Notes under the pieces: model-generated
The model's input: the letters and a program-made list of their open reading frames with translations, nothing else
What the model was told of the DNA's origin: nothing
Database searches by the model: none
Position numbers and translations under genes: made by a program
DNA from: a virus
IMG/VR virus record: IMGVR_UViG_3300044712_002699
Span: 16,744 to 80,743 of that record
DNA length: 64,000 nt
Reading direction: 5' to 3' (one strand)
Part shown: positions 1-64,000 of the stretch, piece by piece
Layout: each line of letters opens with the position of its first letter
Position numbering within the stretch: position 1 is the first letter of the stretch

Positions 1-3000
1 GGTATAAATTGGCTCGATAATCAGGATTTACCGAGTCCCACGTATCTTCATCAGAACCAATATAGACATAATAGTCTCCAGGCTCAAAGTTTTGAACATC
101 TAGGGCACCGCCCAGGATTTTCAGACTCATAATATCCTTATAGTTAAAGAGCGGGAGCCGAATCTCTAAATAAGAAACATCCACGTCTTTGAGATTAATT
201 GATCTAGTCGTATCAACCGAATCGGAAAAATATAGTATGTTATCTGGAGTAATTCCTAGATGATCATCGGAGCCCTCTTCAATAGAAATTTTGACGCACC
301 GATGACCGAAGGCTTGGGTAAAATCATCTATAACTTGCTGAAACGTAGCTGTTATCTTTCCTACATTGATACAATAAGCAGGCTTTTTATCAAGATTAAG
401 AACTAAGTAAGACCCCTCTGGATCAATTATAGAATTGATTAGGAACAGTTGCCCCTTATAGTAATGGTTTAACTCATCCCAGCAATCTTCAATCCCGGCA
501 ATATACACTTGATATGACTGCTCAGTTCCTAAGTCAAATTTAGTTTCCGGCATCCAATCCAATGTGAAGCTTTGAGGAATAAGTGGAGACCACCTATACG
601 CTTTATGTTTTCTCTCCAAGTCATAGCTTTGAGCCGACTCAGCCTCATTAACGATCAAAGTATCTCTCAATAACTTGATATCTGAAACGTACGCGCCGCT
701 AAGAGAGGGTGCCGGTTCACAAAAGTTAAATGGCACATCGGGTGCGGCACAAAAGAAGAATTCAGAAACCCACTCACACTTTTCACCAGTAGCATCTAAG
801 ATATCGGCTCCGTCCATTCTCCACCTGTAGACGTTGCCACTGTCTCGACGGATTTCTATCTTAAACCATTTCCCTGCCGGTATGGTTGTGTCAAACAAAT
901 CGAAGGTTTGAGTTATAAGAGGATTGCCTGTTGGTATATCTAGTAATGTATATTCCAACACTCGCCCCTCCCGTATGGCGGCTTGAACCTGACCTAAGTT
1001 TACCCTGAGATCGAACAGCACAATTTCTCTATCCACTAATTCAGATAATTCAGGAAACCTCAAATAACAAGAAAATGAGAAACGGAGCCCAAGCTGCCAG
1101 TCATATGACTCGTAATCAAAAACCGGAAAACCAGACGTAGTCATAATACTGGTAGGGTTACCGTAAGGATCAACTATGTTTTCTACTGAAGACCCTAAGC
1201 CCGGGCTTACCTGATGTTGAAATGGTTCACAGGAGAAAAAATGACCCACAGCGGGAATAGTGGTTTCTGTAAGGGGAACACTCAACATTACAGTCGAACC
1301 CTCTTGTGCAGACGGGGCTTCTCCAAAATATCGAATCGATTTGTTAAAAATATTTATTTTCAAGTACGCGCTATGATCTTCAAACCAAGACTCTTGAATA
1401 GAATACCCCTCCCATGACTCAAAATTATTTGTCAGAGGTTTCAAAATTACGTGCCATGTTCCTATATAAGTAGCCCGGTAATCGCCTGTCAAGAACATAG
1501 TCTGATCTAAGTCATGCTTAGCGGGCGTAACAAAAATCTGGTTTCGGTACTCTGGATCGAATAGGCTCCACTTGTGGTCTCTGCTGGAAATATAAACGTG
1601 ATAGGCCCCCGACTCATAACGATCCATTGTGTAGGGAAGACCGTTCTCAAAATACAGAGGTGGTCTTAAATCAAGGATCCCAAGACTCAACCTGCGTTCA
1701 CGAATATATGTGAGATAACCGCTTATAGTACTGTAATATGTATCCGGGCTTCGGTAAACAAGATCGTTTTGACCCGCGTCCCAATGAAGAGCCGGGCCAA
1801 CTTTACATCGATACGCTCCCAAGAAAGTATCAGAACTCTGAATGTCCAGCACTGTCCACTCAGAACCGTCCCACTTGATAACAACCCCATCTCCTGCGGC
1901 ATAGACGTTGTCCGGGTTTGTTCCATGTACAGAGAAGAGATTAGAGACAGTTGGAGAGTCCATCTCGCCCCACACGGTTCCGTTAAAATAGAGAATTTTA
2001 CCTCCGTCCCCGACAACAAATACGTCCCATCTAGAATGAGCCCAAGCGCCGTTGAGCCGTTCTGTAACAAATTGAGGGGCCTGTAAGAATGGGCCGCTTA
2101 TTATATTACCCGAGAACAAAAACCCAATATACCCGTCATCCCCCACAACAACCGTGAAGGGATATTCTCCAGCAACAGTTGACACTCCATTGAGACGAGT
2201 TCCTGTGTACGCACATCTATTCCAAACAACATTTGCGCTTCCCACGCCTCTATTGAGAACCCTTCCATTCTCTCCCACAGCAATTACCATCTCGTGAGAT
2301 GCTGAGACTGCTCTCATACCATCCGTAATTGGAGGAATATACTTCTCCCACACCTCTCCAACAATAAACATCAAAAACTTAGCATAACATCGAAACCTGA
2401 AATATCTAGATGGAGGTTCTGGCAAAACATAGTTGTTGTAAAGAATAGTTATTGGCTGCCAATAATCTGTCCAATCTTTCTGCCAAGTCTTACCGCTATC
2501 TTCAGAAACCAATATGGTAGTAGCAAGTCTAACATCCGGTAATAAAGAGGGCTGGTCTACCGGATCACCGACGCAGTAGATATAACCGTGTTCTGACGTA
2601 ATCCCCTGGAGATGAGAGGGCTGGAAATCGAGTTGCTCCTGAGTAGGGGACACATCGCTCCAGTTATTCCCGTCCGCCGATTCGTTGTAATAACCAACAT
2701 AACAATCCTCGCCACAAAAAAGAAGATTGTTCTTGTCGAATGTCGTATCGAAAGTAACACCAAGCCAAGTATTGATACCAACCGGCTCAGACACCTGAGT
2801 AAACTCTGGGTCTCCTGAAACCGTCTTGTGGTATCGGTAACATTGCGACCCAGCGAGATATAAGTCTTCTACAAGAGTCCCAGCGTTGGTCGGATCAAGG
2901 GTACACTTACTGATGTACCCGTCTTCAACAATTAGGTCTACTTCACCAACATATTTTGCTCCAATCTTATGGATCGGCTCCTGATAAATGGGGAAAGTGA

Positions 3001-4264
3001 GGTGAAATTCATCCGTTGATGCATCTATAAGAAACAACTGGTTTCGATAACCAGGACATAAAATATCCCATCTCTGAGTATTGGCTCCGACATAAACGTG
3101 ATACTTACCAGTCTTGATGGCTTCAGTTCTCAGGTAATTGTACAGAATTCGACCATGTCCTAATGGGTACCGAAAGTTAGTAGCAGATGAGGAAACTGTT
3201 AAGTATCTGGTATCTACATTTGTCCCAGCTATCAGTTCAACTTCGTAGCCGATATACACCAAGTGACCGTGGACAAGATGAAGCCGAGTCGTTGGATTGT
3301 CAAGGATAGTTATTGTGGCTATCCTGGCTTTCTCCCTTGTAAAAGGGCTTACCACTTCTTCTAGATCAACATCAACATTCCCTACATACGCAGCCCCAAC
3401 CCCTCTGTCTTGACCTATATTTAGTGAGAATAAACTATGATGACCCGGTCGATGACAAAAATCACTGCTGGATTCTACGAGAAAAAGATCACCCCGATAA
3501 CCTACTCTTACAGCATCCCACTCTTCCTGGTTGGAGGCTATATACACATTACAGTTTATCGTAGAAGTCGAAGATAATGGGTCGTAAACTTTTCTGGCAT
3601 TGATCTGTAAAGGTTTTCGGAAGTCTCGTTTATCCGCCTTCAACGTTACGTACGCGGTAGAAACTTCTGTATCACCAACAAGTCTGGTGGGGGATACTCC
3701 AGGATCGTCCAGAACCAATCCACCAGGAATCTCAGAAAGATAAGGGTCGCTACCTTCCAACACGATTACGTTGAACCTAAAACCGCTTCCGTCAATTATC
3801 CTCGCGTTTATCCTAGCAGACCCTAAATGGAGTCCATAAACTCTTCGTTTTACCTGACCATCTCGTATGATAACAGGTAAATTCAGAAGGTTTCCGTCGT
3901 TAGGAGTAGAGAGAGAAAGGAAAACCTGTCCTCGATAAACTTCGGGCCAATAGACGGTCGTGCTCGCAAGATAAACCTGATAAGTGCCGGGAACAAACTC
4001 TTCCCAATCGAGACGCGCCGATCCAGTAGTCCTCCACGTAACCTTTAAGATAGGTCTATACTTACCCATACCCTGTCTTAGGGTTAAAAAAGAGGCAGGA
4101 ACATCAGTACCACCTATCGGGAGAATAAAATTAGGGTCTGATGACTCATACTTTAGACCCTCATACTCATCCAGGTTCAAGCCAGGATCGTAGGCTATCA
4201 AGTTCGTAATTTTAGGAGACGGTAAAGTATCTCCAAGCACAGTTATAGTAGGGTAGTAAGGCAC
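1..4264 (-). CDS. Giant modular adhesin/tail-fibre protein, C-terminus beyond window edge
   Basis: The frame is open from a GTG at 4264 to the left edge (at least 1421 residues, no stop). The GTG is preceded by AAAGGA at about 6 nt and lies 11 nt after the Kelch gene's stop. The N-terminus (VPYYPTITVLGD) resembles that of the 9274-14259 protein (MPVTPTITILDN). I read about six copies of module A, for example IASNQEEWDAVRVGYRG near 3480-3540 and VYIAGIEDCWDELNHYYKG near 450-520. Between the third and fourth copies (about 2850-1780) is a beta-propeller-like stretch with an Asp-box (SEDSGKTW, about 2480-2510) and GDGG-x-I-x-x-[FW]-x-G-x-x-W blades (about 1860-2040). A LamG/concanavalin-like segment lies near 600-1000. 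Probable role (inference): extended virion fibre or adhesin binding a surface polymer. The frame was checked over the last 600 nt and at several internal points, not at every codon. Confidence 0.8.
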   Translation of the reverse strand, partial: MPYYPTITVLGDTLPSPKITNLIAYDPGLNLDEYEGLKYESSDPNFILPIGGTDVPASFLTLRQGMGKYRPILKVTWRTTGSARLDWEEFVPGTYQVYLASTTVYWPEVYRGQVFLSLSTPNDGNLLNLPVIIRDGQVKRRVYGLHLGSARINARIIDGSGFRFNVIVLEGSDPYLSEIPGGLVLDDPGVSPTRLVGDTEVSTAYVTLKADKRDFRKPLQINARKVYDPLSSTSTINCNVYIASNQEEWDAVRVGYRGDLFLVESSSDFCHRPGHHSLFSLNIGQDRGVGAAYVGNVDVDLEEVVSPFTREKARIATITILDNPTTRLHLVHGHLVYIGYEVELIAGTNVDTRYLTVSSSATNFRYPLGHGRILYNYLRTEAIKTGKYHVYVGANTQRWDILCPGYRNQLFLIDASTDEFHLTFPIYQEPIHKIGAKYVGEVDLIVEDGYISKCTLDPTNAGTLVEDLYLAGSQCYRYHKTVSGDPEFTQVSEPVGINTWLGVTFDTTFDKNNLLFCGEDCYVGYYNESADGNNWSDVSPTQEQLDFQPSHLQGITSEHGYIYCVGDPVDQPSLLPDVRLATTILVSEDSGKTWQKDWTDYWQPITILYNNYVLPEPPSRYFRFRCYAKFLMFIVGEVWEKYIPPITDGMRAVSASHEMVIAVGENGRVLNRGVGSANVVWNRCAYTGTRLNGVSTVAGEYPFTVVVGDDGYIGFLFSGNIISGPFLQAPQFVTERLNGAWAHSRWDVFVVGDGGKILYFNGTVWGEMDSPTVSNLFSVHGTNPDNVYAAGDGVVIKWDGSEWTVLDIQSSDTFLGAYRCKVGPALHWDAGQNDLVYRSPDTYYSTISGYLTYIRERRLSLGILDLRPPLYFENGLPYTMDRYESGAYHVYISSRDHKWSLFDPEYRNQIFVTPAKHDLDQTMFLTGDYRATYIGTWHVILKPLTNNFESWEGYSIQESWFEDHSAYLKINIFNKSIRYFGEAPSAQEGSTVMLSVPLTETTIPAVGHFFSCEPFQHQVSPGLGSSVENIVDPYGNPTSIMTTSGFPVFDYESYDWQLGLRFSFSCYLRFPELSELVDREIVLFDLRVNLGQVQAAIREGRVLEYTLLDIPTGNPLITQTFDLFDTTIPAGKWFKIEIRRDSGNVYRWRMDGADILDATGEKCEWVSEFFFCAAPDVPFNFCEPAPSLSGAYVSDIKLLRDTLIVNEAESAQSYDLERKHKAYRWSPLIPQSFTLDWMPETKFDLGTEQSYQVYIAGIEDCWDELNHYYKGQLFLINSIIDPEGSYLVLNLDKKPAYCINVGKITATFQQVIDDFTQAFGHRCVKISIEEGSDDHLGITPDNILYFSDSVDTTRSINLKDVDVSYLEIRLPLFNYKDIMSLKILGGALDVQNFEPGDYYVYIGSDEDTWDSVNPDYRANLY

Positions 4265-4275
4265 ATCAAATCCTT

Positions 4276-6999
4276 TTACTCGTCTATAGACAAGTAATGG
4301 CTAATCCTAAAATTGGAAAAGAAAAGTCGATGGACAGGGAATCGGTAAAAATACGACTCTCCATACTGAGAAATTATACCCCAGCTATTTTCTGACTCCC
4401 TAAATGACATAATATAGTACTCTCGATTCGGAGAATCAGTTTCAAATAACGTTCTCGAGTATTGATACTCACACAAATCCCCATTTACGTCCCGAAGAAT
4501 CTTCCAGTCTTCGTTTGAAGGTTTGATGTAAATCCTGATAATGGAGCTTGCTTTTTCTCTCTCGAACCGAAATCCCGTCACATAACCTTCGGGCGGAAAA
4601 ATAAAATCAGGCCCCATATCAAATGGCATCCCCTCCACCGTGATACGCCCATACGATCCACCGACTTCGTTACCGTTATAATAGGCTAGAGTAATCTCCC
4701 ACGGAACAATGTTATCCTCAGTATCTTCAACCGCGTAACCAGACAAGATTGTTGATGTAAATTGAACCTGGGGAAATTTCATAAATAGCTCGACTCGGTA
4801 TCCCTGAGACATTCTCATAGGATCTCTTCCAAGACTCAAGTCAGGGTGTACTATTATCTTCACTTCTTTAAATTCGTACCCGCCGCCGTCTTCTGTTAAG
4901 GCATAAGAACTAACTCCAAGACACATACCCCCATCTTGCTGAGGCAAGTAACCCATAGACCCCCCACAATACACAAGAGAGGGAGACCATCCATACTCCC
5001 AATGCACGTCACCATACTCAGAAGTACCGGGGATCAACTCTGTAACTACAGTAGAAGCACATCGATATGTTACACAGAGTTCTCGAAAAAATTGCTCGGT
5101 CGTTAAAAAACCAGGACTCCCAGACTCAGATTCACAAGGAATACTGGTATCTTCGTACCGGGTAAACGCATTTGCTAAATAATAGAACCCTGTAATCCAG
5201 TCATACTCTTCTACCGGGGCTGTACTCATAGCACCGGCACAGTCAGAGATATAGAGAGGAGAAACCTTTGTTGGGAGAGAGGTTCCTTTCTGTATCTTTA
5301 TGTTTTTATAGTAGACCTTACCGTTATTACAAGAAAGCAAAGACGATTCAACCCCATAACTCTGTGAACCAGTAAAGAAAGAGTCCGTGTCCCAATAAAC
5401 GTCACTCTCCCAACCACAATATCTAGATCGCCTATCAAGAAGCACCTCATCGTTAAGGTACCACGTATAGGCATTCGTATCCTTATTTCTTGTAAGAGTT
5501 AACTTGAACCAAGAGTCGATAGGAATTGCTGAGAGATTTAATGCAAACTTGGCACAAAAACTCCCCCAGTTAATCTGAGACGCCTCGCTGTGAAAGACCC
5601 AAAATTTTCCAACTCTACTAAAACGAGCAAAAAACCAAGTTTCCATAGAAGGCATAAAAGGTTGAGGAGGCTGTTCCGAGGTAGAAAAGCTAAATAATGA
5701 AACACTCAGAGTAGTATATGTTACGTGAGAATCGATAAACAAATCAACATCAAATATAAAGTTGGGGCCAGTAATAAAGGTATCTACGTTTCCTCCGTCA
5801 ACAGTATTCAGATCTAAAATTACAAATCCCTGCCCGGCTCCTGTCATATATGCAGTATAAGGCAAGCCCGTCCGGTCATCACTAGCTGCGGTAATAGTAA
5901 TTGATCTATCAAAAACTTCGTCCTTAATAGTTCTCGTACCAACAGAGGGTATCTCAGTAAGAGGCAACTCAAAACTTGTCATTGGGTAAGGTATATAAGC
6001 AAAATCTTTCTTCCACAGGTCACTGGGAGTTGCTTCAGGTGGAGGCGGAGTAGTGGTCAGGGGCTCTGAGATATAAAAGATATCTACGGCGTACTCTTCA
6101 TTAGATGACTCTCCTCCAAGATAATATATCTTATTTTGATACCCCACACCAACATGAGCCTCTCGATGAGTCCCCCCGTCAAGAATCGAACTCCAGTGTC
6201 CTATAGAAGGGTCGTACATCTCGTTATATGATGGGATAATACCTACGTCAAACGAGCCAGACCATACAAAGATACGATTCGCAATAACAGCACCAGCAGT
6301 ATCACTTCGACCTGTAATGAGACCTGGACCCAGGGACCACGTAGAAGTCGAAAAGTTGAATATTTCTACTAAATTTTCTCTGTATTTAGCAAGAGAATTT
6401 CCGCCTATAGTAAAAAACTGGTTATTCAGAACAAGCCCTAAACCGAAAACTCTCCCAGTACCTCCGCTGACGCCCGATGTCCACTGACCTGTTGTGAAAT
6501 CGAAAATATCCATAGAAGTAAAAACGCGCTGGTCATTACCCCAAAATCGCCTATCTGTCCCTCCCCACGCGTACATCTTTGTTCCGTAAACACCGCAACA
6601 ATGTCCGAAGCGAGGTTGTCCTCCTGTAAGAGCACCTGTCCAGGTGTAATTACTAAAATTGAATATATCCATTGTGTTCAAAACAACTTCACTGTAATAG
6701 TCTGAAACACCTCCCCATACATACATGTTATCATTGTAAACAACCGCGGAATGGTATCTACGCGGAGTCGGGGCCTCTGGGCCTAGTGTCCAGACTCCAT
6801 CGGCAATATCCAAAATATAGAGATTATTCGAGATGTGGTCGGTATCATTTGGATCGGTTCCCCATCCACCGAAATAGAATATCTTACCGCCATACTGAAC
6901 AGCGGATCCCCACCCTGTCGGGTACATCTCTAGAGACATAGCAGGTCCGACAGACCAACCATAAGATAGCGGAGATATTGTACGGGTTGTTTGAGTCAT
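4276..6999 (-). CDS. Kelch-repeat beta-propeller protein with C-terminal lectin-like domains
   Basis: This 907-aa protein begins with six Kelch motifs (about residues 25-315), each with a pattern such as RRYHSAVVYNDNMYVWGG or RFGHCCGVYGTKMYAWGG. Six repeats fit one six-bladed propeller. A Thr/Pro-rich linker (TTTPPPPEATP, about residues 320-330) leads into a long C-terminal half with LamG/concanavalin-like strand patterns (for example WFKLTLTRNKD, IIRIYIKPSNEDW). There is no signal peptide or membrane segment. The gene sits 15 nt after the 425-aa gene and 11 nt before the partial giant gene, so it is probably co-transcribed with them. Kelch propellers are known protein- or sugar-binding scaffolds, and their use here as a receptor-binding virion component is inferred. 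The propeller call is strong; the role is uncertain. Confidence 0.75.
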   Translation of the reverse strand: MTQTTRTISPLSYGWSVGPAMSLEMYPTGWGSAVQYGGKIFYFGGWGTDPNDTDHISNNLYILDIADGVWTLGPEAPTPRRYHSAVVYNDNMYVWGGVSDYYSEVVLNTMDIFNFSNYTWTGALTGGQPRFGHCCGVYGTKMYAWGGTDRRFWGNDQRVFTSMDIFDFTTGQWTSGVSGGTGRVFGLGLVLNNQFFTIGGNSLAKYRENLVEIFNFSTSTWSLGPGLITGRSDTAGAVIANRIFVWSGSFDVGIIPSYNEMYDPSIGHWSSILDGGTHREAHVGVGYQNKIYYLGGESSNEEYAVDIFYISEPLTTTPPPPEATPSDLWKKDFAYIPYPMTSFELPLTEIPSVGTRTIKDEVFDRSITITAASDDRTGLPYTAYMTGAGQGFVILDLNTVDGGNVDTFITGPNFIFDVDLFIDSHVTYTTLSVSLFSFSTSEQPPQPFMPSMETWFFARFSRVGKFWVFHSEASQINWGSFCAKFALNLSAIPIDSWFKLTLTRNKDTNAYTWYLNDEVLLDRRSRYCGWESDVYWDTDSFFTGSQSYGVESSLLSCNNGKVYYKNIKIQKGTSLPTKVSPLYISDCAGAMSTAPVEEYDWITGFYYLANAFTRYEDTSIPCESESGSPGFLTTEQFFRELCVTYRCASTVVTELIPGTSEYGDVHWEYGWSPSLVYCGGSMGYLPQQDGGMCLGVSSYALTEDGGGYEFKEVKIIVHPDLSLGRDPMRMSQGYRVELFMKFPQVQFTSTILSGYAVEDTEDNIVPWEITLAYYNGNEVGGSYGRITVEGMPFDMGPDFIFPPEGYVTGFRFEREKASSIIRIYIKPSNEDWKILRDVNGDLCEYQYSRTLFETDSPNREYYIMSFRESENSWGIISQYGESYFYRFPVHRLFFSNFRISHYLSIDE

Positions 7000-7014
7000 T
7001 GCTAATAAACCACT

Positions 7015-8292
7015 TTACGGGCCGGGGTTTTCTGTTGTCGAAGTAAGAATAGTGCCCGTCGTAGTAGTGGAAAACGTAGTTGTCGTTGTGGTAGAAGAGG
7101 ACTTTTCCATAGCCGTCTCAGTAGAGTCCAACTCAACGAGGAGTGAAGGACCTCCTGAGGGCCGCTTAACGATTGCTGCCGCTCTCCGAATACTAATAGG
7201 AACCTTGCCAAGAGAAGCCATTTCATCAGGTATCAATTTGTTAAGAGGATTAGATTCTAAAGAAACAAAAATGTTATCGCCCACAGACGGCATAATCCCT
7301 CCGATAACACCGTTTTCAGTTGATATCTGAAATATCCTGTTGAGTCCAAAACCCGTCAACTCTCCTGATGGCAAAACGCCTATCATACTGCCTTCTGCGG
7401 TATAAAAATACCTATCCGGCCAAATGGGGATATCTACTCGACCCGACTGAACCATCTTGTTAATGTCTACACTTTTGGAAACAACCCAAGACTTCAAAAC
7501 AATCTGGTCATAATAATCCATTACGTCTCGGTCAGTTTCAAACTCAATACCGAAATATATCGGGTTACAGTTCAAAAAATCCGGTTGCCAAACAAAACCG
7601 CAGATAAGGGATCCTCCAGAATACCTTGATTCCGTTGTCACGCCTGATACAATTATCCTCTTCGAGCCGCCCGACGTATTGAGAATAGTAACAGGTTGCT
7701 CGACATAACTTAGAGGTCTATTCAGCTCGAAACTCCTGGTACTCTTAATCTTAACTTCTGCGAGATAAAGAGCCGTAACCGGAACCCCTCCTATCCTCCC
7801 TTTCAAGAGAGGAAGATCGTCATCATTGATTGGCTCCTTAGAAGCAATTATTGCCCCGCAATAGTGACGACCCAAAACTTTCCACTTCTCGTGAGCCGAG
7901 GTGAGGTAAAGATAGTAAAGAGAGGAACCGTAACCTTCATAATCTATTGTAAATTCCTCATTTTTAAGATAGAGAGGGGGGTTCAAGGCACTAACCGGGG
8001 AAAATGATAGACGAACGGTATCGAGAACAGTATCGTCAAGCATCAAAAACCTAGTGTCTCCCTCATTCCGGTAAATAAACTCTCCGGTATGGAGAAAGGC
8101 TTCTGTTGGCCCATCAATAATCCTAGCCACAAACGATCGGACGTCTCCTTCCGAGGGTACTAAATGATATTTACTATACCTAACCCTAACCATTCCAACC
8201 TTGGCGGATCGAATATCAAGATCCGCCCCGCCTGTATCAGATGGATTGGCGACCCACCACCACCCGCAATCATCACTTGACCAAATACTCAT
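7015..8292 (-). CDS. Short member of the module-A adhesin family, Thr-rich tail
   Basis: A 425-aa protein with one recognisable module A (LYYLYLTSAHEKWKVLGRHY, about residues 123-145) and beta-rich flanks. The C-terminus is almost pure Thr/Ser (SSSTTTTTTFSTTTTG), a composition typical of flexible, often O-glycosylated linkers. The next gene downstream starts 15 nt later with a Kelch propeller, so the Thr tail could once have joined the two as one polypeptide (inference). A glycosyltransferase is encoded two genes upstream in the same polycistron. No enzyme motif was recognised. The ATG at 8292 is 10 nt after the previous gene's stop. Likely a structural or adhesin accessory subunit. Confidence 0.7.
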   Translation of the reverse strand: MSIWSSDDCGWWWVANPSDTGGADLDIRSAKVGMVRVRYSKYHLVPSEGDVRSFVARIIDGPTEAFLHTGEFIYRNEGDTRFLMLDDTVLDTVRLSFSPVSALNPPLYLKNEEFTIDYEGYGSSLYYLYLTSAHEKWKVLGRHYCGAIIASKEPINDDDLPLLKGRIGGVPVTALYLAEVKIKSTRSFELNRPLSYVEQPVTILNTSGGSKRIIVSGVTTESRYSGGSLICGFVWQPDFLNCNPIYFGIEFETDRDVMDYYDQIVLKSWVVSKSVDINKMVQSGRVDIPIWPDRYFYTAEGSMIGVLPSGELTGFGLNRIFQISTENGVIGGIMPSVGDNIFVSLESNPLNKLIPDEMASLGKVPISIRRAAAIVKRPSGGPSLLVELDSTETAMEKSSSTTTTTTFSTTTTGTILTSTTENPGP

Positions 8293-8301
8293 ACTAGTCT
8301 C

Positions 8302-8514
8302 TTATCCACCAATGCCGCCGCTGAATGTTATGTTAGACTGGGCCAAGAAGATTTTTCCTGCATAGTCTCCCCACTCTTCTCGTAACGGCCCTACACAGAC
8401 ACACCAGTATCCAGGAACTAGGGGAACTCTTTTTATAGACCACGTAAAAGTCGGTTCTGTGTCTTCTCTTGGTATCGATCCAGCAGGATCTCTCTGTTTT
8501 AGATCACTGTCCAT
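8302..8514 (-). CDS. 70-aa protein consisting essentially of one module A
   Basis: The start is set at the ATG at 8514, because AAGGAG lies about 7 nt upstream inside the glycosyltransferase 3' end, with an 11-nt overlap. An earlier ATG (8565) would give a hydrophobic extension overlapping that gene by about 60 nt and has no better ribosome binding site. After an acidic N-terminus the protein carries PTFTWSIKRVPLVPGYW and then VGPLREEWGDYAGKIFLAQ, the W...G-x-[IM]-F-L core seen in the giant proteins, and ends GGIGG. A free-standing single module is useful for defining the domain boundary. Function unknown: a minor fibre subunit, cap or assembly factor are all possible. Confidence 0.65.
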   Translation of the reverse strand: MDSDLKQRDPAGSIPREDTEPTFTWSIKRVPLVPGYWCVCVGPLREEWGDYAGKIFLAQSNITFSGGIGG

Positions 8515-9274
8515 TACTTTTCTCCTTAGATATAAGAATAAATTGAGGCATAATATTAACATCAAGGAAAAACTTATCTTGAAGACCTCTCCTAACGATA
8601 GCCCGCTCGATTGCTTCTTGGGAACACTTAATTTGCTCCATTCTATGCTCCTTCGTAATAGAATTTCTATGAACTCGATGATAATGGAGGAACCTTTTTA
8701 ATTGATAGACACGTGTAATTTCACATATCCGTAGACAGAGGTCATAGTCAAAACTATAACGTATCGACTCATCAATTCCGCCAACACTGTCATAAATTGA
8801 TTTACGTAGGAGGCGAAAGTGAAACGTAAGAAATTCTGTCAACATTCCTAAATCTGTATAGGGTAAAAGCGAACTCCTTGATTTACCTACAATCCTACCG
8901 CACTCATCAATTAGTTTACAGTGGGTATAAACTAAACCTACATCAGGAAAAGCGTCCAAAACTGCAACTGTTTCTGTAAGCGTCTCTCTATCTATCCTGT
9001 CATCACTATCAACCCACCCCAAATACTCGCCCCTCGCTTCTCTAGCAGCTAACAGCAGCGGATAAGGCGTGCCTAAGTGGTGATGATAGATAACTCTCAT
9101 TCGGTCATCCATAGCCTCATAGTCTCTCAGAATATCTATTGACTTGTCAGTTGAGCCGTCATCCCACACAATAAACTCGAAGTCTTCAAAATCTTGACAT
9201 AAAACACTCTCTAAAGACCTCGCAAGATACTTCTCTCTATTATAAACCGACATTAAAATTGATACTTTAGGCAT
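8504..9274 (-). CDS. Family 2 glycosyltransferase (GT-A fold)
   Basis: A 256-aa GT2 enzyme that transfers a sugar from a nucleotide-sugar donor. Visible are the N-terminal strand and nucleotide pocket (VSILMSVYNREKYLARSLES), DDGSTD at residues 38-43, the metal-binding DSDD at 89-92, and a later acidic/aromatic acceptor region (GGIDESIRYSFDYDLCLRI). Length is normal for a minimal GT2; no membrane helices. Its ATG overlaps the stop of the 1661-aa gene (TAATG), so translation is probably coupled to that structural protein. Known phage GT2 enzymes modify DNA bases, host polysaccharide or virion proteins. The position amid giant fibres and Thr-rich tails favours virion protein glycosylation, but that is inference. 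Confidence 0.85.
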   Translation of the reverse strand: MPKVSILMSVYNREKYLARSLESVLCQDFEDFEFIVWDDGSTDKSIDILRDYEAMDDRMRVIYHHHLGTPYPLLLAAREARGEYLGWVDSDDRIDRETLTETVAVLDAFPDVGLVYTHCKLIDECGRIVGKSRSSLLPYTDLGMLTEFLTFHFRLLRKSIYDSVGGIDESIRYSFDYDLCLRICEITRVYQLKRFLHYHRVHRNSITKEHRMEQIKCSQEAIERAIVRRGLQDKFFLDVNIMPQFILISKEKSNGQ

Positions 9275-12200
9275 TAAGCTTCTGGCCCCGGTCCTGACCC
9301 TACCGCGGTGATAAAAAGCGGAGGTCGGTACGACACCGGCCCTAATCTAATATGGTCATAGACAGAGGGCGAGTCAAGAATTTGAGTCTCCCAAACACCG
9401 GGGAGCCAAGTTGGGTCCGGGCCATTCCACCTGTATTCAATATCATACTTGTCATCCGTAACATTCAACATCTCGGAATGCGGGCCAAACATATCGAATA
9501 CAAAGAGAGGTCTAAGAGTAGAATACTCCTCATATGTTACCTCAACACCAACCTTCCCTAATACAGAGAGCGTAAAACCCTCAATCATATTTACTATTAG
9601 ATTCGGGTCGAGTTTTGTGAAAAAAACAACACTATCGGTTCCCGTAGAACTCTGTGTGACGAGACGATTATAATCCCCGAACAACACACTGTAGACGCCA
9701 TCCATCCACAAATCTTCGGAAAATACAAGAGCATCAAGTACTAAATAGTCACCGCTATATGCACCTGCATTTCTGAACCTGACCACTGTGAGTGGCTCAT
9801 ATCCAACTTCTTTACAAGGAATTCCTACGCGACCGAAAGCGTAGAAATACAGCGACCGATCTGGATCAAGGTATTTAGTTACTCCCTCGAAATGCCCCCG
9901 GTTAACATTATCCCACTCCCAGGAACGAATTAACCCCCGCCTGTTTTCAATATCTACCTGGTTCTCGGAGGAGATAGTGATTGAACGAGAAACAGGTTCT
10001 TGTTCTCTTGTAATGGCATTAACTGTTATGCCTCGTACAGACGGCTGAGATTCTCCATCTGAAACAAGTCCGAAAACAACGTCTGCTCTCTCAAGACTTA
10101 CATCTATTCTTTGCCATGCATCCTTAGCAAGATCGGTAAAGTAAAGACTCGGACTTTGATTGAAGGATATTTCCATAGCCTGTCTGAGACAGGAGAGTAA
10201 ATTGTTCTCGCTGGCAGCCTCCCAGGCATTATCCTTGTTCTTAAATTGCCAAATATGCACATCCGTATACTGTGCTATATCTTTCCACGCGCCTGAAATA
10301 AAAATTTTCCACGTCTTCTTGCGATCGAAAGAAAAGGCATAAAAAATAGAACATTGAGGAGGCACGTGTTCAAGAAAAGAAACAGATCGAATCTGAGCAA
10401 TATTGGTAAGATCGATATAATGGGATGATGCAGTAACCGCGGTGGAAACCTGCTTCGGACTCTTTAAATTCCCACCCAAGTCGTAAGATACCATCGTCAA
10501 ACCATTCACAGGAGAAACCATAAGGTGTGTTACGCTCCTCACATTTCCATCTAAATGATCTACGGAGGAGGAAACATCGCCACTACCTGATCCGTCCCCG
10601 GTTATACCTAGAACAAAAAACTCCTGACCGTCTTCCAACCCTATGAGAGAATATTCTTCAACTAAGGTATTATCTACACCAATTCTAATAATCTGTTTAA
10701 CAGTAGAGTCTTCCGTTATGGCGTCTTCAGCCCACTCTTCCCTGATAATTATTTCATTTTCTCGAGCAGCCGACACTGCTGTCAGCGGAGGCCGGGGACG
10801 CCCAGGACCAAGTCTCGTACACCAAAGTTGAGGATACCGCTCCTGCTCACCAGGTACCTGGGACCCGGGGCTCTCCCTAATCCATTCATCGTCAGGTGTT
10901 ACAGTACTATACTTATCCATTATCTCAATAGGATCCATTTTGATAACACGATACTTGTACATCTGCTTTTGACAATTCCACTCAAAATCAACTGACCCAA
11001 CCTTAATGGCTTTCAATGAAATCCCACTATCCGTAGTATAGTACCTTATGCCGTTCACGGGGTCACAGTCATCGGTTGATAAAAACATTGAGGCTCGGTA
11101 ACCATACTGGAAATCAGACCAGTCGGATTTATCGGGAGTAAGGAATACATTATAAGTCCCGCCCAACTCTTGAACTACACCTACTGTCCCGTTGTTTGTA
11201 TCCTCTAAAAGAGGGAGCCTATACCGACCAGGAGCATCCAAAAGAGAGATACCGGATACATCAACCTCAGTAGCGTCAATCTCTAAAACAGGATCAATTA
11301 CATCAGCATATATTAAATCCCCCTTCAGGGCATCGTAACTTAATTGATAAGAGGCTTTCACTGAATATTTTGAGAGATGAATATCAACCGAACCCATAAA
11401 CTCCGCTTCCAAATAAACATTACTACCGGTGTCGGGATCTGCATAAGGTATGCGGAGTAAATCATTCCCGTCAGGTTCTTCCGCAGCCAAAAACATCTTA
11501 CCTTTATAGTTTCTTCCGTTACTTACCTGGTACAACCAATCCCGTTGGTTAGACCCCAAAAAGATGTTATATTTCCGTTCCTCGAAAACCCCCTCTCCCA
11601 ATGCTTCTATCAAATCTGTGGGCCTTAAAAAATGGTGTTGGTAATGAAAAACCGGCAAATGAAGATACTGGGGATTATCCCACTCACCTCCGCTCTGACT
11701 CAACCAATCGGCTTCTACATAATAGGTATCATCGAGTTCTTTGTCATAAAAAGCATTTCCGTAGTGATCGATAAAGAAACCTCTGGGAGCAGAGTCAGGA
11801 TTCCCTAATGGTATATTTTGTTTGTAAAAATCATTCGTCTTAACCGACTCGATCCTATGTCCCTTGGTTCCTGTATAAGGGTCTTCAGAGGTTTTAAATA
11901 CCCAAGAGAATGACCCTAAGGAATAAAGAGCTACGGGAAACTCTGTCCTCGGGTTTGTAGAGCCGGGAGAGGGATCCATACCTGAATTATTGTAGTAGGA
12001 TAGCGCAGCCCACGTTGGTCTTAAAAACATCTTACCGGGATAGTCTGCATGAACGAGAGACCACTCTGACTTTAGAGTAGCAATAGCCGTATCATATCGC
12101 GTAGTGTAGGCATCAAAGTATTCGTAACCTAATGACAATCCCCTAAGATACTTAAAATCAAAAAGAATAACAGGTCTATACGAATCTTGAGGAAGTTTGA

Positions 12201-14259
12201 GCCTTAATAACTCTACAGAGATTGGCTCAAAACCAATATCCTCGGTTGCTCCGGTGCCTCCAGTAAATATGATGTCATTATCTTGTCCTAGACTTAATCG
12301 TGGATCACTTCCCTCTAGTATCTTTGCTGACGTTATTCGGTATGTAGTATCTCCTGTGTAGGAGTTAACAACTGTTTCTACTGAGAGAGTCGCCTGCCCA
12401 ACATACTTGGCATTGATTGCACTTTGACCGGCCTGTATGTGCGGGAACCAGTCCTTATCCGGATCCTCTGTCGCGTCTACAAGAAAAAGAACTCCTTCAT
12501 AGTTTGTCTCCAAACCAAGTTCCGACCAATTTCTAATCCCTGAAATATATATGTTGTAAGTACTGGACTCAAAAATGGAACTCTGGATTAATCCTGTGAG
12601 ATCCTTCGTGAGCGGGACTCGAAAATAGAATGACGTTCTTTTAAGGGTCAAACCCTTTGCCACAACTCGATAGCCGTCAACCTCAGTCCAAGGAGCCTCA
12701 TCATTAAAGACAATTTCATTGTTGTCATCAACAGTTAACCGGGGATCTCCTGAATACTTATTATTGAAGATTACTCGGGCAATACCAGTGCCATCCTCAG
12801 ACATAATGATACGAGCACTTGTCAAATAGATGGCATGTAAGGATTGATCGATTCCATACTTAAGAGGGAAAACCTCTTTAAGCTTAACCGTAGAAGTTAC
12901 CGGGACTCCCTCCTCGGTCTTATAAGGATCTATTTGACTCGAGTACCAAAAACCCGACCTCTCCTTGAAGAACTCCGTATTCATTACAAAATCAGTTTTT
13001 GGATCGGTTAAGAAAAGGTTTCCCTTAATACCCTCTCCAAAGAGCTGATCCCACGCCTTTTGATCCGACGCCAAGTAAATATTGTAATCCCCCGTCACTA
13101 AAGTTTCATAGGAAAACCTTGGAGTAGTGTAGCGCGCAGCGTGTAGGCAGGGTCTATAATGAAACACTGAAAGTAGGTTCGATAAACCGTCAACATTAAC
13201 GACAGTGCCCCCTATAACTCGAGTGGGTTGTTTGTTGTCTACAAAAATTAACTCCCCGTATGAATGCGGGTCATCGGGTGCGGCCCAATTAAGACGATCT
13301 CCCTCCACGTCTCTCACAATTTTACAGTAATTACAGAGATGCCCTGTAACCGTACTGTCATAAGGAGATACGACAGTTCGGAAAGCCATTGAAACCTCTC
13401 CAATATAAAGAGCATCGAGGTAAATGCCGCTTCCTATGTAGCGAGGGAATAAGAGAGGATCCCCCGTGTCGTAATCCTTATCAATAAACAACATTTGACC
13501 CTTATACAGGGGGTTTACGAGATCCCACTCAGACTGATTTGATGCTATATATACTCGATAGTTATGAGGAGCCGCTGGCAAAGATTGCACCTCAAACGTT
13601 TTTGTGGGATCATAAAAAAGCGGTTTTCTAAATCTAGAAAAACTAACATTCAGATACAAGTATTCAGAAGGAGTAGGAATTCCGGCCACGGGAATAGTAG
13701 CGCCTGGGTTAAGATCCTCATAAATAATGGTATCATTGTCAACTCTAATATTCGTTAAGTAAGGATCAGTTATAACCACTGAATAAGACATCTCCGTCTG
13801 ACCTAAGTAACGGGCATTTATTGTAACATTTGCCATTCTCAATGCAAAGAGAATCCTACTTTCCGACACAGGTATTCTCAACATATTTGTCGGATAGTTG
13901 GGAAACATCTTCGACAAAAACATCTGTCCACTTAGATAACCCCACCCCTGTTGGTCAGCCGCCAGATAAAGGTACCACTCCCCCGGTTCCGACGCCTTTA
14001 TCTCCTTGATCGTCCAAAGGCTTGTGTACTCGTTCTCTTCGAACTCAAGGGGATAGCTGACCTCACCAATACCAAGCTTCAGAGTTAAGCGATGAAAATA
14101 CACCGCAGTATTTCCTATAGTCTTAGGAGGTCTAGTCTCATCATCAAAATATAAAACGTGATCTCCGTCAACAACTATTGGATAAATTGCCTCCAGATTC
14201 TTCGCTTCCGGCTTCTGTATTGTGTTATCTAAGATCGTTATTGTGGGTGTTACAGGCAT
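9274..14259 (-). CDS. Giant module-A repeat protein (1661 aa)
   Basis: The N-terminal two thirds (to about residue 1100) is a tandem array of seven module A copies. Cores include LAADQQGWGYLSGQMFL, YIASNQSEWDLVNPLYKG and IFLGSNQRDWLYQVSNG. Copies are separated by a second conserved block of the form A-x-Y-[LVM]-G ... I-x-E-G-S-D-P-R-L ... N-x-I-x-F. The C-terminal third differs and contains a phage-structural-looking phrase (FSFDRKKTWKIFISG, about 1290-1310) and a final beta-rich domain. There is no signal peptide, so it is not obviously secreted. The ATG at 14259 is 1 nt after the 4329-aa gene's stop. Likely a virion fibre or adhesin. Confidence 0.8.
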   Translation of the reverse strand: MPVTPTITILDNTIQKPEAKNLEAIYPIVVDGDHVLYFDDETRPPKTIGNTAVYFHRLTLKLGIGEVSYPLEFEENEYTSLWTIKEIKASEPGEWYLYLAADQQGWGYLSGQMFLSKMFPNYPTNMLRIPVSESRILFALRMANVTINARYLGQTEMSYSVVITDPYLTNIRVDNDTIIYEDLNPGATIPVAGIPTPSEYLYLNVSFSRFRKPLFYDPTKTFEVQSLPAAPHNYRVYIASNQSEWDLVNPLYKGQMLFIDKDYDTGDPLLFPRYIGSGIYLDALYIGEVSMAFRTVVSPYDSTVTGHLCNYCKIVRDVEGDRLNWAAPDDPHSYGELIFVDNKQPTRVIGGTVVNVDGLSNLLSVFHYRPCLHAARYTTPRFSYETLVTGDYNIYLASDQKAWDQLFGEGIKGNLFLTDPKTDFVMNTEFFKERSGFWYSSQIDPYKTEEGVPVTSTVKLKEVFPLKYGIDQSLHAIYLTSARIIMSEDGTGIARVIFNNKYSGDPRLTVDDNNEIVFNDEAPWTEVDGYRVVAKGLTLKRTSFYFRVPLTKDLTGLIQSSIFESSTYNIYISGIRNWSELGLETNYEGVLFLVDATEDPDKDWFPHIQAGQSAINAKYVGQATLSVETVVNSYTGDTTYRITSAKILEGSDPRLSLGQDNDIIFTGGTGATEDIGFEPISVELLRLKLPQDSYRPVILFDFKYLRGLSLGYEYFDAYTTRYDTAIATLKSEWSLVHADYPGKMFLRPTWAALSYYNNSGMDPSPGSTNPRTEFPVALYSLGSFSWVFKTSEDPYTGTKGHRIESVKTNDFYKQNIPLGNPDSAPRGFFIDHYGNAFYDKELDDTYYVEADWLSQSGGEWDNPQYLHLPVFHYQHHFLRPTDLIEALGEGVFEERKYNIFLGSNQRDWLYQVSNGRNYKGKMFLAAEEPDGNDLLRIPYADPDTGSNVYLEAEFMGSVDIHLSKYSVKASYQLSYDALKGDLIYADVIDPVLEIDATEVDVSGISLLDAPGRYRLPLLEDTNNGTVGVVQELGGTYNVFLTPDKSDWSDFQYGYRASMFLSTDDCDPVNGIRYYTTDSGISLKAIKVGSVDFEWNCQKQMYKYRVIKMDPIEIMDKYSTVTPDDEWIRESPGSQVPGEQERYPQLWCTRLGPGRPRPPLTAVSAARENEIIIREEWAEDAITEDSTVKQIIRIGVDNTLVEEYSLIGLEDGQEFFVLGITGDGSGSGDVSSSVDHLDGNVRSVTHLMVSPVNGLTMVSYDLGGNLKSPKQVSTAVTASSHYIDLTNIAQIRSVSFLEHVPPQCSIFYAFSFDRKKTWKIFISGAWKDIAQYTDVHIWQFKNKDNAWEAASENNLLSCLRQAMEISFNQSPSLYFTDLAKDAWQRIDVSLERADVVFGLVSDGESQPSVRGITVNAITREQEPVSRSITISSENQVDIENRRGLIRSWEWDNVNRGHFEGVTKYLDPDRSLYFYAFGRVGIPCKEVGYEPLTVVRFRNAGAYSGDYLVLDALVFSEDLWMDGVYSVLFGDYNRLVTQSSTGTDSVVFFTKLDPNLIVNMIEGFTLSVLGKVGVEVTYEEYSTLRPLFVFDMFGPHSEMLNVTDDKYDIEYRWNGPDPTWLPGVWETQILDSPSVYDHIRLGPVSYRPPLFITAVGSGPGPEA

Positions 14260-14260
14260 A

Positions 14261-17200
14261 TTACCCCTGCTCTTCGCTCTCTACCGGATGAAAAAGAAAC
14301 GTTAGAGAACTAATAACTGGCTCCGGAACTATCTGGAGTGTTTTATTCGAGACCACAGCATTGCTCTTAACTACAACCTTCGCAATAATACTATCTCCAA
14401 GATTAACTTGCCGCTGCCCAATTCTACCGCTGTTGTCGGTGACTTTGAACATTTTGATCCGACTATTCATAAGATCATCTAAACCAATTTCCTGTGTCAG
14501 TAAAAAGGAAGCATTATCTATCACAGGAGGAGGCTGACCCGAAACAAAATACTCATCCAAATCAATAGTATAGTCTAGACACCAACTGGTTATCTGTATG
14601 ACACAATCCTTATTATTCAGATCAGGCGGAAGAATGAACTGCAGTTCGAGATAAATCGGCTTCCCTTCCGCGTAAATAGGCAACATTACAGCCCCGATAT
14701 AAACCTCCCCTCCCGAGAAGAAGGAACGGATTCCCGAGTCTGGAACGACTGTTTCAGTGGCTATTGGGTTGGTTCCAGATACCACAGTACTCCCAAATCC
14801 AGAAAATTTACTCTCCGGCTGAGATTCGCTTGCTCTAAAATAAGTCACCTGGACTCGGCCTACTTTCCATGCCTGAACTTGCTCGCTACCTATGTAAGAG
14901 GTGAGAATATCCCCAACAGTGTTAGGCTCGGCTTGACATAAAAAGAGAGAGCCAATATAGTCCAAACTTAGATCTTCCCATCCAAGTTCCATAGAAGAAA
15001 CATACACATTATAAATCCCCTCCAAGAACTCATCAACTACGCTGATCTGACTTGTTAATGGATCAAAGAATAGGGGTTTTCCGTTTCCATCCGAATAAGA
15101 CCACGACATACCCAAAAGAACGACCTCTGTGGCCCGTATCGTCTTTTTCCAATTGTCCTCATCAACATATCTAAGGCTATTATCAGAAACAATCCTTAGA
15201 TAGTCCGAGCCCTCAAGTATCTGCGCTGCCCCTGGATATACTTGTTCTAGGCTTTGAGAAGGCCCATACCTCAGTATAACTTTTCCAACACACCACGACC
15301 TAACCTCAGTAGTCTCAAAGAAACCGCTCCAACTCTTCTCACCAGATTTGTCGGGTGGTGACATGCTGAGAAATGCAGCATCCGAAAAACTCATCCAACG
15401 AACGTCTGGTACCGTTCTATAGATATAATATATACCAGCGTCAACCCTTTCGGCAGCAGGAAAGTGAGTTTCGTAACCGGGTAACGAAAGGGCTAGTGGC
15501 TTATCCTCAAATAATAACAAAACTTTACCTACTAATAATGGATTCACGCGATCCCCGTACTCATTGTACGGACTGCTACCACTATATACTGCAGCCCCGT
15601 CACTAAGGCAGTGATGTTCAAACTGTGGTAATCTCTCTTCCCAATACAAATCTTCCGAACTTTCTCCCACCTTGAGTTGAATATCGCTCCCAGGAAAAAC
15701 ATCAAAAATATAATTACCGTAGTTGCTAGTTAAGGTAAGTTCCTTCGTAGTCGAGACGCGTCCTATACACAGAGCCTTTGCAAGAGTTATGGAAGAATCA
15801 AGAACATATTCCCCCTCAAAGAGAGACGGACTTTCTGAAGACAAAAATAGTTGGCCTGAAAAATCCTGCCAAGATGGATCACTAGGCGCTAAATAGAGAT
15901 AGTAAGCCAACCCAGGGTCTATCTTAGTAACTTCTGGGTATCCACCTATAAGCCTTAGAGGATTTCTAAACTTACCAACGCCTGATCTAAGAGACTTAAT
16001 ACTGGAGTCAACGCACGTCCCTGATACCTCTTTAGGCCCCGGTCCTCTCAACAACAAGTCCCCGTCTTCTGTGACAAAAATGATATAAAACGTAAAATTA
16101 TCAACTAAATAAAACTCTTTACTCAATCCCTCAACAACAACGGGAGATGTCCAACTGTGGGTTGGTACATCCGAAAGGGTAAGAAAAGAGAAGCCAAACT
16201 GCTCCATCTTTTGTCTCCGAAGACTTGACAGTTGACCGACATACCCGAGAACAATCCTGTGCTTCGTTAGGTTACGGACCACAATCTCCCAATCCCTAAT
16301 ATCCGACAATGAATAGTGACCCCCAGGAACGGTTCTATCGAGATCAGGATATATCCCTATTGTAGCATCCTCGTCCTGGCTAACCGTTGGGTCAATAAAA
16401 ATTTCAGGCATCAACTCTGCCTTACTTGTTATCCAACTAGCAGCAACAGATTCCCCCACCTTACAAGTCCCAATCTTGAAGGCTGAACAAAGTTGAGGAT
16501 AATTCCACCAGGAAAAAGACGTAGCCTCTGGTGCCGTCAAATAGATATAACCATATTGATCCGGCTCTGCCTGTGATAAAAATATTCGCCCATCATAGCC
16601 CACAATGTTGGTAGCATCATACTCTGACCCAGCATCGCTGGTTTCTGTAGTAATGTTATAAAAAAAGTTCTCATCCGCCATTTGGTAGATATAGTAAACC
16701 CCATCTTTCATGTCTACTTGCTTGGCAAAAGCAGCCTTATTCCACCTATCAAATTCAACGACTTGGAGTGGATTAAATGTATCAGACGAATACTGGGTCT
16801 CTTCTACAGAGTCTGTTAAATATTGAGGAAGACAGAAAGGAACACCCTCAGAGGTCACCAGTGTACCTAAGGATGTGTCTTCCGGGCTCCCCACCACTAT
16901 TGAATTAGCGGTTTCAGTTCGTTGGACATTTATCAAAGGACTCTTACCAAGATTTACCTCTTTCATCTGAACCTCAACAACTCCTACTAATTTAGAGGTA
17001 ACCTCCCTCTCATAATACTCTATTCCCTTTATATCAAATTCAGTGATATCAATAATATTGGCTCTATTTACTCCTCCAATACGAGCACTAGGCACCGCAG
17101 TAAGATAACCCACGGCACTCCCATCCCATGTCAGTAAGTACTTATGACCTTGTAAAATATCATACCGCATCCAATCAGACCAAACATCAATTTCAGTTCC

Positions 17201-20200
17201 ACTCATAGTGAACCCGCTAACTCCTCCAAAAGTAACTCTTATTTTGGGAGGGCTTGTTAGGAACCCATAAGTGTCTTGGTCTCTATATCCAAAGTGTGCT
17301 TGATTAAGAGAAAAGTCCTGATCCTGATAAGGTCGAGAAAACCGAAATCGTATATAGTTTCCGCTTGTAGTAAAATCCACAAACCTTCGAAATGTTCCTG
17401 AAACAGAGTCCCATCCATTTATACTGTCTGCGGATGTAAGGGTTGATTCCTCTTCCTCGAGAATATCTTTAACTTCGATACGAGTTATATCAGCAGACGC
17501 TGATGGAGAATAGAGCCCGTAACCGGAGACTGAATCCAGATGGGCCTCGCTGGCACCTCCTTTATAATACGTAGCCTCCTTAGACCCCCGGTTACCTATA
17601 GACAGACCCTCAGTATACAGTTGTAACCTCGACATCGCCTCTTCAGTAGGAATTGTTACCCAATCTGACCACACTGACTCTGATCCTAAATCTAAGAATA
17701 GAGACGTATCTTGCCCCTCGTTGAAAGTGATCTGAGCCACAACTGGGTCTTCAATAGGTGGAGTATTAAATGCCCCCCATTCACCCACCCACACTTCAGA
17801 AATTAAAAGAGGCTCTTGTGCCAGGGGAGGGATAGTAAACTTAAATCTCACAACCTTAAACTCTTCTCTTGTGAAAATGTTTTGTACACAAGAAATAGTC
17901 TTATTTGTGGAGGGCGTATAGATTTGACGTGAAAACTCAGTAACGACAGAACCACCCTTCTTAGATTCAATACTAACGACATCACCATAAGTGTAAGTAT
18001 CAAAAGACTCAGAGGGCTCATCAGTAGCAGCATTAGCAGCCGATCCAAAATAAAAAACTCTTGGTTCGGGACAGAAATTTCCTATTCCGTACCCGTCCCA
18101 CGAAAGAAGATAAGTCTTATAAGCCCAACCAGTGTCTGGCCCAGGAAAAGCATACGAAATCCAGTCTGACCAAACGGTTGTTGTAGTTCGCGGATCAATT
18201 ACCACGGACGATTGTCCGCTAAACGTTACCCTTCTGACCAGTCCGGGAGTAGAAGTAAAGTTATGGCTCCAACTATACTCTGCGACACCAAAGAAACAGT
18301 TATAAATATTTGCTGGAACTATTGATCCGGGAGGGACGGAGAATTGAAAGCGTATACGGGAAAAACTCGAGTACATGTTTAGGGCTCGTCTTATTAGAAC
18401 CGGCTCAGATGAATTAAATTCGCTGTTAACAATGTTCGCTCTGAAGACTGTTCTTGCCTGACTGCTTTCTTCTACCTGAATCTCCGAGACGTCAAGTTTT
18501 TTAGTCGTATTCCCTGAACTGTTCCGGTATGCTTCTCCCACATCATCTTTGTTAAGGAGCCCGTATCCATCCCAAGAGATGAGGTAGTCATAAGAGGTAT
18601 TAACAGAATAGTCTAACCAATCGGTCCACACCTCTGTTTTGCCGACTGACGCGTCTAACACATACTGTGATCCCCCCGAAAAAGTTAGGGGTAATTTTCC
18701 TGTATAGAAGACGTAATTATAGTTTCGTTGCCCAAAATAAGCCTGGTTAATAATCGCGTAGCCCTTAGTGGACCCGCAGGGCAAGGAAAACTTGAATCTA
18801 ACTCGATCAGAATCCTTAACAAAGGACACAACTTGTCTTACATGACACGCCGAGGCCGAGGACGCCGTCAGAGTATCGTAGTGACAAGACGCCGTGTCAG
18901 TCCCATCAAATGCCTCGACTTCAGAGAACGTACTGTACGTATAAGACGATTCAGAGAGTCTCGGTACGTCTTCTGAGGCTTGATTTGAATTTGATTCAAA
19001 AAACGTAGTCAAGAAATCTGAACTAAACCCGAAATCTACAGCCGATCCATCAAAGGCTAATAAATACTCAATATCCTCTGATATATCAAAATCTACCCAA
19101 TCCGACCACACCGATGATCCTGGACTAATCTGTAATCCCTCGTTTGAGGAAAACGTCACTTGGGATTTTAGGGGATCAGGAGCAAAAGCGTAAGACCCGC
19201 TCAGCTGTCCAAAGTAACACTGAGACAGAGAAAAATCGGTCACAGAACTAGTGGGACAAGAAAACAAGAATCTGATTCGAGAAGCCGCTTCTCTGGGTCT
19301 AATCACGATACGAAACTCGGTATTCCTTGATACAATGTCTTTAGAAATAAACAGTGTACTCAATCGATCAGGAAGTGTGGACGAACTAGTTTCAAAAAGT
19401 TGAAATTCATTGAATGATATAGAATACGAATACCACCGGGCACTAGCATAGAAGCGGTAGTATCTGTAAGCCGTAGTATTATTAAAAGTCAGAACGGCAA
19501 ACTCAGGATAGTTACCCAGAGATGGATTAAAATACGTAGTGCTGTACAGGTTAACCCAGTTCGAATTATCATTTGATCCCTGTATTGCAAAGTCTCTTGG
19601 GGCGTAGTAGGAGCCACCAATCATATATCTAATCTTAGTGACAACTCTTGCATTGCCTGACCCGAGATCTATCTTCGTCCAATAAGGCGCTGAACCACTT
19701 ATTGGATTTGATGTCGTAGTATTATCATCATAGACTCGATAAGCATAATTAGAACCATCAGACTGAGAAACAACGGCAGGAGATGGAGATGAGTTAGCGT
19801 ACATGCCCACATTGATTCTCCCCACTAAGTCCTGATTATCACTATACTCAAACCCACCCACTACCGGTAAATTATAGAAGTTATCATAATCACCGCCAGG
19901 AAATTCTGCTGAATCAACCCCCCACACACCCGATTTTTTGAAAGCATACCTGTAAACACCTCCGGCTATACTACTTCTGTGCCCAAGATATCCTCCCTCA
20001 TAAGAAACCATATAGGTCTTACCTTTTTGAATGCTAAATGTCCCCCAATCTGTCCAAGATGAACGAAGGTCTCCTATTAACTGTTTTCCACTACTACCCG
20101 AAAATGTGAGTTGGATTTTTGAAGGGGTCGAAGCAAAATGGTAATTAGTCCCAGGGGCCACTTCTCCAAAATAACAAGAAGTGAGGAGCATAGGCGACGC

Positions 20201-23200
20201 CGAATCCTTTCCAAACCTTACCCTTACCCCCATCGCGTCTCTAGGCGCTACCCAAGGAGCCCTAAAATTATAGGAATAAGTCGGAAATCCAGATGATAAA
20301 TCGTTGTTTACCTGATAAATAGTTTCTACAGTTCCGGATCCTCCTGCTGACGAGGACAAATCTATACCTATTATATCCATCCACGCTGTGTCACTTCCAT
20401 AAGAAAAGGAAGGAACATCTACGTTTGCATAACCAGAACCACTAGTATAATATACATAGGGGGTAGCCACACCGTGCAACGGTTCATACGTATCAATAGC
20501 AATTAGAAGATACGGGTCTCCGTAATCACTAGAAAGTTCTGTTATTGATACCCAGTCCGACCACAAAGATTCACCCGGAGACAGGGTAACGCCCGCGGAC
20601 CCGGAGTTAAAGGTTACCGGGATTATACTACCAGCAAAAATCGTTGATAGGTTACCGTTAGTTATTCCAACAGTCATAGCCTGTATAGTTAAATCATCAG
20701 TGGCATCCTCCGGGTTAACCAACTTCAATCTAATATGACCATTTCCCATATATTTATCAGTTATTACAAAACGAACATGATACTTTTTTCGTTCCGAAGC
20801 ACCTTCTCCGGTAGTTATCGGGAATGTATGGAGACGTTTTATCCCCGATCCATCATAATCAACCTCGACACTGGAAAGAGGAGCTGACCAATCTATTCCT
20901 AGTGACGTAAAATCAGTCGGAGGTTCCTCCATATGAGAATTAGAAGAAGAGACACTTTTATAGCCAGACCCCACAGAAGCAGTTTCAACATTCGTATAAG
21001 CATCTCCGGAAGACTCATCCCAAGACAAGACATAGTTACCGGAACTAATGTCAAAGTTAATCCAGTCAGACCAGATTTCTGTATCTTGATCACTTAAAAA
21101 AATAAGTCTTTGAGAACTATTAAACGTTACAGGCTGCTTTTGCGGACTCGACGCGAAACAATATGGGTCTGAAGCCAGTGAGTCTTGCTTTCCAAAATAG
21201 ACCTCACTAATACAGATGAGCGAAACTATGTCGGGCGGAGCAGACACCTTAAACCTAACTCTGCTAAATGAACCATCGAAGTATAAGACTCGACGGCGGG
21301 TCGCTGCGGCTTGGCCTGTTCCAGTCACTGGTCTGGCAAAATTATTCGTTACCTCTCCATCGAGGCTAGTTTCTATTTGTGACACATCAAGTGCAGTTGT
21401 AGAAGATACTAGGTTCCACGAGTAATCTTCTTCAGCATCCAATGCCTCTCTGCCGTAAGCAATCTCCAAGTCCGACCCGAAATTGTTATTAAGAGACCCA
21501 TCCCACCATAAGAGATAAATGCTGTCAGGGGGCTGCTCAGAAAAATCAAAATCAATCCAATCGCTCCAAAACTCTTGCATATATGTATCGATATCTATTG
21601 ACGGATAGCCCGCAAAAGTTAACGGGATAGGATCAAGGCTTGGGTCAAAAACAAATGCTATATTACTTTGAAGTCCAAACTTTGCCGACTTTATCCTAAC
21701 AGATTGAACGTCAGTTATATTCGTCGAGAACCTAAATCGAATCTTTGTGGCTGAATTTGATGCCGTCTTGAAAGCTTTAATACATATATCTCCATAAGCC
21801 TCTCTCGAAATAATCACCTGTTCCCGGACGTCTACTACTCCGGAGCTGGGCGTTACTTCGATCTGAGAAACGTCACAGAGATCATAAATATAATCGAATC
21901 CGTAAGTATAATCGGCTGCTCCGAGCTGATTTTTCTTATATGAATCATTAAGAACAACAGTATTTCCAGCAGTAGGACCGCCCCACGAGATAATATAACG
22001 TACTCCCTTTGTCATCGAGAACGAAACCCAGTCAGACCAAATCGTAGAGAGGGGAGGTAGATTTAGGTAGGGTTGACCGTTATTGAAGGTAACAGGAACT
22101 TTCGATGGAGGATTGACAAAATGAGGGCCGATGTCATCATATTCATCAAGAACTCCCTGATTAGCCATTCCGAAATATGCCCGCGTGATAACCAACGGCT
22201 CTGATGTATTAAGTGACTTAAACTTGAACCTTATCTGGTCACAGTCTTGACTCGGGGTGACCCATAACCTAAAACTGTTCCCGGTTATCTTACTGTATGT
22301 AAGATCATTATCTAACTTTACAGCGGGGATAGAGGATATCCTCGATCCTATAACGGTAGCCGTGATAACATCAGTACCCGGATCCGGTTCTATAGAACTT
22401 AGAATGAGAGAATTTTGACTGCCAATTAGAACTTGATCTTCCCATTCAGGCTCATTACCAGTCAAATAAACATTATAAGTCCCACTTTTCGGTTCGGCAG
22501 GAAGAGATAGAGAAAGCGTATCACCTCTATAAGAAATAATCGGAGGTAACTGATACGTCTTCGGAACGTTTAGTGTTAGATAAGAAACATCAATAACAGA
22601 CCCCCCAATCTCCATAATTCCGAGATCGGGGTCTGAAAAATACAGTTCATTCGTCACGGGGTGTGTTGCTAAACCCTTCGTGTAGGGCTCAAGAATCTCT
22701 ATCTCAGAGATTTGATACGTCGGCATAGCATAGTTTATCGTATCCTGGATTCTAGAAAACTTAATCCAGGCTTGCCCGAGCTTAATAGCATCGACAGAAT
22801 TTTCGGAATCTACTGAGATAGGAAATGAAAAATTTTCCGACGCCCTAGTTAAAAACAGCCCACCACTAGAAGATAGATTGTAGTAAGACTCAGCCTGCTC
22901 CCACCCATAAAGAGAAGGAGTGACCCAAATATCCCACAGTTCTCTCTGTCCTCGGTCGAACAGACTCACCCCGAGAAGAGTGTTCTTATAATAACGAATA
23001 GTCTTCTTAACATTTGTGTAAAACCGCCGAGAACTAATCAGATCGAGATTAGCAACTTTCGTTCGGTAAGGCCCGATAAATTTGTAGGGATTCTGACTGT
23101 TAACGTAGGCTGGATTACTGCCGCCTCCGTAATAATCCATTCCAGCGTCTACTCGGTCTATGATAACTCCCTCTGTTGGATAGTATCGGTATCTTTGCTC

Positions 23201-26200
23201 TTCTTCATCGAAGAAACTATTAATAGTGTAACTCATCGCCCCGAGATAGTAAGCATAATAATGTTCGCCTGTATCAGGAGTGTGGGGGTCGAAAACCAGT
23301 CCATCGCTTGCCCTTGTGAGAAACATCTTACCGCGATGGTCTACACTTAAATTTTCCCACTCCTGCTGATCAGCAGATATCCATACAGGATAACTAGAAT
23401 CAGAATACGATTGATAGGAATCTTGGGGAACTGTTAGAGTCCGTTCGTCTCGGTTCAAAAGAATACTTGAGCCACCAGCAGTTAAGGTCAGGTCAAGCCC
23501 AGGTGTTCCTGAGACCGAAAAGGACTGGGCAGTTTCGATAATATCACATGAAATAGCGCGCCCGAGTGAATTTGTGGTAATCTCTACTACGCCATAGTAC
23601 GTGGCGGTAAAGAGATTATTGGTAGCATAATGCTGGAGAGGAAAATAGTTCTGAAGAACTTCTCCAGTCAGATCGTCTCGATGCTTAACAAGGAAGGCTT
23701 TTCCACTGTACCTCGTCAATTCCGTATAGCCAAAAGCCCCCGAAGTCGAAGCCTTAAAAACTTTGTACTGAACAGTCTCCGAGGCTGTGAGAGAAAACAT
23801 TGATGGGTGCATATACCCAGGAGCCAGAGCAAGCCCGCCCAGAACGATCCCTGTCAAAAAATCGTGAAACAACTCTGTAAGATTATTTGTTATACTTCCT
23901 AGGAGGATTCCGTCTCTATCTAAGGCATAAGAAATAGTCCCCAAAAAATCACCCTTTATAACCCGTTCCTCGTCAACAATTTGAAAATGTCGTCTCCAAT
24001 TAGACTCTCCGTACTGAACAGGTATGCCTGACCGGTACTCTTTAAAGGTCATAGCGCCGGGGTCATCAGCGGGACGTATCATAAAAGGAGGCCCGTCAAT
24101 AGAAACGCTCTCAAGTATGTACTGATTACCCACATAGCCCAAGTCGAGTTCGTACCTTCCTCCAGGTCTTCCACAGTACTTCGCTGCTATAGTCTCAGTG
24201 AAGTTCATTTGTGTAAGTATTCGTATATCAAATACTCCACCTTCAATTTCTTTATAATGATAACCCACGGGGGCATAAACATTGAAAGTGATCGATCCCT
24301 GCTCGAAAATTCTCTTATCTGATACAAGATCGTAGTATCTTGGCCCGGGAAATAGTCTTCTATCTCTGCAATGTAATGCCATCCCCTGCAAAATAAGGGA
24401 AGTGGTTCTAAGAGTGACGTGAATATCCCACTCAGTTGGGGATACTTGAGTCGCAGTCATAACCGGATTGTTATCCCACGTTCTCGAGTCCTTGAGACCT
24501 GAAAACTTATAGAGCCAATCGTTTATTGTTTTTGGTTCAATAAAAGGAGTTCCAGCTACTTGACCCTTCCATTTCAGAAATTCATTAACTTTATCGACGG
24601 CTTCGTAGAGTTTTAGACTCAGGGGATATTCGGTAAAACGAAGTATCTTTACTTCTGCTTTCAATAAAAAAGCAACGTCGGTAAGTTCTAATGGATTGGT
24701 GCATACAGCGTAAATCTCATAGTAATCACCTGGCTCTAAATAGACGACGTTGGGGGGAACTTTAAGTTCATACTTCTCAAGGTATCCGGAAACAGGGAAA
24801 TGAAGAGAAGGTAAACCTCCAGGTGGATCTGGTTCTCCATTGAGTCTCAACCCCACGGTACCTGTAAAAGGTCTATCCGCATAAAGGCTATAATATATCT
24901 CATAGTATCCGGCCTGCTTGATACGCATCTTCGAACCATCAAGCTCACAGTAGGCCGAGTTTTCGGTAACAGGTAAATCGAGGTCTAACACTACTCCTGG
25001 GAACACCCTCAAATTTAGAGACGTATCTCTACAAATAGCATCCCCTACTACGGGATTAACCAGCGTCGTCTGTCCGCCCTGTGTAAAAGAGGTAATCCTA
25101 TTATTCTTTAAGTGAACGTCAACATTGAAAATATCCTTAGAAATAGCAGGCGATTCAATGCTTACGCGCTCGCTGCCCCAAAGGTCTACCCAACCATCAG
25201 GACCAGGTGATCCCCCAGGACCTCCTGGTGGAGATTGGTAAGAGTTGTAAGGCACTTCGGCCCAAAAATCTTCCCACGCTCCAGCCCCATCATTGGGGCG
25301 ATCAAAAACGGTTGATCGATGCGTCTGAAGACATTGGTAGACCGTAGTAACCCTTAATACGTACTCGTCCTGTTCGTAGAAAAAGTCATCCTCCCACGGG
25401 TCCGGATCTTCTTTAAGATGTGGCCCCCAGTATCCTTGGTTAGCCTCCATCGAATAGGTAATTTTCCCCATATAGTAGGCCCTAAGTATCCCGTACACGC
25501 TATCGTACGGAAATTCTCTCGGCGGGTCTACAGTATCGGGGGTACCTTCATAGGGCATCAGAAAAATCTGTCCGCGGTAAACCGGGTCGAAGTGTTCCCA
25601 TGTAGGATCATCTAAGGCCATCCAAACTCGATAAACCGGATACTGAGTCGTAGCAAAAGTCAGTTTTTCTAATGTTCCGTTTGCTAAATTTTTCTGGATC
25701 GGAGGTCTCCAAGAACCTGATGGGGACATTCTAGCGAGTCGTTTAACCGGATATTTAAATCCTATCGACTTACGCTTGACCATCTTCAGTGGATTCTTGA
25801 AACTCTCGTTGTCATTCTCAACAACAACTAAATCTCGATAGACCCATTTATGTAACTGCAGGGTATACTTATCCGTCCCTTCAGTGTATTGAGGTTCATT
25901 GTTTGCATTAACGGTTAGGTTGACATCAGACCCATCCGCAATTTCCGTCTCCATAATGTACTCATTACCATCTGTAAGTGTTATAGATGCAATCCCCAGG
26001 AATTTATCGGTAACTAGGGCGTGAGTAGGATCGGTTTCAAAGTCTGTCGCTTGGAGACACTTACGCCCAACCAGAGGTATTGCTTCTGGATCAATGACCT
26101 CTACCAGCGAAAGATTATAAATTCCAGAAGTCAGAGTACGGTATTCACTCCGGAGTTGTATTGTTTTATCCAGAGTAATTACTGGCCTAAATAGGTGAGA

Positions 26201-27250
26201 ATTAAAATGAAGAGGAATATACCGGCACTGTACTTGCTCACCCCCAATCAATCGAGAGGGAACATCTTCATTAGCATAAAACAAAACATATTCATCTCCT
26301 ATCATTCTAGATTGGAGATAAGGTTCACCTTCTATGATAGTCAGACCATAAATATAAAGCCCGGTATTTGGATAACTGTGATTCGTATCTACATCGATAG
26401 TAACCTTTCCTACATAAAAAGCGTCCAGCGTCCTACCGTCTCTCAAATTAATTGGGAACGGATTTCCGCTGCCTGTACTCGACGTCATAAGAATTAAATG
26501 ACCCGACAGACCAGGCCATACCTCTTCCCACTCCGGTTGGCCGGAAGCTATAAAAACATTACAAGTCCCACTGGACGCCGGAGAAACCCCAAAGAAATCC
26601 TTCACCGAGGGCACTAGCGGTAAATTCAGAAGAGGATATCCGAAACGACAAAAGAGATACTCATATGGTATTGAATCTTCTCCAACTTCTACCTGTTCAC
26701 CTTCTTCTCCAATATAGTAGATTCGGTTTCTCGAACAAGCTAGTTTTCCATTGGTTCGGTCACTGTCTATATAAGAGGTATAGTCGTAACGAGAACCAAC
26801 TAAATAACCAATAGTTGAAATAGAACCTAAATAACGACAAGAAATAGTTTTACCACTAACTAAAGGGATCTCCTTAATAACTTCTACCTGCTCTGAATCA
26901 GGCTCCATATTATCACTAAGAAAAAGGTTTAGCCGATAATAGCCCCACGCCTGATCCCCCGATGCAACGTAGACGTGATAGGTTCCTTGTTTATATTCAA
27001 CAGGTACTAAGGCAAATTTAGACCCCACAGCAGTAAGATGAAGGATGGGTTTTCCTGAGTCACGGTTAGTGACATAACCCGCAGCCATCGGACTAGTTCC
27101 CAAATAAACGTTAGGATCGCTCTGATCACTAAGTATAAGTCCCTGAGGATCTTTTTGATCCATATTAATTCGCGGGTCTCTAGTGTCTAGGAGCTGGATG
27201 TCCGGTACGTGCGTATATTCGTCAAGGATTTCGAATTCAGTTTTAGCCAT
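14261..27250 (-). CDS. Gigantic modular adhesin/fibre protein (4329 aa)
   Basis: At about 480 kDa this is exceptional even for a phage. Domain order, approximate residues: four module A copies (80-580); a collagen-like Gly-Pro stretch (PPGGPGGSPGPDG, about 665-680); a C1q/TNF-like beta-sandwich (about 730-870, VTENSAYCELDGSKMRIKQA); four further A copies (about 1140-1600); ten module B copies (about 1660-3400), each R-[IV]-R-F-x-[FV]-S then [AC]-x-[FY]-G, V-T-F and W-[ST]-D-W; a discoidin/F5-8C-like domain between B5 and B6 (about 2475-2620, FAIQGSNDNSNWVNLY); four more A copies (about 3510-4130); and a unique C-terminus. No catalytic motif was seen. The F5/8C, collagen and C1q-like parts suggest binding to carbohydrate or surface polymer. 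Leads the adhesin polycistron. Confidence 0.82.
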   Translation of the reverse strand: MAKTEFEILDEYTHVPDIQLLDTRDPRINMDQKDPQGLILSDQSDPNVYLGTSPMAAGYVTNRDSGKPILHLTAVGSKFALVPVEYKQGTYHVYVASGDQAWGYYRLNLFLSDNMEPDSEQVEVIKEIPLVSGKTISCRYLGSISTIGYLVGSRYDYTSYIDSDRTNGKLACSRNRIYYIGEEGEQVEVGEDSIPYEYLFCRFGYPLLNLPLVPSVKDFFGVSPASSGTCNVFIASGQPEWEEVWPGLSGHLILMTSSTGSGNPFPINLRDGRTLDAFYVGKVTIDVDTNHSYPNTGLYIYGLTIIEGEPYLQSRMIGDEYVLFYANEDVPSRLIGGEQVQCRYIPLHFNSHLFRPVITLDKTIQLRSEYRTLTSGIYNLSLVEVIDPEAIPLVGRKCLQATDFETDPTHALVTDKFLGIASITLTDGNEYIMETEIADGSDVNLTVNANNEPQYTEGTDKYTLQLHKWVYRDLVVVENDNESFKNPLKMVKRKSIGFKYPVKRLARMSPSGSWRPPIQKNLANGTLEKLTFATTQYPVYRVWMALDDPTWEHFDPVYRGQIFLMPYEGTPDTVDPPREFPYDSVYGILRAYYMGKITYSMEANQGYWGPHLKEDPDPWEDDFFYEQDEYVLRVTTVYQCLQTHRSTVFDRPNDGAGAWEDFWAEVPYNSYQSPPGGPGGSPGPDGWVDLWGSERVSIESPAISKDIFNVDVHLKNNRITSFTQGGQTTLVNPVVGDAICRDTSLNLRVFPGVVLDLDLPVTENSAYCELDGSKMRIKQAGYYEIYYSLYADRPFTGTVGLRLNGEPDPPGGLPSLHFPVSGYLEKYELKVPPNVVYLEPGDYYEIYAVCTNPLELTDVAFLLKAEVKILRFTEYPLSLKLYEAVDKVNEFLKWKGQVAGTPFIEPKTINDWLYKFSGLKDSRTWDNNPVMTATQVSPTEWDIHVTLRTTSLILQGMALHCRDRRLFPGPRYYDLVSDKRIFEQGSITFNVYAPVGYHYKEIEGGVFDIRILTQMNFTETIAAKYCGRPGGRYELDLGYVGNQYILESVSIDGPPFMIRPADDPGAMTFKEYRSGIPVQYGESNWRRHFQIVDEERVIKGDFLGTISYALDRDGILLGSITNNLTELFHDFLTGIVLGGLALAPGYMHPSMFSLTASETVQYKVFKASTSGAFGYTELTRYSGKAFLVKHRDDLTGEVLQNYFPLQHYATNNLFTATYYGVVEITTNSLGRAISCDIIETAQSFSVSGTPGLDLTLTAGGSSILLNRDERTLTVPQDSYQSYSDSSYPVWISADQQEWENLSVDHRGKMFLTRASDGLVFDPHTPDTGEHYYAYYLGAMSYTINSFFDEEEQRYRYYPTEGVIIDRVDAGMDYYGGGSNPAYVNSQNPYKFIGPYRTKVANLDLISSRRFYTNVKKTIRYYKNTLLGVSLFDRGQRELWDIWVTPSLYGWEQAESYYNLSSSGGLFLTRASENFSFPISVDSENSVDAIKLGQAWIKFSRIQDTINYAMPTYQISEIEILEPYTKGLATHPVTNELYFSDPDLGIMEIGGSVIDVSYLTLNVPKTYQLPPIISYRGDTLSLSLPAEPKSGTYNVYLTGNEPEWEDQVLIGSQNSLILSSIEPDPGTDVITATVIGSRISSIPAVKLDNDLTYSKITGNSFRLWVTPSQDCDQIRFKFKSLNTSEPLVITRAYFGMANQGVLDEYDDIGPHFVNPPSKVPVTFNNGQPYLNLPPLSTIWSDWVSFSMTKGVRYIISWGGPTAGNTVVLNDSYKKNQLGAADYTYGFDYIYDLCDVSQIEVTPSSGVVDVREQVIISREAYGDICIKAFKTASNSATKIRFRFSTNITDVQSVRIKSAKFGLQSNIAFVFDPSLDPIPLTFAGYPSIDIDTYMQEFWSDWIDFDFSEQPPDSIYLLWWDGSLNNNFGSDLEIAYGREALDAEEDYSWNLVSSTTALDVSQIETSLDGEVTNNFARPVTGTGQAAATRRRVLYFDGSFSRVRFKVSAPPDIVSLICISEVYFGKQDSLASDPYCFASSPQKQPVTFNSSQRLIFLSDQDTEIWSDWINFDISSGNYVLSWDESSGDAYTNVETASVGSGYKSVSSSNSHMEEPPTDFTSLGIDWSAPLSSVEVDYDGSGIKRLHTFPITTGEGASERKKYHVRFVITDKYMGNGHIRLKLVNPEDATDDLTIQAMTVGITNGNLSTIFAGSIIPVTFNSGSAGVTLSPGESLWSDWVSITELSSDYGDPYLLIAIDTYEPLHGVATPYVYYTSGSGYANVDVPSFSYGSDTAWMDIIGIDLSSSAGGSGTVETIYQVNNDLSSGFPTYSYNFRAPWVAPRDAMGVRVRFGKDSASPMLLTSCYFGEVAPGTNYHFASTPSKIQLTFSGSSGKQLIGDLRSSWTDWGTFSIQKGKTYMVSYEGGYLGHRSSIAGGVYRYAFKKSGVWGVDSAEFPGGDYDNFYNLPVVGGFEYSDNQDLVGRINVGMYANSSPSPAVVSQSDGSNYAYRVYDDNTTTSNPISGSAPYWTKIDLGSGNARVVTKIRYMIGGSYYAPRDFAIQGSNDNSNWVNLYSTTYFNPSLGNYPEFAVLTFNNTTAYRYYRFYASARWYSYSISFNEFQLFETSSSTLPDRLSTLFISKDIVSRNTEFRIVIRPREAASRIRFLFSCPTSSVTDFSLSQCYFGQLSGSYAFAPDPLKSQVTFSSNEGLQISPGSSVWSDWVDFDISEDIEYLLAFDGSAVDFGFSSDFLTTFFESNSNQASEDVPRLSESSYTYSTFSEVEAFDGTDTASCHYDTLTASSASACHVRQVVSFVKDSDRVRFKFSLPCGSTKGYAIINQAYFGQRNYNYVFYTGKLPLTFSGGSQYVLDASVGKTEVWTDWLDYSVNTSYDYLISWDGYGLLNKDDVGEAYRNSSGNTTKKLDVSEIQVEESSQARTVFRANIVNSEFNSSEPVLIRRALNMYSSFSRIRFQFSVPPGSIVPANIYNCFFGVAEYSWSHNFTSTPGLVRRVTFSGQSSVVIDPRTTTTVWSDWISYAFPGPDTGWAYKTYLLSWDGYGIGNFCPEPRVFYFGSAANAATDEPSESFDTYTYGDVVSIESKKGGSVVTEFSRQIYTPSTNKTISCVQNIFTREEFKVVRFKFTIPPLAQEPLLISEVWVGEWGAFNTPPIEDPVVAQITFNEGQDTSLFLDLGSESVWSDWVTIPTEEAMSRLQLYTEGLSIGNRGSKEATYYKGGASEAHLDSVSGYGLYSPSASADITRIEVKDILEEEESTLTSADSINGWDSVSGTFRRFVDFTTSGNYIRFRFSRPYQDQDFSLNQAHFGYRDQDTYGFLTSPPKIRVTFGGVSGFTMSGTEIDVWSDWMRYDILQGHKYLLTWDGSAVGYLTAVPSARIGGVNRANIIDITEFDIKGIEYYEREVTSKLVGVVEVQMKEVNLGKSPLINVQRTETANSIVVGSPEDTSLGTLVTSEGVPFCLPQYLTDSVEETQYSSDTFNPLQVVEFDRWNKAAFAKQVDMKDGVYYIYQMADENFFYNITTETSDAGSEYDATNIVGYDGRIFLSQAEPDQYGYIYLTAPEATSFSWWNYPQLCSAFKIGTCKVGESVAASWITSKAELMPEIFIDPTVSQDEDATIGIYPDLDRTVPGGHYSLSDIRDWEIVVRNLTKHRIVLGYVGQLSSLRRQKMEQFGFSFLTLSDVPTHSWTSPVVVEGLSKEFYLVDNFTFYIIFVTEDGDLLLRGPGPKEVSGTCVDSSIKSLRSGVGKFRNPLRLIGGYPEVTKIDPGLAYYLYLAPSDPSWQDFSGQLFLSSESPSLFEGEYVLDSSITLAKALCIGRVSTTKELTLTSNYGNYIFDVFPGSDIQLKVGESSEDLYWEERLPQFEHHCLSDGAAVYSGSSPYNEYGDRVNPLLVGKVLLLFEDKPLALSLPGYETHFPAAERVDAGIYYIYRTVPDVRWMSFSDAAFLSMSPPDKSGEKSWSGFFETTEVRSWCVGKVILRYGPSQSLEQVYPGAAQILEGSDYLRIVSDNSLRYVDEDNWKKTIRATEVVLLGMSWSYSDGNGKPLFFDPLTSQISVVDEFLEGIYNVYVSSMELGWEDLSLDYIGSLFLCQAEPNTVGDILTSYIGSEQVQAWKVGRVQVTYFRASESQPESKFSGFGSTVVSGTNPIATETVVPDSGIRSFFSGGEVYIGAVMLPIYAEGKPIYLELQFILPPDLNNKDCVIQITSWCLDYTIDLDEYFVSGQPPPVIDNASFLLTQEIGLDDLMNSRIKMFKVTDNSGRIGQRQVNLGDSIIAKVVVKSNAVVSNKTLQIVPEPVISSLTFLFHPVESEEQG
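17060..22275 (-). repeat. Ten-copy protein repeat array (module B, W-S/T-D-W)
   Basis: Inside the 4329-aa gene, a unit of about 140-190 residues repeats ten times. Shared features in order are R-[IV]-R-[FL]-[KRL]-x, an aromatic-Gly pair ([AC]-x-[FY]-[FW]-G), [VIL]-[TP]-[VLI]-T-F, a near-invariant W-[ST]-D-W, and Y-[LM]-[LIV]-[SA]-[WYF]-[DE]-G. Similarity is at protein level. I saw no long nucleotide repeats, so the copies are old or codon-diversified. The fifth and sixth copies are separated by a discoidin-like domain. Confidence 0.75.
19385..19820 (-). other. F5/8 type C (discoidin)-like domain coding segment
   Basis: The encoded segment runs from about NVGMYANSSPSPAVVSQSDG through WTKIDLGSGNARVVTKIRYM and FAIQGSNDNSNWVNLYSTTY to RYYRFYASARWYSYSISFNE. 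This matches the F5/8C pattern: A-S-S, W-x-x-[IV]-D-L-G, F-x-[IV]-x-[GE]-S-N-D...W and R-Y-[IY]-R. The family is known to bind carbohydrate or lipid on cell surfaces. It is inserted between module B copies five and six of the 4329-aa protein. Confidence 0.75.
24650..25245 (-). other. Collagen-like stretch followed by C1q/TNF-like domain (coding segment)
   Basis: Positions near 25200-25240 encode PPGGPGGSPGPDG, a short run of Gly-X-Y triplets. About 50 residues later (roughly 25060-24660) comes a segment with the C1q/TNF-like jelly-roll pattern: AGYYEIYYSLYADRPFTGTV, then LRLNGEP, then LEPGDYYEIYAVC and FLLKAEVKILRF. Collagen plus C1q-like combinations occur in phage and Bacillus surface proteins as trimerising binding heads. 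Assignment is by pattern only. Confidence 0.55.
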
Positions 27251-27273
27251 ATCTCCTCACTAATGCAATGAGG

Positions 27274-27774
27274 TTATTTAGAGGTATCTCGGACTTGAAT
27301 AAGGCTCTTCTTATTTTTAGGCTGGAGTTTTGAGAGACCGGGTCTCATCGACCTCATCTGGTTAATCTTGTCTCGCGGAGTTTTGGCACCTGCAACTCCT
27401 AAATCTATATCACCACTGAACCAATTTCGGTTATGATAATCTTGAGATTCCTTTCCGCCCACCTGGGTCGCTTGACCGGTACCTGTTGAGGAACCAATGG
27501 CATAGGCTTCTATCTCCTCTTTTTTGTAAGGCGTCTCCATGTCAACTATGGCCGTCTTTTCAATGGGAAAGTTATACCTCTTCGACGGATCATCGGGATC
27601 ACGGCAAAGAATCGTTTTCTGCCCCACACTTAAAATTTCATAATATTTAGGATCATCTTGTAGAATATCACAAGTAATATATCTACCTTGGACGTAACCG
27701 CTCATGTCCATCGGGTTATCCACTATTCCGATAACGGTTTCACACAACTCTATAACATCTTTGGCTCTGAGCAT
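27274..27774 (-). CDS. Hypothetical tagged protein upstream of the giant fibre genes
   Basis: A 166-aa protein of unknown function. The N-terminus (MLRAKDVIELCETVIG) fits the recurring [TSR]-A-[KR]-x-[IV]-[IL] signature shared with a dozen small proteins of this window. The middle has a short beta-rich stretch (YEILSVGQKTILCRDPDD) resembling an SH3-like or OB-like barrel, and the C-terminal 60 residues are basic and low in hydrophobics. It is the first gene before the 4329-aa protein (24 nt gap), so it could be an assembly or baseplate-attachment factor for the fibres (inference). Confidence 0.6.
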   Translation of the reverse strand: MLRAKDVIELCETVIGIVDNPMDMSGYVQGRYITCDILQDDPKYYEILSVGQKTILCRDPDDPSKRYNFPIEKTAIVDMETPYKKEEIEAYAIGSSTGTGQATQVGGKESQDYHNRNWFSGDIDLGVAGAKTPRDKINQMRSMRPGLSKLQPKNKKSLIQVRDTSK

Positions 27775-27795
27775 TTTCGCCTCGAGAAGTTAAAA

Positions 27796-28875
27796 CTACC
27801 TGTAGAGGAAAGACGCGGACTGAATGATTTTTTCTTCGCTGCTGCGTCTGCCTGGTACCAATATGAGATCATCATATCTACCATAATGAACCGATGCGTG
27901 ACAGTTCCTACAAAGGAGTGCGCACTTATCAAGTTCAGGCTGTATGATGGTTTCCCAGTCTTTACCCCTAAGTTTTCCAATATTATATGTCTTGGAGAAA
28001 GAGTCTATGTGGTGAAAATCATACTTAGCGAAATCATTGGTTACAAGACCACAAATTTGACAACCATTTCCTATGTATTCGACACAGAGTCTTTTGTACA
28101 TATTTGCTCTATCATCATATCTTTGTTTCCATTGGCGGTCTTCGGTAGGTTTTAATCGAGCAATTTGGCTGGTCAAAGAACTGTGACAGGAGGCGCAGAC
28201 AAGAATGCACTTTCGAAGTTCTGGAACGATTATTGTGTCCCAATCTTTATAACGCATTCCGGCAATGCCGTATTCTTTTTCTTCTGGATTTAAGTGGTGA
28301 CAGTCATAAACTTCATACCACTCTGTTTTTAAGCCACAAACTTCACACTTGCCTCCTTTATGCAGAACTACTTTCTTCTTAAATTCGGCTATTGCGAGTT
28401 TGGTACCTGCGCCGTAACATGTTTTACATGTATTAGTTCTGCCGTCTTTGTGCCCGACGTGTTTGCGAAACTCCTCTACGGGTTTTTCCAATCCACACTT
28501 TTTACACCTTTTCTTCCCATTAACTATCTTTGCCAAACAGTTTCGCCTAGCCGGATCCGGATGTCTTCCTTTAATACTGACACAGACTTTACATCTATTT
28601 TTCCGTTCGCCAGTTCCCGTTGTACTCCTGTGAAATTCCTCTAGTGGTTTTTCCAACCCGCAATCCTTACACTTCTTCTTTCCATTTATTACCTCTGCCC
28701 GGTAATTTCTCCTAGATGGATGAGAAATCTCATAATACCTAGATATCGACTTATTACGGCGACATGCTTTACACTCGTTTACCCATCCATCCTTACACCC
28801 TAATTGTTTATAGAACTCACCCAAGACTTTTTCTTTACCACAGTTACAACAAACTTTACTGTTTAAGTGTTCCAT
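27796..28875 (-). CDS. Double-HNH endonuclease with three N-terminal zinc-finger repeats
   Basis: About 359 aa if started at the second ATG (28875, AAGGT at about 7 nt); an ATG two codons earlier is less well spaced. Three repeats of C-x-x-C-[GK] ... E-[FK]-x-x-x ... C-K-x-C (about residues 10-150, for example KKCKDCGLEKPLEEF) are followed by two HNH units. The first is CEVCGLKTEWYEVYDCHHLN with CILVCASCHSSL; the second is CQICG...YDFHHIDSF with CALLCRNCHASVHYG. These match Cys-supported HNH nucleases of phage homing or DNA-processing type. It is a clear paralogue of 44943-45785. The two copies border structural blocks, as expected for free-standing homing endonucleases, though a packaging-associated nuclease is also possible. 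Confidence 0.82.
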   Translation of the reverse strand: MEHLNSKVCCNCGKEKVLGEFYKQLGCKDGWVNECKACRRNKSISRYYEISHPSRRNYRAEVINGKKKCKDCGLEKPLEEFHRSTTGTGERKNRCKVCVSIKGRHPDPARRNCLAKIVNGKKRCKKCGLEKPVEEFRKHVGHKDGRTNTCKTCYGAGTKLAIAEFKKKVVLHKGGKCEVCGLKTEWYEVYDCHHLNPEEKEYGIAGMRYKDWDTIIVPELRKCILVCASCHSSLTSQIARLKPTEDRQWKQRYDDRANMYKRLCVEYIGNGCQICGLVTNDFAKYDFHHIDSFSKTYNIGKLRGKDWETIIQPELDKCALLCRNCHASVHYGRYDDLILVPGRRSSEEKIIQSASFLYR

Positions 28876-28943
28876 ATCCATGACCTTATCTTAAAGAATT
28901 TAATGAAAGACACTTTCTATCTTAAACTTTCAAAAAATTTTTC

Positions 28944-28972
28944 TTGACAAGCGTTATATCTTGTGATATTAT
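28944..28972 (+). promoter_or_regulatory. Sigma70-type promoter for the DNA ligase gene
   Basis: TTGACA (28944-28949), 17-nt spacer, TATTAT (28967-28972), about 30 nt upstream of the ligase start at 29002. The -35 is perfect and the spacing ideal. The same hexamer pair recurs before other genes here (59935-59907 minus, 31714-31686 minus, 62208-62236 plus), which supports use rather than chance. Confidence 0.75.
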
Positions 28973-29001
28973 ATAATACAGATAATACTGAGGAGATTGC
29001 A

Positions 29002-30795
29002 ATGCTGACTAAAGAACAGCTCGATAAAGCAAGTCCAGTACAGTTGGATACCTTCATCCGAAAGTGCTCAAAATCTTACTATGAGGGGAACCCGATTGTC
29101 CCAGACGATATCTTCGACTACGCGCTCGATCTCATAAAGGTAAAAGATCCCTCATCACCTCTTCCGTACTCTATTGGACATGGTTATGTAGTAGACGGAA
29201 CTCTAACCTTGCCTCACAAAGTTGCTACAAGCAGTCTTCCAAAAATACACAGTCTCGGAAAGGTTTCTAGTGATGCTTATGCTACCCCAAAGTTCGACGG
29301 CATGTCTTTTGTGGCTTATTACAATAAAGGCGAAATAGAGAACATTCTAACAAGAGGAGGTGACGAGGCAGCAGGTGAACCTATTTACAACCTTGCATAC
29401 TTCTTCAAACAAAATGGACTGGACAAGATGCCCCCTGAAGTCTTTGCAATCTCAGGTGAAGTTGTGGTCAGGGTCAGCATCTTCCTCAAGAAAATGGACC
29501 AAGAAGTCGGCGGACCTTACGCCAACCCAAGAAGCGCAGCAACTGGTATAGCGCGCTCCAAGTTCCTTCATGAGTTCTATCAAGACTTGGAAGCCAAACC
29601 GTTTCGTATTCACTTCACTGACGGAACTCATGTCAGTATCAAAGATTCGACTTCAAAAGACCTTTTCTTCAAATACTGCAAGATTGATGTTCCATATATC
29701 CCCCTCGAAGGTGAAACCCTGCAAACTCTCCACGATTGGGTTCGCAAATTCGATTACTACACCGACGGTGTCGTCCTAGAAGACCGGGAAGCCTTAAAGT
29801 TCCCTACCGAGTACAAGAAAACGACGATCAAACGGATCGTTTGGAATACCCCCAAGTCAGGTAACCTCATCCCCGTGGCCCACTTTGAAACGGTTCACCT
29901 TTATGGAACCAAAGTTTCTAAATGTACGCTCACTGCGGGTTCCTGGGTTATAGAACATAAACTGGGGGCCGGTGCGATTATCACAGTCACTAAGGCAAAT
30001 GAAATAATCCCCGAGTTCGGCGAGGCTATCGAACCGCTAGAGCGCGGTGAGATTCCAACTGAGTGTCCGGCATGCGGGGGGCCTGTAAGGTGGGGCGTAA
30101 ATGATTGGGACAAACTCCACCTTACCTGCAAAAACAGGTGTATGGTCGAGAAATTCCGAATTTTCACATTCGTCTTCTGCCATGCCGAACTCAAGGGTTA
30201 TAGAAACTCAACACTCGTAAAAATCCTGGACGAGAACGACATCAAGACCTTTGATGATTTCTTGGAAAAAGCCGGAAGTCTAGTCTCTGTCAATCTGACA
30301 GACCACGAAAAAAAATTTCTCGATTACATCAATACCCAGTTTCAGGGAACACTATCTCTTGAAAAGTTCCTGGACTCCCTCAACATCCAAGGTATAGGGC
30401 CAGAGTGGTCGGCGAAGCTGGCTCCATTTATAATTCCCTACCTCCACGGCGGCGGATTATTTCCCTTCAATGTATCATCAAACGTCCAACAGGTTATAGA
30501 CGAAAATAGAGATCTCATCTTGAAAACCTATAATCTCTTTAAGTGGGTTGTTGATGACGGCAACGGTAAGAAAAAGACCCCAGTAACGATTACAGGGGCG
30601 TTAACCCTTCCAAAGGCTGAGTTCTGTCAGAAATATGACCTCGTCCAAGTAAGTATTGGTAAAGCAGAACTCCTCATTACTGCTGACAAATCCAGCACTT
30701 CAAACAAGACAAAGGATGCTATCAAGCGCGGTATCCAGATTATGACTGAAAGGGAGTTTTTGGCTTCTAGGAATGTAAAAATAGATAATCCCTAA
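29002..30795 (+). CDS. ligA: NAD+-dependent DNA ligase
   Basis: 597 aa from the ATG at 29002 (GAGGAG at 6 nt); an in-frame ATG 13 codons earlier falls too close to the promoter. It seals nicks using NAD+. Domain Ia is visible as YYEGNPIVPDDIFDY (about residues 26-40), which points to NAD+ rather than ATP use. The adenylation motif is K-F-D-G with catalytic Lys at about 97. A four-Cys zinc finger (CPACGGPVRW ... CKNRC), helix-hairpin-helix material (NIQGIGPEWSAKLAPF) and a C-terminal BRCT-like end (TKDAIKRGIQIMTEREFL) follow. It is shorter and more diverged than bacterial LigA (about 670 aa), as usual for phage versions. Probably an early replication gene under its own promoter. Confidence 0.92.
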   Translation: MLTKEQLDKASPVQLDTFIRKCSKSYYEGNPIVPDDIFDYALDLIKVKDPSSPLPYSIGHGYVVDGTLTLPHKVATSSLPKIHSLGKVSSDAYATPKFDGMSFVAYYNKGEIENILTRGGDEAAGEPIYNLAYFFKQNGLDKMPPEVFAISGEVVVRVSIFLKKMDQEVGGPYANPRSAATGIARSKFLHEFYQDLEAKPFRIHFTDGTHVSIKDSTSKDLFFKYCKIDVPYIPLEGETLQTLHDWVRKFDYYTDGVVLEDREALKFPTEYKKTTIKRIVWNTPKSGNLIPVAHFETVHLYGTKVSKCTLTAGSWVIEHKLGAGAIITVTKANEIIPEFGEAIEPLERGEIPTECPACGGPVRWGVNDWDKLHLTCKNRCMVEKFRIFTFVFCHAELKGYRNSTLVKILDENDIKTFDDFLEKAGSLVSVNLTDHEKKFLDYINTQFQGTLSLEKFLDSLNIQGIGPEWSAKLAPFIIPYLHGGGLFPFNVSSNVQQVIDENRDLILKTYNLFKWVVDDGNGKKKTPVTITGALTLPKAEFCQKYDLVQVSIGKAELLITADKSSTSNKTKDAIKRGIQIMTEREFLASRNVKIDNP

Positions 30796-30801
30796 TGACT
30801 T

Positions 30802-30856
30802 TTTGACACGGATGCCTATATTAGTAATAAACTGCAATGGAGGCATCCGTGTCAAA
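30802..30856 (+). repeat. Perfect 16-bp inverted repeat spanning promoter and start codon
   Basis: Arms TTTGACACGGATGCCT (30802-30817) and AGGCATCCGTGTCAAA (30841-30856) are exact reverse complements with a 23-nt centre. The left arm contains the -35 TTGACA (30803-30808). The right arm contains part of the Shine-Dalgarno and the GTG start at 30849. In read-through RNA from the ligase gene the arms would form a hairpin hiding the ribosome binding site, whereas RNA started at the local promoter lacks the left arm. Confidence 0.9.
30803..30830 (+). promoter_or_regulatory. Promoter for the small gene at 30849
   Basis: TTGACA (30803-30808), 16-nt spacer, TAATAA (30825-30830). The predicted start is near 30837, giving a leader of only about a dozen nt before the GTG, or a leaderless message from the ATG at 30837. 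The whole element lies inside the inverted repeat. Confidence 0.5.
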
Positions 30857-31040
30857 GAAGTACAAACCTGACCCCGCTCAAAAAGAACTCTACAATACCG
30901 TTGAAGCCTGCTACGAGATGCTGACTTCACACGATACTCAAAGACTAGCAAACCACAAACTAAATGAACTTGTTGAAGAACATGGAAAAGAAACGATTGT
31001 AGCCCTAATGGAGAGGGTAAGAGATAAGAAGAAGAGATGA
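30849..31040 (+). CDS. Small hypothetical protein, 63 aa
   Basis: The start is placed at GTG 30849, because GGAGG lies 5 nt upstream; an in-frame ATG at 30837 would put that GGAGG inside the gene. The product is a highly charged helical protein with Lys-rich ends (KKYKPDPAQKELYNTVEACY ... ALMERVRDKKKR). No motif was recognised. Its stop codon lies in the left arm of the following bidirectional hairpin. Expression is likely controlled by the perfect inverted repeat over its promoter and start. The tight control suggests a regulatory or takeover protein (inference only). Confidence 0.6.
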   Translation: MSKKYKPDPAQKELYNTVEACYEMLTSHDTQRLANHKLNELVEEHGKETIVALMERVRDKKKR

Positions 31041-31064
31041 GAGAAGGCAAATCGCCTTCTCTCA
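31038..31064. terminator. Bidirectional hairpin between convergent genes
   Basis: TGAGAGAAGGC (31038-31048), 5-nt loop, GCCTTCTCTCA (31054-31064): an 11-bp perfect stem between the ends of the convergent genes at 30849-31040 and 31071-31652. The plus side is followed by TTATT and the minus side by pyrimidine-rich sequence. The stop codon of the plus-strand gene is in the stem. Confidence 0.7.
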
Positions 31065-31070
31065 TTATTG

Positions 31071-31652
31071 TCACAACACCGCTGAAGAATAGCGTGTTTC
31101 TTGAAAGGCATCGTCGAGATCGAATGGTAAACCGCAATCCTCTTGAGGCTCCTCTAATTGAACTCTTGAGGGTAGCGGTTTTTGTTTTGGCTTTTTCCGC
31201 TTAACCCACGAACTGAGCGCTGTATCAAGAGCGTCTACGAGTGAAATGTCCTCTGACGCGGATCGCCGTTTAACACTCTCCAAGAGACCCTTATCAACTG
31301 ATACGAAAATTAAAGTATCGGATTTACCTCGCCTCAAGGATTCAGCCATCTTTTCAATGAATCCGCGGATAATTGCTTCTTCCGTGTAAAGATTCTGCTT
31401 CGGTCTGTTTTGATCCGATACATCCATGAGCCAGCCCCGGTTGCTTGATATATACTTACCGAGGCTTTTTGCCGTCCACTCTTTTCCCTTCGGGGCTGTC
31501 ACTTTTCTCTCATTGAGACGATTTGCTGCTTCAAGAATAGGGAATCTTGAACTTGAACACTCAATTAGGGCTTCCCTAATAAATGAAATCAGTCGCTCCT
31601 TTTCTTCGGAAAGTGAAACAGTTAAGGGAATGCTTTTTTCTACTGCATTCAT
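31071..31652 (-). CDS. Predicted DNA-binding regulator: recombinase-like helix domain plus ribbon-helix-helix-like C-terminus
   Basis: 193 aa from ATG 31652 (GAGAGG at about 6 nt); an upstream ATG (31700) would lie in the promoter. Residues about 40-70 (AANRLNERKVTAPKGKEWTA, then KSLGKYIS) match the helical domain typical of serine recombinases (L-N-x-x-G-...-P-x-G-x-x-W-[ST]-x-x-x-[IVL]), but no resolvase catalytic domain is present. Later, FVSVDKGLLESVKRRSASED plus a helix (VDALDTALSSWV) looks like a ribbon-helix-helix unit. The same order is seen in the 61265-61753 protein. A promoter (31714-31686) precedes the gene. Likely a transcription or copy-control regulator; the RHH call is moderate. 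Confidence 0.65.
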   Translation of the reverse strand: MNAVEKSIPLTVSLSEEKERLISFIREALIECSSSRFPILEAANRLNERKVTAPKGKEWTAKSLGKYISSNRGWLMDVSDQNRPKQNLYTEEAIIRGFIEKMAESLRRGKSDTLIFVSVDKGLLESVKRRSASEDISLVDALDTALSSWVKRKKPKQKPLPSRVQLEEPQEDCGLPFDLDDAFQETRYSSAVL

Positions 31653-31685
31653 TGGTTTCCTCTCGACAAGATTCATGATGAATAC

Positions 31686-31714
31686 ATAATACCAACCCAC
31701 ATAAACCTTGTCAA
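31686..31714 (-). promoter_or_regulatory. Early-type promoter for the regulator at 31071-31652
   Basis: On the minus strand TTGACA (31714-31709), 17-nt spacer, TATTAT (31691-31686), with TGG directly before the -10 (TGGTATTATG). Start would fall near 31680, about 28 nt before the ATG at 31652. Same class as the promoters at 59907-59935 and 62208-62236. Confidence 0.75.
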
Positions 31715-31724
31715 GAGAAAATTT

Positions 31725-32870
31725 TCAAGCCACTTTCAGATAATCCTTGTCGTGATAAAAACGAAGATGAATCTCCTCCATTGTTCTTCCAATCAAAACG
31801 CGGTCTGGATCGTTCCGCAGCTTAGATGCTTTCATCAACTGAGTCAACTCTTTATCCTCTTTTTCAGCAAACTCTACAAGTTCCGAATACGTCCACGTCC
31901 CGAAATAACGAATAGCCTTGAGTTCTTCAGCATCAGGTCGCTTAACCTGAACTTTACCGGTAGTTAGAATCTCTCTCGCCATTCTCATCAACTGAACAAG
32001 GCGGGCGGCGTGTTTGGTGTCGTACCCAAACTTAGCTTCGAGTTCTTTTCTCTTTGCGTTCCTCTCTTTAAGCCACCTCCGGTAACCTTCCCACATCTTC
32101 ACTGCCGCCCGATACGCCTTCTCTTTAGCGAGATACTCCATAAAATTCGTATCAAAATTCATGACTCGAAAGGCGGCTCGCTCCAGAATTGATTTGAGTT
32201 CCTTTATCTCAAGATCAACACCAATCTGATTCAAGACGATATTGGTCATGTCAATAATCTCAGGATAAAGCTTGATCTTCAAATCTTCAGGTAACTCGGT
32301 TTGATCGATAAGCCACTCCTCAACTATGAGTTCAAGAATCTTGTCCACCGCGTTGAGTTGGTCTTCAGGGAACTTATAGAGATGAAGTCCGTACTCCTCC
32401 CTGCTTGGCTCGTGGCTAGGCGGGTTTACAAGATATTGATAAGACGATTCAATACGTTTCAACTGCTGAACCGCGTAACCCGAAAACCGGTGCTTTAGAA
32501 CCTTACTCAAGAAAGATTCTCTAATATCAACGAGTTGTTTCCAATATGGAGTGGACAAAATCCAATCCGACTCCTCTGTAAAGAGAAGTTCAATAACATT
32601 CGGGTTTCCGTGAGCAGCAAGTTCAACAAACCGTTGCAGAGAATACACCTCCACGTCATCACTATCAACAGTGATAATTCCCTTATAGTACGTAGAGGTC
32701 TGCTTAGACTGCGCGTGTTGGAACCTATCGAGTCCAAAAATGTAGTTGAGTGGAGGGATCGCTACTCCCCTTAGGTCCGTATCACTCGTTTCGATGTTAG
32801 TGCCGTACGACTCGGAGCCAGCCCTAGTCATGTAGATAGTATTTTTAGCAATCCAATCCTTGATCTGCAT
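31725..32870 (-). CDS. RlaP-like nucleotidyltransferase
   Basis: 381 aa from ATG 32870 (AAGGA at about 8 nt), 4 nt after the preceding gene's stop; a longer in-frame start would overlap that gene by about 90 nt. The N-terminus has the polymerase-beta-type nucleotidyltransferase signature of the RNA-repair-associated RlaP family (PF10127): GSESYG at about 18-23, SDTDLRG at about 29-35, and an acidic strand (DDVEVYSLQRFVELA) supplying the third carboxylate. The rest is helical, with YDTKHAARLVQLMRMAREIL matching the family's conserved helical block. Family members occur in many large phages; the substrate is unknown, and nucleotide addition to RNA or protein is the usual suggestion. Confidence 0.85.
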   Translation of the reverse strand: MQIKDWIAKNTIYMTRAGSESYGTNIETSDTDLRGVAIPPLNYIFGLDRFQHAQSKQTSTYYKGIITVDSDDVEVYSLQRFVELAAHGNPNVIELLFTEESDWILSTPYWKQLVDIRESFLSKVLKHRFSGYAVQQLKRIESSYQYLVNPPSHEPSREEYGLHLYKFPEDQLNAVDKILELIVEEWLIDQTELPEDLKIKLYPEIIDMTNIVLNQIGVDLEIKELKSILERAAFRVMNFDTNFMEYLAKEKAYRAAVKMWEGYRRWLKERNAKRKELEAKFGYDTKHAARLVQLMRMAREILTTGKVQVKRPDAEELKAIRYFGTWTYSELVEFAEKEDKELTQLMKASKLRNDPDRVLIGRTMEEIHLRFYHDKDYLKVA

Positions 32871-32874
32871 CGTC

Positions 32875-33345
32875 TCAATCCTTAAAAACAACTCCCTCTT
32901 TTCGGGGAGGTAACGGTACCACCGACCGCACATAGTCTTTTGCATCATCGAGGGAAATCCCCTCATCTTCTTTCAGCACATCATATTCCCATCCAATGCC
33001 CTTCTCGTGTCTAAGTCTATACGTCAGGTCTAACTCAGTCAGAATCCCCACTGCTTCATCGCTATTGGGATAGTAAAATTCTATCTCGATCCCCCCGTCT
33101 GTCAACGGATAGGCATCAGTCTTTAGGCCGAGGCTTACCCCAAATTCATGGAGCGCAATCGCTGAGTCTACGACGTGTTGAGGCGACGGATCACCATCTC
33201 CAAAATCCCACCCCTTTGGGTGGTTCTTGAATTCTTCTATCTTCTCGAGAGTCGATAGGCTAAAGTAGGGGTCACTTGTTATAATCTTATGAGCCTCGTC
33301 CCAGGTGATATCTTCACCGACCCTCAAACATTTCCATTTTGTCAT
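32875..33345 (-). CDS. Hypothetical protein, 156 aa
   Basis: An acidic soluble protein with no recognised domain. The middle (TDAYPLTDGGIEIEFYYPNS) has alternating strand pattern and DGG turns, and the C-terminus (DAKDYVRSVVPLPPRKEGV) is basic. It lies 9 nt after a small MGSLR-tagged gene and 4 nt before the nucleotidyltransferase, so it is probably co-translated with them. Function unknown. Confidence 0.6.
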   Translation of the reverse strand: MTKWKCLRVGEDITWDEAHKIITSDPYFSLSTLEKIEEFKNHPKGWDFGDGDPSPQHVVDSAIALHEFGVSLGLKTDAYPLTDGGIEIEFYYPNSDEAVGILTELDLTYRLRHEKGIGWEYDVLKEDEGISLDDAKDYVRSVVPLPPRKEGVVFKD

Positions 33346-33354
33346 AACAACCTC

Positions 33355-33558
33355 TCAGCCCTGAGGCCCCATCGCCCCCGGGGGACGCTTCCAACGGTAC
33401 CGCTCACATTCGACATACCCCTTCTTTCCGTTGGTATATTCACAAGATGGCTCATAGTTTAAACAAGAATCGACCGATTCACACGGAGATTTAGCCACAC
33501 CAATATCTACACGCTGAGAACGGTCTCTCTGTTTATGAATGTCCCTTAAACTTCCCAT
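33355..33558 (-). CDS. Small MGSLR-tagged protein with collagen-like end
   Basis: A 67-aa protein starting MGSLRDIHKQRDRSQRV, the same N-terminal signature as the proteins at 34217-34702 and 40109-40441. It has four Cys spaced as two pairs around CLNYEPSCEY and ends RWKRPPGAMGPQG, two collagen-type triplets. Its start overlaps the previous gene's stop by 1 nt. Possibly a small virion or structural accessory protein. Confidence 0.55.
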   Translation of the reverse strand: MGSLRDIHKQRDRSQRVDIGVAKSPCESVDSCLNYEPSCEYTNGKKGYVECERYRWKRPPGAMGPQG

Positions 33559-34217
33559 TATTCGCCAACGGCTCGCCTATCAATCTTTCCTCCCCAAGAC
33601 GTCTCCAGAAAATCTAGAGAATCGGAAAGGGAACCGTAGGCGTAATCGAGAACTTTATCAAGAATCCCATCTCGTGTCAAGTCAATTCCGAGCAGATCAA
33701 ATTTTTCCAGAGTGCCAGAACTAATCCTAAAAGGATCGGGCTGTTCCTGAGCAGCCTCCTCTGCGCGCATCCCTGCTTGCAGATCATACTTTTTAGACAA
33801 AGCCCGTGCTATCTGAGGGTCACAGATAAATGAGAGAGATGACTTGTCAGGAGAGTACGCCTCGACTGGGAAATAGTGTGGATAAGAACTATCCAGTCCC
33901 ATCTCCCTCATCTGAGCGACGAATGATGTATGGACGTAACCGTACTTCGAGGCAGCGTTGCTGAACCGATAGAGTTTGGCACGATCTTTCCGGCTGATAT
34001 CCCCAAATTTGAGTGTGACTCGGTAAGACTCCGGAGAACAGAATATCTTAGCAACCGTAGCCTCATCGCTGACGAGGCCGACCCTCTCAAGATTGTGAGC
34101 AAAAACCACAAGTTTGATAGAGTCTGTCTCTGTGTTTCCATAGACCGCGACACAGTCCAATTTCTGTTCGATGATTCTAGCGATTCCAGGATAAAGATCT
34201 ACTAGCGTCTTAGCCAT
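33558..34217 (-). CDS. Hypothetical protein, 219 aa
   Basis: The start is set at ATG 34217 (GGAGG at 5 nt), forming TGATG with the stop of the preceding collagen-like gene; a start four codons earlier lacks this spacing. The first 60 residues (VDLYPGIARIIEQKLDCVAV) and the middle (FGDISRKDRAKLYRFSNAAS) are mixed alpha/beta with no motif I recognise. The C-terminus (LDYAYGSLSDSLDFLETSWG) is helical and acidic. Translationally coupled on both sides to MGSLR-tagged proteins, so probably part of one virion module. Function unknown. Confidence 0.6.
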   Translation of the reverse strand: MAKTLVDLYPGIARIIEQKLDCVAVYGNTETDSIKLVVFAHNLERVGLVSDEATVAKIFCSPESYRVTLKFGDISRKDRAKLYRFSNAASKYGYVHTSFVAQMREMGLDSSYPHYFPVEAYSPDKSSLSFICDPQIARALSKKYDLQAGMRAEEAAQEQPDPFRISSGTLEKFDLLGIDLTRDGILDKVLDYAYGSLSDSLDFLETSWGGKIDRRAVGE

Positions 34218-34702
34218 CACTTCCTCCAAGGTATTAAGACTTGCCCCAACTTGAACGCGTTCTTCAGATACTCATACGCATCATTAAGAAGACCTTGTTT
34301 GGGAACAGGGCGGTTTCGATAGTTCCAACTAGGTTCGCACTCTTTTTTATTCTGAGGACACTCAGGCCCGCACGTCCCTGTTCCGGGGTGACACTGCCAA
34401 GGCTGCGGTAGGTTCGGTTGGGATACTACATTGTGAGTATGATTTGCCCTCGCGGCTGACGGGGCTGAGCCCTGCCAACCAGGCCCAGACACTACAGGCC
34501 CACTACCTTTAGCGCCGCGAGGACCTGTTGGCGTAGCGGGAGGTCCCACGTAAGGCTTACCTGCAGGTCCGGTGGGGCCGAAGACGACATTGACTGGGCC
34601 TGTCATACCCCAAGGAGTATGGACTGCTTCTTCAGGCTCAGGGACATACTTAGGAACGAACGAACTATGCGCTTCTCTACGAATATCTCTTAGACTGCCC
34701 AT
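34217..34702 (-). CDS. Collagen-like MGSLR-tagged virion protein
   Basis: A 161-aa protein starting MGSLRDIRREAHSSFVPKY. Residues about 40-70 carry collagen-type Gly-X-Y triplets (GPTGPAG, TGPRGAKGSG). SAARANHTHNV (about 82-92) resembles the His-containing A-x-H-x-H segment after collagen stretches in phage tail fibres. A Cys-rich part (CHPGTGTCGPECPQNKKEC) could bind metal. Collagen-like repeats in phage proteins are known to form trimeric fibres. Likely a small virion fibre or decoration protein. Confidence 0.65.
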   Translation of the reverse strand: MGSLRDIRREAHSSFVPKYVPEPEEAVHTPWGMTGPVNVVFGPTGPAGKPYVGPPATPTGPRGAKGSGPVVSGPGWQGSAPSAARANHTHNVVSQPNLPQPWQCHPGTGTCGPECPQNKKECEPSWNYRNRPVPKQGLLNDAYEYLKNAFKLGQVLIPWRK

Positions 34703-34781
34703 ACTATTCCTATGCTTGAATTATATAGATGTGTAGAGATACATTACACCACGAGAGGAAAAATGTCAAGCCTAACAGCGG

Positions 34782-37700
34782 TTAGTGCGCTCCCGCTTTC
34801 TGGAGGAGGGAAAGGAGACGCGGCGCGCCTATATTCTGAGCAAGTTCTAGGAGAGAAGCACCAGATTTCATTTTCGGGTTGGGGTTTGCTCCTTTATCAA
34901 GGAGATACTGAGCAACTTTGAACTTACCAAGACTCACAGCATACCAAAGAGGTGTTCTACCGTCATCGTCCGAGGCTTCTATATCAGATCCATTCGAGAG
35001 GAACAAATCTATTACTTGAAGGGCCTCGGGTTTCTTACTCTCTATTGCTCTCATAAGGGCTGTCTTACCAGTGGAAGTCCTCTCCTGAACATCTCCGCTT
35101 GCTCCGTGCTTGGCAAGGTACATAACAAGTTCGAGGTCTTTCCTGGCATCAAAAGCAGCAATAAGGAGAGGATCGCCATCCTTGGTGTACGCATAGTCTG
35201 CGCTTGCTCCGTATTGGAAAAGGAGATCGGCTAATTTGTAATCAGATACGGTAACCTGCCCTCTTCTATACTGCCACTGGCTTACAAGAAGAGCAGGAAT
35301 AAGGGCAGTCTCTTTAGAATCGTTCTGATCGTTAGGATCTTCCCCTTCCTTCAAGATATACTTGATTGTGGCAAGAACCTTGTTCTTATCAATCTTTTCT
35401 CTCTCAGCATACCACTGATCTCGGTGAAACTGCCGGATAAGATGCATTAACAAGGTATCACCATAATCGCCTATCCTGTTTTCAAGGTGCGCTCCGTTGT
35501 TTAACAATTCATCTGCGATATCGAGGTCACCCTGAAGAAGTGCATGAACAATCAGAGTATTCCCGTCGTCTAGTTCGATATCAGGATCAATACCATCATC
35601 CATAGCCTTCTTCACAGTCGTAAGATCGTGATTAATAACCGCATCCACAAGCATTACTTCCTGAGGAAGGTTGAGGCGATGAGTCACTTCGTTATCAAAC
35701 ATCACGCTCTTAGCATTGAGAAGTTCCTTCTCATCGATTTCCTTGAAAACACCAGCGGTCTTCGCCTTCTTAAGAAAATCCAAGACATAGTGATGAAAAT
35801 CATCGTCAACAAGACCATCGCCTCGACCGCGTATTGCAGTAATTTTCTTAGACTGCTGGTTGAGAAAAATTATAACCTGACCTCTGTCCTGTCTGTCTCT
35901 GAGACAATAGATAACAAGCTTCTTATTCGCAACATCCTCTTCATGTTTATTGAGTTGTTCATCCTCTTTCTCATCACTGCTGCTGTAATAGCTGCTATAA
36001 GATGAAGATTTTATTCTGACCTTCATCTCCTTGAGAGCAGATTTAATTTCCAATCCACTGTTCAGGATTTCCCACTGAAACCCGTTGGGGTAGTCCTTGA
36101 GGGGGATGCGCCCGATTATCTCGGAAGAATGAATGTCCCTATCGACTCGAGTATCACCTACCTTCATTGCATTGAGAGACTTCTCATATATACCAAAATC
36201 TTTTACGCCGAGTTTCTTAAGAAGAGCATAGAAATATCCTCTGTCTTGGGAGCGTATCACATCCCCATATCCAGCTTCTTTTCCATCTTCGCCGATCCCG
36301 GCTATTCCATCTATTCTGTACTTGGAAACGTCACCGTAATCCGAGCCGTATGTGGATAGACCTAACGCTCCGATAACCGATGATCCATCCTTGAGAGCAT
36401 AGATAAAGTCTTTTCCCGAAGTAATATCTCTCAAATTACTCCCATTGGCTTTGAACTTATAATCATCCTTAAGGGTCTTACATATCTCGCTTAGTTGACT
36501 CACTGTATAAACAGGGTACCACGCAAGCCCACCTGAGAAAGTTAAGACCGGGTCCGGGTCTCCAACGATGTCTTCATAATTTTCATAGGAAAGATAGGAG
36601 CCTTTGAAGTAAATAGACCCAATCGCGTCGAGATAACTTCCATCGATTTGTGTGATGTGTTGGTTATTCAAAAACTCAATAACGTAAGGTTTGAAACTAT
36701 CTTCAACGTCTCCGCCAAGCTCCAGACCTCGGAGATACTCTACCTTAGAGCCATTAACTATTGCAATAACTCGAGAAGATTCTCCCGAGTCTCTCAAGCT
36801 GTAGAAATTGCCCTTACTTATCGAATTCGAAAGCGACCATGAATCTGTCTTGCCTTTATAAGGAATTATTTCTAGGTCTATTTCGTCCTTGTTTTTAAGG
36901 TAAATCCACCTGATTCCGCTGGGCCAACTCATAACGTCCGGCACATCAAGAAGGCGAGCCCCCGCCTCTTCAGGAGTATGAAGTTCTCCATTGATCAGAT
37001 AACCGCCAATATTTTCATATTCCTTGCTGCGATTATACTGGTCGGAATACGTGAGGTAACCTTCCTCTTCCTTAATACTTTTCAAAACATCATAACAATA
37101 AGACCAGTACTTCGTTTCTACCTTTCCCCCAGTATCTAAACCGCGGATAATGGTTACTGTTCCACTATGATTTATGAGGATCACTGCGCGGGGGTTGCTT
37201 CCGGAGTCCTCAAGAACCATTAACTTCGATCCACCATTAATAAGGCTATATTCCAGACGTAATAGGTCAACACCAAATGTCTGACGTACCTCTGAAATGT
37301 CTTCTTCGAGGAACAGATTAATCCACCTCAAACCATTACCGTATGATTTCCTAACCAAACTCTCCGCCGTAGTAATTTGCCTAAACTCATCCCGACTCAT
37401 TACTCTGTCTTGATAGAGAACTGCCCCAACTGCGACAAGTAGTTCCGAATGTTCCTCAAGTCTGGATTGATAAAGTTCGTTCAATAAATCGTAACAGGGA
37501 GGCCAATATTGCTCTCTAACCATATTGCCAACATTAGACGTCACCGAGGTTTTAATATCCTGACGAATATCTCTACCGTCACCGCCGATGTTGGTGGGAT
37601 AAGTTTTATTTACTGCAATCAAGGCTCTAGTCTGGCCCGAAGAATCTTTCAAGAGGTAGGTTCTGGGTTTGTCAGGATCTCCGACTATCAGTTTACTTTC

Positions 37701-39248
37701 ATACCGATCCATACCATATCCTGCTTCAGAAATACCTACGGCATCGAACCCTTCCTCAAGTTCTTCCTGAAGTACGGCGAGTGTCCACTCTAATCCCCCC
37801 GGATAGGTACGTTTTGGTTCTCTTTCCTTCATCAAATTTGAAAATTCTTCTCTCGTCAAAAGATTATTCTCGTAGTAAAGAACCCCAAGAGCCTGCAAAG
37901 TATCCGAATGGTATCCGATAGTGCCCTTCTTGCTGAGGTCGCTTAACAAATCGAAACAGTATTTCCTCACCTCTTCCGAGAATGAAGTTTGATTGTTGTA
38001 GTACCCCCGAGTACCTAGCGTGGCCGATCCGTCACTCACAAAATCAAGTCTGTTTCCCGACACGCCAACTAGAACACGGGTCTTTTCAGAGGTGTCACGT
38101 AACACGTAGAGGCTATTGGAAGTTTTTCCACCAAGAAGGTCATCCTCGAGACGACTGTATGAATAAGGCACAGAAAGATTAATATCTGTAAAGGAAGCAG
38201 TCACATCATCCTGAACTATCACAGACCTCCACTGAAACCTATTGGGGTATTCGAGCAGAGGCTTTTGATTTCGAAGCTCGGCAAGATAATCATCTCGCTT
38301 CATAATCTCGCCATTGTAAAAGACTCCTCCTACATTACCAAGCTCCCGGACATTACTTATCCATCCCTCTTTCTTTCCTTGTCTAAGAAAACTAATTACA
38401 TAGTCGTGATATCTTTCAACAACCGCTTGGTTTCCCTTACCCTTAATCTGGTTGACATCTCTGCCCCGAACTTCTATCGTGACGTGAGGCTCATTCTTCT
38501 CGTCTCTGAGGCTATAAATGATACACTGCTTCGCCTCTACTTGAGACGCATAAGAACCGACACAGTGACCCATCTGAGAGCCTTCTCGGTTTAGGGCATC
38601 TTCCGAAGTTACTTCAACCCACCGATAGCCATTCCCATAGACCTTTATTGTTGTAGTACCTGGTTCGTCTACGGTTTCCGCAGCACCGCCAGCCTTCGAT
38701 TGATTGATAAGCCAAGAAGTCCACTGCTCTGATTTCTTGATAGCTTCAGGAACAGAGATTCGAGTCAAATCATTTACTTTGAGGTCACGTAAAATAGTAT
38801 CTGGATGCTCCAGCATATAATTGAAGTAGTCCACAACATGAGTGACTTTCTCCGTAAAATCCTCTGATTCTACCCCGTTTACATCTACAATAAAGATTTC
38901 TTCTCCCCTCTGAAGTGCAGCATCCATCCAGGCTTGATAATCCCTCGAAGTAGGATCGGGTAACTTAGTCACTTGGTCGGCTTCGGGGTAGTCGTTGATG
39001 AGGAACTTTCTAAGATTGGATTGGAGCCACTTATTTATCTCGGGAAACTGAGCCTGTGCGGTGAACTGTTTGACATATTCATCTATCTCCCACACGTTCG
39101 CGACATTCCTCTCATTGAGAGGCATCACAACATTAAGGGCTTCCAATAAGCCAACAGCGCTAATTAAAGTTCCAGGCAGAACGGGTCTTCGAGCCACAAC
39201 TCCTCCAACAGAGTCTAGCGTTTCAAAAATCTGCCTAGATTTTATCAT
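34782..39248 (-). CDS. PcfJ-like seven-repeat protein with C-terminal ankyrin repeats (1488 aa)
   Basis: After about 200 helical residues comes a PcfJ-like unit (N-G-[YL]-R-W-[VI] at 206-211, MGHCVGSY at 226-233, IIYSLRDE, IEVRGRDVNQIKGKGNQ). I see seven such units of about 130-150 aa to about residue 1190, each starting [YG]-x-[GN]-[GR]-[LFI]-x-W and containing [YL]-x-L-[RKE]-D plus a strand ending in an R-G-type motif. Only the first keeps the H-C-V-G-S-Y core; the others are diverged. The last 290 residues are ankyrin repeats (TALMRAIESKKPEALQVIDL, GRTPLWYAVSLGKFKVAQYL). PcfJ itself is of uncertain function. The N-terminus MIKSRQIFETLDSVGG weakly fits the common tag. Alternative start: GTG 39197 with GGAGG, if the promoter at 39239-39267 is real. 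Confidence 0.75.
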   Translation of the reverse strand: MIKSRQIFETLDSVGGVVARRPVLPGTLISAVGLLEALNVVMPLNERNVANVWEIDEYVKQFTAQAQFPEINKWLQSNLRKFLINDYPEADQVTKLPDPTSRDYQAWMDAALQRGEEIFIVDVNGVESEDFTEKVTHVVDYFNYMLEHPDTILRDLKVNDLTRISVPEAIKKSEQWTSWLINQSKAGGAAETVDEPGTTTIKVYGNGYRWVEVTSEDALNREGSQMGHCVGSYASQVEAKQCIIYSLRDEKNEPHVTIEVRGRDVNQIKGKGNQAVVERYHDYVISFLRQGKKEGWISNVRELGNVGGVFYNGEIMKRDDYLAELRNQKPLLEYPNRFQWRSVIVQDDVTASFTDINLSVPYSYSRLEDDLLGGKTSNSLYVLRDTSEKTRVLVGVSGNRLDFVSDGSATLGTRGYYNNQTSFSEEVRKYCFDLLSDLSKKGTIGYHSDTLQALGVLYYENNLLTREEFSNLMKEREPKRTYPGGLEWTLAVLQEELEEGFDAVGISEAGYGMDRYESKLIVGDPDKPRTYLLKDSSGQTRALIAVNKTYPTNIGGDGRDIRQDIKTSVTSNVGNMVREQYWPPCYDLLNELYQSRLEEHSELLVAVGAVLYQDRVMSRDEFRQITTAESLVRKSYGNGLRWINLFLEEDISEVRQTFGVDLLRLEYSLINGGSKLMVLEDSGSNPRAVILINHSGTVTIIRGLDTGGKVETKYWSYCYDVLKSIKEEEGYLTYSDQYNRSKEYENIGGYLINGELHTPEEAGARLLDVPDVMSWPSGIRWIYLKNKDEIDLEIIPYKGKTDSWSLSNSISKGNFYSLRDSGESSRVIAIVNGSKVEYLRGLELGGDVEDSFKPYVIEFLNNQHITQIDGSYLDAIGSIYFKGSYLSYENYEDIVGDPDPVLTFSGGLAWYPVYTVSQLSEICKTLKDDYKFKANGSNLRDITSGKDFIYALKDGSSVIGALGLSTYGSDYGDVSKYRIDGIAGIGEDGKEAGYGDVIRSQDRGYFYALLKKLGVKDFGIYEKSLNAMKVGDTRVDRDIHSSEIIGRIPLKDYPNGFQWEILNSGLEIKSALKEMKVRIKSSSYSSYYSSSDEKEDEQLNKHEEDVANKKLVIYCLRDRQDRGQVIIFLNQQSKKITAIRGRGDGLVDDDFHHYVLDFLKKAKTAGVFKEIDEKELLNAKSVMFDNEVTHRLNLPQEVMLVDAVINHDLTTVKKAMDDGIDPDIELDDGNTLIVHALLQGDLDIADELLNNGAHLENRIGDYGDTLLMHLIRQFHRDQWYAEREKIDKNKVLATIKYILKEGEDPNDQNDSKETALIPALLVSQWQYRRGQVTVSDYKLADLLFQYGASADYAYTKDGDPLLIAAFDARKDLELVMYLAKHGASGDVQERTSTGKTALMRAIESKKPEALQVIDLFLSNGSDIEASDDDGRTPLWYAVSLGKFKVAQYLLDKGANPNPKMKSGASLLELAQNIGAPRLLSLLQKAGAH

Positions 39249-39267
39249 ATATTTCTCACTTTGTCAA
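39239..39267 (-). promoter_or_regulatory. Possible promoter overlapping the start of the PcfJ/ankyrin gene
   Basis: On the minus strand TTGACA (39267-39262), 17-nt spacer, TAAAAT (39244-39239). The -10 falls inside codons 2-4 of the longest frame, so either transcription starts elsewhere or translation starts at the GTG at 39197. Good hexamers and spacing, but conflicting position. Confidence 0.45.
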
Positions 39268-39329
39268 GTAAATTCTTGTGCAGGATGAATCAAAAGAAAA
39301 ACAAAGAGGAGGATAAAAAAGTTGAAGAG

Positions 39330-40073
39330 TTAACGCGGCTTCTTTTGGAACGGTCTCTTCGGAGGGGGTTGACTCTTACCCGAGCGCGGTGATCGACCAG
39401 ATGAAAAGGAGCCGCCCCTAGACATTCCCTGTTCTGGTCTCTTTTCACCTCGAAAACTCAAACCTCGGTACATCTCTTCTGTGAGACACCTCAAAACGTT
39501 CTCCCTCCCATAGACTTGCTCGACTTGCCTTAGAAGAATCATCATCGGGATATCGTCTTGATTCCTCTCAATGAATGCCGCCGAATCGATTGAGGCATCA
39601 GGCTCGGAATAATCCCCTTCCGAAATAGAAGGAACTTTTTTATCTGATTCTTTTGCCAGTTTCCGCTCCCACAACCAGTTTTTAAGTTCAGTATCAGTCC
39701 TGCCTTTACAGGAACTCATAGCGACCGGTATATCCTCATTATCGAGCCACCCCAACTCAGCAAAAGAAGCAAGGATTTGAATCTTAGAGAACCCTATCTT
39801 AGATATATCCCTACTACTCAATCCTTGTTTTTTTATAAAATCTCCTACCTTTAGACACGTCTCTGCCGTCTCGAATCCGCAGGAAAGGTTTCGCTCTACC
39901 ATATCTCTAAGATCATTATAACCCAAGGTAGAAAGAGTCGGTTTGCCCGATCCGTTGTTAGATTGGCAGAGACGCGTAAGTATATCGGACATTACCGTCT
40001 TATACTTCGCGGCAAGCGAGTCAGCCTCCAAGAGATCCTTCAACAAGGTCTCTGTCTCATTATTGTTTGTCAT
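39330..40073 (-). CDS. Hypothetical protein with basic RG-rich tail, 247 aa
   Basis: The N-terminal 130 residues are helical (ETLLKDLLEADSLAAKYK, VGDFIKKQGLSSRDISKIGF). An acidic Ser-rich linker follows, and the last 45 residues are Arg/Gly/Ser/Pro-rich (RGGSFSSGRSPRSGKSQ ... PFQKKPR), a composition typical of nucleic-acid-binding disordered tails. No conserved domain was recognised. A role in packaged-DNA or RNA binding is plausible but unproven. It is followed by an 80-nt gap with a possible promoter. Confidence 0.6.
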   Translation of the reverse strand: MTNNNETETLLKDLLEADSLAAKYKTVMSDILTRLCQSNNGSGKPTLSTLGYNDLRDMVERNLSCGFETAETCLKVGDFIKKQGLSSRDISKIGFSKIQILASFAELGWLDNEDIPVAMSSCKGRTDTELKNWLWERKLAKESDKKVPSISEGDYSEPDASIDSAAFIERNQDDIPMMILLRQVEQVYGRENVLRCLTEEMYRGLSFRGEKRPEQGMSRGGSFSSGRSPRSGKSQPPPKRPFQKKPR

Positions 40074-40108
40074 CTGATTCCAGTGGTTAGATATGAGGGT
40101 GCAGTCTA

Positions 40109-40441
40109 TCAGTGTCTATGCTTAATCCCAAAATCAATTTCGAGTTGTTTCAAATCAATAGCCCAATGTTTCACGCTGTGGTGGAGATTGTCTACAGAAA
40201 TACGGGTGAGCATCTCATCCCATGTCTCTTCTTCAATAGTATCTTTTGCTTCTTTTAAACCAGCGCCGGAGACTTGCCGGAGCAATTTTATAGCGAGTAT
40301 TTTCCTGTTTTTACGTTTATACAACGTTTCTAAGAGCAGACTAATTCGATCCCTGATGCTGTTCCACTCTTCGATCTCGGCCTGAAGCCTCACCTGCTCC
40401 TCTTGATATGCTTTAGTAGCCAAAGTTCGTAGCGAACCCAA
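40109..40441 (-). CDS. MGSLR-tagged protein with ribosomal L7/L12 C-terminal-like domain
   Basis: A 110-aa protein starting MGSLRTLATKAYQEEQVR. Residues about 47-72 (KILAIKLLRQVSGAGLKEAK, then DTIEE) closely match the L7/L12 C-terminal signature (K-[IV]-x-[VA]-I-K-x-[VL]-R-x-[VI]-[ST]-G-x-G-L-K-E-A-K). In bacteria that domain recruits translation factors to the ribosome stalk. The rest of L7/L12 is absent and the flanks are helical. Phage L7/L12-CTD-like proteins might interfere with or borrow the translation machinery; here the tag and the structural operon could instead indicate a virion protein that kept the fold. Confidence 0.7.
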   Translation of the reverse strand: MGSLRTLATKAYQEEQVRLQAEIEEWNSIRDRISLLLETLYKRKNRKILAIKLLRQVSGAGLKEAKDTIEEETWDEMLTRISVDNLHHSVKHWAIDLKQLEIDFGIKHRH

Positions 40442-40455
40442 AAACTCTCTCCGTT

Positions 40456-40812
40456 CTACTTAGACGCGTGAAACTCAATGAGAGGAAAAACCTTAACAGG
40501 AATTTCAGCCTCGATACCTTTTCCTCGACCCATAATAATATCAGACTCTGATGCGTAAGTAAACGTATAATCCGGCCACTTGTCAAATTTTTTCTTTCCA
40601 AAGGGCATAGGAGGAGGGCCAACATTCGTTCCGGGTGGAAGAAAAATCTCTTCATTATCGACACAGAAATGGACTCCTTCTTCTATACCCAGAGCAGTCA
40701 AAAACTGTATCAAATCCTCTTTTATCACGCGGGTATCGGGAATGGTTGGATCCATGTCATCTCCAGATGCTTCATATAGTAAAATTTCGATTTGTTCGCT
40801 GATACTAAACAC
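40456..40812 (-). CDS. Hypothetical tagged protein, 118 aa
   Basis: The N-terminus MFSISEQIEILLYEASGDD fits the recurring amphipathic signature ending in E-A. The body is acidic with a Pro-rich loop (LPPGTNVGPPPMPFGKKK) and a final strand pair (AEIPVKVFPLIEFHASK). No domain was recognised. It lies 14 nt before and after its neighbours in the portal-proximal minus-strand operon. Function unknown. Confidence 0.55.
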   Translation of the reverse strand: MFSISEQIEILLYEASGDDMDPTIPDTRVIKEDLIQFLTALGIEEGVHFCVDNEEIFLPPGTNVGPPPMPFGKKKFDKWPDYTFTYASESDIIMGRGKGIEAEIPVKVFPLIEFHASK

Positions 40813-40825
40813 GTCGTGGGATCTC

Positions 40826-41401
40826 TTAGTTTGAGGAAAATGTCTTTATATGATGAAGTCTACGCGCAGCAGCGAGCCCCATTTTCTGTTGCTCTCCCAA
40901 TCGCCTGTTTCTTTTCTGATGAGTCACGACACTGATTTTTCTATTGCCCTTCATAGTAAAGGCTTCATCAAGCAACGATTTGGTTAAACCGCATGTCCCG
41001 CTCTCTTTCACTTCTTGGTAGTCAACCTTTCCAGCACTCATTAAGTTGGTAAGAACCGCCTTCCTTAACCACCGACCGTCTCCAAATACGACTCTATCTC
41101 TATTAATCGGCATAACACCTTCCAGATCGATCCAACCCATTTCATCGTCTGTAAGGGGGTTAAGGATAGAACACCCAGGAACTTCGTCCTGATAGGTTAA
41201 TATTGCGTCAATACTATCACCTTCTTGGTCAGTTAGATTAATAAAAACGTCACCCGTAGTCTCATCACAATAAGCATAAGAATCACTAACCACAAGATTA
41301 TACCTAGAGAGGAGACGCGTTAGAACATCGGAACAGTCTGTCAAGTCGTAGTTAAGACTACAAACGCGAGCCATAGGATTGCCAAGTGCTCCAAAAGACA
41401 T
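40826..41401 (-). CDS. Hypothetical protein, 191 aa
   Basis: An acidic N-terminal two thirds (LTDCSDVLTRLLSRYNLVVS, FINLTDQEGDSIDAILTY) and a basic C-terminus (KGNRKISVVTHQKRNRRLGE). Its ATG overlaps the stop of the zinc-ribbon gene by 1 nt, so the two are translationally coupled. No domain was recognised. It lies in the operon upstream of the PcfJ/ankyrin gene and downstream of the portal. Function unknown. Confidence 0.6.
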   Translation of the reverse strand: MSFGALGNPMARVCSLNYDLTDCSDVLTRLLSRYNLVVSDSYAYCDETTGDVFINLTDQEGDSIDAILTYQDEVPGCSILNPLTDDEMGWIDLEGVMPINRDRVVFGDGRWLRKAVLTNLMSAGKVDYQEVKESGTCGLTKSLLDEAFTMKGNRKISVVTHQKRNRRLGEQQKMGLAAARRLHHIKTFSSN

Positions 41402-41757
41402 CAGGAGTTCCTCCGGTCTTCAGTATAGGATTTTCTCAACACCACTTGCTGTCGCCACTTTTCAACTTCCTCTTCGAGACATGACGATCTATAACAACAC
41501 TTGAGCTGATCACAAAAGTCTTCAGCCTTTAAGTAACAGGTAGGATAACCGTTTTGTTTTTGGCTTTTTCTTATCTTGCTGACAGCCTGTCCTCGAAGAC
41601 ACTCGGGACAATAGCCTGAGGAGATATCTACTTGATCACGCTCTATCATCTCCCTTATATTCTCGGGAGTATCCTCACTCATTGTCCAGTATACCCCGCA
41701 CTTGATGCAACGATAAATAAAAGCTTCGGCTTCTTTAAGAACCGCTTGAGTTGACAA
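41401..41757 (-). CDS. Zinc-ribbon-like hypothetical protein, 118 aa
   Basis: Two Cys pairs (YRCIKCGVYW and SGYCPECLRG, about residues 15-55) form a likely zinc ribbon, with further Cys (CYLKAEDFCDQLKCCYRSSC) that could bind a second metal. The C-terminus is basic. The start MSTQAVLKEAEAF is a loose match to the common N-terminal signature. Short zinc ribbons in phages serve in DNA binding, transcription or structural stabilisation; the sequence does not say which. Confidence 0.6.
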   Translation of the reverse strand: MSTQAVLKEAEAFIYRCIKCGVYWTMSEDTPENIREMIERDQVDISSGYCPECLRGQAVSKIRKSQKQNGYPTCYLKAEDFCDQLKCCYRSSCLEEEVEKWRQQVVLRKSYTEDRRNS

Positions 41758-41773
41758 GGTCGTGTACCTCTGA

Positions 41774-42550
41774 TCATCCGATTAATTGCTGCTTCACCTG
41801 AAGGGTGTAACGAACCATCTTATCAAAGTCAGCGAACCTTTTGTTCCTAAGAAAAACACTACTATCTAACACAATCGTTAGGATTCTGTCAAGACCCCGG
41901 CAATTCACATGAAACTCTATTTGTTTCTCAATTTGTGTTTGAGCCATCCAATGCTCTACATATAAGATATAGTTATCTACGGAGAAGTCAACTTTCAAGT
42001 AAGCAAGATCGCCGAACTCGAATCTTATCTTATTCCATAAAAGACTCGCCTCGTCTCGCATTTCCAATTCAGATACCTTTTGCGCGTTCACACCCCGAGG
42101 CTCATCTCGTCTAATATATGAAACTATGGCAGGAATATGTGTAAATCCAAACTCAATACTGACGTTGGCGCGGTGAATCCCGTCTGAGATTTGAAAATGA
42201 CCACCGTCAGGATTTTGATGTAATCTTATAGGCGACAGAGGAATTCCAGATTCGATATCTCTGCGAACGCGCTCAGATTTGCCGCTGCTCCACGGCTTTT
42301 CCAGTTCAACTCTATCAAGAGGAAAAATCTCTAATTTATCTCGAGTCCAGTATCCGTAATCGCGCCAAGAAAGGTAGGCTTCCGCGGGGTCTTGTTTCTT
42401 AAGGAGAGATTTGTCGTATTGAGTTAATTGGTACTTATAGTACAACTTATTGTTATTACTACTTTCTGTACATGTACCAATTTTTCTCTTTTTTTCGCTT
42501 TGTTTCAACGCCTCTCGGCTTAATTTAATGATGGAACGCGCGGTTGTCAA
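41774..42550 (-). CDS. ParB-like (ParB/Srx superfamily) domain protein with N-terminal tag
   Basis: A 258-aa protein that starts MTTARSIIKLSREALKQ, a good copy of the recurring tag. Residues about 77-145 match the ParB/sulfiredoxin nucleotide-binding fold: IPLSPIRLHQNPDGGHFQI then SDGIHR (122-127) and FGFTHIPAIV. In this fold the [SG]-D-G-x-H-R loop binds nucleotide (CTP in ParB). No ParB helix-turn-helix follows; the C-terminal part (about 160-258) is a beta-strand/helix domain. Phage proteins with this fold act as DNA-binding or nucleotide-hydrolysing enzymes. The tag suggests a packaged protein (inference). Confidence 0.7.
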   Translation of the reverse strand: MTTARSIIKLSREALKQSEKKRKIGTCTESSNNNKLYYKYQLTQYDKSLLKKQDPAEAYLSWRDYGYWTRDKLEIFPLDRVELEKPWSSGKSERVRRDIESGIPLSPIRLHQNPDGGHFQISDGIHRANVSIEFGFTHIPAIVSYIRRDEPRGVNAQKVSELEMRDEASLLWNKIRFEFGDLAYLKVDFSVDNYILYVEHWMAQTQIEKQIEFHVNCRGLDRILTIVLDSSVFLRNKRFADFDKMVRYTLQVKQQLIG

Positions 42551-42560
42551 GGGGTTTGCC

Positions 42561-42965
42561 TCAAAAAAATGAAACTCTTTTTCCTCTCACAGAATTTTTG
42601 TAAGATTTGAGTATCTTAGAAATATCTCTAGCGTTTAGTATCATCCCTTTCCTTTTAGCCTTCTTAATTTCCTTATCAATTCTCTCGTCACTATCTTCTT
42701 TACCGTCTTGATTATCCGGTTCCGGGTATTTAGCACTAACAATTCCAATCTTCCCTTTCCGAAACGCGCCCCCGCCTACACCAGATGCAAGCGGTCGTCC
42801 TAGATTATTAAGACTAATACCGCCCCCAGGGGATACCGCGCTGGCATAGTTACTAGCGCCCATTCCACCTATACCGCCAGCCCCTATTCCGTTGCTGAGA
42901 CCCCCCATACCGTCTTCAGGCAGTTCTCTCTCAAGCAACTCGAGCAATTCTTTTGCTTTCGACAT
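42561..42965 (-). CDS. Gly-rich tagged protein, 134 aa
   Basis: Starts MSKAKELLELLERELPEDG, matching the common N-terminal signature, then a Gly/Ser/Ala-rich disordered stretch of about 50 residues (GGLSNGIGAGGIGGMGASNY), then a charged helical end (KEIKKAKRKGMILNARDISK). This tag-linker-helix layout is like scaffold or internal-head proteins of large myophages, but no homology was recognised. It overlaps the preceding gene by 35 nt. Confidence 0.55.
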   Translation of the reverse strand: MSKAKELLELLERELPEDGMGGLSNGIGAGGIGGMGASNYASAVSPGGGISLNNLGRPLASGVGGGAFRKGKIGIVSAKYPEPDNQDGKEDSDERIDKEIKKAKRKGMILNARDISKILKSYKNSVRGKRVSFF

Positions 42966-43158
42966 TTTTCTGTCTCCGCTCCACCCGTTTCAAAAACTCA
43001 ATCTTAATATGTCTAGTTAAAGATTCAACAACTTCTTCAAGGTTTTTACATTGTATCTTGCCTGCCCGAACCGGGAACCCGATGTTCCTCAAATACTGCT
43101 CGTAATCTTTTAAGAATGAATCAAGTATTTCACAGAATTCCTCATGAGATATTTCCAT
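42931..43158 (-). CDS. Small helical protein next to portal, 75 aa
   Basis: Start taken at ATG 43158 (AAAGGT at 6 nt), 22 nt after the portal stop; a longer start at 43236 would run into the portal gene. Sequence MEISHEEFCEILDSFLKDYE and then a basic helix (IEFLKRVERRQKNVESKR). Small charged helical proteins directly after a portal gene are often scaffold or head-assembly factors in T4-like phages, such as gp67/gp68. The position supports that; the sequence neither proves nor denies it. Confidence 0.5.
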   Translation of the reverse strand: MEISHEEFCEILDSFLKDYEQYLRNIGFPVRAGKIQCKNLEEVVESLTRHIKIEFLKRVERRQKNVESKRIARVA

Positions 43159-43180
43159 TGTGCTACCTTTCTGTGTTTGT

Positions 43181-44830
43181 TCAGGGTTTGCCCCACTTCC
43201 TGGGAACCTGTGAAGATGATCTTCGTTTTGATGCACCCTCGTTCAATTCATCCCAAGCACTTTCTATGAGGTTCATAGCCTCTTCTCTTGCCCCCTTCGG
43301 GAGCGATTCTACTAGGTCTCGGATATGTGAATCTACGTCTTTCTTTTTCCTTTGCTCTTCAAAATCAGTAACTTTGAGAGGAGCCTCTGCTCCAGGAAAG
43401 TGTTTCAATTTACCGTAAACAAATTGGATCATCGCCAACGTATCGATATACTCTCCCGCGCCCTCCATCTCTTTCAGGGTTCCTATAAAGTTTGTGTAGT
43501 TTCCGAGGAGTGACACGAGAATGTCAAGAAACTCCAACCTCTCAATATTAGCAATAGAGACTATATTGGAGAAGGTTACGTCAATGTCACTTTTGACGGC
43601 ATCATTGTACCCGTGGAGGTAAAGTTCTATTAGGCCCAGATGTTTCAGTCCCTCCTTGAGACACGTCTGTACCGACTCAAGTTTCCTCAAATACCTCACG
43701 TAAGATTTCAACGACTCCATTGAAGTAGCACCAGTTTCTCCAAACACGTAGGACGGAGGAAGCCCGACACTCGTAACAATCTGGTTCCTCATATCAACGA
43801 TGTCATTGAGATCACCCATTTCAGGTGGATTGACCGGCATTTCCTCAACAGTTCCCTTATCACCTAAGATAGGGAGTACTTTATACTTACCGATATTGTT
43901 AACGACTTGATTTATATCGAGAGATGCTGTTGAGGTGACGCGTGTGTTAAGAAACCTTTCATATTCTCGACAAGCCGAAAGGGCTTGTTTGAGTTGCATT
44001 TGTTGGCCTAACCTTACACCAAGAACGGTATTCCTGTCAAGTTGTAAGAGGCGGCTCAGGGGGATCAAGCTCTCCATAAGAGCAAGGGCTTTTATCTTTT
44101 CAAGAGTTTGGAGAGGAAAAATAGACCTTCCCACCTTCATAGTTCCTCGAGTCAGATAGGAATGGTACTCAGATGGTATCACCCTCATCTTTTTTGGGTT
44201 CCTGAGGAACATAATAAAATCGCCTGGTGAAACCTGTCGGACTCCACCTCCAAATTGTCCCCACGATCCTCCCGTCTTTACGAGATATTTCACAATCTCT
44301 AAGTTCTGATACATTGGAACAATAGACCAAGGATTCATAAGTTCTTCTAGGGATTCAATCTGTTCAAGATTCGAGAAGATTTTAAGGGGGTATTCTCCAA
44401 ATAGAAGAAGGTCGGCGCATATTTCATTGATGAGTTGGTCTAAACAAAGCCGCGATTCCATACCCTTCAAAACCGCGTCGTATTTTTTATCATCTGAACT
44501 TATCTGAAAAATTTCTCCCGTTGCCTCGTTCGGGCTTAACACGTCATCTTTCATAATTTCAATGATCATGGTTGGAAGTGTATATTCTTCCAAGTCCATT
44601 AAGGCTCGGTATATCTGTTCCTTGTAGTTTCCTATCTGTACAAAACTAGTGTAAAGTCTTGCTATACCATCTCCGGAATCGCCTGATGCTAGAGACTGAG
44701 GGATAGTAGAACCAGCATCAGAGAATCCTGGCATTACAGTCCGGCCACTGGCTTTATTCTGCATTTGGGCGGCTCTATAATATTTTCCGCCTAAAAGTCT
44801 GGCACTTATATTCCATTCATAACTTGGCAC
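43181..44830 (-). CDS. Portal protein (T4 gp20-like)
   Basis: 549 aa from GTG 44830 (AGGA at about 7 nt). A dodecameric portal forms the DNA gate at one capsid vertex. The sequence shows the family pattern: an N-terminal wing with helices and beta strands (PTMIIEIMKDDVLSPNEATG), then FIMFLRNPKK and, in the stem region, MRNQIVTSVGLPPSYVFGET with SMESLKSY, the conserved block before the long stem helix. The C-terminus ends in an acidic then basic tail (DELNEGASKRRSSSQVPRKW). The terminase lies about 4 kb away on the same strand. A capsid protein was not seen in this window. Confidence 0.88.
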   Translation of the reverse strand: MPSYEWNISARLLGGKYYRAAQMQNKASGRTVMPGFSDAGSTIPQSLASGDSGDGIARLYTSFVQIGNYKEQIYRALMDLEEYTLPTMIIEIMKDDVLSPNEATGEIFQISSDDKKYDAVLKGMESRLCLDQLINEICADLLLFGEYPLKIFSNLEQIESLEELMNPWSIVPMYQNLEIVKYLVKTGGSWGQFGGGVRQVSPGDFIMFLRNPKKMRVIPSEYHSYLTRGTMKVGRSIFPLQTLEKIKALALMESLIPLSRLLQLDRNTVLGVRLGQQMQLKQALSACREYERFLNTRVTSTASLDINQVVNNIGKYKVLPILGDKGTVEEMPVNPPEMGDLNDIVDMRNQIVTSVGLPPSYVFGETGATSMESLKSYVRYLRKLESVQTCLKEGLKHLGLIELYLHGYNDAVKSDIDVTFSNIVSIANIERLEFLDILVSLLGNYTNFIGTLKEMEGAGEYIDTLAMIQFVYGKLKHFPGAEAPLKVTDFEEQRKKKDVDSHIRDLVESLPKGAREEAMNLIESAWDELNEGASKRRSSSQVPRKWGKP

Positions 44831-44942
44831 TTTATATTCCTTTTCTATTTCTTTGTAATAACTTTATTACTTAACCAAAATAAGTGTTGAGTTAGTGTTT
44901 TTTAGGCACTATTCCTTATGAAAGACAAGTATTAGGCTGAGT

Positions 44943-45785
44943 TTATAGTGCGAGAGAGATAAGTCTATCCTTGTTAAGGCTTCTTGCGCCAGGAACGAAA
45001 ACTAAATCCGGGTATCTCCCAAAGGTATAGGATCTATGACAGTTACCACACAAAACTACACACTTATTTAATTCCGGAATAAGGTTCTCGAATGAGAGGC
45101 TTCGGCGGTTGGTGATAGTAAAACTTTTTGTAGATGGATCGACGTGATGAAATTCGTACCTCGGGAGGTCTACGTGAACCCGCCCACAAATTTCACATTT
45201 TCCGCCTAGGTATTCCACGCATTTCCACTTTCGGGCATCTAACCTCTTATCTCTTACTAAGTTATCGTGGTGTTTATTAGGTTTTGACCTCATAGTTTGT
45301 TGGGTCAAGACATTATGACATTCAGTACATAGAAGAATACACTTCCTCATTTCAGGAATAGCTTCAGTCTCCCAATTCTTATGCATCATATTAGTTATCT
45401 GACTGTCTTTTTCCTCCGGGTTTCTGTGATGACAATGGTATACCTCGTACCAATCTGTTTCTAGTCCGCACAGTTCACACTTTGCTCCCATATACAAGAC
45501 TACTTTCCTAGCAAATTCCCAATAGATTTCCCTTTTCCCGGCTGCTATCCGATCCCTATTTTCGACCCGATACTGCTTTTTCTGTCGGTGTATCTGGTCA
45601 TAGTTATCTTGGCGGTATTGTACACTGTATATCCTTGCTTCCTCTTTATGCTTATCCCGATATACCTTATCGCAAGATTTACATTTGTTCTGGTAACCGT
45701 CGGGTGACCTTCGCAAGATAGCATATTCACTTAGCGGCTTAACTTGTTTACAAATATTACATCTCTTCGAGTTTACTTCTGTCAT
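44943..45785 (-). CDS. Double-HNH endonuclease, paralogue of 27796-28875
   Basis: A 280-aa protein with one N-terminal zinc finger (RCNICKQVKPLSEYAILRR ... CKSCDK) instead of three, then two HNH units: CELCGLETDWYEVYHCHHRN with CILLCTECHNVL, and CEICGRVHVDLPRYEFHHVD with CVVLCGNCHRSYTFGRY. The linker between (YWEFARKVVLYMGAKCELCG) and the C-terminal end (RYPDLVFVPGARSLNKDR) align well with the other copy. It overlaps the HTH gene by 4 nt (ATGA), so the two are coupled. A mobile homing endonuclease or a DNA-processing nuclease; the two copies interrupt otherwise structural regions. Confidence 0.82.
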   Translation of the reverse strand: MTEVNSKRCNICKQVKPLSEYAILRRSPDGYQNKCKSCDKVYRDKHKEEARIYSVQYRQDNYDQIHRQKKQYRVENRDRIAAGKREIYWEFARKVVLYMGAKCELCGLETDWYEVYHCHHRNPEEKDSQITNMMHKNWETEAIPEMRKCILLCTECHNVLTQQTMRSKPNKHHDNLVRDKRLDARKWKCVEYLGGKCEICGRVHVDLPRYEFHHVDPSTKSFTITNRRSLSFENLIPELNKCVVLCGNCHRSYTFGRYPDLVFVPGARSLNKDRLISLAL

Positions 45786-45976
45786 TCCACCTCTCCTACA
45801 ATCATACCTCTAATCCTCTCTACTTCATCCCTAGAAATCATATACTTTCCTCGTTTACTGAGAGTTCTGCCCGCCTTAATCTTACCCTCCGTGATCCAAC
45901 GACGGATCGTAGATTCATGCAGACTTAATTCCTCTGCTACTTCTTTTGTAGTCAAGAACTTCTTCTCTCCGCTCAT
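45782..45976 (-). CDS. MerR/excisionase-type helix-turn-helix protein
   Basis: 64 aa from ATG 45976 (AAGGA upstream). FLTTKEVAEELSLHESTIRR and WITEGKIKAGRTLSKRGKYM, then ISRDEVERI, is the classic HTH_17/excisionase pattern of about 50 residues. Such proteins bind DNA as recombination directionality factors or small repressors. Here it overlaps the HNH gene and is divergent to the plus-strand YqeY-like gene, with about 100 nt between the starts. It may regulate that intergenic region or the HNH element (inference). Confidence 0.8.
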   Translation of the reverse strand: MSGEKKFLTTKEVAEELSLHESTIRRWITEGKIKAGRTLSKRGKYMISRDEVERIRGMIVGEVE

Positions 45977-46074
45977 TGCACTTCCTTCCAGAAACTCATT
46001 TCTTAGAAGAAAGACGACTTTTGGTTGACAAATTTTTGATGTGTACCATCTTATCTTCAAACAGAGGAGTAGAG

Positions 46075-46479
46075 ATGACACTACAAGAAACCCTACAAAA
46101 TGATATGAGGTCGGCTGAGGCAGGAAGAAGAAAAGAAGCCCTTAAGTTGGCCGTATCAGAGATGCAACGAGAGCCTCAAAAAATTGTTACGGACGAGCGA
46201 GTCGTTAAAATTCTCAACAAACTCATTGTGAGTGAACGTGAAATGTTAAAGGCACTGGCAGAAAGAAACGGCACAGTTTTTGTGGACAGTACCTTCATTA
46301 CTACCCTAGAGTCTTATTTGCCAAAGGAAGTGAGCGAAGAAGAAGTTCGGGCATGGGTTCAAGCCAATATAGACCTCTCAACGTTCAAGAATCGTATGCA
46401 GGCTATGAAACCTGTGATGGCACAATTTACGGGTCGGATCGATGGGAACAAAGTCAAAGCAATCTTAGAGAATTTGTAA
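46075..46479 (+). CDS. YqeY/GatB-tail-like protein
   Basis: 134 aa from ATG 46075 (GAGGAG at about 5 nt). It matches the YqeY family, which is related to the C-terminal tail of GatB: an N-terminal helical half (LQETLQNDMRSAEAGRRKEA), SYLPKEVSEEEVRAWVQANI, and the C-terminal MKPVMAQFTGRIDGNKVKAI, where G-R-x-D-G-x-x-V is the family hallmark. The family's exact role is unclear; GatB tails bind tRNA during amidotransfer. A TTGACA lies at 46025-46030 but the -10 is weak. The plus-strand orientation, opposite to most neighbours, suggests early expression. Confidence 0.75.
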   Translation: MTLQETLQNDMRSAEAGRRKEALKLAVSEMQREPQKIVTDERVVKILNKLIVSEREMLKALAERNGTVFVDSTFITTLESYLPKEVSEEEVRAWVQANIDLSTFKNRMQAMKPVMAQFTGRIDGNKVKAILENL

Positions 46480-46482
46480 TAA

Positions 46483-47016
46483 CTACCGCGGCAGCATTTT
46501 AGAAGATGATCTAATTGTAGTCTCTCCTAAAATTCTTTCCATTTCTCTCGGTGATAACCAACTCTTAAATGCTCCGGGATGTTTTTCCCATCTATCAGGA
46601 AAATCAAGTCCTCGCCACGATTTATGCGATTTTACGCGTTGGATTAGCTTATGAATTACTTCAGCAGGATTAGAAGTATAGGAGGATTCGTCAATTTTAA
46701 TTGAATAGTGTCCTTCTAGTTGGTGTTGAGTCATACTAAAAGCAGCAATTTTGAGACTAGGTAACAACATATAAGTATCTCTGTCAGGCGCATGTGTTGA
46801 TTCGCCATACAGGTGAAGGTCAAAGACGTGTCCAGGATACTCTTGCCAACCAAGGTGGGGTCCTCCAAACACACTCTTTCCCTCTGCTACAATATGAAAG
46901 GGGTGTTCTGACGTTACATAGAGTTTGAACCCCCACGCATCCCACTCTTTCTCTTGATCTGATCGCTTTCTAAATATGTCGAGAACTGACTCAATGACTT
47001 TATTCGCGGTTATCAT
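46483..47016 (-). CDS. Hypothetical tagged protein, 177 aa
   Basis: Begins MITANKVIESVLDIFRK, a typical copy of the recurring tag. The body has many aromatics and His (WGFKLYVTSEHPFHIVAEGK, GQHHLIV-like strands absent). No domain was recognised. It overlaps the upstream gene by 17 nt and ends 3 nt from the convergent YqeY-like gene. AGGAAGG lies 8 nt before its ATG. Function unknown; the tag suggests membership of the same virion-associated set. Confidence 0.55.
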   Translation of the reverse strand: MITANKVIESVLDIFRKRSDQEKEWDAWGFKLYVTSEHPFHIVAEGKSVFGGPHLGWQEYPGHVFDLHLYGESTHAPDRDTYMLLPSLKIAAFSMTQHQLEGHYSIKIDESSYTSNPAEVIHKLIQRVKSHKSWRGLDFPDRWEKHPGAFKSWLSPREMERILGETTIRSSSKMLPR

Positions 47017-47317
47017 AAGAGAAACCTTCCTTAAGTGAGGTGACGTCCCTTGCCTGAAGTATCTTTCTCGACACGTCCGAGAAAAGATTAGCCTTATCCA
47101 CGTCTCCTTGAGTCATATAAGCCCAGGCTTTCATAACATAGCGAGAATATTCTTTTTGGAGAATTGAGATTGCTTTGTTTTTGTTCCCATCAGCAGCATC
47201 AAGTGCCCATTCAGTGATTTGCTCAGGAGAGGCAGCAACCCAATCAGGGGTTTCTTCCTCTTTCTTCTTTTTTTTCTTTACCTCGGAAAGTTCCAAGAAT
47301 GCTGACGCCTTTGACAT
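47000..47317 (-). CDS. Hypothetical protein with Lys-rich N-terminus, 105 aa
   Basis: Starts MSKASAFLELSEVKKKKKKE, a loose version of the tag followed by seven consecutive Lys/Glu-type charges. The rest is helical (QITEWALDAADGNKNKAISI). AGGTGA lies 6 nt upstream. It is divergent to the ClpP-like gene with about 55 nt between starts. No domain recognised. Confidence 0.5.
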   Translation of the reverse strand: MSKASAFLELSEVKKKKKKEEETPDWVAASPEQITEWALDAADGNKNKAISILQKEYSRYVMKAWAYMTQGDVDKANLFSDVSRKILQARDVTSLKEGFSYDNRE

Positions 47318-47372
47318 CTTACTTCACCTGCTTATCTTTTTAGAAAGACGTTAATGTCACGAGGAAACCCCA

Positions 47373-47945
47373 ATGAGTGACCCAATAGTAATTCCTGTCG
47401 TTGGAGTTATCGACGATGAAATGGCTAAAGTCATCATAGAGAAACTTTATACCTGTCTTCTAACGAAAAAGAATGTTCATATCCCAATATATTCCCCGGG
47501 CGGAGACGGTGACCAGATTTTCGGGGCAATAAGTCTCATTAGAGAAATGGAGCAGCATCATCTTATAGTCACCACAATCAACGTCGGATACGCCTTCAGT
47601 GCTGCTGCAATGCTCCTAATCGGAGGAACTGTGGGCCATAGATATGGTTTACCTGGCTCAGATATTATGATTCACCGAGGAACTTGGAGAATTGAAGTCA
47701 CCGGAGACACCGCTGATACAGTCTTTGATTACAGTGCTCGAGCGAAGCAAAAATTTGAAGATTTCTATACCTCAATAAACGGAGACCGAAAGAAAATCCT
47801 GAAATGGTTACGGAAAGATACCTATTTTACGACTGATAAAGCCCTGGAAGAGGGTTTAATAGATCAAGTCGGGTCTCCTTCGACAAACCCCCGAGCCGTG
47901 AGCCAGTTGGGTAGGTCTTCCAAGAACTCATCCAAAGACTCATAA
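47373..47945 (+). CDS. ClpP-like serine protease (S14), candidate prohead protease
   Basis: 190 aa, GAGGAA at 7 nt. ClpP-fold features: oxyanion loop YSPGGDGDQ (40-48), catalytic Ser at about 76 in GYAFSAAAM, His at about 101 in MIHRGTW, and a likely third residue Asp at about 149 (RKDTYFTTDKALEEGLID). The usual N-terminal axial loops are short. Phages carry ClpP/S49/S14-type enzymes as prohead maturation proteases, so this may trim the scaffold and tagged proteins, but a ClpP that works with a host ATPase is possible. The gene is on the plus strand and its 3' end overlaps the convergent gene 47864-48202 by 82 nt. Confidence 0.8.
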   Translation: MSDPIVIPVVGVIDDEMAKVIIEKLYTCLLTKKNVHIPIYSPGGDGDQIFGAISLIREMEQHHLIVTTINVGYAFSAAAMLLIGGTVGHRYGLPGSDIMIHRGTWRIEVTGDTADTVFDYSARAKQKFEDFYTSINGDRKKILKWLRKDTYFTTDKALEEGLIDQVGSPSTNPRAVSQLGRSSKNSSKDS

Positions 47946-48202
47946 CCCGTGGGACGACCTGTTATAATTCCAAGCCTTGGGTTAACGGCCCCTATTGAGT
48001 AGAACCCATTGTGTTCGTCTACAACGAGGGTACCTCCCTTAGGTGTCAAAAAACCGACCGCAGTCGCCATATTTGTAGGTAAATTGGGCACCGGTTCTGG
48101 AATCCGAGACACGCCAAACTTGTTGAGAGTAGCCTCTATTCTAGGATCCAAACTAGGCCCCATCGATTCATTCAATAGGCACTGAACGTCAATTGCTTTC
48201 AC
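47864..48202 (-). CDS. Hypothetical protein overlapping clpP-like gene, 112 aa
   Basis: GTG start at 48202 overlapping the speE stop by 4 nt (GTGA), so translation is coupled to spermidine synthase. Starts MKAIDVQCLLNESMG, a loose tag copy. The middle (TAVGFLTPKGGTLVVDEHNG, FYSIGAVNPRLGIITGRPTG) is strand-rich. Its last 82 nt lie antisense to the protease gene, which is uncommon for a true gene, but the coupling to speE supports it. No domain recognised. Confidence 0.55.
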   Translation of the reverse strand: MKAIDVQCLLNESMGPSLDPRIEATLNKFGVSRIPEPVPNLPTNMATAVGFLTPKGGTLVVDEHNGFYSIGAVNPRLGIITGRPTGYESLDEFLEDLPNWLTARGFVEGDPT

Positions 48203-49038
48203 TTCGTCCTCAATAAGTCCTCCACAAATACTGGCACGGCAAGAGCCGCTTTGTGGACATCTTTGGTATAGTATTTAAGACCCTCAGGAAGTTTACGCTC
48301 CATAAGATAATAGGGATCCGCTTCCTCTGAACAAATTGTTGCTGTCCAATAACCGCTAGGATAACTCGGTGTGGGAAAAAACATTGGTTGGGCCGTGTAA
48401 GAAAAAACATTACTCAGTGACTTAACAGTTGCCCCGAAAATACCTGGCATAAATAGTGGCGACTCGGTCTGAAAAACGGCTGCTCCATACTCGGCTAGAC
48501 TGTTCTTAACTGTTACAAAGAACTCTTCTGTAAATAAAGAAGCTCCAGGACCCACTGGATCGGTAGAATCCACAATAACAAGGTCATAAACTCCCACAGC
48601 CCTCTGCAGAAAATAAGCCCCGTCTTCATTCACAACTTTGACTCGATCATCGTCTAATCCGCTGGAAATTTCAGGGAAGAACTCTCGACCGATCCTCACG
48701 ACTTCAGGATCAATTTCACAAAGAACTATTGATTCTATCTCCGGGTATTTGACCAGTTCTGTCACAATACCCCCGTCCCCGCCACCGATAACTGCCACAT
48801 CTTGAACTCTGCTAGATACGCTCATCGCTGGGTGGACCATCATCTCGTGATAGATAAATGAATCGTTACACACCATAAAACAGCCGCCTAGGATAAGTAC
48901 TCGACCTAAGGATACGCTGTCATAAACTTCAATTCTCTGAAACTCACTTCGAGTGTCGTAAATTTTACTGTGATAGCGAAAAGAAAAAGCAGTAGAGGCG
49001 TCATAAATTTCAGTAAACCAGTTCTCGTTTGAAAGCAT
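48199..49038 (-). CDS. speE: Spermidine synthase-like aminopropyltransferase
   Basis: A 279-aa enzyme of the SpeE family that transfers an aminopropyl group from decarboxylated SAM to putrescine. Seen: the N-terminal beta domain with NDSFIYHEMMVHPAM (compare canonical D-E-F-x-Y-H-E-M), the SAM loop GGGDGG (85-90), CEIDPEVV, and the catalytic block DSTDPVGPGASLFT (157-170). All core motifs are kept, so it is probably active. Embedded between terminase and a coupled small gene in the late operon. Polyamines neutralise packaged DNA, so supplying them in the head-assembly period is a plausible role (inference). Auxiliary gene from a bacterial source likely, but base use looks like the neighbours. 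Confidence 0.9.
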   Translation of the reverse strand: MLSNENWFTEIYDASTAFSFRYHSKIYDTRSEFQRIEVYDSVSLGRVLILGGCFMVCNDSFIYHEMMVHPAMSVSSRVQDVAVIGGGDGGIVTELVKYPEIESIVLCEIDPEVVRIGREFFPEISSGLDDDRVKVVNEDGAYFLQRAVGVYDLVIVDSTDPVGPGASLFTEEFFVTVKNSLAEYGAAVFQTESPLFMPGIFGATVKSLSNVFSYTAQPMFFPTPSYPSGYWTATICSEEADPYYLMERKLPEGLKYYTKDVHKAALAVPVFVEDLLRTK

Positions 49039-49063
49039 TAATATTTTCCTTTCTTATGAGAGA

Positions 49064-50995
49064 TTACACGCCTAACATATCGCCAAACCTATTTTCAAAT
49101 TGGAACAATTTGTCATACTCGTCCTCACCAAAGACTGTGCGCTGAGGTAATTTTTGGGACTCCATCTGAGTGGAAAAGTATTCAAAAGCATTTTGTTTGT
49201 AAAGTTCCATCAACGTAAAATATACTCCGGCACACGCATCAGCAATGTCTTTTCCAACACTACCCTCGTCGGGGTGATCAATTTTCTTTCCGGTATCCCT
49301 AAGGTTTTCAAGTTCCTTGTAAAGAATCGGATGACCTGGAAGCTCCGTCCTCTCTTCATAGATAGAGTTTTTGAACGAAATATAAGGTAGTTTAGTCTTA
49401 TCGAGAGATACCTCTTTTATTTCAAAGCCCACTCTCTTCATTAGCTGAAGCATATCTGTGCTCTGATAACTATCTGCCTGAATTATACCTATGGGAAAAC
49501 CCATACGAGCCAGGTCAAGAATAAGTTTTCTGACCTTAAAAAACGGTATCTGAAAAGAGCTTCCTCTTAAAATGCCCAACGCAAGTTCTATCCTAACCAC
49601 AGGTTCGGTAACAATGGCCTGCCCAGTAAGCTCCATTTGAACCGGGTCTCCCCGAACAATTTCCTTCAATCCGCAGATACACCCCATAGCAAAGCCAAAC
49701 GCATCATGTGTTCGTGACATATCAAGATGGATAACTCTCTTTGCCATTGGGTTCTTATGAAGATAAGTCAGAAGATAGTCCTCTTGTATATAATCCAGTA
49801 GTTGGTCATCATCATCAAAAGAAAGCTTCAAATAATCTCCCCGGCAAACATTGACGACCTTTCTCATAGCAGTCTTTACTAGTTCCGTATTAGGAAAGAA
49901 CTTGAACTTTGAAGTTGTTGAGACGCCAGCAAGGTCTCGGATAGCCATACCGATATCTGTCTCAAAGACATCCCTGTGTTCTATGGGAACATCTATCACT
50001 AGACTATCATCATACCTTAGAAGCTCATCGGGGCGCTTGATAATTACAGGTTCTTGGGTTTGATTTCCAACGAAAACTTGAAATGTCTCTCCACAGTAAA
50101 CTCTCTTTCCGTTGGGTTTAACCACATCCTTTTTAACATCAAAAATACAAGCATCAATAATAAGACTTGTCTCGACATTCTTCTTTCGGATAGTTTCGAT
50201 TCGAGTCTCAAGGAAGTCAGATTCGTCTCTCTTAGATGAAACTAGGAATATCTGGCCCGGAAGATTCCCGCCAACTTTTCCTTCTTCTTGAGCTTCTTGA
50301 AAACGAGATGAAAGTCGGCCTCTAATAGAATTGTAAATCTCGTATACCTTTTGGGCACCGCTCTTTATTGTCTTATTGAAACTCGTTTCATCGAGAATAG
50401 CCCCGAAAACGGCTCGACCCAAGGTATGTTCGACCTTAGATGCCATACAAAGCCCAACATTATTCGGGAGTACAATCTCGACTTCTTCAGGTCGCTTATT
50501 CTTAGGAACCTTTTCTGTTGCGTTGATGCTCTGAAAATATTCAGAAGCAGAAAGCATATTGTTAATGTATTTCCATAAGACGTCAACAACCAAATCGAGA
50601 GTGATGTTAACGAGCAAGAACTTTATATCTACCGCGTTACTCAAACCATAGGTTCTATGGGGATTGTCCAGCAGGCTAACCCGATACATCGAATAGATAG
50701 TGCTCACCACTGCAAACGTGGTTTTACCAGTTCCGATAGAGCCCGTTACAAGACATTCATTATATTGAGACGGTACTAGGGGATGAGGATATAGTTTTTT
50801 AAGCCATTTTTTCCAGTAGGGGTAGAATCCGCCTACGTCTTCGAAGGAGTTGGCAAGAAAATATGGATCGTCAAGGAATGTTATAATATCTACTGGGGCT
50901 TCAATATACCCTTCAAGCTCTGCCCACAGCTGCTCTTTCTCCGCCTTATTCATCGACTTGAGCATTCTGTCAAGTTCATTATCTATTTTAATCAT
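49064..50995 (-). CDS. Terminase large subunit
   Basis: A 643-aa DNA-packaging motor. N-terminal ATPase: Walker A GSIGTGKT (85-92), a Walker B-like strand ending FGAILDETSF (catalytic Asp-Glu) and a coupling motif region IFLVSSKRDES. C-terminal RNase H-like nuclease: HLDMSRTHDAFGFAMG (first acidic cluster), IIQADSYQS and HPDEGSVGKDIADACAG (the last typical of TerL ends). Length is near T4 gp17 (610 aa). The start ATG lies 19 nt after the previous gene. Small terminase subunit not identified; one of the small genes 51014-57208 may be it. Confidence 0.92.
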   Translation of the reverse strand: MIKIDNELDRMLKSMNKAEKEQLWAELEGYIEAPVDIITFLDDPYFLANSFEDVGGFYPYWKKWLKKLYPHPLVPSQYNECLVTGSIGTGKTTFAVVSTIYSMYRVSLLDNPHRTYGLSNAVDIKFLLVNITLDLVVDVLWKYINNMLSASEYFQSINATEKVPKNKRPEEVEIVLPNNVGLCMASKVEHTLGRAVFGAILDETSFNKTIKSGAQKVYEIYNSIRGRLSSRFQEAQEEGKVGGNLPGQIFLVSSKRDESDFLETRIETIRKKNVETSLIIDACIFDVKKDVVKPNGKRVYCGETFQVFVGNQTQEPVIIKRPDELLRYDDSLVIDVPIEHRDVFETDIGMAIRDLAGVSTTSKFKFFPNTELVKTAMRKVVNVCRGDYLKLSFDDDDQLLDYIQEDYLLTYLHKNPMAKRVIHLDMSRTHDAFGFAMGCICGLKEIVRGDPVQMELTGQAIVTEPVVRIELALGILRGSSFQIPFFKVRKLILDLARMGFPIGIIQADSYQSTDMLQLMKRVGFEIKEVSLDKTKLPYISFKNSIYEERTELPGHPILYKELENLRDTGKKIDHPDEGSVGKDIADACAGVYFTLMELYKQNAFEYFSTQMESQKLPQRTVFGEDEYDKLFQFENRFGDMLGV

Positions 50996-51013
50996 GACAC
51001 ACTTTCGGTATTG

Positions 51014-51502
51014 TTAGATACCTAGAGACCGCTCATAGGGGTCTATTTGTCCTCCATGTACATATTTTCCGTTATTTAACAGAACTACCGCTCCCATGTC
51101 TTTAAGTAGTCCCCACGAAATAGCACTAACTTCTTTATATAATCTGCTGTTAATCTTGTTATCTGCTAGATATCTTGACATAAGACCCGTTGCAATACCC
51201 AAACCGGAGATTATTCTGCCGCCGCCGTGAGATTGACCCGTCAGGGCTAGTAGTATTATGCCCGCGACTGTCCCTGCTATAACTCCTCCAAGCATCATTG
51301 AAAATTTCACCAGGGACGGGTGTTTATTAACAAAAGAAGGATTGTCTAAGATATAGATATTTGCGACTCGAACAACCTCATCGTTTGATATGAGATGCTT
51401 GTAGACGACTCGCTGACCCACCCTAAGATTTTCCGTGTTATTCCTATGTCGATCCCACAGTGCTTCGTCACATTCTTTGATGATTTCTTTCGCAGTAGTC
51501 AT
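51014..51502 (-). CDS. Hypothetical tagged membrane-associated protein, 162 aa
   Basis: Begins MTTAKEIIKECDEALWD (strong tag match). One clear hydrophobic stretch of about 23 residues (FSMMLGGVIAGTVAGIILLA, about 68-90) and a second weaker Gly-rich one (GRIISGLGIATGLMSRYL). Preceding positive-rich strand region VVYKHLISNDEVVRVANIY. It could be a membrane-inserted or virion protein with a hydrophobic segment, such as a DNA-ejection component (inference). Sits immediately upstream of the terminase. Confidence 0.6.
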   Translation of the reverse strand: MTTAKEIIKECDEALWDRHRNNTENLRVGQRVVYKHLISNDEVVRVANIYILDNPSFVNKHPSLVKFSMMLGGVIAGTVAGIILLALTGQSHGGGRIISGLGIATGLMSRYLADNKINSRLYKEVSAISWGLLKDMGAVVLLNNGKYVHGGQIDPYERSLGI

Positions 51503-51510
51503 TTCTAACC

Positions 51511-52035
51511 CTAGAGTTTATAGAACTGACGACTCAGCCTATCAATAGTTGGAATTGTCTGAGTAGATGGAGTAATTTCTTTACGAGTATCTTTAGCCAA
51601 CTCAGCCTTTTTCTTGTCTTGATTAATAGATTTGGTTCCTATTTTTATTGACACTGACTGAACCTCTTTTGCACTTGTGTTATCTTCCCCTTCAATATCT
51701 ACCGGGGGATATCCAGTGCCGTCCGGCTGCACCCAACTCCGAGGAAAGTTTATACTCTTAACATCTTCATAGGACATTATCTTCTGGAATTTCTCTTTAA
51801 GAGATTCAAATGCTGCCTTTGCTTTCTTTTCATCATCAAAGAACTTAACTTCTTTTCCACTCGATCCGGTTGTATAGTATGTTCCAGTAATCTCTTTGCC
51901 TTTCGTGAATTTAAGTTCAATAGCCCAGGCGGGAGCCTTAGAATAAGAAAGTAGACTTAACTTAGCCTCACCTTTAACAAGGCCAATGTCCTTCGCTTCA
52001 TTGAGATAGGTTAAGATTTGTTTTGCTGTTACCAT
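51511..52035 (-). CDS. Hypothetical tagged protein, 174 aa
   Basis: Begins MVTAKQILTYLNEAKDIG (strong tag match, ends in E-A). A central beta/helix part (AWAIELKFTKGKEITGTYYT) with an interruption FDDEKKAKAAFESLKEKF resembling a small domain that reads a modified residue or charge; then a charged linker rich in Ser/Lys. No named domain. In the tagged operon between 51014 and 52454. Confidence 0.55.
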   Translation of the reverse strand: MVTAKQILTYLNEAKDIGLVKGEAKLSLLSYSKAPAWAIELKFTKGKEITGTYYTTGSSGKEVKFFDDEKKAKAAFESLKEKFQKIMSYEDVKSINFPRSWVQPDGTGYPPVDIEGEDNTSAKEVQSVSIKIGTKSINQDKKKAELAKDTRKEITPSTQTIPTIDRLSRQFYKL

Positions 52036-52037
52036 AG

Positions 52038-52454
52038 TTAATACAGGTCAAAAAGATTTTCTGTGCGCCTAAGTCCGCGTATGAAAGACGCTAGTTTAGG
52101 AAAAGTCTGGTCAAGGGCTGGATAATAGTTAGGATGTTCGGACTCCGTGGTATACATCTTATCACTGGCGTTTACCGTTCCTAAGACGTAAAAACCGCTT
52201 CCGCTGCCTTCAAATCGGTCATGAGTAGCCCGGTAGGCACACCAGACCTTCAACACGTCTTTCCTCGGATCATAAAGAAACCGTAGTAACGGATCCTTCT
52301 TGAACTCTAGTACTGGGTCTCGAATATCGTCTTTGAGATCAACTAGGGCTTGGGATAGTGAAGAGGGGTCTCTACTGTAAAGAACTGGCCTGGGGCCGTA
52401 AGAAATGTCTGCAGACTCTTGGATACAAGAGAGGATGTATCTAGCACTAATCAT
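52038..52454 (-). CDS. Hypothetical tagged protein, 138 aa, tandem paralogue of the next gene
   Basis: Begins MISARYILSCIQESADIS (tag). The core DPSSLSQALVDLKDDIRDPV, LEFKKDPLLRFLYDPRKDVL and WCAYRATHDRFEGS aligns with the 145-aa protein encoded just upstream on the same strand (52451-52888). ATGA overlap couples the two. This is a clear tandem gene duplication followed by divergence. No known domain recognised. Confidence 0.6.
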   Translation of the reverse strand: MISARYILSCIQESADISYGPRPVLYSRDPSSLSQALVDLKDDIRDPVLEFKKDPLLRFLYDPRKDVLKVWCAYRATHDRFEGSGSGFYVLGTVNASDKMYTTESEHPNYYPALDQTFPKLASFIRGLRRTENLFDLY

Positions 52455-52888
52455 CGAAACCTCACGTCTCCATACTGTGCTACCCGCTTTAGACCTGACT
52501 CGAATCGAACGAGTCTCGGGTATAATGAATCCATCGAAGGGTTATAGTTTGTATCAAATGATTGTGTAAAAAATACTCTTCTCGATGCGTCTATCGTGCC
52601 AAGTATGTCTGCCCTTGACTGTGAAAAATCTCTATGTATAGCCTTCGCAGCACACCAAGCCGTGAGTTTGTCGGAATCCTTGTTGTAGAGAAACCTAATC
52701 AGCGGCTCTTGCCGAAAATTGACGTCAGGGTCGCGTATGTCATCTTTGAGGTCGCGCATTACTTCTGAGAAAGAAGAGGGGTCGTCGCTAATAGAAATAG
52801 GCCCCTTTTTAGGGTCTACCCGTGCAATCGCCCACTCCTCAGAGAATAGATCCAAAATCTTATCTAGTAGTGTTCTGGCTGTTATCAT
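52451..52888 (-). CDS. Hypothetical tagged protein, 145 aa, paralogue of 52038-52454
   Basis: Start at ATG 52888, formed with the stop of the previous gene as TAATG; a start four codons earlier would overlap more. The N-terminus is MITARTLLDKILDLFSE. The core DPSSFSEVMRDLKDDIRDPD, VNFRQEPLIRFLYNKDSDKL and WCAAKAIHRDFSQ matches the neighbouring paralogue. Function unknown. Confidence 0.6.
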   Translation of the reverse strand: MITARTLLDKILDLFSEEWAIARVDPKKGPISISDDPSSFSEVMRDLKDDIRDPDVNFRQEPLIRFLYNKDSDKLTAWCAAKAIHRDFSQSRADILGTIDASRRVFFTQSFDTNYNPSMDSLYPRLVRFESGLKRVAQYGDVRFR

Positions 52889-53382
52889 TATGCTGACCAA
52901 AAACTAATTGAGTCTTCAGGAAAATCACCGCTTACCAATTTAAACATTTGTTCCTCGATTTCGGGGTTCGGAAAATCAGTGATTCGGATCACCGTTTTTA
53001 CCTCATTCAATTCCCCGAAAAAGATTAGGCTCGCCTTTTTTCTGTCGGAACTCTGCTGAATTAAGACCCCCTCACTTTCTTTTATAAGCCTTGGTAGAGT
53101 CGTAAAAAATGTATCGTGTTCTACTCGATGGTTAAGAAACTCAGTTAGTTCAGGAAAATACTCTAGGGCTCTATTGGCTTGTTTAGGAAGAAAATAAGCC
53201 CTCTCTGAGAGGAGCCCCATACCTAGAATATTTAATAAGGCCCTGACACTTCCTAAACCCCCTATCACTGCCCCTGTAGGTGTAACAGAGAGACCGGCAA
53301 GTTCTGCCAGTTTGGTCATACCCGCCAATCCTAGGGCCTCATCTATTTTATAAAGTATGCTTTGAGCCGTTATCATCTTCAT
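52888..53382 (-). CDS. Hypothetical tagged protein, 164 aa
   Basis: Begins MKMITAQSILYKIDEALGLA; the true start may be the ATG two codons in (53376), giving MITAQSILYKIDEAL, an exemplary tag. The first 60 residues contain a hydrophobic Gly/Ala segment (LAELAGLSVTPTGAVIGGLG). The end (VIRITDFPNPEIEEQMFKLV) is strand/helix. Coupled to the DHODH-like gene upstream. No domain recognised. Confidence 0.55.
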   Translation of the reverse strand: MKMITAQSILYKIDEALGLAGMTKLAELAGLSVTPTGAVIGGLGSVRALLNILGMGLLSERAYFLPKQANRALEYFPELTEFLNHRVEHDTFFTTLPRLIKESEGVLIQQSSDRKKASLIFFGELNEVKTVIRITDFPNPEIEEQMFKLVSGDFPEDSISFWSA

Positions 53383-54218
53383 TACCCGCGTAGTCTTTTT
53401 CTAACGTAGTGCGTTGGAGCCCCGGGTCTTAACATATGGATAGATCCAAAACTTACTGCATCTGCTCCCATCATAAAGGCTCGATGAATGTCTTCGTAGC
53501 ACCAAATATCAGGGAGTATTAGTGGGACCTTAGAGTCGTTAATAATTTGACGAGCAGCCTTCCAGTTAACCTCCTGTGCCGCTTGGCCTGAGACTCCTCC
53601 TCCACCTAAGTGTTGAAGTGGAGATTTCTTATTAGGAAAAACAAGAGACCACGGAACAGAATTGAGAGTAACAGCGTCTAGGCTATTAGCAACTTTGGGG
53701 ATAAGATACACCTGTTCAGAGTTGAATTTTCCAATCAACCCACAACTTGCTCCGATCATTTTTCTAACTGATTCGCAAGTCTCTACAATTTCTTCAGGCT
53801 CATTCTTTTTGAACGTGGGGCAAGAAAAATTTAGTTCAATCCCATCAAGTGGAAAACCTCTTGTCCGGCCCACCATCATTCGAATCTCGTACATACTTCC
53901 TGCTAAACTTATAACTAGAGGCGGTTTTTTCCTACTCCCATTCAAAAATCCTTCGGGAAAATTTCTCATCCACCTGTCTATACCTGGATTAGGGAGACCT
54001 AAAGCGTTTACAACTCCGCCGCGTATCAATCTTACTGCTGAGAGGTTTCCTGTCTTAGGCTCTAGAGTTAGCGTTTTTGAAACTACGAGGAAGAGGTTAG
54101 GATTGATTAGTCCGCACCAAACTAGAGGGCGCTCCCAAGGCCATCCTTGTCCATAAAACCCCAGAGCGCCGGAAGCAACAACAAATTCGAATTCAAGACC
54201 ATTGGGGAAACGTATCAT
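53382..54218 (-). CDS. Dihydroorotate dehydrogenase-like flavoenzyme
   Basis: 278 aa from ATG 54218 (AAGGT at 8 nt); a GTG one codon earlier is an alternative. Matches the class 1 DHODH/FMN-binding TIM barrel: GGVVNALGLPNPG near the FMN site, ELNFSCP (about 130), GLIGKFNSEQVYLIPKVANS, LNSVPW, GGGGVSGQAAQEVNWKAA and a final phosphate-binding part (GADAVSFGSIHMLRPGAP). The catalytic base of the family sits after the N-S/C-P motif; here the residues NFSCPTFKKN are kept. It oxidises dihydroorotate in pyrimidine synthesis, or a related substrate. Encoded among tagged virion-type genes, so it is an auxiliary metabolic gene in a late operon. Confidence 0.85.
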   Translation of the reverse strand: MIRFPNGLEFEFVVASGALGFYGQGWPWERPLVWCGLINPNLFLVVSKTLTLEPKTGNLSAVRLIRGGVVNALGLPNPGIDRWMRNFPEGFLNGSRKKPPLVISLAGSMYEIRMMVGRTRGFPLDGIELNFSCPTFKKNEPEEIVETCESVRKMIGASCGLIGKFNSEQVYLIPKVANSLDAVTLNSVPWSLVFPNKKSPLQHLGGGGVSGQAAQEVNWKAARQIINDSKVPLILPDIWCYEDIHRAFMMGADAVSFGSIHMLRPGAPTHYVRKRLRG

Positions 54219-54220
54219 CA

Positions 54221-54502
54221 CTACTTACCTTCAAGTAGTTTCTTTATTTCCTCGTCGGTATATCCACTCTTTTTCAAAACCTTTGTCAATTTCTTGTCGT
54301 CATAACCATTTTTTCGGAGAACCTCTATGGCTTCTTTCTTAGTCATCCCGCCCATCACACTAGCTCCCGCATCACTATAAGAAAGAGTTTTGAGGGCTAT
54401 ATTCATCTGATGTTTTGCGGGAACATCTTTTGCTTCACAGAAAGGCTTCCCCTGGACAAATCCTATTTCCCTCAACAGTTTTGTCGCTCTGCTCTCATTC
54501 AT
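54221..54502 (-). CDS. Small helical-repeat protein, 93 aa
   Basis: ATG at 54502 chosen; it overlaps the previous gene by 8 nt. Spacing to the GAGGG is short, so initiation is probably coupled. Starts MNESRATKLLREIGF. The C-terminal half holds repeated short motifs (EAIEVLRKNGYDDKKLTKVL, then KKSGYTDEEIKKLLEG), a helix-G-Y-[TD]-D-x-x-[IL] repeat. The function is not recognised. Confidence 0.5.
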   Translation of the reverse strand: MNESRATKLLREIGFVQGKPFCEAKDVPAKHQMNIALKTLSYSDAGASVMGGMTKKEAIEVLRKNGYDDKKLTKVLKKSGYTDEEIKKLLEGK

Positions 54503-54785
54503 TTCCCTCTTCGCCTCCGCCCCCAGCAAGTTTTTTCATAATGGTATTCGAGTCCTGTCCGTGCCAGTCATAACCAAGTTCGCTGCTCAAGTAAGATGAT
54601 GCTTCAGATTCGGAATCAGGAGTAGGAGTAAACGATCTTTGACTCAATTCTTGCCTACGCTTCATCAAATTACCCATGTGGCTGTGGGGTAATTTATCAT
54701 TATAATTTTTACCGACTTGTGGGAGTTCGTGAGTCGGTTCGATAGGTTCTTCTGTACCTAAGAGTCGATCCAATGTGCTAGACAT
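54495..54785 (-). CDS. Hypothetical disordered protein, 96 aa
   Basis: Starts MSSTLDRLLGTEEPIEPTHE; Ser/Pro/Glu-rich with little hydrophobic content (SFTPTPDSESEASSYLSSEL), ending KLAGGGGEEGNE. Probably intrinsically disordered. It is the first gene of a subcluster after a 100-nt gap. No domain recognised. Confidence 0.45.
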   Translation of the reverse strand: MSSTLDRLLGTEEPIEPTHELPQVGKNYNDKLPHSHMGNLMKRRQELSQRSFTPTPDSESEASSYLSSELGYDWHGQDSNTIMKKLAGGGGEEGNE

Positions 54786-54885
54786 ATTTGTCTCCTTTAA
54801 TAGTTAATATCCCGATTGTTGTAAGTAGGATTCCTATTTCACGTAGGAAAAACGGTGGGAGAGACTTTTTTAGAGCAGATGGGGC

Positions 54886-55275
54886 TTATTCGTCTTTAAG
54901 ACTTCTCCATATCTCATCATTTGGATAGGATATCCCTTCCGCCCCTCTTTCTTTTGCATCTCGTAAAAGCCTCCCATACGCAAAGAGAACCTCAGCAAGA
55001 GAGGGGTAATCATTGAGTAGTGAGTAGCCAAAATCTTTGTTATTGTCGTCCCTGGATACTCTCAGAACGATTCTGCACCCAGGCTCTACTGGTATTTTTT
55101 CAAGGACAAGATAATAAGCGTAACCATTCCGATCCGACCATTCAAAATAACTCTCATTGTCGAGCGAAAGGTGGCTACCTGGGTTCAAGACTTCCGTTCC
55201 CCTCACAAAAGAGGAGTACCTGTCGTCTCCAAGGGCTTCTACAATCTGCTCGATTATTTGGTTAGAAGTGATCAT
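54886..55275 (-). CDS. Hypothetical tagged protein, 129 aa
   Basis: Begins MITSNQIIEQIVEALGDDRY, an exemplary tag. The middle is strand-rich (ESYFEWSDRNGYAYYLVLEK, RIVLRVSRDDNNKDFGYSLL) and the end helical (LAEVLFAYGRLLRDAKERGA). It lies 3 nt after the preceding gene. The following 100 nt (54786-54885) hold no obvious gene. Function unknown. Confidence 0.55.
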   Translation of the reverse strand: MITSNQIIEQIVEALGDDRYSSFVRGTEVLNPGSHLSLDNESYFEWSDRNGYAYYLVLEKIPVEPGCRIVLRVSRDDNNKDFGYSLLNDYPSLAEVLFAYGRLLRDAKERGAEGISYPNDEIWRSLKDE

Positions 55276-55278
55276 AGT

Positions 55279-55800
55279 TTAGAAATCCACCGCCAAATAG
55301 GTCACGTCTATTATATACTGACCAGGTCCTACCACTGTGCGTTGTTGAAAAAATTCGTTAATGCCACCCGGTTGATCGAAGAAACTTCTGACTTGTTTTG
55401 CTGTGTCTAGAAATGTTTGGCCCTTGAAGGATATGAAACCACCTGTGCCACCCATATCTTCCGCAGAAGAATACCATACGTCTAAGAGATGTTCCGATGG
55501 ACTCAACACATCTCTATTAGAATAGCAAAGACCAGTCCCGCCCGGGAAAGCGTTCTCCAAGAAAGAGAGCGCACTCGAAGTAATATAATCGGATGAAGGC
55601 CCGAAAAAAGAGGTATAATAGGTTCTAAATCCGATATCTTCAGCCCGATAGTACCACGCCTCCACAAAATGCTGCATCGGGCCTGCCTGAGCACGACTGA
55701 AGTCTTGAATACATATCTCATTCTCTTGGAAAAGACTAGATAGATTCTCCACCAAGTCTAGATCAGATTTACCTGTAAAAAGGGAGTAGTAGCATTTCAT
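55279..55800 (-). CDS. Hypothetical protein with threefold internal repeat, 173 aa
   Basis: No tag. Three repeats of about 45-50 residues are visible, each carrying P-[SG]-[EQM]-[HYQ]-[LIF]-[LIV]-[DE]-[VA]-[WT]-Y: GPMQHFVEAWYYRAEDI, SPSEHLLDVWYSSAEDM and GPGQYIIDVTYLA, alternating with helices (ALSFLENAFPGG, TAKQVRSFFDQPGG). The repeats suggest a small beta/alpha structural protein, for example a head decoration or neck protein, but that is a guess. Located in the tagged operon upstream of the terminase. Confidence 0.55.
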   Translation of the reverse strand: MKCYYSLFTGKSDLDLVENLSSLFQENEICIQDFSRAQAGPMQHFVEAWYYRAEDIGFRTYYTSFFGPSSDYITSSALSFLENAFPGGTGLCYSNRDVLSPSEHLLDVWYSSAEDMGGTGGFISFKGQTFLDTAKQVRSFFDQPGGINEFFQQRTVVGPGQYIIDVTYLAVDF

Positions 55801-55817
55801 AAAGAAGTCCTACTTGA

Positions 55818-56126
55818 TTACGGCAAGGCATCCTGAAGGAGTTGCTTTAGGGCTGAAATTTGTGTGGTATGTCTACGGGATAACTGGTCTTGAATAGACG
55901 AAACAAGATCAGCAAGTCCTGATCCCGTCTCGGCAATTAAGTCGCTGTCTTGTATAACTTGCAATCTGTCAGCACCTCCAACTGATCCAAAAAATTTGAA
56001 GATGTAAGTGCTATTAAAGCCTGCTACGTATTTAAGATTAGGCATTAAGTCTGCTGGTGTTGGAGATGCCCAGACAAGAATATCCTGATTAGTAGCTTCT
56101 ACAAAAACTGCAATAATATCTTCCAA
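55818..56126 (-). CDS. Hypothetical protein, 102 aa
   Basis: Starts MEDIIAVFVEATNQDILVWA. Alternating strands (FNSTYIFKFFGSVGGADRLQ) with a final helix (SRRHTTQISALKQLLQDALP). It has no Cys and only a few charged motifs. The gene sits 11 nt after one tagged gene and 17 nt before another. No domain recognised. Confidence 0.5.
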   Translation of the reverse strand: MEDIIAVFVEATNQDILVWASPTPADLMPNLKYVAGFNSTYIFKFFGSVGGADRLQVIQDSDLIAETGSGLADLVSSIQDQLSRRHTTQISALKQLLQDALP

Positions 56127-56137
56127 GGGAGAATCTC

Positions 56138-56764
56138 CTAAATGTCGTAAGGGATAGCGTCCCAGTCTACCGGAAAGCCAATCTCGGAAAGACCGCCTGT
56201 TTGAGCCCTATCGGCTAAAGTACCAAATTCTTGGTATTGTTTTGAGAACTCAACCCTAAATGACCTTCTGTGGACGTATACCCTAACATCTGCTTGGTTA
56301 AATCTATGCCCAAACTTGATTTTGTTATCCCGGCGGTTTTCGGGTCTGCTCTTTATTCCTTTAGTAATTATTAGTCTAATCCCAGGAGGCGGAGTGTAGG
56401 TTTGCTGCGTAAAACCAAACATCCAGTTATCGACTTCCGTTAGGGTTAGAAGGCATTTTGATTCCTTACCCTCAATTACTTCATACCAAGAACAGTCCCC
56501 TAGATACGGATCAAAGTGATAATTCCATATCTCTTTTGTCTCAACCTCGTGAGATTGAGTCTTATCATCTGCTAAATCAATTTTATCAGGAACTTCAGAC
56601 GGGACAAAATCCGTACCGTCGTTTTTTGATAGGAGGTCAAGTTCCTTTTTCTTTTTGATTTTTCTCAAAGCAGTCGCCCCAGCTATTGCACGAGGAACGA
56701 CCTTAGACCCTGACAGGGCTTCAAATATATCTCTCGCAGTAATTATTTTGTCTCGATCTGACAT
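56138..56764 (-). CDS. Hypothetical protein with internal tag, 208 aa
   Basis: MSDRDKIITARDIFEALSGS carries the tag with a six-residue extension. Central part is charged and hydrophilic (SEVPDKIDLADDKTQSHEVE), with aromatic-rich strands after it (KEIWNYHFDPYLGDCSWYEV) and a C-terminus rich in Arg (RGRHS-type not seen; RVYVHRRSFRVEFSKQYQEF). No named domain. First tagged gene in the operon that runs to the terminase. Confidence 0.55.
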   Translation of the reverse strand: MSDRDKIITARDIFEALSGSKVVPRAIAGATALRKIKKKKELDLLSKNDGTDFVPSEVPDKIDLADDKTQSHEVETKEIWNYHFDPYLGDCSWYEVIEGKESKCLLTLTEVDNWMFGFTQQTYTPPPGIRLIITKGIKSRPENRRDNKIKFGHRFNQADVRVYVHRRSFRVEFSKQYQEFGTLADRAQTGGLSEIGFPVDWDAIPYDI

Positions 56765-56794
56765 TATGCCAAGACTCCAGGGAGTGATAATAGA

Positions 56795-57208
56795 CTAACC
56801 GGTTGTATCCCAAAAGGGAGTAGCCGATGGGTTAGGCCCACCCTGATTACAAATCTTGGCTATTTCCGGCCATCGAAGCTGACATTCAAAGTCTTTGTCG
56901 GGGTTAGCCTTCAAAAAGTCTATCCAATTCTCGTAACCCTCAGGAGAAAGTTTCGGGATTCCGAGAAACTTGTCGGTCGGCCCAAACAGTTTCATGTAGG
57001 CTTCGAGTTTCCAGCCCTCAAGAGCGGCAGGGGTCGTGAAGGTACGCATTCCTGTCTTGAATACAAAATTATTGTTCTCAGAATCATATCTACAATAGCC
57101 TGGAATACTTCTCCCTGACAGAAAAGACTCACTCATTACAGACTCGAGTTCTTCGGTGAGGGTTTCTGCTTTACTCTTAGGCCCTATGGGGATTCTAATT
57201 TTTGGCAT
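56795..57208 (-). CDS. Hypothetical protein, 137 aa
   Basis: Starts MPKIRIPIGPKSKAETLTEE. AGGAG lies about 9 nt before the ATG, but it is part of an inverted repeat that could hide it. Strand/helix mix with a Trp-rich C-terminus (YENWIDFLKANPDKDFECQL). No domain recognised. It starts the minus-strand tagged operon. Confidence 0.5.
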   Translation of the reverse strand: MPKIRIPIGPKSKAETLTEELESVMSESFLSGRSIPGYCRYDSENNNFVFKTGMRTFTTPAALEGWKLEAYMKLFGPTDKFLGIPKLSPEGYENWIDFLKANPDKDFECQLRWPEIAKICNQGGPNPSATPFWDTTG

Positions 57209-57214
57209 AACAAA

Positions 57215-57264
57215 CTGCTCCTATGAATTGTCATAGATTTCCAAAAGAAAAACAAAAGGAGCAG
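57215..57264 (-). promoter_or_regulatory. Inverted repeat that could mask the ribosome binding site of 56795-57208
   Basis: CTGCTCCT (57215-57222) and AGGAGCAG (57257-57264) are 8-bp perfect complements. On the minus-strand message one arm is the AGGAG before the ATG at 57208, so the hairpin would hide it. A 5-bp inner hairpin (CTATG/CATAG) lies between. Without transcript data this is only suggestive. Confidence 0.4.
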
Positions 57265-57278
57265 ATAAATTGGGTGTG

Positions 57279-58124
57279 CTATAATTCGGAAAGAATCCAG
57301 GGGCCGTCTTCGGTTATTGCTACGGAGTGTTCAAAATGTGCGCTAAGTGATCCATCCTTAGTAACTATTGTCTGACCTCGATGCGAAATCTTCCAGGTAC
57401 CCGCATTAACCATTGGCTCAAGAGCAAGAACCATTCCAGGTACAAGCTGAACCTTATTGTTAGTCGAGGAAAAGTAATTGTGGAGCGACGGGGGTTCGTG
57501 AATTTTTCTTCCAATTCCATGACCGGTGTAATCCCGGACTAAACTAAAACCCCCTGCCTCAGCGCAATCCTGAACAGACCTCGATATGTCGGCCAAAGAA
57601 TTTCCAGGCACCATTTTAGCAATTCCTGCATAAAGAGCAGATCGAGTAGTTTCTATGAGACGCGTCGCTAGGTCTGAAACTCTTCCTACCGGATAGGTTC
57701 TCGCAGTATCTGCCTTCCAACCCTTATAGTCAATACAAAGGTCAATACCAACAATATCACCCTCTACCAGCACCTGTTTTTTAGGGATTCCATGACCAAC
57801 CTCTTCGTTGACTGAGGCACAAACTACCGCGGGCCAAGGACAACCTCCCACGGGATACCCTAGCATGGCGGAGGTTCCTTCAGAGAGATGGATTCGCTTC
57901 TCCACTTCTCGATTTATGTCTTCTGTGGTTATTCCCGGAACAATAAATTTCTCTAAGTGTTGCAGAATGGCAGCGGCGATGAGGTTTGCTTGCCTCATCA
58001 ATAGGAGATCCTCCCTAGATTTCAGAGTAATCCCTAAGTATTCAAGATCAGATACGACAAACAAATCATCACCGTCTTCATGAATCCACACAAAATCAAA
58101 TGTTTCTGGATCTTCAATCTTCAT
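57279..58124 (-). CDS. map: Methionine aminopeptidase, type I
   Basis: 281 aa from ATG 58124 (AAGGT at 4 nt); it overlaps the preceding gene by 11 nt. Removes N-terminal Met. Pita-bread fold with all ligands: His at about 111 (NEEVGHGIP), Asp at about 128 and 139 (GIDLCIDYKGWKADTARTYP), His about 202 (GHGIGRKIHEPPS), Glu about 236 (ALEPMV) and Glu about 265 (SAHFEHSVAIT). The N-terminus has about 35 extra residues before the family's first helix. Encoding its own MAP could speed processing of large amounts of phage structural protein, or of the tag's Met (inference). Confidence 0.92.
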   Translation of the reverse strand: MKIEDPETFDFVWIHEDGDDLFVVSDLEYLGITLKSREDLLLMRQANLIAAAILQHLEKFIVPGITTEDINREVEKRIHLSEGTSAMLGYPVGGCPWPAVVCASVNEEVGHGIPKKQVLVEGDIVGIDLCIDYKGWKADTARTYPVGRVSDLATRLIETTRSALYAGIAKMVPGNSLADISRSVQDCAEAGGFSLVRDYTGHGIGRKIHEPPSLHNYFSSTNNKVQLVPGMVLALEPMVNAGTWKISHRGQTIVTKDGSLSAHFEHSVAITEDGPWILSEL

Positions 58125-58326
58125 CGCTACCTTCAAAATCTCCGCGCCAGAAATTCGGAGAAAATATCTGGACGGAAGTTAGGCGCGTAGAAGATGAAGA
58201 AACAGGAACAATTTTGTTCCGGACAAGAAACTGTATAAGCCTCTCCCTGTCTTCCTCACGCCTTTCAGCAGACAATTCATCAGACGGGGTACAGAATCCG
58301 ATCTGAGCATCTATTAGGCGGTTCAT
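58114..58326 (-). CDS. Small hypothetical protein, 70 aa
   Basis: Starts MNRLIDAQIGFCTPSDELSA. Acidic then basic, with a charged helix (ERREEDRERLIQFLVRNKIV) and an aromatic end (IFSPNFWRGDFEGSDED). The ATG overlaps the previous gene's stop by 4 nt (ATGA), and its 3' end overlaps map by 11 nt. No domain recognised. Confidence 0.5.
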   Translation of the reverse strand: MNRLIDAQIGFCTPSDELSAERREEDRERLIQFLVRNKIVPVSSSSTRLTSVQIFSPNFWRGDFEGSDED

Positions 58327-58682
58327 GATGCTTTTTTCCTCTGTTTCCTATCCTTAATGCCTTCGAGAAAAGAGCCCATTATCTGTGCCTCCCGGCCACG
58401 TTCATGGACTTGTAGGTAGCAATTGTACGATCCGAGAGAGGCACCGGTTTCTCGGTCCTGGCTTTCCTTATAGACAACCTGGAGCCGAGTCGCTGTACCT
58501 TCATAGGCCAGGAGCGGTTTCAAGCAAGACAGAACGGAATCGATGAACTCCTTCGTTCCAGTGATGCGGATACCATCCTCCGCATAGGTAGATCCGCTGT
58601 GTTTATACGGAACCGGCGTTACTCTCAGCGGCTGGTTTTCGGGGAGACCTTTCCAGTGTTCAAGCATTTCATCTTTTTTCAT
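58323..58682 (-). CDS. Hypothetical protein, 119 aa
   Basis: ATG 58682 chosen, as GGAGG lies 5 nt upstream; an ATG four codons earlier lacks this. The first 40 residues are charged, then ITGTKEFIDSVLSCLKPLLA, TRLQVVYKESQDRETGASLG and NCYLQVHERGREAQIMGSFL, a compact alpha/beta domain. I recall similar hypothetical phage proteins but cannot name a family. Part of the early-type minus operon headed by the promoter at 59907-59935. Confidence 0.55.
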   Translation of the reverse strand: MKKDEMLEHWKGLPENQPLRVTPVPYKHSGSTYAEDGIRITGTKEFIDSVLSCLKPLLAYEGTATRLQVVYKESQDRETGASLGSYNCYLQVHERGREAQIMGSFLEGIKDRKQRKKAS

Positions 58683-58725
58683 CTTATCCTCCAAGTCTTA
58701 AGAAAAAATCACGCAGCGTCTTGTG

Positions 58726-59241
58726 TTACTCATCTTCATCATACTCTTCGTCTTCTTCGTACTCAAGTCTCGTGAAACATTCACAGCAGACCGGGTCTCC
58801 CGCAACCCATGTAATTCCACCCTCTGAGTGATAGTCTTCTTCGAGATAGAACGTCTGACTGGGGTCGATAAGTTCTATCCCGCAGACCTTACACGGGAAA
58901 GTGAACCACTCAATGTCGTTCTGTTCTGCCAATTTGAGTAGACCCTGAACATAGGAGCCAGGAATGTCTTCTTTGAAGTCTGTTACAAAATGTATCTCGC
59001 CTAGGTTGAGAAGCACTTCTCGATTGCTGTCCGTCTCTTTCCACTTATAATTCCCGTAGTGTCTCGGATCGTTGGCCCAGATAATTTTGCCGCGATCAAT
59101 AAGGGCAACAACCCATAACCAGAAACAGCCATCATAAGGGCTCCAAGCCTTAGCCTTCAAGATGGAACCGTCGTGTTTTCCTTGAGCGATTTCTCGCAGG
59201 ATAAGGCCGACTTGCTTTGGGTTAGTTTCATATTTGCTCAT
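58726..59241 (-). CDS. Hypothetical zinc-binding protein with acidic tail, 171 aa
   Basis: ATG 59241 chosen (GGAG about 10 nt upstream); a longer start would overlap the preceding gene. Residues 5-95 (SILKAKAWSPYDGCFWLWVV and WANDPRHYGNYKWKETDSNR) are unrecognised. C-K-V-C-G (about 117-121) and C-C-E-C (about 154-157) could form a zinc site. The C-terminus is strongly acidic (EYEEDEEYDEDE), as in DNA mimics or histone-like inhibitors. Function unknown. Confidence 0.6.
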   Translation of the reverse strand: MSKYETNPKQVGLILREIAQGKHDGSILKAKAWSPYDGCFWLWVVALIDRGKIIWANDPRHYGNYKWKETDSNREVLLNLGEIHFVTDFKEDIPGSYVQGLLKLAEQNDIEWFTFPCKVCGIELIDPSQTFYLEEDYHSEGGITWVAGDPVCCECFTRLEYEEDEEYDEDE

Positions 59242-59242
59242 G

Positions 59243-59872
59243 TTACTTATCTCCGCCCGGATACATCTCTTGAAGGGTCTGGTTCCAGCCAAACGTCACT
59301 GTAGCAGCCTTTTCCTTCTTAGGTTTAGGAGCCGCCTCGTAGGGCTTCCCGTATATGACTGTATAGACTTCGACAGGAATTTGTCGATGGTACTTTCGGA
59401 GCAGTTGGAACCCTACCCACGCTTGTTTGTAGGTTAGAGACTCCCGTAGGGCAAGCTCATGACCCAGACCGGCATCGTGCGCGTTGAACCCGGCATAATC
59501 GCGAGCCCATGCTCCGTCACACATCCCTGCCAGACTTTTCAGTGTTTTATGAATAGCAGAAACCTGTTCCTCAGACAGCGCGTTGTTCTTTTTCGTGCCA
59601 GCCGCCATTGCAGCCCGAACTGTCTCGATTTCCTTTTCCGTAAGAGCGCGCATCTCCTTCACCGCGTCAGGGGTTTTAGCAAACGCCTTCTCTAGACGAT
59701 CCCGGCACGTTTCATCTGCAAACATGTAAAGAAAACAAGCAACTCCTTCCCAGGGAGTGTGCCAAATCTTGCGCTCTCCATCCCATGTCCACTTGCCGCA
59801 CCGCTTAACGAGTTCCTTATCTTCGAAACGGCACTTGACCTCGAATTCGGTTCCGTTAAACGTCAATCTCAT
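59243..59872 (-). CDS. Hypothetical protein with DUF5710-like N-terminus, 209 aa
   Basis: ATG 59872 chosen (GGAGGTG at about 6 nt); an earlier in-frame start lies in the promoter. The N-terminal 45 residues (FEDKELVKRCGKWTWDGERK, IWHTPWEG) resemble the small DUF5710-type domain (F-x-[ED]-K-x-x-x-K-x-x-G-x-x-W-D-x-x-x-[KR]-x-W), found in phage and plasmid primases and DNA-processing proteins. The rest is helical (TEKEIETVRAAMAAGTKKNN), then a basic linker. First gene after the early-type promoter at 59907-59935, so likely early expressed. Confidence 0.6.
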   Translation of the reverse strand: MRLTFNGTEFEVKCRFEDKELVKRCGKWTWDGERKIWHTPWEGVACFLYMFADETCRDRLEKAFAKTPDAVKEMRALTEKEIETVRAAMAAGTKKNNALSEEQVSAIHKTLKSLAGMCDGAWARDYAGFNAHDAGLGHELALRESLTYKQAWVGFQLLRKYHRQIPVEVYTVIYGKPYEAAPKPKKEKAATVTFGWNQTLQEMYPGGDK

Positions 59873-59906
59873 TGCCTGCACCTCCAATTCCGTTTTATCT
59901 ATAATC

Positions 59907-59935
59907 ATAATACCATACGCGCACCCCTTTGTCAA
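59907..59935 (-). promoter_or_regulatory. Early-type promoter of the 57.3-59.9 kb operon
   Basis: TTGACA (59935-59930), 17-nt spacer, TATTAT (59912-59907) on the minus strand. The 13 nt GTATGGTATTATG around the -10 (59918-59906) is identical to the sequence at 62225-62237 on the plus strand. Start lies about 30 nt before ATG 59872. Confidence 0.75.
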
Positions 59936-60051
59936 GTAAAATCTTTTTACCCAAAAAATTTTCTTTTTTCGTCTCCAAACGGAAAAATTTAATAGATAAA
60001 TATCCGTTTTTACTTAACAAAAAGAAAAATTCTTTTACGATTAAAAAAGTC
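59936..60051. other. A/T-rich intergenic stretch with a small inverted repeat
   Basis: A/T-rich spacer between the divergent promoters at 59907-59935 and 60052-60080. It contains AAACGGA (59977-59983) and TCCGTTT (60003-60009), a 7-bp perfect inverted repeat with a 19-nt centre that could be an operator or weak terminator. No gene was seen. Confidence 0.4.
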
Positions 60052-60080
60052 TTGACAACAAATCCATTTTGAACTATCTT
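60052..60080 (+). promoter_or_regulatory. Promoter of the large structured RNA
   Basis: TTGACA (60052-60057), 17-nt spacer, TATCTT (60075-60080); the start would be near 60087. It directly precedes a roughly 1.1-kb stretch without a credible gene but with many perfect helices. Confidence 0.65.
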
Positions 60081-60086
60081 CTAACT

Positions 60087-61185
60087 ATCGGACAGTTCGA
60101 GAGGTTGTTCGATGTGAGACTCAGAGAGGGATTCGCAAATCCCTGGACGAGCCTGCTGTTAAGGAGACGTTATTAGCAGCGGGGGCTTTGAGGAGAGGGA
60201 ACTCAAATCAAGGCTAGATTGGCATAGGGCTTAGACGAGGTGAAGGCTCGAACCTGCCTCTACATCAAAGCCGCCAGAGAATACGTCAGGCTTCGACTAA
60301 TCGAGGCTATAATAGAACCAACAAGGAAGGGTCAGGTTTAGATAGATAAGCGGAAGATAGGGACTTTTGATCTAGAAACCCTAAGACCTGGATGAGAAGT
60401 GAAGCCCAAAAGGCAGAACGGCCACTCAAAAGGGTAGCGGGGAATCCGGAGATAGGGAAACAAAAAGAAGTGAGTCTATCGAGTCTAGGCAATTCCGAGA
60501 AGGCAACTAGGTAGCGCAGAAGAAATCGAAGAGCCGTATCCCGAAAGGATATCTTGGCGGAATTCAACGGCGTATGATGTAGGGTAAACCTTAAACGCGG
60601 TAAGCAGGGACACCAGCCGGTGTGTGGTTCAGTTTTAGTGTCGATAGACTGAGCCCACCAGCCACACTAAGACCCTTCTAGGACTCTGGTCTAATAAGCC
60701 AGAGCAGGACAAAAACGGGGTTCACGACCCCTTCACTAGCGGCACTGCCGGATCGGGGATGTCCTTCCCGCCAGAGCCGGTTAATAGTGATAAAACCTGA
60801 TCGCAGATCGGGGATCGTTCCTAGAAGGTGATACTGGTGAATCCGGCCAGAAGATGAGAGTCTTCGGTTCTATTGCCAAGCAGTTGGGTAGCAACCAACT
60901 GTGGTGTCTCAGCGGGGTGCTGAGACCTCTGAGGCTTCGCTATGACGAACAACCGGAAGTGGGAGTAATCGTAGGCCACGAGACCTCCCACTTTTCTCCA
61001 CCCTCAAGGAGAACACTCTCTGGGGTAAGAGTCCTTGAGGAATTTCAGTGATTGCTCGTTATCGAGAATGCCCTATAGGATCACTGGTTATGTTATCGGC
61101 CTAAAAACAATGGAAAATACTACAGCCTAATTTAGTGGGCCGTACTATATACCCAGATGTTCTAAGGGATGTCTGGGTTGTTGTG
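60087..61185 (+). ncRNA. Large structured non-coding RNA (GOLLD/ROOL-like candidate)
   Basis: About 1.1 kb without a supported gene. Many perfect helices are visible on the plus strand. Local ones include CAGTTGG/CCAACTG (near 60880-60905), GTCTCAGC/GCTGAGAC (near 60905-60930), AGTGGGAG/CTCCCACT (near 60955-60995), CCTCAAGGA/TCCTTGAGG (near 61000-61040), CTCTGG/CCAGAG (near 60685-60705) and GGTTCAGT/ACTGAGCC (near 60627-60660, one G-U). Long-range ones are CCTTCTAGGA (60675-60684) with TCCTAGAAGG (60819-60828) and GGCTTTGA with TCAAAGCC (near 60187-60275). The 3' end has a hairpin (ACCCAGA 61151-61157/TCTGGGT 61172-61178) like a terminator. Length, phage context and complexity resemble GOLLD or ROOL RNAs, which are known from phages and form multimers; class assignment is unproven. 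Confidence 0.7.
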
Positions 61186-61206
61186 TCTACAGGGTCAAAA
61201 ATTCTC

Positions 61207-61235
61207 TTGACAACCCAATAGAAATGAGATAGATA
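61207..61235 (+). promoter_or_regulatory. Promoter of the regulator at 61265-61753
   Basis: TTGACA (61207-61212), 17-nt spacer, TAGATA (61230-61235). CCCAAT (61214-61219) and ATTGGG (61241-61246) flank the -10 as a 6-bp inverted repeat, a possible operator for the product, which carries a ribbon-helix-helix-like part. Confidence 0.55.
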
Positions 61236-61264
61236 GAAATATTGGGACAACAGGAGGATAAACA

Positions 61265-61753
61265 ATGGAAGACCTCAAGACACGGTTTCTAGCCTTGGTC
61301 AATCTCTACGGACACCAATGGAACATCATTTCCGGCATCCTTACCAAAGAGGGTTATAAGACCCCCAACGGTTCCAAAATTTGGTCAAATAACTGCGCCC
61401 GAAAGTTCTACAATCGAACCCTCAGGACAGATAAATCACCCTACGATCACCGGTCAATTCTTCCGGGTATCGGTTCTGTGAAACCCGTTAAGGGCTACGT
61501 TGACTGGTGGAATAGGACGCGACGACCCGAGGGTGAAGAGATAGATCGAAAACCAATTCTTAATGGTCGAAGACAAAAAATCGGGCCGAGAGTGAACGTC
61601 AATCTTTTGAATCTCGTTAAGAAGCAAATGAAGGAAGACGGAATTCTTGACCAGAACAATCTGTCGGCACTAGTTGAGTTTCTCCTTTTCCGGTACGCGG
61701 GTTCACCTGAAAGTCTGATGAGACCGGAAGAGATGCAAGCGGAGACATTCTAG
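61265..61753 (+). CDS. Predicted DNA-binding regulator, same architecture as 31071-31652
   Basis: A 162-aa protein (GGAGG at about 9 nt). The N-terminal 65 residues (ILTKEGYKTPNGSKIWSNNC, ARKFYNRTL) match the recombinase-associated helical domain (G-[YI]-x-[TA]-P-x-G-x-x-W-[ST]) without a catalytic resolvase domain. After a linker, RVNVNLLNLVKKQMKEDGIL plus LSALVEFLLFRYAG looks like a ribbon-helix-helix unit. The same order is seen in 31071-31652, so the two are probably paralogues. The gene follows the structured RNA, and its own promoter carries a possible operator. It may regulate the early genes or the RNA (inference). Confidence 0.65.
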   Translation: MEDLKTRFLALVNLYGHQWNIISGILTKEGYKTPNGSKIWSNNCARKFYNRTLRTDKSPYDHRSILPGIGSVKPVKGYVDWWNRTRRPEGEEIDRKPILNGRRQKIGPRVNVNLLNLVKKQMKEDGILDQNNLSALVEFLLFRYAGSPESLMRPEEMQAETF

Positions 61754-61754
61754 C

Positions 61755-62165
61755 CTAGTCCAATTCTTTTACCATATCCTGTACGTCCTTAAAGGCTTCG
61801 CGAACCTGACTCTGAGTTACACAGAGTCGGTTTGTGACGTCTGCAATATCCAAATCTCCGCGCTCCACGAGCTTGCGGAATAACTGCTGGAGGTGACGCT
61901 CCTTTTTCAGATCGTACTTTTCGATAAGTTGCTCATTACTCAGCCCCTCGTTCAAGTCCTTAAGAAATCCTTTTCGGTCAATAGACCTGTGAACCTTTTT
62001 CTTAACTTCCGCCATTTCTTTCAGAACGCGCCTTACCTGTAACTTCAGGATAGCAAGAGATTTCTTACTAGATATTGAATACTTCTTCAGTAATTCGTCA
62101 TCACTGACTCCGTTTGACACGTCTTCTGCAAATTGGACGGCGACGCGTCCGGCTAGTCGGGACAT
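61755..62165 (-). CDS. Small two-repeat helix-turn-helix-like protein, 136 aa
   Basis: AGGAG at 6 nt before ATG 62165; it ends 1 nt from the convergent regulator gene. Two copies of a helical unit: FAEDVSNGVSDDELLKKYSI and FLKDLNEGLSNEQLIEKYDL. The second is followed by HLQQLFRKLVERG. The form [FI]-x-x-[DE]-[IVL]-x-x-G-[MLV]-[ST]-[DN]-[DE]-[EQ]-L-[ML]-x-K-Y-x-[LI] resembles small HTH-like motifs I associate mainly with Deltaproteobacteria (Desulfobacterota); that is a weak hint to the host. Probably a transcription regulator, divergent from the gene at 62296 across an inverted repeat. Confidence 0.6.
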   Translation of the reverse strand: MSRLAGRVAVQFAEDVSNGVSDDELLKKYSISSKKSLAILKLQVRRVLKEMAEVKKKVHRSIDRKGFLKDLNEGLSNEQLIEKYDLKKERHLQQLFRKLVERGDLDIADVTNRLCVTQSQVREAFKDVQDMVKELD

Positions 62166-62183
62166 CTCTTCTCCTGCAAAAAT

Positions 62184-62222
62184 TTACCATAATTCTGCAA
62201 AAAATACTTGACATTATGGTAA
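62184..62222. promoter_or_regulatory. Perfect 10-bp inverted repeat, probable operator in divergent region
   Basis: TTACCATAAT (62184-62193) and ATTATGGTAA (62213-62222), 19-nt centre, between the divergent genes 61755-62165 and 62296-63105. The right arm abuts the -35 (62208-62213) of the plus-strand promoter, so protein bound there would block it. The TATGGTA element recurs directly downstream (62226-62232). Confidence 0.65.
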
Positions 62223-62236
62223 TGGTATGGTATTAT
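62208..62236 (+). promoter_or_regulatory. Early-type promoter for 62296-64000 genes
   Basis: TTGACA (62208-62213), 17-nt spacer, TATTAT (62231-62236). The 13-nt GTATGGTATTATG (62225-62237) is identical to that of the minus-strand promoter at 59906-59918. About 60 nt before the ATG at 62296. Confidence 0.8.
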
Positions 62237-62295
62237 GTATCTAGGTAGAAACAAAGAGGGCTTAGATGAAAGACGCATTAGAGACAGGAGCAGCA

Positions 62296-63105
62296 ATGAC
62301 TCAAGAAAAAATCCATGTGTGGGAAGCTGTTGGACACGGAAAAGCCCCGTTTCGTCTCGTCGGCGTCATTTCTTTTCCCGGGTCTGGACTAGCAGAAGCC
62401 AATGTTGATGCCTACAATAACGCGCTGCGAGAAGTGTCTCAGTTAAGCCAAGCCTACGGTGTTACCGGGCACCTCGGTATCTGCGACGTCTGCGGTCACG
62501 AGCTTATGAACAACTACGTTATCCGTTCCAAAGACGGCAAAACCTTTGTCGTTGGTTCCGAGTGTGTTCTAAAAAGCGGAGATGGCGGTCTTGTCGAGAG
62601 GGTAAAACTGGAGGAACGGAAGAGGCGCAAAGCAAAGGAAAATGAAAAGCGACGACTCCAGTGGGAGGCGGAGACCCCTCTCCGAGAGGCTAAAGATAGA
62701 GTTTGTAGAGAAATACAGGATAGAAAAAGAGAGATCGAAAAGGAACTCTCCCAAGTAATCTTGGCAGAGAATACTTGGTTCATTGAGGTATTGACTACAA
62801 TAAACGGCGACTTTGCTGCCAGTCTTGCCGAAGACCTAAGGCACAAATCAATGGGTGACCTCTCAGAGAAGTGTCTCACTATCTGTGGAGAAATCTACGC
62901 CAAACACATCGCGGGGAGTCGTAAAAATAAGACTCAGTACTATGATGCCTTCGATGAGTTCTTTAGGCGAAAAAGACAAAGTGCAAATACTGTTCAAGAA
63001 AAGAGAACTGAGGCATGGGAACAGGAACGGATGCTTGATGAAGAGTACAGACAGAGATGTAAAAAACTAGAGAAAGAGTTTATTGAAAGGGGCGTTATAG
63101 AATGA
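62296..63105 (+). CDS. Zinc-finger and coiled-coil phage protein, 269 aa
   Basis: Start at ATG 62296 (AGGAG at 5 nt), ten codons inside the longest frame. The N-terminal 80 residues contain a recurring phage zinc-binding segment: C-D-V-C-G-H-E, strand NNYVIRSKDGKTFVVGSECV. After it comes a charged coiled coil (about 90-150 and 225-265; RKRRKAKENEKRRLQWEAET, WEQERMLDEEYRQRCKKLEK). The family recurs in phage genomes but its function is unknown to me; DNA or RNA binding is likely. First gene after the early promoter. Confidence 0.65.
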   Translation: MTQEKIHVWEAVGHGKAPFRLVGVISFPGSGLAEANVDAYNNALREVSQLSQAYGVTGHLGICDVCGHELMNNYVIRSKDGKTFVVGSECVLKSGDGGLVERVKLEERKRRKAKENEKRRLQWEAETPLREAKDRVCREIQDRKREIEKELSQVILAENTWFIEVLTTINGDFAASLAEDLRHKSMGDLSEKCLTICGEIYAKHIAGSRKNKTQYYDAFDEFFRRKRQSANTVQEKRTEAWEQERMLDEEYRQRCKKLEKEFIERGVIE

Positions 63106-63617
63106 GCAGTTTGTCAAACGAAATGCTTGCGGAGATTCAGGGCCGTCTCAATGAAGCAGGTTACGTTCTGACCGAAACAAATCACGACTTGCGATTCGTA
63201 AAAGATGGATTGGGCTCGATTAAAATCAAGGTATATCCTGATTGGATAGAAGTCTCCGGTGGAGACTATCCGACCTTTGATGGAGTCGGCAGACGCCCAA
63301 GAGAAACATATCGATTGTCCCTGAAACCGCGCACTGTAGGGAAACGAATCGTGGATCAAATCGTTACGCCCCACGAAGAAGTCTACAAGGTAGCGCTGGC
63401 TAGAAAGATGTTCGAGATGTCGATGGACGATTTGGTAGCGGAAACTAAGGAGGCCCTAGGCGATCTCGGTAAGAAAATCAGTATCCGGTGGAGTGACAAT
63501 CTTCACAGAGGCGAAGTCCGGTTCACGATAGGGCTAGAAAGAGAGGCTTATGGGGGTCTCTCAATAGATGAATGGGCCACTGCCGCGGAAGTTCTTCAAA
63601 AATATCTCAAAAAGTGA
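63102..63617 (+). CDS. Hypothetical protein, 171 aa
   Basis: The start ATG overlaps the preceding stop by 4 nt (ATGA). Alpha/beta composition (SIKIKVYPDWIEVSGGDYPT, RLSLKPRTVGKRIVDQIVTP), helical C-terminus (EMSMDDLVAETKEALGDLGK). No recognised domain. Early-type plus-strand operon. Confidence 0.55.
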   Translation: MSSLSNEMLAEIQGRLNEAGYVLTETNHDLRFVKDGLGSIKIKVYPDWIEVSGGDYPTFDGVGRRPRETYRLSLKPRTVGKRIVDQIVTPHEEVYKVALARKMFEMSMDDLVAETKEALGDLGKKISIRWSDNLHRGEVRFTIGLEREAYGGLSIDEWATAAEVLQKYLKK

Positions 63618-63625
63618 GGTAACTG

Positions 63626-64000
63626 ATGTACGAGATGAGCCGCGAAGAAATAGATAGGATTATGAACCTCTCCGACGAGGAAAGGGAACGAGCCATTAAT
63701 GACCATCGCCGAAAAGCAGAGGATTATGAAAGAGGGTTCAACATCGGAAAATCCCTCGCCGATCTTCCATGTCCGGCTCGCAGCAGCGATCCCGCGATAC
63801 GGGGTTTCTTGGATGCCATTGACCGCCAACACAGAACTCACCAACAAAACATCTTTAGGGTCATTTACCTGACGTGTAAGATGTGGGCAGCGAACAAGAA
63901 AAAGGGCGGGGGCTGGTATGATGCCAGAAACGAAGCAGCAGTGGAAGGCTCAGAAAGGATTGTAAAAGTCCTCGATGACCTCCCGATCCCTTATATCTGA
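63626..64000 (+). CDS. Hypothetical protein, 124 aa, complete at window end
   Basis: The stop TGA occupies 63998-64000, so the gene is just complete. Charged helical N-terminus (MSREEIDRIMNLSDEERERA), His-rich middle (IDRQHRTHQQNIFRVIYLTC) and end (VEGSERIVKVLDDLPIPYI). No domain recognised. Eight nt after the preceding gene. Confidence 0.55.
   Translation: MYEMSREEIDRIMNLSDEERERAINDHRRKAEDYERGFNIGKSLADLPCPARSSDPAIRGFLDAIDRQHRTHQQNIFRVIYLTCKMWAANKKKGGGWYDARNEAAVEGSERIVKVLDDLPIPYI

Follow-up and report, generated by a model that had tools for sequence, protein, structure and literature searches.

A candidate structured non-coding RNA of about 1.1 kb in the longest gene-free gap of an unclassified phage

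A gene-free gap in a tightly packed phage genome

The window analysed here, a 64,000-nucleotide stretch of DNA, runs from base 16744 to base 80743 of a linear IMG/VR virus record of 80,743 bases (IMGVR_UViG_3300044712_002699), which is probably a fragment of a larger genome. The record encodes a gp23-type (T4-type) major capsid protein and an S77 prohead protease, with no tRNAs throughout its 80.7 kb. The nearest named relatives of the capsid protein belong to Rhizobium phages of the RHph_TM30 group (36% identity) and to Thermus phage phiLo (32%), and IMG/VR scans with the capsid protein, a capsid alignment and other probes returned no near relative of the virus, an isolated, unclassified large phage.

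Between a minus-strand gene and a plus-strand gene lie 1,329 bases with no supported gene (59936-61264); within them, positions 60087-61190 constitute the sole long non-coding region of the window and its longest gene-free gap, in a genome that is otherwise tightly packed. The divergent upstream gene (59243-59935, minus strand) encodes a 230-aa protein of unknown family with one distant relative in IMG/VR; because its promoter, CTTGACA-N17-TATTAT at 59935-59907, overlaps the called TTG start, the true start probably lies further in. The downstream gene (61265-61753, plus strand), with an AGGAGG ribosome-binding site just 5' of it, encodes a 162-aa protein that has no family and found no relative in the IMG/VR and GTDB scans. 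An earlier note on this DNA had described the gap as holding no supported gene, and our analysis bears this out: the six frames of 59936-61264 contain 14-23 stops each, about the random frequency, with no gene-like frame among them, three-base periodicity is low across the interval, and no open stretch within it matches Pfam.

The promoter claimed in that note is likewise present, a consensus scan placing TTGACA-N17-TATCTT at 60052-60080 on the plus strand, with 10 of 12 positions matched. The window contains 21 copies of CTTGACA where about 8 would be expected, and well-formed promoters of this type precede the divergent upstream gene (59935) as well as the gene at 62266 (element at 62208); the copy at 61207, before the gene at 61265, is weaker, with a poor -10 (3/6). 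At the far end, a terminator scan identified a 12-bp terminator-like plus-strand hairpin at 61151-61178: the terminal hairpin of the earlier note thus exists, but its U-tract is weak, the tail being merely UUGUUGUGUCU. On the strength of fold tests against dinucleotide shuffles and of the lack of a gene, we propose a plus-strand structured RNA of ~1.1 kb at 60087-61190, both of whose ends we infer.

These boundary features also bear on whether the region might instead be a long 5' leader, a giant regulatory UTR controlling the gene at 61265. It lies on the same strand directly upstream of that gene, and the weak U-tract after the terminator-like hairpin makes read-through plausible; yet the gene has its own CTTGACA, albeit with the poor -10, and its own ribosome-binding site, 1.1 kb far exceeds known leaders, and the predicted fold stops before the gene. 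We regard such a leader as improbable.

Elsewhere, many minus-strand proteins at 27-57 kb of the window and in L003 have in common an N-terminal leader of ~15 residues (for example MVTAKQILTYLNE followed by A), with starts such as 52035, 52454, 53382 and 55275 in the window and 7250 and 9640 in L003, all on the minus strand; six fit a strict pattern and about a dozen were recognized by eye. The leader resembles a capsid-targeting sequence of the T4 type, complete with prohead-protease site, (L/I)xE followed by A, S or G, a reading that we set beside the gp23-type capsid protein and S77 protease of the same record, and the proteins bearing it may possibly constitute a large group of internal head proteins that are ejected along with the DNA. 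The window also holds cargo unusual for a phage, namely an RlaP-type nucleotidyltransferase (31725-32966), an NAD-dependent DNA ligase (28963-30795), a spermidine synthase (48199-49038) and an M24 (methionine aminopeptidase-like) peptidase (57279-58136), as well as a single minus-strand open reading frame of 4,329 codons (14261-27250).

Fold stability and predicted architecture

Measured against dinucleotide shuffles, the plus strand is both more stable and more sharply defined than expected: its minimum free energy (MFE) is -402 to -405 kcal/mol, compared with -350±10 and -351±8 for shuffles (z about -5 to -6), its mean positional entropy is 0.64 versus 1.07±0.17, and it has 178 pairs with P>0.9 versus 87±32, the last two values lying beyond 24 of 24 shuffles. 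The minus strand gives an MFE z of -3.6 with normal ensemble entropy, and three coding controls of equal length give MFE z values of -0.6 to +0.4. All of this structural evidence rests on a single sequence, and single-sequence folding does not by itself prove functional structure (PMC8250186).

Tested one at a time, each of five sub-regions is significant on the plus strand. The z-scores are -4.2 for 60087-60216 (-1.5 on the minus strand), -2.5 for 60217-60610 (-0.6 on the minus strand), -3.7 for 60611-60954, -4.6 for the inner domain at 60674-60828 (0 of 200 shuffles; -4.1 on the minus strand) and -3.4 for 60955-61190 (-3.7 on the minus strand). The signal of 60087-60216 and 60217-60610 is specific to the plus strand; the 3' parts score strongly on either strand. 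Local hairpins (span ≤50) reach a z of -5.6 and account for much of the total, which leaves the long-range architecture less certain than they are.

The earlier note had offered its many perfect helices as evidence of structure, an argument that we abandoned: the region has 32 long ungapped helices where dinucleotide shuffles have 30±6, and the best helix score, 25.4, falls under the shuffles' mean best of 27.8. The 10-bp pairing that it singled out is real, joining 60674-60683 to 60819-60828, one base off the position given there. A 21-bp helix closing the main domain (60103-60126 with 60927-60954) was matched in 1 of 1000 shuffles of its own segment and is not significant once all segments are allowed for, and we rejected it, taken alone, as evidence. 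A large structured RNA served by a promoter of its own is still the best reading, but it is so through global stability and ensemble definition, with no support from the helix count.

In the predicted plus-strand fold, 60090-60094 would pair with 61184-61188 (GGACA/UGUCU; pair probability 0.95 in the fold of 60087-61190) as a putative terminal helix. The closing helix, whose 5' strand at 60103-60126 pairs with the 3' strand at 60927-60954 in runs of 9, 5 and 7 bp (P 0.88-1.0, -27.2 kcal/mol), would bound a main domain with a trio of hairpins on its 5' side (60127-60144, 60152-60183 and 60184-60215, within 60127-60216; P 0.95-0.99). There follow a central A/G-rich part with mainly longer-range predicted pairing (60217-60610), the least certain portion, where positional entropy is higher in places; the 155-nt sub-domain closed by the 10-bp helix (60674-60828); and, adjoining the closing helix, a pair of hairpins (60880-60902 and 60906-60926, together 60880-60926; P 0.98-1.0). 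Beyond the domain, a row of four hairpins is predicted at 60956-60994, 61002-61040, 61045-61087 and 61090-61150 (60956-61150).

Within the 155-nt sub-domain, GATCGGGGAT occurs twice, at 60751-60760 and 60806-60815, so that either one could serve as pairing partner for CCTGATC at 60796-60802; this choice of partner would make a switch, or a swap between molecules, possible. The kissing loops of OLE and GOLLD use palindromic loop tetranucleotides. Such tetranucleotides, GGCC and UCGA, are present here too, but we discounted them, since several would be expected by chance on a rough estimate.

RNA families, relatives and transcribed phage RNAs

None of the 4,227 Rfam families matches at its gathering score, neither the giant RNAs to which the earlier note had compared the region nor any different element. 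The only matches at E≤10, to KRAS_3UTR and mir-186 (E 3-8), sit in the AT-rich flank and are attributable to chance. The model of GOLLD (RF02032), which covers its conserved 3' region, matched nothing at E≤10 in the region or in the record as a whole, in a search run without a known GOLLD as positive control; the ROOL model (RF03087) gave none at E≤10 either here or in the control genomes, and so lacked a positive control, and the OLE model (RF01071) gave none at E≤10, again with no responding positive control. Membership of GOLLD, ROOL or OLE is thus unsupported. We also discarded a group II intron, as the group-II-D1D4-1 model and the rest of Rfam gave no match and the GAGCCGTAT...GAAA hairpin at 60531-60560 merely resembles a domain V.

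What the region would share with these families is its kind, that of large ornate RNAs, phage-borne in the case of GOLLD and ROOL and bacterial in that of OLE, whereas the present candidate lies in a phage. GOLLD is often over 800 nt long, and GOLLD and ROOL form RNA-only cages of unknown function (PMC12286853). GOLLD lies in phages or prophages, often near tRNA genes; the present record is viral, and its 80.7 kb are free of tRNAs. The ROOL model spans 574 positions as against ~1.1 kb, and no tRNA island is found here. A GOLLD or ROOL too divergent for the models would fit the phage genome, the similar size class and the elaborate fold; with no GOLLD, ROOL or OLE match at E≤10 and no tRNA in the record, we consider this very improbable.

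Searches for relatives of the RNA region were similarly empty. No homologue emerged from blastn against 50,697 phage and 72,556 plasmid records, from IMG/VR scans probed with both flanking proteins, the capsid protein, the capsid alignment, a 643-aa protein whose terminase matches were very weak, two stop-free translations of the RNA (as DNA probes) and one 16-mer, from two GTDB scans, or from the records of ~20 distant relatives compared as DNA and with a single-sequence covariance model. Matches to the 16-mer in records L016 and L017 were dismissed because the similarity did not extend, as was a covariance-model match in phiLo (E 0.39) that lies inside a helicase gene. Because such scans have to start from a short exact match, they would pass over relatives that have diverged far, and the negative result falls short of establishing absence.

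A single sequence with no homologue found and with stops in every frame could also be non-functional intergenic DNA, or a decayed gene, whose fold is stable by accident. Its fold statistics, however, go beyond both shuffles and coding controls, it retains neither remnant periodicity nor any protein-family match, and phage genomes seldom retain 1.1 kb unused; we accord this explanation little probability.

Phage RNAs of similar size provided a yardstick. Staphylococcus phage K lnc002 (NC_005880.2 37679-38832, minus strand) is a 1,154-nt phage lncRNA whose transcription is supported by RNA-seq (PMC9241854), and like the present candidate it is phage-encoded and belongs to no Rfam family. When we subjected lnc002 to this fold test (6-10 shuffles), the transcribed strand had an energy z of -8.2, an entropy z of -2.6 and more confident pairs, and the other strand an energy z of -2.3 with no entropy effect: both regions exceed expectation in stability and ensemble definition with a like strand bias, although lnc002 adjoins tRNA genes, has had its transcription shown by RNA-seq and has no sequence similarity to the RNA proposed here. 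The gp139-gp140 gap of Vibrio phage ICP1 also is an ORF-less stretch of ~1 kb with no tRNAs and no Rfam family, and its RNA is the most abundant phage transcript (PMC7567579); it bears no convincing sequence similarity to the region and its fold signal is weak (z -1.7 on the strand of the neighbouring genes, somewhat larger on the opposite strand), as is that of phage K lnc001 (z -1.4 on the corresponding strand). Because lnc001 and the ICP1 gap score so weakly, absence of the signal is uninformative and its presence suggestive. Apart from adjacent tRNAs, Rfam recognized no family in lnc001, lnc002 or the ICP1 gap.

An RNA gene, a replication origin or both

The leading rival casts the region as an origin of replication, or as the primer or initiator transcript of one: unwinding would take place in the AT-rich stretch at 59940-60050, and the transcript or DNA hairpins would start bidirectional replication. 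The cumulative GC-skew minimum of the whole record falls at 60089, within the start of the RNA, where gene direction flips; the third-position skew of plus-strand genes is -0.26 and -0.23 to the left of the site and about 0 to the right, a difference that gene direction alone does not explain but that rests on few codons; and strong hairpins occur on both strands in the 3' part. Conversely, the record is a fragment with only 4 kb to the right, so the skew minimum may be local, no repeat array was found besides two imperfect AT-rich copies, and the plus-strand specificity of the 5' and central parts fits an RNA. The origin reading, though unlikely in our view, is a rival to be reckoned with; it is compatible with an RNA gene, and both could be true.

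Taken together, the strand bias, the phage K lnc002 yardstick and the genome context raise the case that a large structured RNA is encoded at 60087-61190 to a probability, in our judgement, of about 0.8. The fuller explanation, that a single stable non-coding RNA of ~1.1 kb is encoded here and acts in folded form, we also consider likely: the region is the longest gene-free gap, it has no coding signal and it has the promoter type of neighbouring genes, and its plus-strand fold surpasses every shuffle in energy, entropy and confident pairs, outdoes the minus strand and has no counterpart in coding controls. Against an RNA gene stand the 3' parts that are equally strong on the minus strand, as expected of DNA palindromes, the chance level of individual helices, the weak terminator and the reliance on a single sequence without homologues.

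Under the RNA-gene reading, host RNA polymerase with a sigma-70-type factor would start near 60087 (start and polymerase being read from the sequence), the transcript would fold into the predicted large closed domain and row of 3' hairpins, and transcription would end at or soon after the hairpin at 61151-61178, near 61190. The RNA would then act in its folded form, most likely accumulating during infection, by scaffolding, self-assembly or serving as a binding platform. A scaffold or binding platform like GOLLD and ROOL, or like the large RNAs of phages K and ICP1, is a tentative assignment drawn from those parallels, and the lytic accumulation and symmetric multimers envisaged in the earlier note would be features lent to this RNA by analogy only.

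The roles of the large phage RNAs are unknown and, to our knowledge, very few elaborately folded RNAs near or above 1 kb have been described outside ribosomes and introns. The region at 60087-61190 is probably an orphan large phage non-coding RNA candidate of an already known kind, with a predicted function. That it represents a giant phage RNA of a new class, sharing no sequence relationship with GOLLD, ROOL and OLE, ~1.1 kb long, driven by a host-type promoter at the point where the genes diverge and engaged in RNA-only assembly or replication initiation, is a prospect that we place somewhat short of even. The strand-biased fold test, combining energy and ensemble entropy, is applicable to other long gaps in phage genomes, and the RNA itself would offer a fresh target for cryo-EM and infection genetics. 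If true, another unrelated RNA of this sort would suggest a strategy, the use of large folded RNAs, to which phages have turned repeatedly.
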